A stretch of 47,650 nucleotides of DNA from Deltaproteobacteria bacterium (GTDB lineage Bacteria > Myxococcota > XYA12-FULL-58-9 > JABJBS01): the NCBI GenBank assembly GCA_018668695.1, contig JABJBS010000215.1:1-47650 (forward strand), written 5' to 3'. Below, piece by piece: positions 1-47,650 of this stretch (positions are counted from its first letter, which is position 1; each line of letters opens with the position of its first letter). The notes beneath the pieces are model-generated. The model searched no databases and was not told the DNA's origin. It saw nothing but the letters and a program-made list of their open reading frames with translations. A program made the position numbers and the translations under genes.

Positions 1-84
1 CGTTGCCTGACCCAGGAAGAAATCAATACGTGTTATGCTGAGGCTTTACCGGGTGTGAAGGTTCCCACGCTTGTGGGGCTTTAG
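1..84 (+). CDS. C-terminal tail of an unidentified protein (partial)
   Basis: Frame 1 is open from the first base of the window to a TAG at 82-84 and encodes 27 residues beginning RCLTQEEINTCYAEAL and ending PTLVGL. The gene lies mostly outside the window. The stop overlaps the stop of the convergent gmhB-like gene by 4 bases, a tight convergent arrangement that supports both ends being real. The tail is too short for me to assign a family. Confidence 0.5.
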   Translation, partial: RCLTQEEINTCYAEALPGVKVPTLVGL

Positions 85-674
85 GGTTCGTTTTCTTTGA
101 GCCAATCGGCAACAGCAAGAAGGTCTTTAAGTTTAGCATCCGGGGTACTTAGCTCTGCGGGAATATCGCGGGTGATTTCGAGCGGTAATTCATTGCGTGG
201 TCCTTCCACGAGAATGCTTTTAGCGCCCGCGAGATGGCCTGCGACAACACTCGAGACGTGGTCTCCAACGACGAAGCTGCGGCCTAAATCAACGGAGAAA
301 TCCCCGGATGCTTGGTGGAGTAGGGATGCTTCAGGGAATCGGCATTCGCACTTCTCTGTGTATTTTTCTTCAGTACCGTTCGGATCATGAGGGCAGGCAT
401 AGATACCATCGATGAAAGCCATCGGGTCTTGCTCTGAGATGAAACAGACGAGGTTGCAGTGAAGGTCTTCAAGCTTGGATTCTGAGATCAAGCCGTGGGC
501 GACTGGGGTATGATTCGTGACTAAGAAGACAGTGTAGCCCAGGTCGCGAATCTTTCGGATAGCTTCGCCAACATGCGGAAAGATTTCACTCTTTTCGACG
601 TCGGCGCGCTCATTTTGAAGCGGTATTAAAACACCATCTCTATCTAAAAATATGCCTCGGTTGTGACCACTCAT
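81..674 (-). CDS. gmhB: HAD-family phosphatase, D-glycero-D-manno-heptose-1,7-bisphosphate 7-phosphatase-like
   Basis: A 197-residue cytoplasmic HAD-IIIA phosphatase. The nucleophile motif is D11-R-D13-G, motif II is the T of VTNH near residue 53, and motif III is the VGDH segment with D138. A zinc-binding loop C94-x-H96 ... C109-x-C111 has the same spacing as in Escherichia coli GmhB, which removes the 7-phosphate of heptose bisphosphate on the way to ADP-heptose for LPS core. Some relatives act on histidinol phosphate or other sugar phosphates, so substrate is inferred. No other heptose gene lies nearby. The start codon has only a weak ribosome binding site (AACTTCT region), but no later Met is possible because the catalytic motif begins at residue 8. 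Confidence 0.8.
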   Translation of the reverse strand: MSGHNRGIFLDRDGVLIPLQNERADVEKSEIFPHVGEAIRKIRDLGYTVFLVTNHTPVAHGLISESKLEDLHCNLVCFISEQDPMAFIDGIYACPHDPNGTEEKYTEKCECRFPEASLLHQASGDFSVDLGRSFVVGDHVSSVVAGHLAGAKSILVEGPRNELPLEITRDIPAELSTPDAKLKDLLAVADWLKENEP

Positions 675-934
675 AGAAGTTATTTTAACCCAAGGTGAGG
701 TGCTGAGCCCAGCAACATCTTGAGGAAATATTGGTGCAGGTAGGCTCTTTACTTACATTGATAAGCTCTCCATATCAAAAACATACTGCATCAAGGCGGT
801 GGACGGTGGACTGCCACAAGGCCATTTAAACTCAATACACGGTACTTGGTATTCGAAAGACAAGATGAACTGAGCCAAATGCCAAAGAATATTTTCAGCT
901 GGATAACGGTTTGTGGTAAAAAACGAATACGGAC

Positions 935-1903
935 ATGAATAAATTATTACGACAAAAGATCTCGATTTTTCTATGTGCAGCATGGCTCGTGAGTGGTTGC
1001 TCCGGGGTGTCGTCGCAAAAAGAAATTGTTGTCTCGGATGATGTTGATTTAGACGACGCACAAGATATTGCAGCTTATTTTTATGGGCAGCATTTGAGCC
1101 GTTTTGGTGATCATCCACTGATGCGGGCCAAGTCATTTGAGGACACATTAGAAATTTTACGTGCCGACAATATCGCGCTTTTTCCGGCGGGAATCCGAGC
1201 GGCCCTGGTCATTCATGGGGTGAAGGGCCGGGCGATGGTTGCCCAAATGGAATTAGCCTGGGGTGAGGCACTGCTCATGCTGGGGCAAGCGCAGCTGAAA
1301 GTTTTGGAGCGACTTGCCCCGTATAAGCTTAAAGAGCAGGCAGGCCTGGACGCCGGGACGCTTGATGCCGATCAGAAAGCGGAATTTAGCGAGTTTTGTG
1401 ATGCCTACGATCAGTCAGAAGCGTTAGCGAATGCTTTAGTTCGTGTTGCAAGGCATCGAATAGAGGTTGGTGGCGTGGCTGCGAGCCAGGTGATTAAGGA
1501 ATTTCCTCGCAGCTATCTTGGCTATCGGGTGGCGGCCGACTTTTATCGGTTAACCCAGAATTGGGCATTGTTTGATGAAGTGATGAATAAACTTCAGCAG
1601 CTTAATCCCGTGAGTGTGGGCCTGGCTTTCCAAAAGGGTGCCGCTGCAAGGCACCGGGATAAGGATTTAGAGAGTGCTCGGCGTTGGTTCTCAGTCGCCT
1701 TGTCTCGAGATGCTAGGTTTACCAGGGCATCGGTTCATCAGGTTATGAGTCAAGACAGCTACATCGAATTCGAGCGAGCGTTTCAGAAATTTCGAGGGCT
1801 TCACCCGGACCATCAGTTGGTTTTGTGGACCGCACCGCTGATTGGAAGGCTGCATCAGGCACGCATCGGTAAGCCGGACTTACGGCTACCTGTGATTGAG
1901 TGA
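935..1903 (+). CDS. Putative lipoprotein with TPR-like helical repeats, function unknown
   Basis: 322 residues. The N-terminus has a basic start, a hydrophobic stretch and a lipobox L-V-S-G-C22, so it should be lipidated and held in the envelope. The rest is mostly helical, and residues about 190-270 read like two or three TPR units (aromatic/alanine spacing as in YLGYRVAADFYRLTQNW and the A-A-R-H-R-D-K-D-L-E-S-A segment). I recognise no catalytic motif. The ATG at 935 has only a weak purine-rich stretch ahead of it. It stands alone on the plus strand and its 3' end is 8 bases from the convergent menB stop. It could be an outer-membrane assembly or scaffolding lipoprotein, but that is only a guess from the TPR-like composition. 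Confidence 0.7.
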   Translation: MNKLLRQKISIFLCAAWLVSGCSGVSSQKEIVVSDDVDLDDAQDIAAYFYGQHLSRFGDHPLMRAKSFEDTLEILRADNIALFPAGIRAALVIHGVKGRAMVAQMELAWGEALLMLGQAQLKVLERLAPYKLKEQAGLDAGTLDADQKAEFSEFCDAYDQSEALANALVRVARHRIEVGGVAASQVIKEFPRSYLGYRVAADFYRLTQNWALFDEVMNKLQQLNPVSVGLAFQKGAAARHRDKDLESARRWFSVALSRDARFTRASVHQVMSQDSYIEFERAFQKFRGLHPDHQLVLWTAPLIGRLHQARIGKPDLRLPVIE

Positions 1904-1911
1904 ATCCAATT

Positions 1912-2808
1912 CTAGTAGTGCCACGGGAATTGAAGAAAATCCTGCTCACGTTTTTCAACAAATGATTCTCTACCCTCTTTAGCTTCAGGGGTACCGTAGG
2001 CTAGGCGTGTTGCTTCGCCGGCAAAGAGCTGCTGGCCAACAAGGCCATCGTCTATCATGTTAAAGGCATATTTAATCATGCGCATCGCGGTCGGGCTTTT
2101 GTTGTTCATGGTCGCGGCCCATTCGAGAGCAACATCTTCAAGTTCTGCATGAGGTACAACTTTGTTAACCATACCCATCTGAAATGCTTCGTCGGCTGAG
2201 TAGTTGTGACCGAGGAAAAAGATTTCTCTGGCGCGCTTTTGCCCACACTGGCGTGCGAGTAGGGCAGAGCCGTAACCGCCATCAAAACTCGCTACATCTG
2301 GATCGGTCTGTTTGAAAACAGCGTGCTCTTTACTCGCGATGGTCAGGTCACAAACAACGTGAAGGCTGTGACCGCCTCCTACTGCCCAACCCGGAACGAC
2401 AGCGACTACAATTTTAGGCATGAAGCGGATCAGTCGCTGAACTTCGAGAATATGAAGTCTGCCGAGCCTTGCTTGATCTACGTTACCTTCATCCGCGCCT
2501 TCGTATTTGTAGCCGTCTTTTCCACGGATGCGCTGGTCCCCTCCGGAGCAGAATGCCCAGCCACCATCTTTAGGGGACGGTCCATTGCCAGTGATTAAGA
2601 CTGTTCCAACATCCGATGACATACGAGCGTGGTCTAATGTCCGGTAAAGTTCATCGACTGTATTTGGACGGAAAGCGTTTCGTACCTCGGGGCGATTGAA
2701 GGCGATGCGAACTGTGCCCTGATTTTTCGCACGGTGATACGTAATATCTCTGAGATTAAATCCCTCTACTTCGTCCCACTTCTCAGGATTGAAAATATCT
2801 GAAACCAT
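1912..2808 (-). CDS. menB: 1,4-dihydroxy-2-naphthoyl-CoA synthase
   Basis: 298-residue crotonase-fold enzyme of menaquinone synthesis that closes the ring of o-succinylbenzoyl-CoA to DHNA-CoA. Family marks include the oxyanion segment WAFCSGGDQ, GWAVGGGHSLH, and the MenB-specific SFDGGYGSALLAR and LVGQQLFAGEATRLAY. The closest remembered pattern is the mycobacterial MenB. Where E. coli has Q-T-G this protein has Q-T-D; the Asp is typical of MenB enzymes that use a side-chain carboxylate instead of bound bicarbonate. I chose the ATG at 2808 because AAGGAGACGGT precedes it; an in-frame start 8 codons upstream would lie before this site. No other men genes are in the window. It shows the organism can make menaquinone. 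Confidence 0.93.
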   Translation of the reverse strand: MVSDIFNPEKWDEVEGFNLRDITYHRAKNQGTVRIAFNRPEVRNAFRPNTVDELYRTLDHARMSSDVGTVLITGNGPSPKDGGWAFCSGGDQRIRGKDGYKYEGADEGNVDQARLGRLHILEVQRLIRFMPKIVVAVVPGWAVGGGHSLHVVCDLTIASKEHAVFKQTDPDVASFDGGYGSALLARQCGQKRAREIFFLGHNYSADEAFQMGMVNKVVPHAELEDVALEWAATMNNKSPTAMRMIKYAFNMIDDGLVGQQLFAGEATRLAYGTPEAKEGRESFVEKREQDFLQFPWHY

Positions 2809-3046
2809 TACCGTCTCCTTGCTAGAATACACTCCCGGATTCTTCCGGGCTCTTCAGCTCGCACATCAGGCCCAAGTCGTCAACGGATCCGAGTGAATCC
2901 AGGCTGAATAATTGCTTCCATAAGTGCTTCTTGATGCGCTTGCGCTAGTACGTACTGAGCCCCTTTCGTTGCAAATCGCGACAATCTGTTAGGAAAAAGA
3001 TTTGACCGCGATCCTTGTGTAAGGCACTTGTAGTAGAGTGCGAGAC

Positions 3047-4552
3047 ATGAAGTACAAGAGCCGGTTAACGGGGCGAAATCGCACCATGTTGACAGTGGCC
3101 AATGACAGTATGCAACGAAGCCGAAGTCGCAGGCGTACTCGTGAAGCTTCCCGCAAGGTGTTTCTAGCGAGTATGCTCGGTGGGGTGGTCGCAGTGGGCA
3201 TGCTTTTCCTGCCGGATGGCGAAGACCAGCCAAGCACAGCTCCCAAGCAGGCTTCGAACACTGCTACTGAAACTCCGAATATTCTGAGAGCTTCAAGTCA
3301 TATTGGGGATACGGTCAAAAACAACCGAGATGTTGAAAAAGCTAAACCTGTTATGGCCAGAGCCATCGCCACTGACGCGCAGCAATCCAAAACTCGTAAC
3401 GCAGTCCTTCAGGAGCCCGAGCCCACTGTCCAGTTGCCGGATGTGCCCGAAGCCCGAAAGCAAATCGACGTAAAAAAAGAAGCGACATTGCCCCAACCCA
3501 AAGCTGAGGTTAAGCCAGTTGCCGCTGAAAGCCGCCTGAAGCAGATGGTGAGTGAACGCAGCCAGAAAAAGGAAGTAAAGTTTCCGGGGGTCAATCAGGT
3601 ACTTTCTAAGAAGCTCTTTACACTCTTTGATGACTACGATGTTCCTGAAGCAGCGGTGGCGGTGGTCGACATCAAGACAGGCGAAGTTCTCACCGCGCTT
3701 GGTTACGAAGATGGAGCTTTAGCAAATTCTCATGCGACAACCGCGAAGTGGCCAGCAGCGAGTGTATTCAAGATTGTCACGGCATCTGCTTTGATGGGCA
3801 AAGGGCTCCATAGTAAAAGTGAGATTTGTTTTAACGGTGGTTTTCGACCCATTACCGCGGCTGATCTTCGCGGCAAAACTGGTAACACCTGTGCGAGCAT
3901 GAAGACTTCATTTTCTCGAAGCTACAATGTTCCATTTGCTCGGTGGTCCAATGCATTTCTCTCTCGCTCTGAATTGGCAGCGGAGGCCCACGCCTTTGGC
4001 TTTCAGCGTCCTAATGTCCTTGGATTATCCAAGTCGGCGAACGGTAATTTCGATATCCCTCTAGACAAGCTCAAGCGAGCCGGCACTGCCGCGGGCTTTG
4101 GTGATATTCATCTTTCTCCGTTGCACGGCGCACTGATGGCGGCAGCGGTAGGCAACGGCGGGGTAGCTCGCAAACCTGTTTGGAAAGTCGGCCAAGCCAC
4201 TCAAGAAGTACGACTCTTTCCAAGCAGCCGTTCAAAAGCATTGCGGCAAATGATGGTTGCCACAGTTACTTCGGGAACTGCCCGGAAAACCTTCAAGGAG
4301 CAGGGTAAGCCGGCCCTTGGCAAGCATGGCGGCGGCGGGAAAACTGGAACTCTCGGTCACCGTGGACGCGACTTAAGCTGGTTTGTTGGCTTCGCTCCGG
4401 CTGAAAATCCGCGTTATGCGGTTGGTGCCTATGTGGCGAATCGACCCACTTGGCGTATCAGAGCTTCTTATGTAGGGCGCGAAGCGTTGCGCTCAGCTCT
4501 TTTAAAGACAAGTCCATATCGGCCTCGCGGTCACTCCTTGGCCAGTCGATAG
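3047..4552 (+). CDS. Penicillin-binding protein, monofunctional transpeptidase domain
   Basis: About 501 residues. A basic cytoplasmic N-terminus is followed by one membrane span near residues 38-55, a long Pro/Glu/Lys-rich linker to about residue 175, then a penicillin-binding transpeptidase domain. The active-site motifs are all present: S-V-F-K (Ser about 239), S-Y-N (about 292) and K-T-G-T (about 432). It should cross-link or trim peptidoglycan in the periplasm. There is no glycosyltransferase domain and no classical class B dimerisation domain, so it is a short, transpeptidase-only relative of PBP/FtsI-like proteins. A GTG three codons upstream (3038) is an alternative start. It is a single gene, followed by a small hairpin. 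Confidence 0.85.
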   Translation: MKYKSRLTGRNRTMLTVANDSMQRSRSRRRTREASRKVFLASMLGGVVAVGMLFLPDGEDQPSTAPKQASNTATETPNILRASSHIGDTVKNNRDVEKAKPVMARAIATDAQQSKTRNAVLQEPEPTVQLPDVPEARKQIDVKKEATLPQPKAEVKPVAAESRLKQMVSERSQKKEVKFPGVNQVLSKKLFTLFDDYDVPEAAVAVVDIKTGEVLTALGYEDGALANSHATTAKWPAASVFKIVTASALMGKGLHSKSEICFNGGFRPITAADLRGKTGNTCASMKTSFSRSYNVPFARWSNAFLSRSELAAEAHAFGFQRPNVLGLSKSANGNFDIPLDKLKRAGTAAGFGDIHLSPLHGALMAAAVGNGGVARKPVWKVGQATQEVRLFPSSRSKALRQMMVATVTSGTARKTFKEQGKPALGKHGGGGKTGTLGHRGRDLSWFVGFAPAENPRYAVGAYVANRPTWRIRASYVGREALRSALLKTSPYRPRGHSLASR

Positions 4553-4569
4553 GGCTCTAAATAGCCCTA
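4550..4569 (+). terminator. Small stem-loop at the end of the penicillin-binding protein gene
   Basis: TAGGGCT (4550-4556), a 6-base loop, then AGCCCTA (4563-4569) form a perfect 7-bp stem that includes the stop codon. No clear T-run follows, so it may be a weak terminator or a 3'-end stabilising hairpin. Confidence 0.4.
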
Positions 4570-4688
4570 AATCTCTGCATTTTAGACTCGACCTAATCGT
4601 CTTCCTGGCATATGCGGTCTGATTAATCCGATCCAGTCTATGTGGCTTGTGAATTCCTGGACGGCAATGGTTGATCAAGGAGATAGGC

Positions 4689-5243
4689 ATGCCTATTGAA
4701 ATTATATTGGATAAAATTTCTAACACACGCATCGAAGAGGTTGATGACCTTCTCGTGGAATGGTTCGTGGAGCGGCTGGATGAACGCTTAACGCCGGTCG
4801 GTAAAGCCTTTAAAATCCAATACACAGCCGAACAATATACGAATGTTGTGAGTGTGCGCGGTAAAGTCACCGGAGCAGTAGCTTGTTTGTGTTCAAGATG
4901 CGGCGAAGAGATTGAGTGGCCGGTCGAGACTGATTTTGTACACCGGTATGTATCCAAGGGCGACTTACACAAAGACAAGATGACTCAGGAGAGCCGCGAA
5001 GAAATCGCACTCGATGTTTCTGAGCATGATGGGGCCATGGTCGATATTGCTCCTATCGCGATTGAGCAAATGGTTGTGGAGCTTCCTTTTGCTCCAACCT
5101 GCTTACCTGGAATGGTGTCGGGCTGTGCTGAACTCGGAGATGAACCACTTGAATTTGGGGATACTGAGCCTTTGGTCCAAGAAGAAACATCGTGGAGCAA
5201 GGCATTAAAGGGCTTAGATAAGTCCAAGCTAAAAGACTCTTAG
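4689..5243 (+). CDS. yceD: YceD/DUF177 family protein
   Basis: 184 residues, cytoplasmic, starting MPIEIILDKI. The central segment LCSRCGEEIEWPVETDF with its CxxC, followed by acidic stretches and a short Leu-rich end, matches the DUF177/YceD family, which is linked to 23S rRNA maturation and is normally the gene just before rpmF (ribosomal protein L32). Here no rpmF follows; metH comes instead after 53 bases. The start is set by AAGGAGA 5 bases ahead of the ATG at 4689; an in-frame codon at 4671 lies upstream of that site. The second half has C-x5-C (CLPGMVSGC) in place of a second CxxC. Confidence 0.8.
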   Translation: MPIEIILDKISNTRIEEVDDLLVEWFVERLDERLTPVGKAFKIQYTAEQYTNVVSVRGKVTGAVACLCSRCGEEIEWPVETDFVHRYVSKGDLHKDKMTQESREEIALDVSEHDGAMVDIAPIAIEQMVVELPFAPTCLPGMVSGCAELGDEPLEFGDTEPLVQEETSWSKALKGLDKSKLKDS

Positions 5244-5296
5244 TGTTCTGTAGTCTGCTCGGCTCCCCAACTAATTAATAAAATCGAGGATAGTGA

Positions 5297-8200
5297 ATGT
5301 TGGAAATAAAGCCTGAATCTGTTGTGTTTAGTGAGCTTCGCGAAGTCCTTAAAAAGCGGATCGTCTTCATGGATGGCGCAATGGGAACGATGATTCAGAA
5401 GCACAAGTTGGGGGAAGAAGATTTTCGAGGCGATGCGTTCAAAGACCACCCTAGTGATCTCAAGGGGAACAATGACCTCTTGTCGATTACGGCTCCAAAA
5501 ATCATTTATGATATCCATCGGGAATTTCTAGACGCGGGAAGCGATATCATTGAAACCAACACCTTCAGTGCCACGACGATTGGTATGGCAGACTACGGCC
5601 TTGAGTCGGCGGTTCGAGATATCAATTACGATTCTGCTGTACTCGCGAAGCAGGTAGTCAATGACTTCATGGCCGACAATCCCGGCCGAAAGTGTTGGGT
5701 CGCGGGCGCCATCGGACCCACGAATAGAACGGCTTCGATGTCACCGGATGTGAATGATCCCGGTTTTCGTGCGGTTACTTTTAACGAGTTAGTCGACGCC
5801 TACTACGAGCAAGTAGAAGCCTTGGTAGAGGGCGGTGTGGACATTTTGCTGCCCGAGACCACGTTCGATACGCTTAACCTCAAAGCTTCCTTGTTTGCCA
5901 TCGAGAAATTTCATGATCAGCATCATGAGCGTCTACCGGTTATTGTCTCGGTGACGATTACCGATAATTCAGGGCGAACCTTGTCCGGCCAAACGATTGA
6001 TGCCTGTTGGATATCTATTGCCGATATGAAGCCTTTCTGCGTGGGCATCAACTGTGCATTGGGTGCAGATGCCATGGCGCCTCATGTAAAGTCTTTGGCG
6101 CGTATCTCCGATGCCTACGTTCATTGTTATCCGAATGCAGGTCTACCGAATCCACTCAACCCGGCAGGCTACGATGAAACGCCTGATGATACCGCTGCAG
6201 CGCTGAGGCGTTTGGCAGAGGATGGGCTTTTGAATATGGCCGGTGGTTGTTGCGGAACCACGCCCGACCATATCAAAGCAATTGTGGATGGTCTTAAAAC
6301 GGTGACCCCGCGTGAATTGCCCGAGCTTCCTTACGCCACTCGGTTGAGCGGGCTTGAGCCATGTATTTTAGCGGGTGACAAACCTCCCTTTATGATGGTT
6401 GGTGAGCGTACCAACGTGACGGGTTCACCGAGGTTTCGTAAATTGATTAAAGAAGACCGCTTCGATGACGCTCTGGCGGTAGCCCGTCAGCAAGTCGAAA
6501 ATGGTGCCAATGTAATCGATATTAACTTCGATGAGGGACTCTTAGACAGTGTCGCGTGCATGCAAAGGTTTTTGCATCTCGTTGCGGCTGAGCCAGATAT
6601 CGCACGTGTGCCCATCATGATTGATAGCTCAAAGTGGGAAGTAATCGAAGCCGGACTGCAATGTGTCCAGGGTAAGGGCGTCGTAAACTCCATTAGCCTT
6701 AAAGGCGGTGAAGAAGAGTTTCTGCGGCATGCAAGTCTATGCATGCGTTACGGCGCTGCCGTTATTGTCATGGCGTTTGATGAGAAGGGCCAAGCGGCCA
6801 CTGTCGAAGATAAAGTTCGAATTGCGAAAAGAGCATACAAGCTACTGACGGAAACCGTGGGCATGTCGCCTTCAGATATCATCTTCGACCTAAACGTATT
6901 GACGGTTGCGACCGGTATGGAAGAGCACGCCAATTATGGTGTGAACTTTATTGAGGGTATTCGCGAGGTGAAAAAGGCCTGTCCTGGCGTGAGAACCAGC
7001 GGCGGAATCAGCAACGTTTCATTTTCATTCCGTGGTAACAATACCGTACGTGAAGCGATGCATGCGGCTTTTCTATATCACTCGATTTCAGCTGGCCTTG
7101 ATATGGGCATCGTGAATGCGGGAATGCTGGAAGTCTACCAGGAGATTGAACCCGAACTCTTAGAGCGTGTCGAAGATGTTTTACTGAACCGACGTGAAGA
7201 CGCTACGGAGCGACTGGTAGACTTTGCGGAGACAGTGAAGGGCGTTAAGAAGGATAAAGCCACTACAAACTTGGTGTGGCGAGAAGCTGACGTGAATGCG
7301 CGAATTTCTCATGCATTGGTCAACGGAATTACGGACTTTATCGAAGCTGATACGGAAGAGGCGAGAGTCGCACTGGGGCGTCCCCTTCATGTGATTGAAG
7401 GTCCTTTGATGGACGGCATGAAAGTGGTGGGTAAGCTATTTGGTGAAGGTAAGATGTTCTTACCCCAGGTTGTAAAAAGTGCACGTGTGATGAAACGCGC
7501 GGTGGCTTATCTCACTCCCTTTATGGAAGACGAGAAAGATGGCGCTGGAGCAACGAATGCAGGTACTTTCTTGATCGCAACGGTTAAGGGCGATGTACAC
7601 GACATTGGTAAAAACATCGTCGGCGTGGTCTTGGCTTGCAACAACTATAAAGTGATTGACCTCGGCGTGATGGTTGATTGTGAATCGATCTTGAATGCTG
7701 CCGAAGAACACAAAGCTGATCTCATTGGGATGAGTGGTCTGATTACTCCGTCTCTTGATGAGATGAATCACAATGCCAGTGAAATGCAAAAACGTGGGAT
7801 GACGACCCCACTTTTAGTGGGTGGGGCTACAACGAGCCGCGCTCATACCGCCATCAAGATAGCACCTGCTTATGAGTGCCCGGTGGTTCATATTACTGAT
7901 GCTTCTTTGGTCGTGGAGGCTTGTAATGAACTGCTGAGCAGCGACCGAAAAGAAGCTTATGTTACGAAGGTTAAGGTTGCTCAGGAGGAAGAGCGAGTAC
8001 GTTACGCAGCTCGCTCCGAGGCGCAGAATTTTCTCAAACTAGAGCAAGCTCGTAGCCGAGCTCCTGAATTGACATGGGATCACCTCAAAGGGAATGCGCC
8101 ACCTCTTGGTTTAAAGGTTTTTGATAATATCGCGCTCGAGACCCTGGTACCTTATATCGACTGGTCCCCGTTTTTCTGGACTTGGGAACTGAAGGGAACC

Positions 8201-9016
8201 TTTCCAAAAATTTTGGATCACAAAGACCGAGGCGAGCAGGCGACAGAACTCTATGCAGATGCACAGCGTTTATTGAAAGAGATTGTTGAGCATAAGCGGT
8301 TGACGGCAAAAGCAGTTGCTGGTCTCTGGCCTGCCTATCGAGATGGTGACGATGTTCGTGTTTTGAATCCCGATGACTCAAGTAAAGAGCTCTGCTCGTT
8401 TCACTTCTTACGACAACAAATAGACCGGGGTGCCAAGAAGCCACAGCAATGTCTCGCTGACTTCGTGGCAACTCGTGATCAAGGTGCGGACCACATTGGT
8501 GCTTTTGCGGTAACTATGGGGTCCGAAGTCGAAGCAATGGCTCAAGGTTATCGCGACCAGCAAGACGACTACTCGGCTATTATTATCCAGGCTTTGGGTG
8601 ACCGATTGGCCGAAGCCCTGGCCGAGTATGTTCATAAAATTATGCGAGACGAGTGGGGCTATGGCACCGAAGAGGCCATTGATGCCTCAGGTGAAGTCGA
8701 CGAATCTTACTTGAAGTTTTTACTGAAGGAAGAGTATCGCGGTATTCGCCCAGCAGCCGGATATCCCGCTTGTCCTGATCATACTGAAAAAGAGACACTT
8801 TGGACTTTACTCTCCGCAGCAGAGAACATCGGTGCAACTTTGACGTCCAGTTTTGCGATGAATCCAGCTTCATCGGTGTCGGGGCTCTATTTTGGGCATC
8901 CAAAGGCCCGATATTTCAATGTAGGCAAGATCAGTGACGATCAGCTCTTGAATTATTCGGTCCGCAAAGAGATGATCTTAGATGAGGCTAAGAAGTGGCT
9001 TCGTCCAAATTTATAG
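5297..9016 (+). CDS. metH: Cobalamin-dependent methionine synthase
   Basis: 1239 residues, close to the 1227 of E. coli MetH, and all four modules are in order. The homocysteine-binding domain (about 1-350) has the zinc cysteines C253 and C318/C319. The methyltetrahydrofolate (pterin) domain spans about 370-640. The cobalamin domain (about 660-900) has D-x-H768-x-x-G, the lower-axial histidine motif. The C-terminal AdoMet reactivation domain (about 920-1239) has [15 protein letters not shown]. It moves the methyl group of methyltetrahydrofolate through cobalamin to homocysteine. There is only 53 bases between yceD and this gene, so there is no space for a cobalamin or SAM riboswitch directly ahead. 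It probably shares a transcript with the small gene 23 bases downstream. Confidence 0.97.
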
Positions 9017-9039
9017 TCTCGCAGGAGCGACGCGTAGAT

Positions 9040-9480
9040 ATGTCAGATCCGATTGATGAAATATTTGAAGCTTTAGCTCGAGAGCGTTCTGGTGGCGTCG
9101 TGTCTCTGCATTTGGCATGGTCTGCGGCACTCAAGAAGCTGGCGACAAGTGAGATGGATGCTGAACACATCGAGATATTGGCTGCCACATGCCGAGCTCC
9201 TCGTGACGTTGAATTGGTCGCTTCTCTTTTCGGAGCAACTGGAAACGCCGAGATGATGCTCGGTGAAGCTACGCAAGACTCGAGTTACCCAGTAGGTGAT
9301 ATTCTACAAGGTGTCCTTGGTCTCTGCCGCCACCTCGACCGTGACCGCCGTAAAACCACTCTAAAAATGGCCATCGGTTTTGTTCGGTGTTGTGAGGAAA
9401 GCATGGCGACCTATCCGGGCCTAGATACCTTGGCTCAGGTGGTCGACCAGATGCTCGAGGAGCATGGTTTCGAGGGTTAA
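9040..9480 (+). CDS. Hypothetical small helical protein downstream of metH
   Basis: 146 residues starting MSDPIDEIFEALARER. The composition predicts a soluble, mostly alpha-helical protein with no signal peptide or membrane span. I recognise no family. A helical-repeat-like pattern (AAxxxAPRDVELVASLFGATGN) runs through the middle, and there are four cysteines, including C-R-H-L and R-C-C-E. AGGAG lies 12 bases ahead of the ATG at 9040; an in-frame ATG at 8995 overlapping the end of metH is possible but lacks a better site. The 23-base gap to metH suggests cotranscription. Confidence 0.6.
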   Translation: MSDPIDEIFEALARERSGGVVSLHLAWSAALKKLATSEMDAEHIEILAATCRAPRDVELVASLFGATGNAEMMLGEATQDSSYPVGDILQGVLGLCRHLDRDRRKTTLKMAIGFVRCCEESMATYPGLDTLAQVVDQMLEEHGFEG

Positions 9481-9499
9481 GCCATCACGCGAACGGGTT

Positions 9500-9736
9500 C
9501 TACTCATCGGCCACGCGTACTTTTAGTAATGATAAAATTTGGTCGCTGGCGGCATTGCCGGTTGACACTACCGGCTTAGAGTCTAATACCTTCAGGGTCG
9601 AGAGCTTTTGTTTCCCGACGTCTCGTAAGAAAGAACTTGGTACTTCGATGGTTGCCCGCCGCCCGATGAAACCGAATTCGATGAAGGCTGCCGCGTAAGC
9701 ACATGCCCATTTGAAATCGGTCCGGCTTTCTGCAGG
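9500..9736 (-). pseudogene. Possible remnant of a gene (open frame without a start codon)
   Basis: The 370-base interval between the metH-linked gene and the MATE gene (9481-9851) has no conventional gene. On the minus strand one frame is open for 78 codons, bounded by stops, and reads like protein (for example TDFKWACAYAAFIEFG, then RRATIEVPSSFLRDVG). There is no ATG/GTG near its upstream end. It could be the C-terminal leftover of a decayed gene, or a chance open frame; a 78-codon open run is unlikely but not rare. A 6-bp stem-loop GCCGGT/ACCGGC at 9557-9575 lies inside it. I assign no family. Confidence 0.25.
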
Positions 9737-9851
9737 TTACACCGGAGTGTGTTTCTAGTCTGAATTGACACCTTCAATCCTGAACCAGCAGTTGACCGGC
9801 GAAATCGCACGAAGTCTCGACTTTGTTCTGACGTATAGAGTGAGGTGGGTT

Positions 9852-11240
9852 ATGGACCCGGAAGAAAAAAACAATCAGAGTTTCGAATGGGAAAATGGGC
9901 CGTTGCGCCACCTTATTCTCTTGGCCTGGCCCATTGCCGTATCGATGGTCTCCTACAGTGTGATGAGCTTGGTTGATACCGCTTTCGTGAGCCGGCTCGG
10001 CACTTCGGCGATTGCCGGCGTTGGTCTGGCGATAACCTTATCCTTTGCCTTACTCTGTTTCACATTCGGATTGTTACGAGCCATCAAGGTATTGGTCTCT
10101 CAGTCTCGCGGCGCAGGTTTGGAGAATGAGTCGGTAGCTTACTTAGGTGCTGGCTGTGTGGTTGCCCTTGTGTTGGGTGTGGTTCTCATGGCGTTGAGCC
10201 CGCTGGTTGATAGTGTTCTCCCGTATTTGTCGGCAAGCGAATCCGCTTCGGATGCGGCGTCGAGCTACTTTACGGTACGCATGATGGGGGTGGTCCCTTT
10301 ATTGATTTTTGTCGCATTTCGGGAATACGGTTATGGTTGCGGCAATTCACAGCTACCCATGGTGGCTTCAGTGGCGGGTAACCTTCTCAATATTGGTCTC
10401 GACTACCTTTTTATTTTCGAACTTGAGATGGGTGTTGCTGGCGCTGCTTGGGCGACCGTGGCGGGGGCTTGTCTCGAGGCGAGCGTGATGTTGGTAGCGA
10501 TGCGGGGTTTATTACCTCAGCTTCGTACAATGAGGCGGCATCACCTTAAGGCGATTTGGGATATAGGGTTGCCAAGCGGCCTGCAGTTCACCTTGGAAAT
10601 GGGCTCTTTTACGCTTTTGGCCGTGATGATTTCTCGGCTTGATGAGGTGGAGATGGCTTCACACCAAGTTGCGTTACAGGTTATTCATTTCGCTTTTTTA
10701 CCGGCGGTCGCATTTGGTGAAGCAGCATCTGTCATGGTGGGTGAAGCAGTGGGTGCCTCACGCGATAAGCTCGTGACACCGATTTCGTGGCTTACCGCAA
10801 AGCTGGTAACCGCCTACATGGTTTTATGCGGCGTGATATTGGTTCTTTTCGGAAGGGAGATAGCTTCACTCTTTGTCTCCGAGGCAGTCTTCGTCGAACG
10901 AACCATGGCCTTATTTTACGTGGCGTGCGTCTTTTTGTTTTTCGACGGGACCAATATCGTCTCGCGGTGTGTACTCCGCGGAATAGGGGACGTTCGCTTC
11001 CCTGCAGTGGTCGGTATCATTTCTGCGTGGCTTTTTACGCCACCCTTGATGTGGCTATTGGGTTACAAGATGGGTTTAGGTGCTTTGGGAGGCTGGATAG
11101 GCCTCTGCCTAGAAGTGGTGCTTGGAACCGTCATTCTCGCCCATCGGCTCTACCGAGGCGGCTGGGTAGACGCGGCCCGTGAATCGCGTGAGCGGGTCGG
11201 TAAAGTCATGTCCTCTGTTATACCTGTCAAAATCTCTTAG
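9852..11240 (+). CDS. MATE-family multidrug/Na+ or H+ antiporter
   Basis: 462 residues with about 12 hydrophobic spans in two homologous halves, the layout of MATE exporters (usually 440-470 residues). The first half has the family-typical stretch VDTAFVSRLGTSAIAGVGLA followed by a glycine/glutamine segment near SQSRGAG; the second half repeats it at EMASHQVALQVIHFAF. Such proteins expel cationic compounds using a cation gradient; the substrate cannot be read from sequence. I place the start at the ATG at 9852, preceded by GAGGTGG, which gives the normal family length; an in-frame ATG-less extension upstream would add 29 unrelated residues. Single gene. Confidence 0.88.
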   Translation: MDPEEKNNQSFEWENGPLRHLILLAWPIAVSMVSYSVMSLVDTAFVSRLGTSAIAGVGLAITLSFALLCFTFGLLRAIKVLVSQSRGAGLENESVAYLGAGCVVALVLGVVLMALSPLVDSVLPYLSASESASDAASSYFTVRMMGVVPLLIFVAFREYGYGCGNSQLPMVASVAGNLLNIGLDYLFIFELEMGVAGAAWATVAGACLEASVMLVAMRGLLPQLRTMRRHHLKAIWDIGLPSGLQFTLEMGSFTLLAVMISRLDEVEMASHQVALQVIHFAFLPAVAFGEAASVMVGEAVGASRDKLVTPISWLTAKLVTAYMVLCGVILVLFGREIASLFVSEAVFVERTMALFYVACVFLFFDGTNIVSRCVLRGIGDVRFPAVVGIISAWLFTPPLMWLLGYKMGLGALGGWIGLCLEVVLGTVILAHRLYRGGWVDAARESRERVGKVMSSVIPVKIS

Positions 11241-11352
11241 GATTCCAGCTCAGTCCGCACATCGCCGCGCTTTAGAAGTTGCTTAAGTTCGGAGCGTGCT
11301 CAGAGAGTGGGGCTCTTGCTTGCACCTCTTACCTCCCTAACGATATGTGAAA

Positions 11353-11369
11353 ACAAACACATTGTTTGT
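11353..11369. promoter_or_regulatory. Inverted repeat just ahead of betB
   Basis: ACAAAC, 5 bases, GTTTGT form a perfect 6-bp inverted repeat ending one base before the G-run that serves as the betB ribosome binding site. It could be an operator (betB genes are often controlled by the TetR-type repressor BetI) or an RNA hairpin near the start site. No betI gene is in the window. Confidence 0.35.
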
Positions 11370-11381
11370 GGGGGTTATGAG

Positions 11382-12848
11382 ATGAGCGAAACCGCAGTTG
11401 TTCGAAGCTTTATTGGTGGAGAGTATGTCTCCAATCAAAGTGGTGAAACATTTGAAACTCGAAACCCTGCCACGGGTGAAGTGCTCGCGAAGGTGGAAGT
11501 TGCGGGGCCTGCCGAAATAGAGCTGGCGGTAGCTAAGGCCACAGAAGCTTTCAAGACCTGGAAGAAGATGACCGGCGTTGAGCGTGGGCGAATTCTGATT
11601 GAAGCAGCTCGCCGGTTACGTGAGGCCAACGATTCTTTGGCAAAACTCGAAGTTGAAGATTCCGGTAAACCGATTGCGGAGGCAGAAGCGGTCGATGTGG
11701 CGTCTGCAGCCGATTGCCTCGAATACTTTGGCGGAATTGCAGCCTCATTGCACGGTCAGCATTTCGATTTAGGCGGCTCTGCATTTGCGTATACTCGCCG
11801 AGAACCGCTCGGTGTGTGCCTGGGCATTGGTGCTTGGAACTATCCTATTCAAATCGCTGCATGGAAGGCTGCACCGGCTTTGGCAGCGGGCAATACGATG
11901 ATTTTTAAACCTTCGGAAATGACGCCTCTCACCGCCCCGAAGCTTGCTGAAATTTTTAAAGAGAGCGGCATGCCGGACGGAGTTTATAACTGCGTGCAGG
12001 GCGCGCGAGAGACGGGTGCCGCTTTGGTCGAACACCCGGGGATAGAGAAGGTCTCGCTTACCGGTGAAGTGGGAACAGGGCGTAAAGTCATGGCCAGTGC
12101 GGCCGCCCGCCTGAAACATGTCACGATGGAGCTTGGAGGCAAGTCGCCTTTGGTTATTTTCGATGATGCGCATCTTGAGAATGCTATTTCAGCGGCTATG
12201 CTTGGAAACTTTTATACTCAAGGTGAAATCTGTTCCAACGCTACTCGGGTGTTTGTTCAGAGGGGTCTTTACGATTCGTTCTTGGAACGGTTGAAAGAGC
12301 GTACCGCTAAAATGAAAATCGGCAATCCAATGGCTCCGGACACCGATGTTGGCTCACTTATCAGTGGTCCCCATTTGGAGAAAGTCTTGGGCTATATTGC
12401 GAAGGGCAACGAGGAGGGGGCTCGTCTCGTTCTTGGTGGTAATCGTGTCACCCGAGATGGCCTTGATAAGGGTTTCTTTGTTGAGCCTACTATCTTCGCT
12501 GACTGCACAGATAAAATGACAATCGTTCAGGAAGAGATCTTTGGGCCAGTCATGAGTGTGTTGGTGTTTGATACAGAGGAAGAAGCGATTGAGCGGGCCA
12601 ACGGTACAGAGTTTGGTTTGGCTGCCGGGGTGTTCACCAAGGATATTCAACGTGCTCACCGTGTGGTGGCAGAGCTTGAAGCGGGCACTTGCTGGATTAA
12701 CAACTATAATATTACGCCGATTGAAATGCCGTTTGGTGGCGTAAAGCAGTCAGGGATTGGCCGCGAAAACAGTCTCGCAGCGCTGGAGCACTATACACAG
12801 CTTAAGAGCGTTTATGTTGAGCTGGGTGACGTGGATTCGCCTTATTGA
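11382..12848 (+). CDS. betB: Betaine-aldehyde dehydrogenase
   Basis: 488 residues, the length of E. coli BetB (490), and similar along its whole length. It oxidises betaine aldehyde to the osmoprotectant glycine betaine with NAD(P)+. The general base E250 (MELGGKSP) and catalytic cysteine C284 (GEICSN) are 34 residues apart as in the ALDH family; [12 protein letters not shown] and [11 protein letters not shown] are typical of the betaine-aldehyde branch. The start follows GGGGG at a 7-base distance. Choline dehydrogenase, choline transport genes and betI are not beside it, so the aldehyde must come from genes elsewhere. A closely related aminoaldehyde dehydrogenase activity cannot be excluded. 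Confidence 0.88.
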
Positions 12849-12870
12849 AAAGGCAGCAGGACTTGAAGAC

Positions 12871-13209
12871 TTAAGGAAGCGGCTTGTCGAGATTGGTTGA
12901 CTCTGGGCTTAGTGCGTTGCTGGCGATTTGAGCAATGAAGTCCATCGATTCTTGGTCGGGTGTCTGCTCGAGCATTTGGGTGAGCGCGGTCCGTCCGTCG
13001 GCTAATAGCCCATCAACTTGTGTCTGAATCTGAGTAGCCGGTGTGAGCAGGGCGTAGACCAGCAGAGCCAGTGCGCCGCACTTGAGCGCCGTACTGACGA
13101 GTCTCAATGACATCCAGGTTAAACCCAGTGCGCTCGCGAGAAGAACGACGCCCCAGAGAACTTGTATGCTGGTGGCAGCGTTGGGTAGGTCTTGTATGTA
13201 GTCCATCAT
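12871..13209 (-). CDS. Small membrane protein, function unknown
   Basis: 112 residues. Two adjacent hydrophobic spans (about residues 14-33 and 36-55) are followed by a hydrophilic C-terminal tail rich in Gln, Thr and Asp that ends in PLP. I know no family for it. It is convergent with betB (22-base gap) and divergent from the dehydrogenase gene at 13496. The first codon could be either of two adjacent Met codons (13209 or 13206), and neither has a strong ribosome binding site. Coding potential rests on the clean two-helix hydrophobic pattern. Confidence 0.55.
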   Translation of the reverse strand: MMDYIQDLPNAATSIQVLWGVVLLASALGLTWMSLRLVSTALKCGALALLVYALLTPATQIQTQVDGLLADGRTALTQMLEQTPDQESMDFIAQIASNALSPESTNLDKPLP

Positions 13210-13390
13210 AGTTGAACATTAACATCCCTACCTCTGCATACAAGTTAAAAGCGCAATGATAACAGTCATGTACGAGGCTATCTGCGTTGGTCAGTGTGTT
13301 GAATACAAAGTAGTATAACACCTACATTTCATGCATATATCGGCGCGAGTGGGGATAAGGGTGCGGTCGCTCGTACAGCGTGGTACACAA

Positions 13391-13439
13391 GGGGAAATTT
13401 TTGAGAGGTTCATTTATGGGGGCTCTCAGCAATTTTCCC
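13391..13439 (+). promoter_or_regulatory. Long imperfect stem-loop ahead of the dehydrogenase gene
   Basis: The 17-base arms at 13391-13407 and 13423-13439 match at 14 of 17 positions, around a 15-base loop. The stem pairs TTGAGAG with CTCTCAG, so it covers the purine-rich GAGAG that would be the ribosome binding site of the short reading frame starting at 13416. It may be a cis-acting RNA control element. There is no T-run, so it is not a simple terminator. Confidence 0.4.
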
Positions 13440-13466
13440 GAGTTTGATACGCTTGAAGCCAAGTAA
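13416..13466 (+). CDS. Candidate 16-residue leader peptide
   Basis: An ATG 7 bases after GAGAGG opens a 16-codon frame, MGALSNFPEFDTLEAK, ending at TAA 13464-13466, 29 bases before the dehydrogenase start. It sits inside the stem-loop at 13391-13439. No run of a single regulatory amino acid is present, so classical attenuation is not indicated. It may be a translated leader or chance. Confidence 0.25.
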   Translation: MGALSNFPEFDTLEAK

Positions 13467-13495
13467 AAATGAGTTAGATTTTGGAGTCGAACAAG

Positions 13496-14404
13496 ATGAG
13501 TACAAAAATTGGATTTGCCGGACTTGGAATCATGGGCCAGGGCATGGCGTCGAATATCTTGAGTAAAAAATACCCTCTGAGCGTATGGAATCGTACAAAA
13601 AAAAGGTCAGAAACGATCGAATCTGAGGGAGCAACGGTTGTGGATACACCTGCTGAGCTCGCAGCAGAATCTGACATCATCATTGTTTGTGTCAGTGATA
13701 CACCCGATGTCGAAGCTGTCATCCTGGGTGAAGACGGAATTATCCACGGCATAGAGCCCGGTAAACTCGTTATCGATATGAGCACCATAAGCCCGAAAGC
13801 TACACGCGCGATGGCGCAGGCGCTGAAAGAAAAGGGGGCATCGATGCTTGATGCTCCGATAAGCGGTGGCAGCGAAGGTGCGGCAAACGGTACCTTGAGT
13901 ATTATGGTGGGCGGTGACGCATCCGATTTTGAGAGGGCTCTTCCCGTCTTTGAAGCCATGGGTAAAACGGTGACCCACGTTGGCCCCATTGGTTCTGGCC
14001 AAACGGTCAAACTTGTCAATCAGATCTTAGTCGTGGTGACCGCGCTGGGGGTGAGCGAGGCTTTGGTTTTTGCTGAAGCGGGTGGGCTCGATTTAGACAA
14101 AACCTTGGCTGCAGTTTCTGGTGGCGCCGCGGGTTCTTGGATGTTGAGTCATCGCGGTCCACAGGTTGTGGAACGTGACTGGAGACCAGGCTTCACGATT
14201 GATTTGCAACAAAAGGATTTACGGCTGGCTTTGGAAGCTGCCAACGAGTTGGGCGTACCATTGATGGGAACAGCTCTGGTTCATCAGCTTTATCAAAGCC
14301 TACAGCGACAAGGGCTCGGTTTAGAGGGCAACCATGCCTTGGTCAAAGCGATTGAAAAAATGAGTGGCGTTGAAGTGGGCGTTCCTCGAGAAGCTCAGGA
14401 TTGA
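13496..14404 (+). CDS. Beta-hydroxyacid dehydrogenase (3-hydroxyisobutyrate / tartronate-semialdehyde / glyoxylate reductase type)
   Basis: 302 residues, NAD(P)-dependent. The N-terminal Rossmann motif G-x-G-x-x-G is at 9-14 (GLGIMG), the substrate loop DAPISGGSEGAANGTL at about 119-134, and the catalytic lysine K172 with N175 in GQTVKLVNQ. R33 in WNRT, at the end of the second strand, favours NADP(H), as in glyoxylate/succinic-semialdehyde reductases rather than 3-hydroxyisobutyrate dehydrogenase. Likely it reduces a small semialdehyde or glyoxylate. The start is the ATG after GGAG (9-base spacer); an in-frame TTG at 13481 is less likely. The 3' end overlaps the convergent esterase gene by 10 bases. 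Confidence 0.85.
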   Translation: MSTKIGFAGLGIMGQGMASNILSKKYPLSVWNRTKKRSETIESEGATVVDTPAELAAESDIIIVCVSDTPDVEAVILGEDGIIHGIEPGKLVIDMSTISPKATRAMAQALKEKGASMLDAPISGGSEGAANGTLSIMVGGDASDFERALPVFEAMGKTVTHVGPIGSGQTVKLVNQILVVVTALGVSEALVFAEAGGLDLDKTLAAVSGGAAGSWMLSHRGPQVVERDWRPGFTIDLQQKDLRLALEAANELGVPLMGTALVHQLYQSLQRQGLGLEGNHALVKAIEKMSGVEVGVPREAQD

Positions 14405-15159
14405 AGGAACGCTGATACTTCAGCGGCAAACGGTTTAGGTGCCTCATAATGCACCCAATGTCCGGCGCCAGGTATGGTCACTAGGTTTGCGCTCGGGAAA
14501 TGGGTGCGAATCGTGCTTAGGTCCTCATCACGAATGTAGTCGGATTTCTCGCCTCTTACGAAAAGAGTGGGTCCGGTAAAAGGCTGATTGACCTCAAGCG
14601 TTTCATTAATATTGTCGTAGCTCTCAGAAATGGCCTTGAGATGGACCCGCCATTGAAAGCCGCCCTCTGGAAGCCTCTTAGCATTTTTGAGCAGAAAAGC
14701 TCGCAGCGAAGCGGTGGGCAGAGCCTTAGCCAATGCATTATCGAGCTCGCCGCGATTTGGTGCACTGAGATCCAAAGACTCTAAAGCCTGGATAATGGGT
14801 CTCAAGCTACCGCCGTAGGCGCGAGGTGCGATGTCTGCGATGATGATTTTTTTAAAGACATCGGGTTGTGTAACGGCGGCTTGCATTAAAGCTTTACCGC
14901 CCATGGAATGCCCGAGGGCAACTGGGTTATTGAGTTTCGTATACTCAATATAATCGAGTATGTCCTTGCCCATCACCTGGTAATTGAATTCATCGTCGTG
15001 AGGAGAGTCGCCATGGTTGCGCTGGTCGACGAGATGCGTTTCATAATCTTTGGCAAACACGTGTTTAGCCAGCGTGCGCCAATTGGTTCCTGAACCAAAT
15101 AGACCATGAAAGATAAGCAGCGGTGGTCCGCTTCCAAGAACTTCGGCGTGGAGTTTCAT
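14395..15159 (-). CDS. ybfF: YbfF-type alpha/beta-hydrolase esterase
   Basis: 254 residues with the alpha/beta-hydrolase fold. It has the oxyanion segment FHGLFGSGTNW, the family-typical DQRNHGDSP, the nucleophile elbow G-H-S85-M-G-G, an acidic residue in GEKSDY, and the catalytic His in GAGHWVHYEAP. E. coli YbfF hydrolyses short acyl esters and acyl-CoA thioesters; the physiological substrate is uncertain. It starts 5 bases after the stop of the membrane protein gene upstream, so the two are very probably cotranscribed. It has no signal peptide and should be cytoplasmic. Confidence 0.85.
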   Translation of the reverse strand: MKLHAEVLGSGPPLLIFHGLFGSGTNWRTLAKHVFAKDYETHLVDQRNHGDSPHDDEFNYQVMGKDILDYIEYTKLNNPVALGHSMGGKALMQAAVTQPDVFKKIIIADIAPRAYGGSLRPIIQALESLDLSAPNRGELDNALAKALPTASLRAFLLKNAKRLPEGGFQWRVHLKAISESYDNINETLEVNQPFTGPTLFVRGEKSDYIRDEDLSTIRTHFPSANLVTIPGAGHWVHYEAPKPFAAEVSAFLQS

Positions 15160-15164
15160 AGAAA

Positions 15165-15821
15165 CTATCTACTGGCGGTCACTTGCACATTCAAGACGCT
15201 GGCGATTCTATCATCGATATTACTGATGCCGGGGACATGCTCAAGAATCACGGGGGTGTCTTCCTGACTTGTCGTGAGAATCATGGTGCCGGTTCCGAGC
15301 AGGATACGCTCTAGGATATCCGGGACCATTTTGTCCCATTTGATAAGTTCGGGGCGATAACGCTTGGCGCGGCTGAAGAAGCCACATCGATGAATGACTT
15401 CGTTGGGCCGAAATTCCCAGTAATTTACGCGCGTTTGAACCCATACAAAAATGTAGACAAAGGTGAAGATTCCAAACATCACCATGTAAAAGCCCTGATT
15501 CATCACGGGGTTCATCGCATGAAGAAATTTTTGAACCGGAGCGCTTAGGCTGAAGTGGTAGAAGCCATAACCGATGCCGGCACCGAGGATCAAAAGCATC
15601 AGGCACCGGTCAGCCGTGAAGTCGAAGGCAATGGTGATAAGATTGAAGATAAATACGGCCATCCAAGCCAGTCCCAAAACCTTGGCAGGGAACAACCCAT
15701 CAAGACAGGCGCAACCCAATGAGGCCAGCCACGTCATGTAAAAGAATACAACTTTAGGTAAAGGTCGCACGATAACCTTCAGTTGGTTTTCGTACGCTGT
15801 ATCTACTGAATTTTCAGACAT
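15165..15821 (-). CDS. Membrane protein with C-terminal PH-like domain
   Basis: 218 residues. Four hydrophobic spans lie between about residues 22 and 135. The C-terminal 80 residues have the pattern of bacterial PH domains: a tryptophan/tyrosine strand (YWEFRPNEVIHRCGFFS), a helix-strand turn, and LGTGTMILTTS. Such PH-like domains in membrane proteins are of unknown biochemical role. It is the first gene of a probable two-gene transcript with the esterase. The stretch 15822-15904 upstream holds a short GC-rich inverted repeat (ACCGGC...GCCGGT) that is not followed by a T-run. Confidence 0.6.
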   Translation of the reverse strand: MSENSVDTAYENQLKVIVRPLPKVVFFYMTWLASLGCACLDGLFPAKVLGLAWMAVFIFNLITIAFDFTADRCLMLLILGAGIGYGFYHFSLSAPVQKFLHAMNPVMNQGFYMVMFGIFTFVYIFVWVQTRVNYWEFRPNEVIHRCGFFSRAKRYRPELIKWDKMVPDILERILLGTGTMILTTSQEDTPVILEHVPGISNIDDRIASVLNVQVTASR

Positions 15822-15904
15822 GCATGAGTCCCATTTTTAACCGGCTGTATAGGCCGGTCTGGGACGCGCAGCAATTTTTGAGACAAGCAGATTGAGCCTT
15901 GGTT

Positions 15905-18325
15905 TTAACCGGCCGCTTCAGTGGCTGGGGTATTGCTTTGGGCCGGCTCTTCTTTTGGCTCCGCTTTGGTGTCTTCCTTCTTTTTCTCTTCTTCGGGCTT
16001 CTCTTTTGCTTTCTGCATTGAGTTTTTACCCGGCTTGGTCTTCTTGAGCTTGAAGGTCTTCGGAATCACACGCGGCGGCCAATGGTTGTTGGTCAGGTCG
16101 GCATCTGCGGTTTCTTGTAGAGGATCCAGCGACAGACTTTTAATCTTATCTTGAGTGACGAAAAGCTTGGAGACTTTCTTGGAGTCACGCCGCCAGATTT
16201 CGGCCGGGATGCGATGGATTGCCTTCTTACCGTTCTCGTATTCGATTTCTACAACCAGTGGCATCACCAGGCCGCCATGGTTGTGGAAGTCTACCACATA
16301 ATAATTTCGCTGACTCTTGAGGAGATCACGCTCGTGTGGGTCCAGCTTCTCGAGCTTGTCTTTGTAAGCTTTCTCGTCTTGCCAAGTTACCGCGAACTCA
16401 TCGTAGCTATTATAAAAGTCGGCGAGCTCGGGGTATTGGTCGAGACGCGTTTTTTGGCCTTTTTCGATACCAGCGTAGATGGTGGCTGGATTGTCGCGGA
16501 GCTTGCGTGCTTTGGCTTTTGGCTTTTCAATTTTTGGATTGGCTGTATCGAGTTCATAGAGTGTCACATCACCAATGGAGATGTCGGTATGATCAGTGCT
16601 GTAGAACCAACCGCGCCAAAACCAGTCTAAATCCATGCCTGAGGCATCTTCCATGGTGCGAAAGAAATCAGCGGGCATCGGACGCTTGAATTTCCAGCGA
16701 TTGGCATATTCCTTAAATGCAAAGTCGAAAAGCTCTCGGCCCATGACGGTGTCCCGAAGCACGGTTAGGGCTGCTGCCGGTTTACCATAAGCATTTGCGC
16801 CAAATCGTAGGAGGGATTCCGAGTTGGTCATGATGGGAACTTGGTAGTCGCTCTTCATGTAATTAATCATGTTGCGAGGCAGAGCTTTTTTACGCGGATA
16901 GTTTTCTTCCCAGGAACGCTCTGCGATTGTTTGCACGAATGTGTTGATACCTTCATCCATCCAAGTCCATTGGCGTTCGTCTGAATTCACAATCATCGGA
17001 AAGTAGAAATGGCCCACCTCGTGGATGATGACGCCGATGAGCCCATACTTGGAGTGTCTCCACTCGCCAGCTTCACGCGGGATATCGAAATAGGTTCCAT
17101 CTTCCATAGGGCGCGGACCGTTGAAGCAAATCATTGGATATTCCATGCCGCCAACCGGACCATTCACCGAAATAGCTGTGGGGTAGGGATAGTCGAAGGT
17201 CATGCGTGAATACGAGTCGATGGTATGCAGTACTGCCTGGGTTGAATATTTACTCCAAAGAGGCTCGGCTTCATTCGGGTAAAAAGACATGCCCATAATG
17301 ATATTGCCATTTTGGTTGTAGCCCATGGCATCCCAAATAAATTTCCGCGATGAGGCGAAAGCAAAGTCGCGAACGTTCTTTGCCTTGAAACGCCAAGTTT
17401 TTGCCTTCTTTGCTGGCTCCTTCTCGGCAGCCGCTGCTTCTTCGGGGGTCACGATATACACGGGAGAATCGGCACGGCGTGCCTCGTCTAAGCGTTTACG
17501 CTGCGCTCTGGTTAGTACTGAACTTGCGTTGGCGAGCTCACCGGTAGCTGCAACGATGTGGTCCCCTGGAACCGTAATCGAGACATCGAAGTCTCCAAAT
17601 TCCAGGGTGAACTCTCCGCGTCCTACAAACTGCTTATGGTGCCAGCCGTTGACGTCGGTATAGGCCGCCATACGCGGATACCAATGAGCGATTTCGTAGA
17701 TATAGTTTTTGTCTTTTTCGAAATATTCATAGCCGGTGCGTCCCCAAATGACTTTGGCGTTGTTGATATTGTAATCCCAAGCGATGGAGAACTCGATGGA
17801 GCGGCCAGGGCGAAGCGGGCGCGGCAAATCGATACGCATCATTGTATCAACAATCGTAAACTTCAGCGCATCGCCGTCATCGTCGAGAACCTTTTGAATT
17901 TTATAACCGCCGTCGTAAGTTTCTCGGGCAAGGTAGTAATCGAGGCGTTTGTAGGAGAACTCTTCAAACCCAGGAGCGGTTTGGGTGAGGGAGCTTGTTG
18001 AGTCGTGCTCGAAGATGTTTTGGTCAAGCTGGACCCAAAGATACTTGAGCGTATCGGGACTCTTGTTGGTGTAAGTAATATCTGCCTCGCCCATGAGTCG
18101 TTGATTGACGTCGTCGAGTGTGGCGCGGATGTTGTAGTCGGCCCGTTGTTGCCAATATTCCGCACCCGGCGCGCCCGATGCTCGGCGGGCTTCATCGGGT
18201 GTTGGGAGGATTTCTTCGAGCTGCCTAAACTTATCTTCGGCGATGGAGCGGCCTGCGGCGAACACCACCGAGCCTTGAAAGATACAAAGGCTCAGGGCAA
18301 CGAATCGTATAAAAACAGAGTTCAT
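15905..18325 (-). CDS. Secreted M1-family metallopeptidase
   Basis: 806 residues with an N-terminal signal peptide (about 22 residues, ending near VFAAG). Zinc site HEVGH (H435, E436, H439) with E458 exactly 18 residues later, as in gluzincins of family M1. The exopeptidase motif is GGMEY instead of the usual GAMEN, as in several M1 branches from environmental bacteria. The C-terminal about 50 residues are Lys/Glu/Pro-rich and probably disordered. The protein should act in the periplasm or outside the cell on peptides. The ATG at 18325 is preferred to an in-frame TTG two codons upstream. It is divergent from pepN, with 212 bases between them. Confidence 0.87.
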   Translation of the reverse strand: MNSVFIRFVALSLCIFQGSVVFAAGRSIAEDKFRQLEEILPTPDEARRASGAPGAEYWQQRADYNIRATLDDVNQRLMGEADITYTNKSPDTLKYLWVQLDQNIFEHDSTSSLTQTAPGFEEFSYKRLDYYLARETYDGGYKIQKVLDDDGDALKFTIVDTMMRIDLPRPLRPGRSIEFSIAWDYNINNAKVIWGRTGYEYFEKDKNYIYEIAHWYPRMAAYTDVNGWHHKQFVGRGEFTLEFGDFDVSITVPGDHIVAATGELANASSVLTRAQRKRLDEARRADSPVYIVTPEEAAAAEKEPAKKAKTWRFKAKNVRDFAFASSRKFIWDAMGYNQNGNIIMGMSFYPNEAEPLWSKYSTQAVLHTIDSYSRMTFDYPYPTAISVNGPVGGMEYPMICFNGPRPMEDGTYFDIPREAGEWRHSKYGLIGVIIHEVGHFYFPMIVNSDERQWTWMDEGINTFVQTIAERSWEENYPRKKALPRNMINYMKSDYQVPIMTNSESLLRFGANAYGKPAAALTVLRDTVMGRELFDFAFKEYANRWKFKRPMPADFFRTMEDASGMDLDWFWRGWFYSTDHTDISIGDVTLYELDTANPKIEKPKAKARKLRDNPATIYAGIEKGQKTRLDQYPELADFYNSYDEFAVTWQDEKAYKDKLEKLDPHERDLLKSQRNYYVVDFHNHGGLVMPLVVEIEYENGKKAIHRIPAEIWRRDSKKVSKLFVTQDKIKSLSLDPLQETADADLTNNHWPPRVIPKTFKLKKTKPGKNSMQKAKEKPEEEKKKEDTKAEPKEEPAQSNTPATEAAG

Positions 18326-18537
18326 GAACAAAATCTCTATTGTTTGGGGAAACTAGGCAGGATGTGGATACCGTCTGAACTCCATCTATACAAGCGTTGT
18401 CGAACGAATTAAACGCTTCTTTATGACGCACCGTGTTGTCCCCTTTTTAGAGAGTCCATCTGGTCATCTTGGATTGCCCGTGATACCCCCGCTGCCGATT
18501 ACGCATTGCTGGAAACCCCCATATTTAGGAGCTACCT

Positions 18538-21177
18538 GTGAAAACCGACACTCCCCAAACGATTTTCCTGAAGGATTACACCGAACCCAATTACTGGATC
18601 GATAATGTCGATTTGAGAATTGAGCTTGGAGAAGATGAAACGTTGGTTCATTCCACACTTTCACTTCGTCGCAATGCGAATAGGCCAGCGGATGCAGCTT
18701 TGGTTTTAGATGGCCAAGACATGGAGCTTCGCTCTATCGCTATCGACGGCACCGACCTTGCGGCAGACGATTACGCGGTCGCGGCTGAAACCTTGAACAT
18801 CAACAAGACGCCAAACGTATTTCAGTTGAGCACGACTGTTGCTCTTAAGCCACAGGAGAACACAGCGCTTGAAGGTCTCTATAAGGCCAGCGGTATATTT
18901 TGCACTCAGTGTGAAGCAGAAGGCTTTCGTAAGATTACGTATTACCTAGACCGTCCGGATGTGATGGCCGATTTCACCACAACGATTGTTGGCGATAAGA
19001 AGCTCTACCCAGTTCTATTGTCCAACGGTAACCCAGTTGAACGGGGCGACCTTGATGGTGGCAAGCATTTCGTCAAGTGGGTCGACCCATTTAAGAAGCC
19101 CGCATACCTCTTCGCGGTTGTTGCAGGTGACCTGAAGCACATTGAAGATAAGTACACCACAACCAGCGGTAGAGAAGTGCTCTTACAGATCTTCGTAGAG
19201 CCTGAGAACATTGATAAGTGTGACCACGCCATGCTTGCTCTGAAGCAATCTATGAAGTGGGACGAGGATGTATTCGGTTTAGAATATGACCTAGATATCT
19301 ACATGATTGTTGCTGTGAACGACTTCAACATGGGAGCAATGGAAAACAAGGGACTCAACGTCTTCAACTCGAAGTATGTTTTGGCTCGTAAAGATACGGC
19401 CACCGATACTGACTTTGATGGCATCCAAGGCGTCATTGGCCATGAGTATTTCCACAACTGGTCGGGCAACCGCGTAACTTGCCGAGATTGGTTTCAGCTT
19501 AGCCTCAAGGAAGGCTTGACGGTATTTCGAGACCAGGAATTCTCTGCAGATCTCAATAGCCGCGCTGTAAAGCGTATTCAGGATGTGAAGTTGCTTCGCA
19601 CCCATCAGTTTGCGGAAGATGCAAGCCCGATGAGTCACCCGATTCGCCCTGAAGCATTCATCGAAATCAACAACTTCTACACCCGAACGGTTTACGAAAA
19701 AGGCGCGGAAGTGGTGCGCATGTACCATACGCTTCTCGGTGCAGGTGGTTTTCGTAAGGGCATGGACCTTTATTGGGAACGCCATGATGGCCAAGCGGTT
19801 ACCTGTGATGATTTTGTTTCCGCGATGCAAGATGCCAATGGCGCAGACTTAACTCAGTTTAAGCGCTGGTACAGCCAGTCGGGAACGCCACGTTTGAAGG
19901 CGTCGATGGAATATGATGCGGCGGGCGAAACAGCCACTCTGCACTTTGAGCAAAGTTGTCCGCCAACGCCTGGTCAGGAAACCAAGGAAGCTTATGTAAT
20001 TCCTGTGAAGATGGGATTACTTGGCGCAGACGGCGCAGACATGGCCGTGAGCTTGGAAGCAGGCGGCGAAGCTTTGGCCGAGCGTGTGATTGAAGTTCGT
20101 GAGACCAAGCAGTCGGTGACCTTTCATGGTGTGAAAGAGAAACCAGTGCCGTCGTTATTGCGTGGGTTTTCTGCTCCCGTAATTCTTGATTTTGCATACG
20201 ATGACGCAGACCTAGCGTTCTTGCTCGCCAATGACTCGGATTCTTTCAGTCGCTGGGAAGCAGGCCAAACACTCGGCATTCGCGTAATCATGGGCATGAT
20301 TGAAGATCTACGTGCTGGTAAAGAGCCCCAAATCCCTGAATTGGTAGTCGAAGCTTTCCGTAGACTTCTTACGACAGAGGGGCTTGATAAGGCGCTGCTG
20401 GCAGAGTCATTGACGTTGCCGTCGGAAGCTTATCTCGCAGAGAAAATGGAAGTCGTGGATGTGGATAATATCCATGCTGCTCGTAAGTTACTCAAGGGAC
20501 ACCTTGCAACTTCGTTGCGCGCTGAGTTCGAGACCGTCTTTAACGCCAACCAGGAAGAAGCTGAGTATACTTTCGATGCGGAAAGTGTCGGCCGTCGTGA
20601 TTTAAAGAACACAACATTAAGCTATTTGATGGAGCTTGATGATGCTGCAATCACCACGCGCTGTTTCAATCAGTATGAGGCAGCTCATAATATGACTGAC
20701 GTGATGGCTGCTCTTGGTAATCTTGCAGACACGGATACTGAAGAGCGAACAAATGCTTTTGCTGCATTTTATGACAAGTGGCAAGACGATGCGCTCGTGA
20801 CCAATAAGTGGTTTTCACTGCAGGCGATGGCTGACCGTGAAACAGTGCTTGATGAAGTCAAAGCACTCACAAAGCATCCAGCATTCAGCATGACCAACCC
20901 GAACCGTTTACGGTCTTTGATTGGTGTGTTTTGTATGGGTAACCGAGTCCACTTCCATGCATTGGACGGATCGGGCTATAGCTTCTTGGGTGATACGATT
21001 TTAGCGCTCAATGACATCAACCCACAGGTTGCGGCTCGTTTGATGAGAATCTTGGCCAATTGGCGACGTTTCGATGAGAAGCGCCAAGCATTGATTAAGG
21101 TGCAGCTAGAGCGAATTGTTGCTCACGATGGATTGTCTAAGGATGTATTCGAGGTTGCCTCGAAGAGCCTTGCGTAA
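18538..21177 (+). CDS. pepN: Aminopeptidase N
   Basis: 879 residues, close to E. coli PepN (870). GAMEN is at about 266-270, HEYFH at 302-306 with the third zinc ligand E325, and the Tyr of FYTRTVYEKGAEVVRM stabilises the intermediate. It removes N-terminal residues from peptides in the cytoplasm; no signal peptide is present. The start is GTG with AGGAG six bases ahead. It lies next to, and divergent from, a secreted M1 enzyme, but the two are from different branches, so this is not a recent duplication. Transcription should end at the hairpin at about 21256-21301. Confidence 0.95.
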   Translation: MKTDTPQTIFLKDYTEPNYWIDNVDLRIELGEDETLVHSTLSLRRNANRPADAALVLDGQDMELRSIAIDGTDLAADDYAVAAETLNINKTPNVFQLSTTVALKPQENTALEGLYKASGIFCTQCEAEGFRKITYYLDRPDVMADFTTTIVGDKKLYPVLLSNGNPVERGDLDGGKHFVKWVDPFKKPAYLFAVVAGDLKHIEDKYTTTSGREVLLQIFVEPENIDKCDHAMLALKQSMKWDEDVFGLEYDLDIYMIVAVNDFNMGAMENKGLNVFNSKYVLARKDTATDTDFDGIQGVIGHEYFHNWSGNRVTCRDWFQLSLKEGLTVFRDQEFSADLNSRAVKRIQDVKLLRTHQFAEDASPMSHPIRPEAFIEINNFYTRTVYEKGAEVVRMYHTLLGAGGFRKGMDLYWERHDGQAVTCDDFVSAMQDANGADLTQFKRWYSQSGTPRLKASMEYDAAGETATLHFEQSCPPTPGQETKEAYVIPVKMGLLGADGADMAVSLEAGGEALAERVIEVRETKQSVTFHGVKEKPVPSLLRGFSAPVILDFAYDDADLAFLLANDSDSFSRWEAGQTLGIRVIMGMIEDLRAGKEPQIPELVVEAFRRLLTTEGLDKALLAESLTLPSEAYLAEKMEVVDVDNIHAARKLLKGHLATSLRAEFETVFNANQEEAEYTFDAESVGRRDLKNTTLSYLMELDDAAITTRCFNQYEAAHNMTDVMAALGNLADTDTEERTNAFAAFYDKWQDDALVTNKWFSLQAMADRETVLDEVKALTKHPAFSMTNPNRLRSLIGVFCMGNRVHFHALDGSGYSFLGDTILALNDINPQVAARLMRILANWRRFDEKRQALIKVQLERIVAHDGLSKDVFEVASKSLA

Positions 21178-21255
21178 GGCTCATTTCAAAACGGAGTCAG
21201 CAGCCCCAGGCTGGGCTGTTCCCTATCTATGCTATTTCACTGATCTCGAGTTTAT

Positions 21256-21301
21256 AGACCCATGAAGGGGAGAGCATAACTCTCCCCTTTGTCATGGTCT
21301 A
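21256..21301. terminator. Strong bidirectional terminator between pepN and the subtilase gene
   Basis: The core is a perfect 10-bp stem, AAGGGGAGAG / CTCTCCCCTT, around CATAA (21265-21289). The outer arms TAGACC...ATG / CAT...GGTCTA extend it with a small bulge. A short T/A tract is present on each side. It lies between two convergent stop codons, so it can serve both genes. Confidence 0.85.
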
Positions 21302-23689
21302 TTAGAACCCAAGATAGATTGGGTTAGAGAATGAGTAGGAGCTGGTGTAGCCGCTGAAGCTGGCAGATTTAATACTGCTGCTTGAGCCAAAGGCCCCGGA
21401 ACCAAAGTTCATCGAGATATTGAATCCAGACAAGCTACCGAGGCTAAAGTTGGTCACGGTGCCTGAGTTGTTGGTCACACTGAGCGTAGGGCTAGAGAAC
21501 AAGCTGAAGTTTGTATAGCTACTGCTCAGAGCAACGATTCCGTTACTTGCAAACATACCGCAGTCACCACCGCCGCAGCCACCGTTTCCGCCTTCAGGTT
21601 GCGGCAATGTCCAAGGAGCAGCTGTATAATTATATGCTTGGTCCTCTGGGCACATTTCTGTCTCAATATAATCTATGCCATCCACATTCACTTCCGAGTA
21701 AAGGCTTGTATGCCCTGCACCACAAACAGGATCCGTTGAAGCTGAGCTGGTCATACTTAACGAAACATAGCCATGGTGTTGTAACGCAGTCGCGAGACTG
21801 GCACCGGTAAACGCTGTCTTCTCTGCTGTTGAGTCGGGAATAGGGTCAGCCTCTTTGGCCCATGAGCCACAGCTCATCGCTGAGTTGTATTTCTGCATAG
21901 CCTTACAGACTGTAATACGCTTGCTCGCTCGGCAAATTTTTGAGTGGCAAAATTCAGCCTTCACAGTATTCGTAACGGACGAAGAACCAACGGTGGTTGT
22001 TTCTTCGATGGTTTCGCCAGAGCTGTAAAGGTCTCTCATGACACGTTGAAGTGGGTAGCTCTGATTGTATCGCCACATAGCCGCAGCGGCTGTTGCGACC
22101 ACGGCAGTTCCGACGGAAGTTCCCGTCTGAGCTGTGATGTAGATACTGTTATCGGCTCCAAGATATGAATCGAGGCTGTAGCCAGCTCCGGAAAGCCAGT
22201 TGTCGAGTTGTTCTCTGTGATCCTTTAATGAAACATGGTCCGCATAAGCGGCCAAATGGGCGCGGGCGCCTGCGCGTTGATTCCCAATATCGGAACCTGT
22301 TCTCGTGACTCCACTGACGGCATAAAGCATCGGCTGCGGACGCCAAGTGGAGAGAGATGCGGTATCGATTCCGAAGGAATCGTTATTGTTGTCAGATGCG
22401 GTAGCAGAACCGGCGGGTCCCTCAGCATAGTAGGTACACTCAGCCTCGGTCGGCGCGTTGATTTGCTCCCATTCGGCGGGAAGTAAAGGAGCGTCGGTGT
22501 GGTCTTGTCCACCGGACTTGTTACCACTGGCGGCCAGCATCAAAACACCTTTACACCGTGCGGTACGAATAGCTGTGAAAGCGGCAGCAACGTCTGCTGG
22601 CCATACGCTCTCGATGTATGCTTTGCGGTCGGAGATACTGAGCCCGTTGAATGTTCGGATAGCAACAGGGTCACTTTCGAAGCCGCCGCCATAGGCAGGC
22701 ATCCATCCAAGAGACATGTTGAGAATAAGGCGCTGATTCGGGTTGGGTGAATGGTAGGCTTCCTTATCACGCTGCCATGCGCTTACTTCGCGGTTGATTG
22801 CTTGGGCGAGCCAAGAGATGCTTCCAAATTCACCGCCATTGTGAGTGTCTTCAACAATCATGCTTAAAGCGGTAGCGCTATCGACTATCTCTTCAGCTTC
22901 CACAACGTAGGGGAGTGCCAACTGAGTGGTGATGTCGGCGTGGCAATTTGAGAGTCCATTAGGGCATAGGTGCTTTTCTGCAATTCGGGCCATCAAAAGG
23001 CCGTGGTCGGAGTTGCGGTGGTTGGTTCTATTGCGTGACGCATTAGAGATTGAGTCAGGACCTTCGGTTCGACTGGTGTCTAGAAAAGAAAGTCGAACAG
23101 GCAACGTGCCGTCGTATTGAAAGTCGGCGGCTGAGCTTACCCAACCAGAGTGTTCGAGGAACTCGTCTTCGAAAAGTGGTGCCATGATTTCAGAAAATTG
23201 AGACTTCGGATTAGCTGAGCCATAAGCGCCAACTGCAAAACGGTCCGGATTGATTTGCTTCAGACAGTTTGGGCCACTGTTCGCGTTGCAGAGTAACTGC
23301 TCCAAGTCCACAGGGATATCGCGGCCTGGATTAAATGCGACGGTGTACTGTGTCTCGTAGAGACAGTACTGCTGAAGAGCCCACTCACGTGGTTGTTGAA
23401 AAACGTCATCGTTTCCTTGCTGAGTCGCGAAAAGGGGAGTGACGGTGAATGCAGGGTTCCCGCCAGGAACGTTCGGGGTGGGGCATGCCTGTGCGTCTTG
23501 ATTTTTGATAGCGATGAACCGCTTACGCGACTTGGATTCGTCGAGCCAAGTTGCGGCTGTAGCGCTCAACGCACTTCCATGTGGAGAGACTGCTTCAACG
23601 GTAATGGCTTCGTATTCTGAACCGCATGCGGCCATCAAGAGTGAGGCGGCTAGGGTTGTATATTTCATTGATTTCATTTGGGGCTTCAT
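21302..23689 (-). CDS. Subtilisin-like (S8) serine protease, lipoprotein
   Basis: 795 residues. Signal with lipobox ending A-A-C22. The S8 catalytic triad is visible: D204 (LSFLDTS), H229 (NSDHGLLMA), S525 (GTSVGTAVV), plus oxyanion Asn390 (AASGN). The surroundings deviate from classic subtilases (DHG instead of HGT), so it is a divergent branch. The last about 100 residues are Gly/Ser/Phe-rich (GGNGGCGGGDCG, then repeated F/S/T strands) and end in YLGF, which looks like a beta-rich surface tail. The start is set by AAGGAA nine bases ahead of the ATG at 23689. The gene follows the CHAT gene by 34 bases and is the last of the four-gene locus; the two proteases are very likely cotranscribed. 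Confidence 0.85.
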   Translation of the reverse strand: MKPQMKSMKYTTLAASLLMAACGSEYEAITVEAVSPHGSALSATAATWLDESKSRKRFIAIKNQDAQACPTPNVPGGNPAFTVTPLFATQQGNDDVFQQPREWALQQYCLYETQYTVAFNPGRDIPVDLEQLLCNANSGPNCLKQINPDRFAVGAYGSANPKSQFSEIMAPLFEDEFLEHSGWVSSAADFQYDGTLPVRLSFLDTSRTEGPDSISNASRNRTNHRNSDHGLLMARIAEKHLCPNGLSNCHADITTQLALPYVVEAEEIVDSATALSMIVEDTHNGGEFGSISWLAQAINREVSAWQRDKEAYHSPNPNQRLILNMSLGWMPAYGGGFESDPVAIRTFNGLSISDRKAYIESVWPADVAAAFTAIRTARCKGVLMLAASGNKSGGQDHTDAPLLPAEWEQINAPTEAECTYYAEGPAGSATASDNNNDSFGIDTASLSTWRPQPMLYAVSGVTRTGSDIGNQRAGARAHLAAYADHVSLKDHREQLDNWLSGAGYSLDSYLGADNSIYITAQTGTSVGTAVVATAAAAMWRYNQSYPLQRVMRDLYSSGETIEETTTVGSSSVTNTVKAEFCHSKICRASKRITVCKAMQKYNSAMSCGSWAKEADPIPDSTAEKTAFTGASLATALQHHGYVSLSMTSSASTDPVCGAGHTSLYSEVNVDGIDYIETEMCPEDQAYNYTAAPWTLPQPEGGNGGCGGGDCGMFASNGIVALSSSYTNFSLFSSPTLSVTNNSGTVTNFSLGSLSGFNISMNFGSGAFGSSSSIKSASFSGYTSSYSFSNPIYLGF

Positions 23690-23723
23690 TGCTGAAGATT
23701 CCTTTCTTAGGGGGTAGTACGAC

Positions 23724-26597
23724 TTAATTGGGTGTAATGAGTCTAAAGGTTGACCAGTCGGCGTCTGGGTACTGCTGAGATGCCATGATTTGAGCGTCTT
23801 GCAGCGCCGCTGCAAAATCTCCACTGGTTTGATACGATTTGTAGAGCTGGGTCGTGATATACCGGCTGAGCTCATCTTTGACTGGGCGTGTGGAGGCGAT
23901 AACTACGTTGCTCCCGGCAAGGGCGAATGCTTGAGCCAGCCCTAGGCTCTCGAGTGGAAAAGCTTTATCCGTTTTAGCCGATTCACAGGCAGAGAGAATG
24001 ACAGATTGGGGGGCTTGGGGAAGCACCAGTATATCGCCAATGTTTAGTTGTGTATTGTCTGCTAAAAGCAAAGCGCTGTCGCTGATGACATTTTTTCTGA
24101 ATTGACCGTGACCCGCATAGTGAAAGAGGTGCACACCTTTCATGGCGCTTTTAACTGTGTTGAGGTCAGCGGACTCCCCAGACACCTGATTGACTTGAGC
24201 CAGAAGGTCTTGTTTTAGGATCGTTGAAACAGCTAGCGCTTCTTGTCGAGCAAGAGGTAAGTTGCCAGCCGGGTCGGACACGATCAGTGCTTTGAGAGGC
24301 TCATTGGACTGTGATGATACGCGACTGCGCAAGCTTAGGGAGTACGCGACTTGTGTAAACTGGATGAGCGGTTTGCTGTCGATAGGAAGGCGGTGAAAAT
24401 CGATCTCTCTTAGTTTTCCCCATGGCTGGAAGTAGGCCTTGTTGGCTTGCAGAAGAGTTTCCTTAAATGGGCCTAAGAGTATCTTAGAGAGAGCCTGGAG
24501 GCTCTGTGTTTCAGGTAGATTTCCCAACAATCTGAACGAGATAGATTGCTGGGTTTCTAAAAATCCGACCCAGGATTCTTTTAGCTTAAAGTATGTTAAG
24601 ACGATTTCATTCTCGCCTGGTTTAAACGAATGTGCTTGTGATGTTGATTCAGTGCGCTGCATATCCAACAGTGCAAAGGTTGTATCAAGATTTTGTCTAA
24701 CTTTTCGTTCTAGAGACTCTGCTTTATTCAGGGCTTGTCTGAGTTCATATTCAGGTAGCTGCCATAGGTCCGTTTTGAGATTCTGTAACTCGGTTCGCGT
24801 CTGCTTGTATTGCGCCATGGCTGTTTGCCACTGAGCCATCTTGCCATCTCCAAGGTTCGCGGTTCGCGAGTTCCATTGAAGGTTTTGTAGAAGTTGACTC
24901 CGGGCACGCCGGATGACCTTGAGCGCTTCTTCTACTTTTCCAGATTGAAGCAGAGACGCGACATAGGCTTGGGTGGCCTGTTGGCGATGCGCTAGGAAGC
25001 TTTCTCGCCCGGCATGGATGGGAGCCTGTAAGCTCTCGCGTTCAACATGAGCTTGAGCTTGCTCCCACAAATTTTGAGCCTTTTGATGCTGCCCGAGAGA
25101 TGCATGAGCTGCTGCTGCACCTACCAGCCCTCGCCAGTGAAGGTAGGCATGGGGAGAATTTTTACTGAGTTGACGAAGTTTACTAAAGTGTTGAAGAGCT
25201 AACTGCGGTTGGTCTTGATTTAAATACAGATCCGCGTGAGTTTGTTCAAACCACATTTGATAGTAAGCTGAGACCTTTCCAGTTGCCTCCGCCTTGGCGA
25301 GGTAACGCCTTGCTTCTTTGAACTCTTTTTTGGCCAGAAACATCAGCGAAAGGTTGAGGAGACTATTGGTATCTTCTTGTTTATCGGCATGACAGATCGT
25401 CGTATCTTGGGAGATTTGGAGAGCGTTCTCAAAGTGCGCCGTGGGGTCGGGCAACTCTTTGGCGGGGGTACCCATCGTATCGCTATCGCTTTGACTGTCG
25501 AGCTTATTGAGCAACTGGGCCCAACCAAGGCTATTGAGATTTTCCGCATCTTCACAAGTCGGATTTTCTAGAACGATTCTCGACACTCGGTCTTCAAGGA
25601 CTTTGGCTGCTTGTGCGAATTGGTGAAGATTCATGAGTGCACAGCTGTAAATGTGTGCGAGGTAGTCAGCATTTCGTTGATTGCCAATTTTTTTTGCAAG
25701 CGCCATTGCGCCTTGCGAGAAGTTGAGTGCACCGCGATGATTGCTAGACTTCTCGGCGATGAGAGATTGCGACCAGCGATAAAAATGCTGGCTATCGTAG
25801 TGGTTGGGTAACAAGCCCTGCATTTTGTTGACGTGAAGGCTCGCCTTATCGAATTGCATCCCCATTCGGTAGACTGAGGTCCATGCGTAAGTGGTGGTGT
25901 CCCGAACAGCCGCACCGAGACTCCCGGCTTTGATATGTGCTTCGTAAGCCTGCTCTAATTTTTCGATGGCCTCTGGCGCATTCTTGAGGCTGAGTTCGGA
26001 TCGCCCCAATAAGCTCAAGGCCTCACCAAGCTCCCGAGGCGTAAAGTCGGCAAGTTTTGACTCTAATAGCATCTTAACTTGAGCATGCTTCTTGTTTTTT
26101 CTAAGCTTGGCGGCTTCGAGTAATACAGGGTGCCGAGGTTCGTAAGGTTGTACTTCAAGGCTCCAGGAGCGCGCTTGAGGTTGAGATACGTCAAACGTGA
26201 ATGAGCCTGCTTGCTCCGGCGCAACCAATTGGAATCGTAATCCGTCCTCGGTTTTGATGAATTCGGGATTGAACTCTTTGTTGCCACGTTCGGAGTTGAA
26301 TTGAATGGTTGGTGCTTCGTGTCCCGCAACCCAGAAGGTCAGCTTGTGTTCGGTATCCTCGGTGAACTCAGGCAGTTCACAAGTGGGGCCCTCATAAACC
26401 GTGTGGCAACCGCTGTAATAGGCTTCGAGTGATTCAGGATCTTGCTCGTTCATGACGGTGAACGGATCACAGGCGGAAATGGCAAAACCCATGCAAAGAA
26501 GCCCAGTTACGCTGGCGCGGAGGAGGGTAGCACGTACTTTTGGTGCCCCAACTATTTCCCGGGATGCGTACGCACCCCTGTTTTCATGGCTCAACAT
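23724..26597 (-). CDS. TPR-CHAT domain protease, predicted lipoprotein
   Basis: 957 residues. The N-terminus has a basic start, a hydrophobic stretch and a lipobox I-S-A-C43 followed by D44. A short beta-rich region (about 60-150) precedes a long array of TPR-like helices (about 160-620). The C-terminal CHAT domain (caspase/separase-like clan, about 700-957) has both catalytic residues: H830 in HYAGHG and C871 in ILSACES. CHAT proteases typically cut protein partners when their TPR part senses a signal. The ATG at 26597 is chosen because AGGAAAA precedes it; an in-frame TTG six codons upstream has no such site. It is in a codirectional set with a sigma factor, a membrane anti-sigma-like protein and a subtilase. 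A CRP-like palindrome lies 64 bases ahead. Confidence 0.85.
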   Translation of the reverse strand: MLSHENRGAYASREIVGAPKVRATLLRASVTGLLCMGFAISACDPFTVMNEQDPESLEAYYSGCHTVYEGPTCELPEFTEDTEHKLTFWVAGHEAPTIQFNSERGNKEFNPEFIKTEDGLRFQLVAPEQAGSFTFDVSQPQARSWSLEVQPYEPRHPVLLEAAKLRKNKKHAQVKMLLESKLADFTPRELGEALSLLGRSELSLKNAPEAIEKLEQAYEAHIKAGSLGAAVRDTTTYAWTSVYRMGMQFDKASLHVNKMQGLLPNHYDSQHFYRWSQSLIAEKSSNHRGALNFSQGAMALAKKIGNQRNADYLAHIYSCALMNLHQFAQAAKVLEDRVSRIVLENPTCEDAENLNSLGWAQLLNKLDSQSDSDTMGTPAKELPDPTAHFENALQISQDTTICHADKQEDTNSLLNLSLMFLAKKEFKEARRYLAKAEATGKVSAYYQMWFEQTHADLYLNQDQPQLALQHFSKLRQLSKNSPHAYLHWRGLVGAAAAHASLGQHQKAQNLWEQAQAHVERESLQAPIHAGRESFLAHRQQATQAYVASLLQSGKVEEALKVIRRARSQLLQNLQWNSRTANLGDGKMAQWQTAMAQYKQTRTELQNLKTDLWQLPEYELRQALNKAESLERKVRQNLDTTFALLDMQRTESTSQAHSFKPGENEIVLTYFKLKESWVGFLETQQSISFRLLGNLPETQSLQALSKILLGPFKETLLQANKAYFQPWGKLREIDFHRLPIDSKPLIQFTQVAYSLSLRSRVSSQSNEPLKALIVSDPAGNLPLARQEALAVSTILKQDLLAQVNQVSGESADLNTVKSAMKGVHLFHYAGHGQFRKNVISDSALLLADNTQLNIGDILVLPQAPQSVILSACESAKTDKAFPLESLGLAQAFALAGSNVVIASTRPVKDELSRYITTQLYKSYQTSGDFAAALQDAQIMASQQYPDADWSTFRLITPN

Positions 26598-26660
26598 GTG
26601 AATTTTCCTGTTCAAATCCCAATCGAAGGTGGGGAACTATCCGATACCCGCCTACATCTC

Positions 26661-26676
26661 TGTGATCGGCATCACA
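26661..26676. promoter_or_regulatory. CRP-type palindrome ahead of the CHAT gene
   Basis: TGTGATCGGCATCACA matches the CRP consensus TGTGA-N6-TCACA exactly. It lies between the anti-sigma-like gene and the CHAT gene, centred 71 bases upstream of the CHAT start. On the minus strand a weak -10 candidate, GATAGT (26636-26641), would put the site near -40, a class II position. It can also form a 6-bp hairpin with a CGGC loop. Confidence 0.5.
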
Positions 26677-26757
26677 CAGCTGAGTTTAATTTTGAGATAA
26701 TGTACTTTTTGATCGGCTGATCGATCCGCTCAGGTTTCAGCCAGAAGTTGATGTGCT

Positions 26758-27579
26758 CTATTTCACCAGGATTTCAGTCGAGAGCATTTGCCAATGCTCG
26801 CCGTGGGTTCGAATCCCATCTTGGGCGGCCTGACGGATAGTCGCTTCATCGGGGGTATCCTCGAATCGAGACAAAACCGTGAGCACTCGGTAGGGCTGAT
26901 CTTTTAAGGGAAATGCGAGACCGGCTTTTCCACTGAGGCGAACAGCTCCGCTTGAGCTTATCTGAGTCTTTACTTGAAGAACGGAGAACTCGGATTCAGA
27001 TGCCAGGTAGACCCGGACCATAAAGTCATCGTCTCCCTGAGAACTCGGTCTGAGAAGCAGTTGGACCTGGGAGCCTTGGCTAAACGTGGGTATATCTTTA
27101 GAGGCCTTGTTCTCTCCGCGCATGGCGGCATCGCCCTGGCTTACCTCTAAGTTGTAGCCTCCCAGCTTACTTTCGGTACCTGGGTAGAAGACGGCGACCA
27201 TAGCCAGGGCCGCGGCGCCGGCAAGAGCTGGTCCGAACAATGGAGTTTCGAATTTAAAGAGTGTCTGCAGCCAATTGAGTGGCGAGGGCTTGACCTCGGG
27301 GCTGGGCTCTTTCGATGGCTCTGGATCAGCTGCGCCAACCATGGCCATGAGGCTGTCGGTGAGACTGTCTTCGAAATCATCTCCCAGTGGATTAAACGCC
27401 TTCATCGCTGTGGCGACACTTTCGTCTTCGGTAGCCATCGCTTCCAATTTGTCGAGATCTGCTTCGGAGATCGTACCTTCGGCAAGCTCGACTAGTAGAT
27501 CTTCTTCCGTAAGAGCCTGTTTCTCCAGCTCTTCTTGGGTCACCGCTTTGAATTCCTTCATGAATTGATCATCAGGCAT
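26758..27579 (-). CDS. Single-pass membrane protein, putative anti-sigma factor
   Basis: 273 residues. The acidic helical N-terminal part (about 1-115) should be cytoplasmic. One hydrophobic span (FGPALAGAAALAMVAVFYPG, about 120-140) is followed by a beta-rich C-terminal domain (QVQLLLRPSS, FMVRVYLASE, VRLSGKAGLAFPLKD) that would lie in the periplasm. It starts 12 bases after the sigma factor gene, with AAAGGAG before the ATG. The position and topology are those of membrane anti-sigma factors, but there is no zinc-finger HxxxCxxC motif, so the role is inferred from context. The 3' end overlaps, in antisense, a tRNA-like sequence (26782-26827). Confidence 0.6.
   Translation of the reverse strand: MPDDQFMKEFKAVTQEELEKQALTEEDLLVELAEGTISEADLDKLEAMATEDESVATAMKAFNPLGDDFEDSLTDSLMAMVGAADPEPSKEPSPEVKPSPLNWLQTLFKFETPLFGPALAGAAALAMVAVFYPGTESKLGGYNLEVSQGDAAMRGENKASKDIPTFSQGSQVQLLLRPSSQGDDDFMVRVYLASESEFSVLQVKTQISSSGAVRLSGKAGLAFPLKDQPYRVLTVLSRFEDTPDEATIRQAAQDGIRTHGEHWQMLSTEILVK
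26782..26827 (+). other. tRNA 3'-half-like sequence inside the anti-sigma-like gene
   Basis: On the plus strand, a 7-bp hairpin GAGCATT/AATGCTC is followed by GTGGG-TTCGAAT-CCCAT (a canonical T-arm) and CTTGGGC (an acceptor-3'-like stretch, as in many tRNA-Leu). No matching 5' acceptor GCCCAAG, D-arm or normal anticodon loop is found upstream, so this is not a complete tRNA. It is either an old tRNA fragment taken into the gene, or coincidence. Confidence 0.3.
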
Positions 27580-27591
27580 GGGTGTTCTCCT

Positions 27592-28509
27592 TTAAGACCT
27601 TTGCTCAGAGCTTGAGGTTTCCGAGAGGACGGATTGATATTCTCGTTTCAGATGCTTCGCCAGCCGGCTGCGCCAGGCGTAGATTGCAGAGTCGGACATT
27701 CCAGTTTGAGTTGCCACATCTGAGACATCAAGCTCTTGGATAATCACCATGTTAAAGAGTTGACGGCCCAAGGGGCTAAGTTGCTCATCCATGCGGTGAA
27801 AGACTTGTCTGATTAAATCCCGGCTGATCGTGGCACTCTCAAGAGTTTCGTCTTGCTCAGTCATAAACTCGAAGTCGGTATCTAGCGTCGGGTCTTCTGT
27901 GAAAGGGTTACGTTTAGTCGTTCGTAAAATTGAAAGCGCCTGGCGATGAGCCACAAGCCCGGCAAAGTTGCGCAGGGAAAGCCCTTTCGTGGGTTCCCAG
28001 TTTCGCAGCACGCGCGCGTCATTGGCGAAAAGAGCAGCAAAGACCTCTTGGGTCATATCGGCAACTTCTTCCCGAACTCGGTCGTGACCAAAGTTACGAG
28101 ATCCGACCATCAGGCATTTTGCGACTCTGGCTTGGATGACAGGCGTGAGATGCTTCACCAGTTCCCGCATGGCAGGGCGATTGCCATCGAGAGCTTGATT
28201 GAGTGTCTCGTCATTCCATTCCATGGCTCGCGCGTGGTTGCCTTTCACCAAATGTTTCGCACCCGAAACACCTGTTTCAACGCTCGTTTTCTTGAGGGAG
28301 GACGCTACAACTGTTTCCCGCTTGGTTATCGACGCATCCATTGCACTGGAAGACCATGAACCGCAAGGTCTGCTCCATTGTTTTTTAGCTTGGTGCCGTC
28401 TGAGAACCGTCTGGGACGGCACATATTGAGATCTAAGGCCCGTGAAGGAGATATCTGTGTAACTGGCTCTGGGGTCCATCGGGGGTGCTGTTGAGAGTAG
28501 GGTATTCAT
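27592..28509 (-). CDS. Sigma-70-family RNA polymerase sigma factor with N-terminal extension
   Basis: 305 residues from the preferred start. The sigma core begins near residue 96: region 2 (about 105-190) contains EEVADMTQEVFAALF and LRNFAGLVAHRQALSILR, and region 4 (about 235-290) has the helix-turn-helix DVSDVATQTGMSDSAIYAWRSRLAKHL. Regions 1 and 3 are absent, as in ECF-type factors. GAGGAA precedes two adjacent ATGs; the second (28509) has the better 7-base spacing. This adds a Ser/Thr-rich, low-homology tail of about 95 residues. An internal ATG at 28224 would give a normal-length factor but has no clear ribosome binding site. It should direct RNA polymerase to a special promoter set, held off by the next gene's product. 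Confidence 0.8.
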   Translation of the reverse strand: MNTLLSTAPPMDPRASYTDISFTGLRSQYVPSQTVLRRHQAKKQWSRPCGSWSSSAMDASITKRETVVASSLKKTSVETGVSGAKHLVKGNHARAMEWNDETLNQALDGNRPAMRELVKHLTPVIQARVAKCLMVGSRNFGHDRVREEVADMTQEVFAALFANDARVLRNWEPTKGLSLRNFAGLVAHRQALSILRTTKRNPFTEDPTLDTDFEFMTEQDETLESATISRDLIRQVFHRMDEQLSPLGRQLFNMVIIQELDVSDVATQTGMSDSAIYAWRSRLAKHLKREYQSVLSETSSSEQRS

Positions 28510-28658
28510 CATCGTTTCCTCAAGGCCGTTGGGGGTCAATCCACCGGCTGGTAGAATGGAGGTTGCCCAGCACAGTGCTTGCGCCTGTGCCCCTCCATTT
28601 AGCATTTCGAGTGGCCTGATTCATTTCTGACATTGGAAGAGAGATTTTGGAGAGAAAT

Positions 28659-28680
28659 TTGAAAAAGGTATAATTTTCAA
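28659..28680. promoter_or_regulatory. Inverted repeat between the sigma and M61 genes
   Basis: TTGAAAA, 8 bases (AGGTATAA), TTTTCAA is a perfect 7-bp inverted repeat in the 363-base divergent spacer (28510-28872). It contains TATAAT on the plus strand (28669-28674). It could be an operator over a promoter for the M61 gene or the sigma gene. I see no other element in the spacer. Confidence 0.35.
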
Positions 28681-28872
28681 CGCCAAAACCGGTGTTTTAG
28701 CCCTTGAACCCGGGACCATTCGTGGTACTTCAACCCACCATGAGCGAATTTATAGATTACCGAAGGTTTGCTGTTGCTGAGAGTGCCTGTGTTGTCGGCC
28801 CTCAGCTTGGAATTTACTTCTTTCGGTCTTCCACTTTTTCTATAAAACCCAATTTGTCCAGGAGTCACCTCA

Positions 28873-30708
28873 ATGACTAAGGCGAGCGTCCATTTTGTCA
28901 TTTCCATGAACCGTCCAGCTTCTCACATGTTTAACGTGACGATGACCGTTCAAGAGCCCAACACCGAAGAGCAGTTGTTTTCTTTACCGGCATGGATTCC
29001 TGGTAGCTATTTGTTGCGGGAATTCGCGAAGAGCTTAGGACCGATCAGTGCCCGTTTGGAAGCTGGTCCGATAGAGGTGCATAAAGTTGACCGAAACACT
29101 TGGGCCGTGCGCGGTGCCAAAGGTCCGCTTACCCTGCAGTACGATGTTTACGCGTGGGACATGTCGGTTCGGTCGGCTCACCTGGATCAGACCCATGGTT
29201 ACTACAATGGAACCAGCGTGTGTTTAATGACCCACGGGATGGAAAACGAGTCGCATTCTGTCGAAATCATCGAACCGAGCGATGAGAAATGTGTCAACTG
29301 GCGAGTTGCTACCACTTTAAAGCGTGTGACGGGTGAAGAGGGGGGCTTTGGTTTGTTTGAGTCGCCTGACTACGATGACCTCGTTGATCATCCGGTTGAA
29401 ATGGGTGATTTCACTTTGGCAACTTTTGAAGCAGCAGGGGTTCCCCATCACATCGCGATAACCGGTCGTCACAGCACCGATTGCGAGCGCTTATGTGCAG
29501 ACCTTAAAGAGATTTGTGAAACACACATCAATATGTTCGGCGAGTTGCCAAAGATGGATTGTTACCTTTTTCAGGTGATGGCTGTTGGTAATGCTTACGG
29601 TGGACTTGAGCACAGAAGCTCTACATCTTTGGTTTGCAAACGCGACGACCTACCTCAAAAGGGAGTCGAAGAGGTCACCGAAGGCTATCGGCAATTCCTC
29701 GGGCTTTGTAGTCATGAGTATTTCCACACCTGGAATGTGAAGCGGATTAAGCCAGCGATGTTTCTTCCTTACGATCTGAGTAAAGAGTCGCATACTACGC
29801 TTCTCTGGGCCTTTGAGGGCATAACTTCGTATTTCGACGACCTAGGACTCATCCGCAGTGGTATGGTCGATACTGAATCCTACCTGGAGCTACTGGGGCG
29901 GGGTGCGACGCGTGTGTATCGAAGCTATGGTAGGCATAAGCAGTCTTTGTTCGACTCCAGCTTTGACGCCTGGACAAAGTTTTATCGTCAAGATGAGAAT
30001 GCGCCCAATGCGATTGTTAGCTACTACACCAAGGGCGCGATTGTTGCGCTGGCGCTCGACATGAAGATTCGTCACGTGACTCAAGATGAGAAAAGCTTGG
30101 ATGACGTGATGCGTGTGTTGTGGGCACGGCATGGAAAGCCTTTGGTGGGTGTACCTGAAGATGGTGTTGAGAAAATCGTACAAGAGGTTGCCGGTGAAGA
30201 TTTCACCGACTTCTTCGACTCAGCTTTACGAGGCACTGACGACATCGAACTTAATCCGCTGCTTGAACCTCTTGGTGTCCGATTCTGCGTTCGCCCTCAA
30301 GAAAATTCTGCCGACAAGGGCGGAAAGCCTTCGAAGAAAAAAGTGACCGAGCAGGGATGTATTGGAGCCCGGACGGGTGCCGGTGGTTTTGGTGCAAAAG
30401 TTCTCAACGTGTTCGATGGCGCCGCCGCTGAAGACGCTGGCCTCGCAGCCGGTGATGTTGTCGTCGCGCTGGATGGTCTTCGGGTCACGGGAACCGATTT
30501 GGAAGACCGTGTCGCCGCACTTAAGGTAGGGGAAGAAGTATCAGTGCACGCTTTTCGCCGGGATGAACTCGTCACCACGACTCTTAAGGTAGGTTCACCG
30601 GTAGCCGATACCGTTTATTTTGAGCTGATTGAGGATGCCTCTGAAGCAGTCGTGGCACGGCGTAACGCCTGGCTTGGCCTTGGTGCTAGCGAAGGTTTAA
30701 ACGCTTAA
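28873..30708 (+). CDS. M61-family aminopeptidase with PDZ domain
   Basis: 611 residues. The N-terminal beta domain (about 1-180) is followed by the M61 catalytic domain with YGGLEHRSST and zinc site HEYFH (H281, E282, H285) with downstream Glu E315 in WAFEGITSYFDD, then a PDZ domain at about 510-590 (VLNVFDGAAAEDAGLAAGD...). Characterised members are glycyl aminopeptidases. No signal peptide is evident, so it is probably cytoplasmic. It is divergent from the sigma-factor gene and overlaps the convergent amidohydrolase gene by 23 bases at its 3' end. Confidence 0.9.
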   Translation: MTKASVHFVISMNRPASHMFNVTMTVQEPNTEEQLFSLPAWIPGSYLLREFAKSLGPISARLEAGPIEVHKVDRNTWAVRGAKGPLTLQYDVYAWDMSVRSAHLDQTHGYYNGTSVCLMTHGMENESHSVEIIEPSDEKCVNWRVATTLKRVTGEEGGFGLFESPDYDDLVDHPVEMGDFTLATFEAAGVPHHIAITGRHSTDCERLCADLKEICETHINMFGELPKMDCYLFQVMAVGNAYGGLEHRSSTSLVCKRDDLPQKGVEEVTEGYRQFLGLCSHEYFHTWNVKRIKPAMFLPYDLSKESHTTLLWAFEGITSYFDDLGLIRSGMVDTESYLELLGRGATRVYRSYGRHKQSLFDSSFDAWTKFYRQDENAPNAIVSYYTKGAIVALALDMKIRHVTQDEKSLDDVMRVLWARHGKPLVGVPEDGVEKIVQEVAGEDFTDFFDSALRGTDDIELNPLLEPLGVRFCVRPQENSADKGGKPSKKKVTEQGCIGARTGAGGFGAKVLNVFDGAAAEDAGLAAGDVVVALDGLRVTGTDLEDRVAALKVGEEVSVHAFRRDELVTTTLKVGSPVADTVYFELIEDASEAVVARRNAWLGLGASEGLNA

Positions 30709-32098
30709 GAAGGCCATCTAGACGAAGCGAAGCCTCGGTGCGCGCCTCTTTGTAGTCGTCGCTTTCAACGATGCTCTCAGAATAGTGCCCGGCGGTTCCT
30801 CGCCACTGACCTGATGTCATCATTTGATAAATACCTTTCGATGCATCTGCCATACTTAAGGTTTGCAGCACGTCAAGGCAGGGCCAGAGTGAAGGGTGCT
30901 CAGGATCCCACACCACGATGTTGGCTCGATAACCGTTTTGTATTTTCCCAACCGGTAAATCAGGGTGCATGTTGCTCGCCGTTCCCCAAACACTCTTGAG
31001 AAGACCTGGGTAACTTATTGCCTCTGCGGCTAGGTTGCGCGTAGCGGTTCGTTCTTCCATCACGGCCTCTGCGTCTTGAAGTGAACCGGATTGTCTGAAA
31101 CGCCGATGGGCTTCACTTTGAGTTACCGTGAAGCTGAGTGCACCACCCGCGGCTCGAAGCTCTTGCTGGATGTTCATGGTGTCGTTGCATGCACCGCAGT
31201 CTGTTCCTAAGACATACCGAACATCATGCTCAATCCATGAGGGAAGATGAGCGGGGAAGGCATATTGCATTTGTGAAAATGAGCAAAACCCAAGCGTGTT
31301 AAGTTGAGGCCGGATTCGCTTGAGGTCTTCATTTGAAAAGAAGAGACAGTGCACCAAGAGAGAGCCTGATTTGGCATCTAGAACTCCCAAGCGCTCCAGT
31401 CGTTCCACCGGCGACATCGAGAAACGTTCAACACTGCGCTGGTATTCTTCGAGGGATTGAGCCACGTGAGAGTGAATGGGCAGGTTCTTCGTATTCGCAA
31501 GCTCTATGATTTGGTTCCAAAGTTCATCGCTGACGGTATCGGTTGCATGGGGACCGAGGGCGGCCGCAATACCGCTCTCTATTGAATACCTGCTCTGTAT
31601 CTCCAGTGTTTCACTAAGCTGGCTTTCGAGGGATTGTGTGCCCGGGCCGCTTAGGTCTTGGAGGGTAGGGGCGATGACCGCATTGAGACCAACATCCTCA
31701 ATTCCATCCGCAAGCTCTAACCCGGCATAATAATGTTCCCAAACAGTACCAGTACCTGAGAGAAGTGCTTCATAAGCGCCCATTCTGGTAAAGGCGCGGA
31801 TATCACCCACTTGCAACGATGATTCGATTCGGAAGAACAGATCTTCAACGACATTGCCCGCGAGGGCGGCAACACCGCCGATACCGCGAAAGGCGCTCAT
31901 GGGAAGGTGGGTATGGCAATTCACGAAAGCGGGGCTGATAGGCCGGTCTCCAAAGTCGAGAACGTCGACGCCACTGGGAGGTTCGTCAACCTTTTCAACA
32001 TCAGTGATAAAGGTGCCATCAACACTGATGCAGGCGGGCGCCACAATGAGCTGGCCCGATGCATCTTCTAGAATGACACGTTTGCTAAATATCTTCAT
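30686..32098 (-). CDS. Amidohydrolase-family deaminase (SAH/guanine/cytosine deaminase-like)
   Basis: 470 residues. The metal-dependent amidohydrolase fold is shown by H62-x-H64 in FVNCHTHLPM, HSHVAQS, VHCLFFS, and the active-site Asp in LGTDCGACND. The order and length fit the chlorohydrolase / S-adenosylhomocysteine deaminase / SsnA branch; substrate is not determinable. The ATG at 32098 is the natural start just before the first beta strand (MKIFSKRVIL); upstream in-frame codons add a stretch unlike the family. Divergent from the MBL-hydrolase gene, with 117 bases between. Confidence 0.75.
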   Translation of the reverse strand: MKIFSKRVILEDASGQLIVAPACISVDGTFITDVEKVDEPPSGVDVLDFGDRPISPAFVNCHTHLPMSAFRGIGGVAALAGNVVEDLFFRIESSLQVGDIRAFTRMGAYEALLSGTGTVWEHYYAGLELADGIEDVGLNAVIAPTLQDLSGPGTQSLESQLSETLEIQSRYSIESGIAAALGPHATDTVSDELWNQIIELANTKNLPIHSHVAQSLEEYQRSVERFSMSPVERLERLGVLDAKSGSLLVHCLFFSNEDLKRIRPQLNTLGFCSFSQMQYAFPAHLPSWIEHDVRYVLGTDCGACNDTMNIQQELRAAGGALSFTVTQSEAHRRFRQSGSLQDAEAVMEERTATRNLAAEAISYPGLLKSVWGTASNMHPDLPVGKIQNGYRANIVVWDPEHPSLWPCLDVLQTLSMADASKGIYQMMTSGQWRGTAGHYSESIVESDDYKEARTEASLRLDGLLKRLNLR

Positions 32099-32215
32099 TA
32101 CAACTAAATCGTAACGTAAAGGCATCCAGCACGCGAGAAGTGTAATGGGGCAAAGCCGGCTCACACTGGATTTTGTTGGGTTGGGGACATAGAATCTCTC
32201 AAGAAGGAGACTTCC

Positions 32216-33097
32216 GTGAAACAGGCTAGCAAGCGAATAATGACCTCATTGATGGGCAACAGCCAAAAGCTCGATGGCGGTGCGATGTTTGGAAATGCAC
32301 CCAAAGCTTTATGGACGCGGTGGGTACCTTGCGACAATGAGAACAGGATTCCGTTGGCTTGCCGGTGCTTATTGGTTGAGGAATCTGAACGTAAGATTCT
32401 TTTTGAGGCCGGGATTGGAACATTCTTTGAGCCTAAGATGAAGGACCGGTTTGGAGTGGTTGAGTCTGAGCATGTTTTGCTGGATTCATTGGCAGCTCAT
32501 GACCTGACGCACGAAGATATCGATGTCGTGGTTCTATCTCATCTGCACTTTGACCATTCTGGTGGTCTCCTTTCTGCATGGTCAGAGGACGCGTCACCGA
32601 AGCTTTTGTTTCCAAATGCGCAGTTTGTAGTGGGTGAAAAAGCTTGGGACCGGGCCCTCAACCCGCACCCTCGTGATAAGGCTTCATTTGTTCCGATTTT
32701 GAATGCGCAGCTTGCATCATCGGGGCGGTTGGAAGTAGTTCCAAGTGGTTCTCAGTCTGAAGTGCTGGGTGAGGGGTACCGCTTTCACGAAAGTCACGGC
32801 CACACTCCAGGACTCCTTTTAACTGAGATTGATATGCCTGATGGACCCGTGGTGTTTGGCGGTGATTTGATTCCAGGAACGCCTTGGGTGCACTTGCCTA
32901 TTACGATGGGTTATGACCGGTACCCGGAACTGCTTATCGATGAAAAGCGTGCATTACTTGAGGATTTACACAAGCGCGGAGGCCGGTTGTTCTATACCCA
33001 TGATAGTAAAACTGCTCTTTCTCGGCTTAGTGTCGATGAACGAGGCCGGTTTAGCGCTCTTGAACCGGTGGAAGCAGTGACTGCTCTTGAGCAATAA
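32216..33097 (+). CDS. MBL-fold metallo-hydrolase
   Basis: 293 residues with the metallo-beta-lactamase metal motif H109-L-H111-F-D113-H114, then ESHGHTPG, a bridging Asp in GGDLIPG, and YTHD near the end. This arrangement is shared with lactonases, glyoxalase-II-like and quorum-quenching enzymes; substrate unknown. The start is GTG with AAGGAG 6 bases ahead. It is followed 12 bases later by the M19-like gene, so the two are likely one transcript. Confidence 0.8.
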
Positions 33098-33109
33098 GTG
33101 GAGTGAAGC

Positions 33110-34138
33110 ATGGACCACGGTTTAATAAAGGCGGCCAAAGAATTACTCGAGGTTTCAGACCTCATTGATCTTCATGTTGATGGGCTGATTCCCCATAGGC
33201 TCTTTGGCTACGACCTCAATGTACGACACTCAGGCAGTTACACGGGCGGCCGATTCATGGGGCATCTCGATTTTCCCCGAGCCATAGAGAATGGTTGTAA
33301 TGCGGCAATGTGGTCTATTACGACCAACCCGTTTAAGCCCAAGGGGCGTCGCTGGCAGTCTTTTCTTGAGAACGTGACCACTTTAGAAAATCAAGTCCAG
33401 AGATCTCATGGCCGTGTGAAGATAGCTACGACATGGTCAGAGTTTATGGATCTTCGCGATAAAGTGGAGCACATTTGTTTACCAGCAATTCAAGGTGGTA
33501 ACTCATTGGCCGGAGCTCCTGGTGGCTGCGCTGATATTCCTGGTAACTGCATTACACGGGTTACGTTGGTTCATCTTACGAATTCTCTTTATGGGATTAC
33601 ATCGAGCCCATTGAAGGGCCTGCGCGGGAGCGAGGGCCTAAGCGGAGCAGGGCGCGATTTTGTACGTGACTTGAATGCTCATCGTATTTTTGTGGATCTA
33701 GCCCACATCAACGAAGCAGGCTTTTGGGATGCTGTTGAATGTCATGATGCATCTCAGCCTCTCATTGTTACCCATACTGGGGTTGATGGCGTTCGTGACC
33801 ACTGGCGTAACTTAACGGATGAGCAGATTAAGGTTATTGCAGACAGTGGCGGTACGGTTGGCGTTATCTTCGAACCGAATTTTCTCAAGCGCGCGAATGG
33901 GCCCATGGATGGGAATATGATTCTCGAGCATATGGCACATATTATCCACGTCGTGGGAGATGAGTTTGTATCCATTGGGACAGACTATGATGGCATGATT
34001 TCACCCCCGGAAGGGTTATCAGATCCGCATTACCCAGTTTTGGTTGCGCAGATGTTGGAACGCAACTGGTCTGAAGAGCGCATTCAGCGAATTTTAGGTG
34101 GAAACTTTTTAAGGAGTTTTAAGGCGCTAAGACCTTAA
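33110..34138 (+). CDS. M19 (renal dipeptidase-type) family protein, bridging Glu replaced by Gln
   Basis: 342 residues in the M19 membrane-dipeptidase fold. The first-metal ligands H22 and D24 (DLHVD) and the second-metal ligands H199 (DLAHINE) and H222 (VTHTG) are present, as is GTDYDG near the end. The carboxylate that bridges the two metals in the family (in a G-G context, iEGG) is Q128 here (AIQGGNSL), so activity may be altered or lost. Substrates of active relatives are dipeptides, D-amino-acid dipeptides and similar. The start has GGAG 8 bases ahead. It ends exactly where the convergent EAL gene ends. Confidence 0.8.
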   Translation: MDHGLIKAAKELLEVSDLIDLHVDGLIPHRLFGYDLNVRHSGSYTGGRFMGHLDFPRAIENGCNAAMWSITTNPFKPKGRRWQSFLENVTTLENQVQRSHGRVKIATTWSEFMDLRDKVEHICLPAIQGGNSLAGAPGGCADIPGNCITRVTLVHLTNSLYGITSSPLKGLRGSEGLSGAGRDFVRDLNAHRIFVDLAHINEAGFWDAVECHDASQPLIVTHTGVDGVRDHWRNLTDEQIKVIADSGGTVGVIFEPNFLKRANGPMDGNMILEHMAHIIHVVGDEFVSIGTDYDGMISPPEGLSDPHYPVLVAQMLERNWSEERIQRILGGNFLRSFKALRP

Positions 34139-35413
34139 TTACTTCTGTCCGTAGGTCCAGTCAGGACTGCTGGCGACCAGCTCACAGATATCATTCAAGT
34201 TGACCGGCTTACTGAAGAGATAGCCCTGCCCATATTGGCAATCGAGAGCATCAAGGCTTTCCATTTGCTCCGGAGTTTCAATACCTTCAGCAACCACGCT
34301 CAAATGAAGACCACGCGCCAAGCCGGTAATGGCTCGAACAACTTTCATGGCTCGTTCATTTTCGCTCATGGCGGTGACGAAGCATCTGTCGATTTTCAGA
34401 TTGTCGATTGCAAATTGGTAGAGATAACCAAGCGAGGAAAAGCCGGTACCAAAATCATCCAAGGCGATGGTGATACCCATTTCTTTACAATGGGCAATCC
34501 ACTCCACGGCCACTTCCGGACTGTCCATGAAAAGGCTCTCAGTGATTTCGAGCTTAATCTGGTGGGGCGGTGCTTGAGTACTTTGAAGCGTTTGGCGAAT
34601 GGTATCGATGTAGCCGGGAACGCCGAGTTGTCTTCCGGAAACATTGACGCTCACGAAGGGACGAACGGTACGCCCATTGGTATTCCCTAGATTGCACGCT
34701 TTTTCCAACTCCGGCAGGTCTTTGCAGGCACGCTCGAGGACATAGTCTCCCAGTGGGATAATCAGCCCAGTCTTTTCGGCAAGATCGATGAAGTGAAAAG
34801 GCGCGAGCAGGCCGCGTTTTGGGTGCTCCCAGCGTACAAGTGCCTCAAAGCCGGCGGTCGTTCGTGTTTCTAGGTCAACGATGGGCTGGTAGAAGCAAAC
34901 AAACTCCCCCCTATCGATACCGTTTTTAAGATCTGCCTCCAGGCGAATCGCCTCGATTGCCGCCTCAGCGGGCTTACTCATGGCAGATTCAAGTTGAACA
35001 CCACTTTGGTTTAAATCGGGCTGCATAGCAGGCGCAATGACTTTTCCGGGTTGGCTGGTTCTTTCGAGATTGGCTCGGTAACGGGTGAGGATAACCTTGA
35101 GCAGGAGATTTACAACAGAGTCACCCTGGTTGAGGTGCTCGTTGATCTGTTTTCTTGAGATTGAAACAAGATTGGTTTTCTCAAGGGCCACGACGGTGGC
35201 TGTTCTTGGCTGATCATCAATGACAGCCATCTCACCAAAGAGACCGCCTTCACCAATTCGAGTTAATACTGTACGCTGACCGTTTTGAATCATAGAGATT
35301 TCAACAGCCCCACTTTCTACAATGTAGGCTGAATCCCCAGCATCTCCCTCACGAAAGATGATGTCTCCAGGCTCGAGCGTGCGCGAATAGATGTGTGATC
35401 CGGTGTCGACCAT
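34139..35413 (-). CDS. Cyclic-nucleotide-binding/EAL-domain c-di-GMP phosphodiesterase
   Basis: 424 residues. The N-terminal cNMP-binding domain (about 5-115) keeps the phosphate-binding cassette FGEMAVIDDQPRTATVVA with E61 and R70. A linker of about 45 residues leads to an EAL domain (about 165-415) with the motifs E190-A-L, ESLF, DDFGTG and EGIET, i.e. an apparently complete active site. It should hydrolyse c-di-GMP in the cytoplasm, possibly gated by cAMP or cGMP. The only ribosome-binding-like sequence, GGGGAAA, is about 15 bases from the ATG. It is upstream of and codirectional with lgt, but 115 bases separate them. Confidence 0.88.
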   Translation of the reverse strand: MVDTGSHIYSRTLEPGDIIFREGDAGDSAYIVESGAVEISMIQNGQRTVLTRIGEGGLFGEMAVIDDQPRTATVVALEKTNLVSISRKQINEHLNQGDSVVNLLLKVILTRYRANLERTSQPGKVIAPAMQPDLNQSGVQLESAMSKPAEAAIEAIRLEADLKNGIDRGEFVCFYQPIVDLETRTTAGFEALVRWEHPKRGLLAPFHFIDLAEKTGLIIPLGDYVLERACKDLPELEKACNLGNTNGRTVRPFVSVNVSGRQLGVPGYIDTIRQTLQSTQAPPHQIKLEITESLFMDSPEVAVEWIAHCKEMGITIALDDFGTGFSSLGYLYQFAIDNLKIDRCFVTAMSENERAMKVVRAITGLARGLHLSVVAEGIETPEQMESLDALDCQYGQGYLFSKPVNLNDICELVASSPDWTYGQK

Positions 35414-35458
35414 GAGTTATATACGATTTCCCCTGCAGTCGCTCGTGTGAACGTCTTG

Positions 35459-35517
35459 ATTTGGTAAACCTTATCGCTCAAGCAAGTCTATTGAAAGTTT
35501 GACCAAATATTTTTTTA
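35459..35517. promoter_or_regulatory. Spaced inverted repeat with T-run upstream of the EAL gene
   Basis: ATTTGGTAAAC (35459-35469) and GTTTGACCAAAT (35497-35508) are inverted copies differing by one base insertion, with T7 at 35511-35517 on the plus strand. They lie in the 115-base spacer between lgt and the EAL gene. This could be two operator half-sites or a hairpin ended by a T-run on the plus strand. Confidence 0.3.
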
Positions 35518-35528
35518 AGGTCGGGTAC

Positions 35529-36431
35529 TTAGCGTTTTTTTCGTTTTTTCTTTTTCCCGCTCTTTTTAGAGGGGTTTGGGGTCGCTTTGGGCACTTCGCG
35601 GACCGGTAAATCAGCCAAAGGACGCCGATAAGCCCGAACTATCCAGTAAATTCCAAGAAAGACCATTGGAATGGACAGGTTCTGCCCCATCGTCGTACCC
35701 GTTTGCAGGATACCTAAGTGGGCGTCGGGCTCTCGGAAGAACTCAACAATAAAGCGCGAGAGGGCATAACCCACCATAAATGTTCCGGCCATCCGGCCGT
35801 GGCGTCGCAGCCCTGCAGGTGTAAATCGCATCAGGTTCAAGATGGCAAAGAGAATGACGCCCTCTAAAATACCTTCATAAAGTTGGCTTGGGTGGCGAGG
35901 TAATGGACCGCCGTGAGGAAATACAAATGCCCAGGCTACATCGGTGACACGGCCGTAGAGTTCTCCGTTGACGAAGTTTGCGACTCTACCCAGAAAAAGC
36001 CCGATACAGCAGATACTTGAGACCATATCTGCAAGAGCAAGAAACGGTACTTTCACGTGGCGCGCATAGAGATAGATGACTAGGGTGGAGCCTATGACCC
36101 CGCCATGAAAGGACATTCCACCTTTCCAGACTGCGAGTATTTCGAGTGGGTTAAAGAGGTAATATTCGGGTTTGTAGAATAAGCAGTATCCCACACGGCC
36201 GCCGAGAATCACGCCCATACATGCCCATGAGAGAAAGTCCCAGGCCTGCTCTTCGGTAATGACCGAGTCTTCACGTTTGGCGATTTTGGAAAGAAGTCCC
36301 ATGCCGCCGACCAAGCCAATAATATAGGCGAGGGAGTACCAGCGGATGGCCAGCGGACCGAATTGGACCGCAATGGGATCGATATTTGGGTAGGGGAGCG
36401 CGCCCGGAATCAAATGAATGAGCTGTTCCAT
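35529..36431 (-). CDS. lgt: Phosphatidylglycerol-prolipoprotein diacylglyceryl transferase
   Basis: 300 residues with seven or so membrane spans. The Lgt signature GRVANFVNGELYGR is at 148-161 and the essential His is H109 (MSFHGG). It attaches diacylglycerol to the lipobox cysteine of prelipoproteins in the inner membrane, and so serves the lipoproteins of this window. The C-terminus has a short basic tail (KKSGKKKKRKKR) on the cytoplasmic side. The ATG at 36431 has TTTGGAG five bases ahead, which rules out the longer in-frame extension. Confidence 0.95.
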   Translation of the reverse strand: MEQLIHLIPGALPYPNIDPIAVQFGPLAIRWYSLAYIIGLVGGMGLLSKIAKREDSVITEEQAWDFLSWACMGVILGGRVGYCLFYKPEYYLFNPLEILAVWKGGMSFHGGVIGSTLVIYLYARHVKVPFLALADMVSSICCIGLFLGRVANFVNGELYGRVTDVAWAFVFPHGGPLPRHPSQLYEGILEGVILFAILNLMRFTPAGLRRHGRMAGTFMVGYALSRFIVEFFREPDAHLGILQTGTTMGQNLSIPMVFLGIYWIVRAYRRPLADLPVREVPKATPNPSKKSGKKKKRKKR

Positions 36432-36780
36432 GCTGTCTCCAAAGGCGTTAATGCTCTTGCATATGCCAGTTGCTGGGTAGAAGCGCATGTCCCGTGTTGA
36501 GGTTACTACGAGCGACTTATACCCTGGATTTACCTGTGGGCAGGTATAGGCTGCCGGGTTGAATTGCAAGAGAGCTGCTCTAAATCACTGTAATCACTGA
36601 TTTTGGTGATTGAGCCAATCGGCTGCTCCCGAGGTCGAAGTGATCTCAGCCTAAGTGGGAACTGACCCGAACCGTCAAGAGAGCTATTGACAAGAGGGCC
36701 TTCAAAATATATCCAGCCGATTCTTAAAAACCTAGCGGCCACACATCTTTACGGGCTGCAAGGCACAGAGGAGAGCTACA
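36432..36780. other. Divergent spacer between lgt and rpmJ
   Basis: This 349-base stretch has no gene that I can support. It holds the lgt upstream region, a pair of AATCAC/GTGATT inverted copies near 36577-36612, the rpmJ promoter candidate at 36687-36713, and the rpmJ ribosome binding site GAGGAG near 36767. Confidence 0.5.
36687..36713 (+). promoter_or_regulatory. Candidate promoter of rpmJ
   Basis: A perfect -35 TTGACA (36687-36692), 15 bases, then TATATC (36708-36713), about 68 bases ahead of the rpmJ start. The spacer is two bases short of the usual 17, so the -10 position is uncertain. Confidence 0.45.
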
Positions 36781-36924
36781 ATGAAAGTAGTAAGTTCGAT
36801 TGGCAGTCTGAAAAATCGCAGCAAAGACTGCAAAGTTGTTAAGCGTCGTGGACGTATCTACGTGATTTGCAAGAGCAATCCACGTTTTAAGGTACGCCAG
36901 GGCGGCGCTAAGATGAAGAAGTAA
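36781..36924 (+). CDS. rpmJ: Ribosomal protein L36, cysteine-depleted (YkgO-like) form
   Basis: 47 residues starting [12 protein letters not shown] and containing [20 protein letters not shown], the same pattern as E. coli YkgO, the zinc-independent L36 paralogue. Of the four zinc ligands of ordinary L36 (three Cys and a His), only two cysteines (C17, C30) remain; the first cysteine and the histidine are replaced. GAGGAG lies 7 bases ahead of the ATG. It is too short to stand out among long reading frames. Such forms replace the zinc-bound L36 when zinc is scarce, and are usually under Zur control; I see no convincing Zur box here. It could also be this lineage's only L36. Confidence 0.9.
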
Positions 36925-36925
36925 T

Positions 36926-36945
36926 CGATTCAACGAATCGGTTTT
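36926..36945 (+). terminator. Terminator after rpmJ
   Basis: CGATTC (36926-36931), AAC, GAATCG (36935-36940), then GTTTTG: a 6-bp stem with a short T-run 2 bases after the rpmJ stop codon. The stem is short, so efficiency is uncertain. Confidence 0.55.
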
Positions 36946-37162
36946 GCCTCTTTGTCTCGCCTATACATTTCCCAACAAGCCGCTGAGTTGCCCCTGTAGG
37001 TTCTCCTGCATGGGCACCCGTGTATCTTTATTTTCAGCTTGTTAATGATCCTTCCCTTAGATTCCACCCATAAATCTCTTTCGACAGACGCCTGATTACG
37101 CTTTGATCAGAGGGTACACTACCGTCCCCTCATGATGGGGCAATCTAAGCGGGAGAGTCTCG

Positions 37163-39625
37163 ATGAAGGCGAAATGTCATTCAAACCCATGGTCTTCTTT
37201 TTTGACGGCCGTCCTTATCTTAGGCCCATTGGCTGGCTGTGGTGAAAGTACTGAGGCCGGCTCGGTTAAAAATGTTTGTGGTAACGGAATCATTGAAACC
37301 GGTGAACTGTGTGATGGCTTAGCGTTTCCGTCGGGCTCCGCGTCCTGTCAGGACATGGGTTTTACGGGGGGTGAGTTAAGCTGTAATCAAAGCTGTACCA
37401 TCGTGGATACAACAGGGTGCGAGGCCGACTCCGCTGATCCGAGCGATACCTCAGACCCATCGGACACCCCAGAACCATCGGATGCTTCCGATTCAAGTTC
37501 CACCAGCGATCCTGCAGATCCTTCATCTGTGGCAATTTGCGGCGACGATATCATTCAGGCCGGTGAGACATGCGATGGTTTAGATTTGGACGGGGCTGGC
37601 TGTGAGACACTCGGATTCGAGAGTGGGGCGCTGCTCTGCCTTAACGATTGCTCCGGTTTCGACACCTCAGGCTGCTCAGAGCTTTCTGGTAGCTGCGGGG
37701 ACGGCGTGCTCGATGAAGGTGAACTCTGCGACGGCGATGATTTTGGGGGAGTCACCTGTGAAACGGTTGGTTACCTCGGTGGTGTCTTGGGCTGCCAACC
37801 CGACTGCATGGCCTATGTATTGGATGCCTGCGAAGCTGAGAGCGCTTGTGGCAACAGCGTTATTGATGATGGTGAGGTCTGCGATGGGCCGCTCTTAACG
37901 GGACAAAGCTGTGCAAGCCTTGGTTATCTTTCAGGCAGCTTGGCCTGCGCCGATGATTGTAGCGCCTTTGATGAAACACAATGCTGGACCGAGCCGCCGG
38001 CGGTAGAAGAGATCTGCGGTGATGGTGAGATCACAGGGTACGAAGCCTGTGATGGTACACTACTTGGATTAAACTCAGATGGAACGCTGCGGAGCTGTAA
38101 TAACTTCTTCGGGCAGAACCTCGGCTCAGGAGCGCTAGGATGCACCGATGACTGTACTCTTGATTTAACTGGATGCGGGGAAGATTTATGCGAGGCTTTT
38201 GGCTTTTACGACAACGACGCTTGTGACCGTTGTGATGTCTTCGGCGGGAGCGCGGATACAGAGTGTAATCTGTGCAGCGCCGCCGATGGAATCTGCATGG
38301 ATTACTACGACGGAGCACTTGGCCTTTGGACTTGTCGGTCACTTGGAACACCTGACCCAGATTGCACTTGCGGCAATGGAACGGTGGAAGGGGGCGAGTT
38401 TTGCGATGGAGATGAATTTACAACAGATTGGCAAAGTCGGGATTGCAGTTTACTCGGAGGAGCAACGGGAACGCTCGGCTGCGCCGAAGACTGCCGGCTA
38501 GATTTAAGCTCGTGTTTTTACGATGTGGTCCCTGTTTGCGGCGATGGTGTTTTACAGGGTGACGAAGTTTGTGACGTCGATACGTTGGGAGAAACCACCT
38601 GTGAATCGTTGGGATTGCCATCATTAGGACCACTAAGGTGTGCAAGCGATTGTACGGGATTCGATATGGCTGGTTGTTATGGGACTATCTCTTTGGGAGG
38701 AGCCTGCGGTGAACCAACCATGGGAACTTGTGATGATAGCCTTGAGTGCATAGGCTTTGGGGCCGACTCCTATTGCGTGAGTAGCTGTGACGCTGCTGCT
38801 GATGTCACAACATGCGCAGACGGGTTCGAATGTGTCGAATTTGTAGACAACAATTATTGTCTTCAACGCACTGTGTCTCGCGACGACACTTGCTACGAAA
38901 ATGGCCGTTCGTGCCTTGAAGAGGCCGTTGAATGTCTGCCCACAGCTTATGATTACGATGCTCAAGTGGCCAGTGCCTATCGGTGCAAGGTGCCCTGCGA
39001 TCTCGGTGGTGACGGGTCTGATTGCAGTGCCTCAGAAGCTTGCTTAGCGGATCCACTGGGCTTTGGAAGCATCCAGACCGGTAGCCCCGATTGTGAGGAC
39101 AACACTGGATGTGAGCTTGGGTATGAATGTACCGAATTGGCAAGCGGAGCGAATAAGTGCTTCAAACCCAACGGGCTTTGTGGTGACGTGGTACCTCCCT
39201 GTCTTTCGTCGAACCCGGCAGACTGGACAGGTTGTTTGGCCGATTCCGCTAATCATTGCAGCCTTGAAGATGGGCATTCATATTGTGCTGAGCCAACGCC
39301 TTTGGCTGACGGGGTCGATCCAGCTTTCGCTCTCTGCGTTGATGCCGGCGGCGGAACCGGACTGTGTTTCCAATTTTGTGAGAGGCCCGATGGTACTGAA
39401 CTCGACTGCGGTGCAGGAGCCGTTTGCGAGCGCCCAGACGACATCGTTTTGTATCTCGACGTAGCATTGGACGCGGGCGGCAATTACGCGCCATGCAGTG
39501 TGGAGGCAGACTGCCAACCCTTTAATTCTGCCGATGACAGTTCTTACGCATGTGTCGCCCTGACTATCGGCGATTATTGTGCCAGGCCTTTAAAGCAGTG
39601 TGTCTCAGTTTCTTCCGGAAACTGA
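37163..39625 (+). CDS. Cysteine-rich repeat lipoprotein
   Basis: 820 residues with a lipobox L-A-G-C26. Seven repeats of about 40-50 residues have the pattern C-G-(D/N)-G-x-(I/L)-x-x-G-E-x-C-D-G ... C-x-x-(L/M)-G ... C ... C ... G-C, beginning near residues 39, 126, 178, 229, 285, 403 and 459; the first and second are separated by an Asp/Ser/Pro-rich spacer. The C-terminal third has other cysteine patterns. Such repeats are common in secreted proteins of Myxococcota and relatives; their role, perhaps adhesion or metal/ligand binding, is not established. GGGAGAG precedes the ATG. The gene stands alone between rpmJ and the kinase gene. Confidence 0.8.
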   Translation: MKAKCHSNPWSSFLTAVLILGPLAGCGESTEAGSVKNVCGNGIIETGELCDGLAFPSGSASCQDMGFTGGELSCNQSCTIVDTTGCEADSADPSDTSDPSDTPEPSDASDSSSTSDPADPSSVAICGDDIIQAGETCDGLDLDGAGCETLGFESGALLCLNDCSGFDTSGCSELSGSCGDGVLDEGELCDGDDFGGVTCETVGYLGGVLGCQPDCMAYVLDACEAESACGNSVIDDGEVCDGPLLTGQSCASLGYLSGSLACADDCSAFDETQCWTEPPAVEEICGDGEITGYEACDGTLLGLNSDGTLRSCNNFFGQNLGSGALGCTDDCTLDLTGCGEDLCEAFGFYDNDACDRCDVFGGSADTECNLCSAADGICMDYYDGALGLWTCRSLGTPDPDCTCGNGTVEGGEFCDGDEFTTDWQSRDCSLLGGATGTLGCAEDCRLDLSSCFYDVVPVCGDGVLQGDEVCDVDTLGETTCESLGLPSLGPLRCASDCTGFDMAGCYGTISLGGACGEPTMGTCDDSLECIGFGADSYCVSSCDAAADVTTCADGFECVEFVDNNYCLQRTVSRDDTCYENGRSCLEEAVECLPTAYDYDAQVASAYRCKVPCDLGGDGSDCSASEACLADPLGFGSIQTGSPDCEDNTGCELGYECTELASGANKCFKPNGLCGDVVPPCLSSNPADWTGCLADSANHCSLEDGHSYCAEPTPLADGVDPAFALCVDAGGGTGLCFQFCERPDGTELDCGAGAVCERPDDIVLYLDVALDAGGNYAPCSVEADCQPFNSADDSSYACVALTIGDYCARPLKQCVSVSSGN

Positions 39626-39703
39626 TTTGGCGGTTTGTGCGGGCCTGCCCGGAGGAGTACCATATTTAAGGATATCACAGTGGAAGTGCCGGGGAAGGCG
39701 TAG

Positions 39704-41830
39704 ATGAAGAGATACAGTTGTTTATGCCTTATGCTCATAATAGGGCTTTGGTGTTCTCCAGTTTGGTGTTTCGCTGACACTCTCAGTGTATCCCCAAATG
39801 GGTCTTCAGCGATTGGTCATCAAGTTGAGTTCCTCGAAGATCCAGATGGAACCCTAAGCATAGAACAAATTATTTCCGGTCAAATCACAGAGGTAAGCTC
39901 TGGGGGTGATGTCTATACATGGAAAAAAGCTGATTCAGAGGTTCCCAATTTTGGTTACTCCACGTCCATCTTTTGGGGGCGACTTGTTCTCGATTTTGCC
40001 GAGGTCGGCCAAGGCAAGAGATGGCTTTTAGAAAATAAGTGGCCCCATGTTGATGAACTTACCATCGTTTTAGCTTCGATGGACGGTGTTGAACTCGACC
40101 GTCAGACAGCAGGGCTAGGAACTGCGTATTCACAGCGGCGCTTTCGTCACAGAAATATCGTTTTCCCGGTTGATGTTCTGGCGGGGGAAAAGGTTCAGCT
40201 CTTTATTCGAATAGAGAGCGGCAATGCATTACAGTTCCCGTTGGTTTTTTGGGAGCGAGAGTCGTTCTTGGTAAACGACCATGACGAGCAATTCGTTTTT
40301 GGGATGTTCTACGGAATCCTGCTCGTGATGCTGCTCTACAATTTATTCATCTACTTTGGCGTTCGCGAAACATCCTATCTTGATTACGTGTTGTTCATTG
40401 GGTCTATTGCCCTTATCCAGCTTGATGTAAACAAGTTTTCTTTTGAATACCTGTGGCCGGAATCACCCTGGTGGTCGATGCGCAGTGTTCCTATTCTGAC
40501 GTCATTGGCAGTCGTGGTTAGCGTCCGGTTTGTCGTGAATTTTCTTAACGCGGACCATTTTGCGCCGCGCATGGGAAAATTTCTCCGCGGATGCGCGTAT
40601 CTTTCAGTGCCCGGTTTAGTGATACCGCTTTTCGTTCCCCATAAATTTGCGGCAATTTATTGTTTGGGCCTAGGTGGCGTGGGCGCCGCGGGTTTACTGG
40701 TGACAACAGCCCACGTTATGCGGCAAGGTTATCAACCGGCCAAATTCTTTTTAATCGCCTGGGGTACTTTTCTCTCTGGTGCCGTGGTTCTTATTTTACG
40801 GAACTTTGGAGTCTTGCCGGTTTCCTTCCTAACAACCTACGGTCTGCAAATAGGCATCGCGCTTGGCGTCTTGTTGCTTTCGTTCTCACTGGCGGCCCGT
40901 ATCCGCACAATGAAGGAAGAGAAGAAGAGGGTAGAAAAAGAAGCGCTTCGTTCTCAGATGGAAGCGCTGCAGCATGCCGAAGAGTCTAACCGAATCAAAG
41001 GTGAGTTTTTGGCCAATATCTCCCATGAATTGCGAACGCCTCTCAATGCTCTGTGTAATATTCCGAGTGCCTTACTGCGCGACTATGAAGATGTGCCTGT
41101 TTGGCATTGTTCGGCGTGTGGTTCGATGTTTGAAGGCGACCGTCAAGGCGACTCAGGTGAAACTCTCACTTGCCCCGATTGCAGCTACGGAGGACTGGCC
41201 TTTACGAGCCGGGTAATCTGTTCAGGAGAGCATGCTGAACACCAACACTTCCTTCAGCGCCTTGAAACACAGGCTGCGCAGCTTCTACACCTCATTGACG
41301 ATGTGCTTAATTTCTCCGACTCAGGAGACGATTCAGTCCAACTGAATTGCTCGAAGTTTAAGCTCACGGGCTTCATGACGGATATCCTCGACCATTCAAA
41401 TAGGCGTGCCCACGAAAAGGGCATCTCCGTCTCGCATAATGCGGTGGATTGGAGTGGAGAGTTTTGCGCAGACCGGGAAAAGCTCGCGAAAGTCGTAACG
41501 AATATCTTGGAGAACGGCCTCAAATTTACGCCGGAAGGTGGCCGGGTCGATATTATATGGGGTCAGATGGTTGAGGAAGGAAGGCCGGTTATCCGGTGTG
41601 AGATCCGAGACACAGGCATTGGTATCGCCTCCGTGGATCACGACATGATTTTTGAAAGCTTCTCTCAGGTTAACAGTTCTCATACTCGTACTTTCGGCGG
41701 TGCAGGCTTGGGCCTTGCTGTGAGCCGAGAGCTATTACGCTTACACGACGGACAGATTTGGGTGGAAAGTGAACTGGGCAAGGGAAGCCGCTTTATTTTC
41801 ACAATTCCTGGAGACCTGCCCCCGAGTTAA
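39704..41830 (+). CDS. 7TMR-DISM sensor histidine kinase with zinc-ribbon-like insert
   Basis: 708 residues. Signal peptide (about 1-25), 7TMR-DISM extracellular domain (about 35-185), seven membrane spans (about 195-400), a coiled-coil (about 400-430), then the kinase: phosphoacceptor H441 in NISHELRTPLN, N-box N600/N604, DTGIG at 636-640 and GGAGLGL. Between the two helices of the phosphoacceptor domain is an extra segment of about 50 residues with C469-x2-C472 ... C490-x2-C493, like a zinc ribbon or rubredoxin knuckle. The kinase should sense an external ligand and phosphorylate a response regulator encoded elsewhere; none is adjacent. The ATG at 39704 follows GGGGAAG at 6 bases or so. Confidence 0.9.
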   Translation: MKRYSCLCLMLIIGLWCSPVWCFADTLSVSPNGSSAIGHQVEFLEDPDGTLSIEQIISGQITEVSSGGDVYTWKKADSEVPNFGYSTSIFWGRLVLDFAEVGQGKRWLLENKWPHVDELTIVLASMDGVELDRQTAGLGTAYSQRRFRHRNIVFPVDVLAGEKVQLFIRIESGNALQFPLVFWERESFLVNDHDEQFVFGMFYGILLVMLLYNLFIYFGVRETSYLDYVLFIGSIALIQLDVNKFSFEYLWPESPWWSMRSVPILTSLAVVVSVRFVVNFLNADHFAPRMGKFLRGCAYLSVPGLVIPLFVPHKFAAIYCLGLGGVGAAGLLVTTAHVMRQGYQPAKFFLIAWGTFLSGAVVLILRNFGVLPVSFLTTYGLQIGIALGVLLLSFSLAARIRTMKEEKKRVEKEALRSQMEALQHAEESNRIKGEFLANISHELRTPLNALCNIPSALLRDYEDVPVWHCSACGSMFEGDRQGDSGETLTCPDCSYGGLAFTSRVICSGEHAEHQHFLQRLETQAAQLLHLIDDVLNFSDSGDDSVQLNCSKFKLTGFMTDILDHSNRRAHEKGISVSHNAVDWSGEFCADREKLAKVVTNILENGLKFTPEGGRVDIIWGQMVEEGRPVIRCEIRDTGIGIASVDHDMIFESFSQVNSSHTRTFGGAGLGLAVSRELLRLHDGQIWVESELGKGSRFIFTIPGDLPPS

Positions 41831-41909
41831 GGCCTGTGTTGAAGACGATCTCTATCCGGTTTTTCCCACCTTTTGATGACATTAAAAGATAGCTGAGATC
41901 ACTGCAGGT

Positions 41910-41938
41910 TTGAGCACCAAGAAGCCTTTGCCTATACT
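41910..41938 (+). promoter_or_regulatory. Candidate sigma-70 promoter of the ferredoxin reductase gene
   Basis: TTGAGC (-35), 17 bases, TATACT (-10), 61 bases ahead of the next start codon. It matches 4 and 5 of 6 consensus bases, with optimal spacing. Confidence 0.5.
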
Positions 41939-41999
41939 GAAAGGTGTCTCCCGGAGATGACTGTGGCGGTTAGGTCTAATGGGGAGATAGGGGTTTACT

Positions 42000-43385
42000 A
42001 TGTCACAACAAGAAGACATTGCGTCTCGGTTTTCGGGTGGTTTGCGGGTTGCGATTATCGGAGCTGGTCCCGCGGGTTTTTATGCGGCAGCTGCATGGTT
42101 TAAACAAAAAGATATCAATGTGCATGTCGATATGTTTGAGCGATTGCCGTCCCCGTTCGGATTGGTGCGTTATGGGGTTGCACCGGACCATGCTAGGATT
42201 AAGTCAGTGACGCGCGTTTATGACAAAATCGCGTCAAATGAAAAATTCCGTTATTTTGGGAATGTTCAATATGGGACTGACCTTACTCTCGAAGACCTTT
42301 CATCACATTATGACCAGATAGTTTTCTCGGTGGGAACTCAGGGCGATAGAATGTTGAATGTACCCGGTGAAGAACTTGAGGGCAGTGTGTCTGCGCGGGA
42401 GTTTGTGGCTTGGTATAATGGTCACCCGGACTACCGTGATTGGAAGGTGGACCTAAGTCATAAGGCTGTCGTGGTAGTGGGAGTTCGTAATGTGGCATTA
42501 GATGTGGCCCGTATTTTAGCCAAAACACCCGACGAGCTTCGCCCCACAGATATTGCCTGTCATGCGCTGGACCAACTTCGTGAATCTAAAGTTGAAGATA
42601 TTTATATTATTGCCCGTCGTGGGCCGGCCCAGGTGAAGTTTACTCTACACGAGATTAAGGAATTTGGAGATTTTGAGGCAGCGACCACATCGGTTCGAAC
42701 TGAGGACCTAGAGCTGGACCCTGGGAGTGCTAGTGAGCTTGAGCGCAATAAAGCCGCTCAGCGCAATTTTGAAGTGCTCGAGAAGTTTAGCAAGGTCCAG
42801 CATGCAGCGAATGGAAAGAGGGTACACTTCCTCTTCAAAACTTCCCCAGTGGAAATAAGCGGGGAAGGGCGTGTGGAAGGGATGCGTGTTGTTGCCAATC
42901 GTCTGGAAGAGCAGGAGGGCGGCTATGTGCAATCCATTGCAACTGACACGTTCAATGATATCCCGTGTGGCCTTGTCTTACGTTCAGTGGGCTACAGAGG
43001 CACTCCGCTTGCAGGCTTACCTTTTGATGAGGACCGGGGAGTGGTGGCCAATGTAAACGGCCGAGTGGTCGATAAGCCCTGCGGCACACCGATACCAGGT
43101 CTCTATGTGGCGGGCTGGATTAAACGGGGACCATCTGGAGTTATCGGGACCAATAAGCCTGACGCGCAAGAAACGGTAAAGTTGATGCTAGAGGATGCGG
43201 TTAGAGCCGCGCCGTGTTCGAATCGAGGTCCGGAAGCGGTTGTGGAGCTTCTTAAAAATCGTAATGTCGATTTCGTAGACTTTGCTAGGTGGGAGCGTAT
43301 CAATCAACACGAGCTAAGAGAGGGCCAAGAACAAGGCCGCTCCAGGATAAAGCTTGCCACGTCTGAAGAAATGCTGAAAATCTAG
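42000..43385 (+). CDS. fprA: Adrenodoxin-reductase-type ferredoxin-NADP+ reductase
   Basis: 461 residues. The N-terminal FAD motif is G21-A-G23-P-A-G26, followed by the family segment SPFGLVRYGVAPDHARIK. The NADP region contains NVALDVARIL and the RRGPAQVKFT that contacts the 2'-phosphate. The end of the FAD domain is seen in GWIKRGPSGVIGTNKPDA. It passes electrons between NADPH and a ferredoxin. In the NADP Rossmann loop the usual G-x-G-N is G161-V-R163-N, so a glycine is replaced by arginine. No ferredoxin gene is adjacent. The ATG at 42000 has GGGG near -8. Confidence 0.88.
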   Translation: MSQQEDIASRFSGGLRVAIIGAGPAGFYAAAAWFKQKDINVHVDMFERLPSPFGLVRYGVAPDHARIKSVTRVYDKIASNEKFRYFGNVQYGTDLTLEDLSSHYDQIVFSVGTQGDRMLNVPGEELEGSVSAREFVAWYNGHPDYRDWKVDLSHKAVVVVGVRNVALDVARILAKTPDELRPTDIACHALDQLRESKVEDIYIIARRGPAQVKFTLHEIKEFGDFEAATTSVRTEDLELDPGSASELERNKAAQRNFEVLEKFSKVQHAANGKRVHFLFKTSPVEISGEGRVEGMRVVANRLEEQEGGYVQSIATDTFNDIPCGLVLRSVGYRGTPLAGLPFDEDRGVVANVNGRVVDKPCGTPIPGLYVAGWIKRGPSGVIGTNKPDAQETVKLMLEDAVRAAPCSNRGPEAVVELLKNRNVDFVDFARWERINQHELREGQEQGRSRIKLATSEEMLKI

Positions 43386-43545
43386 CGATCTCAGGGCCTC
43401 TGCCCAAAGCAGGTGTGGGCACTCGTCTAAGTGGCCCGGCTACACCTTGTTTAGCTTAAAATCTAAGATTTGGTTGTTGATGAAGCCATAGGCAGGTGGT
43501 AGGCATTCCTGCGCGAATGTTGGCGCAATATGAAGAGGTTCTACT

Positions 43546-45888
43546 GTGGAAAATACGCCTGATAACAAATCTGAAACTGACGAGAGCCAGGTCACTCAAG
43601 GACGCAATTTTATACGTGCGATGATTGAGCGCGATCTGGAAACTGCTAAATACAACGGCAAGGTCACGACGCGATTTCCACCCGAGCCCAACGGTTATCT
43701 TCATATTGGTCATGCAAAATCGATTTGTTTGAACTTTGGCTTGGCTCAAAAATACAATGGCCATTGCCATCTGCGTTTCGACGACACGAACCCCGTGAAA
43801 GAAGACACGGAGTACGTTGATTCAATTCAGGCAGATGTTCGTTGGTTAGGCTTCGATTGGGGTGAGAACCTCTTCTTTGCCTCAGACTATTTCGAGAAAA
43901 TGTATGACTACGCTCTTCAGCTGATCAAAGACGGTAAGGCTTATGTCTGCAGTTTGAAGGAAGATGAGATTCGCGAATACCGCGGGACTGTCAAAGAAGA
44001 TGGGAAGCATAGTCCCTATCGAAGCCGAAGTGCCGAAGAGAACCTTTCGCTTTTTGAGCGAATGCGTGCAGGCGAGTTCAAAGATGGCGAGCACGTTCTA
44101 CGAGCCAAAGGTGATATGGCGGCAGCGAATATGAAATTACGCGACCCGCTGCTTTATCGTATTCGACATGATCACCATCATCGCACGGGCGACAAATGGT
44201 GCATCTATCCCATGTACGATTATGCCCATTGCCTCTCTGACTCTATTGAGGGCATCACGCATTCTATTTGCACCCTTGAATTTGAAAACAATCGTGATCT
44301 CTACAATTGGTTCCTCAACGAGGTATCTGCTCCGCAGCCAAGGCCCGAGCAAACTGAATTTGCTCGCCTTAGTTTGACATACACTGTGATGAGCAAGCGC
44401 AAACTTCTCGAGTTGGTTCAGGATAATCTCGTATCGGGATGGGATGACCCTCGGATGCCGACCATCGCAGGCATGCGTCGTAGAGGTTATACCGCTGAAG
44501 CGCTTCAAGACTTTTGCGAACGAATCGGTGTAGCGAAGGCCAATAGTTTGGTTGATGTAGCCCAGCTTGAATACAGCATTCGTGACGACTTAAACCACCG
44601 TTCACCCAGAGTTATGTGCGTGCTGGATCCCATTAAAGTTGTGATTGAAAATTATCCTGAAGACAAAGTTGAAATGCTTGAGGCGCCGTACTGGCCACAC
44701 GATATTCCCAAAGAGGGAACACGTGAGGTGCCACTTACGCGGGAAGTATTTATCGAGCGTGATGACTTCATGGAGAATCCTCCGAAGAAGTTTTATCGGT
44801 TATCTCCGGGCAACGAGGTACGGCTGCGCTATAGCTATGTGATTCGTTGTAACGAAGTCATTAAGAACGATGCTGGTGAAGTTGTTGAGATTCGATGCAG
44901 TTACGACCCTGATACTCTGGGCAAAAATCCAGAAGGTAGAAAAGTTCGGGGCGCCATTCATTGGGTTTCTGCTACGGAAGCCATTGAGGCTGAGGTTCGT
45001 CTCTACGACAGACTCTTCAGTATCGAGCAGCCCGATGCTTACGATGGTGATTTTAAAGACACGATGAACGCCAACTCACTTTCTGTTCAAAAAGGTTTTG
45101 TTGAGCCGAGTGTTAAAAATACTGCCTCAGGTGACCGGTTCCAGTTTGAGCGCCAGGGCTATTTCTATCGTGACTTAGATTCAAGCGATGAAAAACTCAT
45201 TTTTAACCGAACAGTTGCTTTGAAAGATTCATGGGCACGTAAGCAGGATACGCCGGCGCAGAAGGTGCCTGAAGCGAAAGCTCAGAAGGCTCAGAAAAAG
45301 AGTAAACCTAAAGAGCAAGCGAAGGCACCCGTTGAGAAACTTCGCTCTCCAGAAGACGAAGCTCTGATCAAACGGTTGGTGGAGGCTTATGGAATCAGCG
45401 ATGCAGATGCCGAAACTTTTGCGGGCCATTGTGAACTCAGAGAGTTTTTCGAAGATGCGATGAAGCATCACGACAATGGCCGGGCCATTGCGAATTGGAT
45501 CATCAACGATGTGATGCGGGAACTCAAAGATGGTTCTTTGAGTGAACTCTTGTTTGGTGCTGCTGAAGTTGCAGAATTGGTTAAACTAATCGATGCCGGT
45601 GATATCTCTGGGAAGATTGCTAAAACGGTTTTCGCCAGCATGACCAACGAGGGTGGCTCACCTGAGCAAATCGTTGCCGATAAAGGCTTAAAGCAGCTCA
45701 CAGATCCTGCGGATGTACAGCCCGTCGTTGATCGTATTCTGGCGGCCAACGAGGAAGCAGTGGCGCAGTACCGAGGTGGTAAGACCAATCGGATGGGTTT
45801 CTTCGTCGGACAGGTCATCAAAGAGACCGGAGGCCGTGCGAATCCACAATTGGTTAACCAATTGCTCAAAAAGTCCCTGGAAGGCTAA
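43546..45888 (+). CDS. glnS: Glutaminyl-tRNA synthetase with C-terminal YqeY-like domain
   Basis: 780 residues. A class I core (about 30-560) has HIGH at 53-56 and MSKRK at 282-286, and the Gln-specific [37 protein letters not shown] and anticodon-binding beta-barrels. A Lys/Ala-rich linker (about 565-600) leads to a C-terminal GatB/YqeY-like domain (about 600-780, ending with [15 protein letters not shown]). It charges tRNA-Gln directly. The tail domain is known in GlnRS of Deinococcus and a few other groups, where it helps tRNA binding. The start is GTG with AGAGG ahead. A single gene. Confidence 0.95.
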
Positions 45889-45939
45889 TTTTTAAGCTGA
45901 TTCCCCGTTCATTTTATTTTTTACCTACCGGAATCTCTC

Positions 45940-45968
45940 TTGACGGATGCCGTTTTGAGCGGTCTGAT
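45940..45968 (+). promoter_or_regulatory. Candidate promoter ahead of the terminal hydrolase gene
   Basis: TTGACG (-35), a 17-base spacer and TCTGAT (-10, 4 of 6), about 75 bases ahead of the start at 46043. The sequence is a modest match. Confidence 0.3.
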
Positions 45969-46042
45969 GCTGTCAGCAGTTAGGAGACATCTACCTACCT
46001 GCATCTACATGGCCATACGCCAGAAAATCATGGGGAATTAGC

Positions 46043-47650
46043 ATGGGGATACGTCGCAACCATTCTAGGGTGCTCGCAATTTTATTAACCGGTTGGTTGT
46101 TGCAGGCATGTCAAAGTGCTCCGCACGAACCCATGATCTTAGAAGAGGGCTGCAATCCACTGCTTGCAGGTGCTGATTGCTTCTTGCCATACCCTTCGGA
46201 TGTATTCCTGGTGAAAGATGACGCGATGCCTTCGGGTCAACGCCTTGAGATTCCCCCTGCCGCCGCGATTTACAATACAAGCGGCGATTCAGCGAACGTC
46301 GATCATGCGGTTGATGGCTTCTCCAAAACGCCGCCTATCGTAACGATGCTCGACTCTACGATTTCTCCCGAGGGCTTGGTCGGAATTTTTGATGACCCTG
46401 AAGCCTCAATCCAGCCCGGTAACCGTACCCTTATTATTAACGCCGAAACCGGTGAACTGGTTGCTCACTTCGTAGACTTGGACCCGCGCTCGCAAGAACC
46501 TCAGCGTCAGGCTTTCGTGATTCGTCCTATCGTCGGGCTTGAAGAGCAAACGACTTACATTGTGGCCATTCATGGCATTAAAGATACGCTTGGTGACCTT
46601 ATTGAGGCGCCGGAAGGCTTTAGAAGACTGCGTGATGATGTTGCAAAGTGGGATGACACTTTGGTTCCACTCATGGATCGATACGAGTCTACAATTTTTC
46701 CAATGGTTGAAGCGGCCGGTGTGAACCGGGAAGATATCCAACTTGCTTGGGATTTTACCACAGCGACAACTGCCCACGTTATGGATGATGTATTACGCGC
46801 CCGGGAACTCGCTCTCGAGGCGATGAAAACGAATCCACCACGTATTGAGAGCCTAACATTCGAAGACCATGATTCAGGTAACGCCTGGAGAACTATCGCT
46901 GGTGTTATTACTGCCCCGGCGGTGATTGAGTCTGCTGAGGCGGGAGCGCTTTTACTGCGTGACGAAAATGGCCGAGTTAAAATCGACGGCGAAATCAGCT
47001 TTCCATTCTTCGCGCGGATTCCTCGCAGTGTGGGTGAGTCGGGTGTGCCTGGTGATGTCTTGCAGTTTGGACACGGCTTTTTTGGTGAACGCGCCGAGGG
47101 CATTGGCGGCGCGGTAAGCAATATTGCGAATGTTACTGAGAGCGTTGTTTTCTCCATCGATTGGTGGGGAATGTGTAGATCCGATATCGGTCTGATGGCC
47201 GCAGGCATGAGTAAGAATCTAGAGTCGCTCATGGAAGTGACGGATAGAATGCCTCAGACGATGATCAACTGGCTCGCACTTACAGAAGCGCTGTCCGGTG
47301 ATTTGGCTCAAGCCGACGCGTTCAAGCATCCAGAAGGTGGTCAGCTTTTATACAACGATGATAACCTACATTTTTTAGGCATCAGTATGGGAGCGATTTT
47401 CGGCGGCGTGTATTCAGCTTTGAATCCAAAGATTGATAATGTTGTTTTGCATGTTGGTGCGGCATCTTTCTCCCACATCATGTTTAGAGCGAACCCGTTT
47501 GAAGCACTTTTGTTTATGCTTGAGATGGCAGTTCCTGATCCACTGGACCAGCAGAAAGTCTCGGCCATGATGCAGTCCTATTTGGACCGCATTGATCCTG
47601 CTACATTTGCTCCGTATATCTTGCACGAAGATTTACCCTTCGGCCCTGCA
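46043..47650 (+). CDS. Lipoprotein alpha/beta-hydrolase-like protein (runs off the window)
   Basis: 536 codons to the window edge with no stop. The start ATG follows GGGGAAT. A lipobox L-L-Q-A-C23 makes it a likely outer-membrane or surface lipoprotein. The beta-rich first half (CNPLLAGADCFLPYPSDVF, then an Ig-like section of about 130 residues) is followed by an alpha/beta-hydrolase-like half with the nucleophile elbow G-I-S448-M-G and FGHGFFGE, which may be the oxyanion region. Proteins of this build are common in Myxococcota-like genomes, but I know of no assigned substrate. The acid and histidine of the triad would lie beyond the window. Confidence 0.75.
   Translation, partial: MGIRRNHSRVLAILLTGWLLQACQSAPHEPMILEEGCNPLLAGADCFLPYPSDVFLVKDDAMPSGQRLEIPPAAAIYNTSGDSANVDHAVDGFSKTPPIVTMLDSTISPEGLVGIFDDPEASIQPGNRTLIINAETGELVAHFVDLDPRSQEPQRQAFVIRPIVGLEEQTTYIVAIHGIKDTLGDLIEAPEGFRRLRDDVAKWDDTLVPLMDRYESTIFPMVEAAGVNREDIQLAWDFTTATTAHVMDDVLRARELALEAMKTNPPRIESLTFEDHDSGNAWRTIAGVITAPAVIESAEAGALLLRDENGRVKIDGEISFPFFARIPRSVGESGVPGDVLQFGHGFFGERAEGIGGAVSNIANVTESVVFSIDWWGMCRSDIGLMAAGMSKNLESLMEVTDRMPQTMINWLALTEALSGDLAQADAFKHPEGGQLLYNDDNLHFLGISMGAIFGGVYSALNPKIDNVVLHVGAASFSHIMFRANPFEALLFMLEMAVPDPLDQQKVSAMMQSYLDRIDPATFAPYILHEDLPFGPA

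Follow-up and report, generated by a model that had tools for sequence, protein, structure and literature searches.

We analysed a window of 47,650 nucleotides from a Deltaproteobacteria bacterium of the phylum Myxococcota (assembly GCA_018668695.1, contig JABJBS010000215.1), the whole stretch of DNA to which all positions below refer. Inspection of open reading frames (ORFs) revealed a locus of four minus-strand genes encoding, in this order, a sigma factor, a protein with a single transmembrane (TM) helix, a TPR-CHAT protein and a subtilase, separated by 12, 160 and 34 bases. A check of the coordinates reproduced exactly the codirectional arrangement and the gaps given in a preliminary description of this DNA. 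The genes surrounding the locus within the window are housekeeping genes. The source genome, a 5.87 Mb draft that is 98.6% complete, carries the locus once, and one further CHAT gene was seen at a contig end.

The sigma gene (27592..28509, minus strand) comprises 306 codons as drawn. Its product has the sigma2 and sigma4 regions without sigma3 and scores above the cut-off of the sigma70-ECF family model TIGR02937 (52.1 bits versus 42.9; 5.5e-14), which identifies it as an ECF-type sigma factor; the separate Pfam matches to r2 and r4 were both below cut-off. The assignment is backed by an alignment of 13 homologues and by 51 relatives found in a pattern scan. Because homologues align only from M96 onward, the ORF as drawn is probably too long, and judging from this alignment the true start probably lies nearer ~28224 (M96), 28509 being too far upstream. 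A plasmid search with the sigma factor gave no matches.

The gene 3' of the sigma gene (26758..27579, minus strand) encodes a protein of 273 aa without a family match in Pfam or NCBIfam. Its AlphaFold2 model (pLDDT 80.8) contains N-terminal helices, one TM helix and a C-terminal beta-sandwich; hydropathy and the secondary structure of the model place the predicted TM helix at residues 116-131 (27187..27234, minus strand). The sandwich is of generic Ig type, and a fold search with the protein returned generic Ig folds only. Among 29 members of this protein family, NCBIfam gave a single weak match named 'anti-sigma factor'. A distant relative (L043) carries HxxxCxxC, the pattern of zinc anti-sigma domains, and matches zf-HC2 at 19.7 bits, just under the cut-off of 22.2. 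The protein adjoins a sigma factor and combines a predicted cytoplasmic helical domain, a single TM helix and a predicted outer domain, as expected of an anti-sigma factor. Its position, its topology and these distant relatives give good support to the view that it serves as membrane anti-sigma factor to the adjoining ECF sigma factor, which it would keep inactive by sequestration.

The third gene (23724..26597, minus strand) encodes a predicted exported TPR-CHAT caspase-like protease, which matches PF12770 at 112 bits versus a cut-off of 24. The AlphaFold2 model (pLDDT 86.9, pTM 0.85) shows, after a lipoprotein signal, a beta-sandwich (residues 59-150), a TPR superhelix (157-645) and a caspase-like region (660-957). 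The lipobox cysteine is Cys43 (AISAC-D; 26469..26471, minus strand), and relatives have comparable signal sequences. Besides the PF12770 match, the protein has the His/Cys dyad of CHAT peptidases: His830 (24108..24110, minus strand) and Cys871 (23985..23987, minus strand) are intact in 30/30 homologues. Since these homologues are only 22-30% identical to the window protein, retention of the dyad points to catalysis. In the same alignment, Cys64 and Cys73 of the N-terminal sandwich are invariant. This sandwich shows no homology to the Ig domain of the anti-sigma factor (hhalign probability 0.2%).

The last gene (21302..23689, minus strand) encodes a predicted secreted subtilase lipoprotein, composed of a lipobox with Cys22, a separate N-terminal domain in which Cys69 and Cys109 are conserved, an S8 domain and a C-terminal beta-rich tail. 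It matches Peptidase_S8 (PF00082) narrowly above the cut-off (23.7 versus 21.8 bits; 3.6e-5), whereas its match to the mycosin-like model TIGR03921 (4.7e-7) is far below cut-off; a profile of its own family was also built. The catalytic triad, Asp204 (23078..23080), His229 (23003..23005) and Ser525 (GTS; 22115..22117), all on the minus strand, is intact in 25/25 homologues, and together with the PF00082 match it identifies an S8 peptidase. Signal peptides or lipoboxes, mainly of the lipoprotein type, occur on most members of the CHAT and subtilase families. The lipoprotein-type N-terminal signals on both proteins had been absent from the preliminary description.

Conservation and distribution of the gene set

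The least biased view of gene linkage came from a sigma-anchored scan, in which a sigma alignment (A6) was run against 84,980 species genomes and yielded 51 independent named loci, which belong to Myxococcota, to Acidobacteriota or to bins without a name. An anti-sigma gene lies next to the sigma gene in 47/51 of these loci, most frequently with a 4-base overlap; a family CHAT gene is found in 33/51, a family subtilase gene in 23/51, and the exact four-gene order on one strand in 19/51. A single-protein query (P0003) against the named genomes gave no matches, being too diverged where alignment A6 succeeded. As a second anchor, the subtilase profile was searched against 195 Myxococcota genomes at E <= 1e-15. 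It hit 15 places in 11 genomes, and 14 of the 15 are beside another module gene: 13 adjoin a family CHAT gene, and one, at the end of a contig, adjoins a sigma/anti-sigma pair. The remaining place (L074) is on a short contig.

A search of relatives with the CHAT protein returned full-length homologues of 23-31% identity. The four-gene order is identical in G005, a genome of the same taxonomic order, and it recurs in further members that a phylum search brought up in five Myxococcaceae-like genomes. Other arrangements of the set also occur: subtilase, sigma and anti-sigma with a convergent CHAT gene in L104 and L105, CHAT first in L054, and divergent genes in L039 and L042. The preliminary description had proposed gene order in relatives as a check, with scattered genes speaking against a relay; the genes are not scattered, and linkage is kept across two phyla even where the order is shuffled. 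Pairwise protein distances from 22 loci co-vary (r 0.58-0.82, p 0.001), a correlation inseparable from plain vertical descent because it was computed without a species tree. The highest value links the anti-sigma factor with CHAT (r 0.82). The idea that the four are chance neighbours with unrelated functions is refuted by the linkage conserved in both anchored searches and by the co-varying distances, and we give it practically no weight. Comparative sequence data thus strongly support the view that the four genes act as one conserved functional unit.

The composition of the unit varies. Some sigma/anti-sigma pairs have no CHAT gene nearby, and the CHAT-bearing loci L080, L086, L088, L098, L102 and L124 have no family subtilase, or none within reach. 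Therefore, the sigma/anti-sigma pair does not strictly depend on the proteases, and an obligatory-trigger role of the subtilase becomes less likely; it is more likely an amplifier, a zymogen or an effector. In L110 and L122, weak matches to the subtilase N-terminal domain without the protease domain adjoin CHAT, which is only a hint. The module as a whole is patchy, occurring in 11/195 Myxococcota and 2/297 sampled Acidobacteriota genomes, and some genomes hold several copies. Pyxidicoccus caerfyrddinensis and Sorangium cellulosum So ce26 are among its cultured carriers.

Anti-sigma-CHAT fusions and envelope location

In one Thermoanaerobaculia genome, anti-sigma factor and protease are joined in a single protein. 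Locus L116 (JAUIJL010000002.1) encodes anti-sigma-TM-TPR-CHAT as one ORF of 1159 aa. It runs from an anti-sigma domain and a TM helix through an Ig-like part and the N-terminal sandwich of the CHAT family to the TPRs and CHAT, and the junction lacks a signal peptide. Another locus in this genome (L127) repeats the layout in 1201 aa, and each fusion sits between a sigma and a subtilase gene. Because two paralogous loci carry the fusion, an assembly artefact is unlikely. The L116 fusion had no sequence match in the PDB. Another candidate, a 1190-aa anti-sigma/CHAT fusion in Pyxidicoccus-type genomes, was rejected, as its first 270 residues stem from an extension that is out of frame, while the real anti-sigma factor is encoded in a different frame.

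The fusion layout places CHAT in the periplasm, across the membrane from the sigma factor and as part of the anti-sigma complex. The envelope location put forward in the preliminary description is supported by these natural fusions, by the signal peptides and lipoboxes and by the invariant Cys64 and Cys73. It is well supported that the window TPR-CHAT is exported, lipid-anchored and a partner of the outer face of the anti-sigma factor.

The fusions also bear on what CHAT does. In L116 and L127, CHAT cannot act as a free site-1 protease. One could imagine that CHAT is a sensor or scaffold that binds the anti-sigma factor outside the membrane, with the sigma factor freed through a change in conformation or through the action of general envelope proteases. 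A built-in sensor fits the attachment of CHAT to the anti-sigma factor in both fusions and in DdvA (see below), and the TPR part exceeds the protease part in size; the dyad kept in every homologue argues for catalysis instead, and we consider this explanation unlikely. A different proposal, that both proteases are secreted outputs of the sigma factor used in predation, defence or self-killing, co-transcribed with it and standing outside signal transduction, seems to us equally doubtful. Their secretion signals, the presence of predatory myxobacteria among the hosts and the variable, frequently missing subtilase agree with it; covalent fusion, however, puts CHAT within the regulator, and it is with the anti-sigma factor that CHAT co-varies best. 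For the subtilase alone the effector reading may hold.

Comparison with known systems

Bacterial caspase-like proteases are mostly discussed as intracellular enzymes of defence or death; here such a protease would belong permanently to a transcription switch that spans the envelope and is conserved in two phyla. A Foldseek search with the TPR-CHAT model gave as top matches Csx29 (8eey, E 1.3e-15) and the anti-sigma factor DdvA (8rw5 and 8rot, E 2.5e-15), with modest TM-scores on the query of 0.39 for Csx29 and 0.23 for DdvA.

DdvA is the cognate anti-sigma factor of DdvS in Myxococcus xanthus; DdvS becomes active once DdvA is inactivated, and the inducing signal is reported as unknown (PMC4374960). 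The solved structures of DdvA (PDB 8rot and 8rw5) are of a transmembrane anti-sigma factor with a TPR-CHAT part. Both systems place an ECF sigma factor under a transmembrane anti-sigma factor with TPR-CHAT, and L116 and L127 share the fused layout. In the module, in contrast, CHAT is a lipoprotein, in most cases made as a protein of its own apart from the anti-sigma factor, and a subtilase accompanies them; anti-sigma factor and CHAT joined in one protein, as in DdvA, were found only in L116 and L127 and not in the window. The sequence match of DdvA to the window TPR-CHAT is confined to the CHAT region. A Myxococcus CHAT protein (L051) was tested as a possible DdvA and is not DdvA.

For the actinobacterial ECF54 group, a review passage (PMC8999054, citing Huang 2015 and Casas-Pastor 2021) describes a context of carboxypeptidase, subtilase and CHAT without an anti-sigma factor and proposes regulation via proteolysis. 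The window locus likewise has CHAT and subtilase as neighbours of an ECF sigma factor. It differs from ECF54 as that review describes it, in that the window and 47/51 loci have an anti-sigma factor; moreover, the module belongs to Myxococcota and Acidobacteriota, whereas the ECF54 loci described are actinobacterial and have carboxypeptidase neighbours too.

Csx29 cleaves Csx30, a sigma inhibitor, in type III-E CRISPR systems, where RNA triggers it in its complex with cytoplasmic Cas7-11 (PMC10028731). The Csx29/Csx30/CASP-sigma system and the module share the overall TPR-CHAT fold, and in both the TPR-CHAT protease is encoded together with a sigma factor and the known or predicted inhibitor of that factor. 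Unlike Csx29, the window CHAT carries an export signal, and at the sequence level the two proteins resemble each other in the CHAT core alone (E about 0.002). The relationship to Csx29 is one of fold only, judged from the predicted structure. CRISPR repeats were not found within 20 kb of the locus, nor were Cas proteins, and no RAMP-family protein matched in the genome (draft, 98.6% complete), which bears out the earlier statement that CRISPR components are absent. The locus consequently lacks the RAMP protein and repeats of type III-E, and the signal sequence and fusion topology are at odds with a cytoplasmic protease. The resemblance to Csx29, the patchy spread and the multiple copies in some genomes would suit an envelope-triggered switch against phages or foreign elements, analogous to Csx29/Csx30/CASP-sigma. 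We regard this as very unlikely, given the missing CRISPR components, a PADLOC run with nothing above noise and the housekeeping neighbours in the window.

RseA/DegS/RseP and RsiW, as cited in PMC10028731, offer a further parallel, a membrane anti-sigma factor expected to be cut from outside, freeing an ECF sigma factor; unlike in RseA/DegS/RseP, the candidate triggers of the module are CHAT and S8 proteases and not a PDZ-trypsin. The earlier claim that the combination is not a described system is too strong, as ECF54 loci (PMC8999054) and DdvA (PMC4374960; 8rot/8rw5) are precedents. No description of the four-gene unit was found in the searched literature, subscription papers being mostly outside its reach. 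New relative to the precedents is the set of a dedicated membrane anti-sigma factor, a separate lipoprotein CHAT and a subtilase in Myxococcota and Acidobacteriota; the idea is not wholly undescribed.

A proposed trans-envelope signalling module

Our preferred reading, to which we assign a probability of about one half, is a four-component trans-envelope signalling module in which proteolysis of the anti-sigma factor, started by CHAT, frees the sigma factor. In such a module, the N-terminal helical domain of the anti-sigma factor would hold the sigma factor in the cytoplasm with the Ig-like domain outside, an arrangement that is well supported, as is the cooperation of an exported, lipid-anchored TPR-CHAT with the outer face, to which it is covalently fused in some relatives. 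The TPR superhelix may sense an envelope or extracellular signal and then turn on the CHAT dyad, comparable to the TPR of Csx29 relaying the binding of target RNA. CHAT could cut the stalk of the anti-sigma factor directly, or activate the secreted subtilase, which would cut it instead. Cleavage would start stepwise destruction of the anti-sigma factor and free the sigma factor, which would then probably transcribe its own operon. A promoter dyad search upstream of the 51 sigma genes returned GC-rich background only and a sigma-70 promoter scan gave matches below chance; neither search yielded a motif pointing to autoregulation.

The subtilase would be the more dispensable arm, as an activated zymogen, an amplifier or an effector. 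A more elaborate version, in which two proteases beyond the inner membrane form a cascade, CHAT activating a subtilisin-like zymogen, and an extracellular signal passes by way of the anti-sigma factor to transcription, is tentative, with odds well below those of the general module. If true, it would be the envelope counterpart of Csx29-Csx30-CASP-sigma, in the design class of DdvA. The preliminary description had proposed a relay of CHAT and subtilase with the sigma/anti-sigma pair; this relay is plausible and in part borne out, as the genes are linked, their active sites are intact, and export signals and fusions occur. The proteolysis that would release the sigma factor is a step that we infer, and so are the sequestration of the sigma factor, the sensing role of the TPRs and the place given to the subtilase. 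Csx29/CASP-sigma, DdvA and the ECF54 neighbourhoods might thereby be unified in one design, in which TPR-CHAT proteins would provide anti-sigma factors with a sensor. Having separate genes for CHAT and anti-sigma factor should make the module easier to dissect than DdvA, and cultured genera that carry it in the sigma scan are Pyxidicoccus, Sorangium and Polyangium.

Sigma/anti-sigma pairs and secreted neighbours of the CHAT gene

Homologues of the window's sigma and anti-sigma are present at loci L089, L095, L081, L097, L100 and L114, in whose flanks, as far as covered, no family CHAT or subtilase was found; the genomes of these loci carry family CHAT genes at other places.

Secreted proteins adjoin CHAT at L110 (11551-12615), L122 (6252-7064), L086 (11098-11940) and L119 (6189-7064). 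They may carry the conserved Cys69/Cys109 domain that precedes the S8 domain of the window subtilase, without the protease domain, and could be the fourth component of the module minus its protease. Profile matches to the L110 and L122 proteins are weak, with E-values of 1e-4 and 3e-3, respectively, and the proteins of L086 and L119 gave no match. Another secreted protein, of 322 aa, adjoins a family CHAT at L036 (3134-4102) and contains internal repeats with a pattern like VRWVDL.CY. Neither sigma nor subtilase lies on its short contig (G017:C51).

Divergent arrangements and multiple copies

A second arrangement, divergent in sequence, was observed in Myxococcus-like genomes at L051 (4236-9075; G049) and L050 (7988-12860; G053). 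It is composed of an ECF sigma, a transmembrane protein with an anti-sigma-like N-terminus, a small secreted protein and an exported TPR-CHAT with a CHAT match of 206 bits. The combination of sigma, anti-sigma and exported CHAT thus seems to be a design that recurs. At L060 (6468-9729; G103), an exported CHAT scoring 248 bits against the family profile directly follows a distant sigma, with no anti-sigma gene between them. Two Myxococcota MAGs, G023 and G029, each hold several copies of the module in shuffled gene orders and have many CHAT genes per genome.

Other genes in the window

The four-gene locus is flanked by metallo-aminopeptidase genes (15908-18331, 18538-21177 and 28873-30708), two of M1 type and one encoding an M61 glycyl aminopeptidase with a PDZ domain. 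In an outline annotation, such genes were not recognised beside the locus with the same gene arrangement in G005, a genome of the same taxonomic order. The window also encodes a protein combining a cyclic-nucleotide-binding domain with an EAL domain (34139-35413) and an enzyme of the glutaminyl-tRNA synthetase type that carries a GatB/YqeY domain at its C-terminus (43546-45888).
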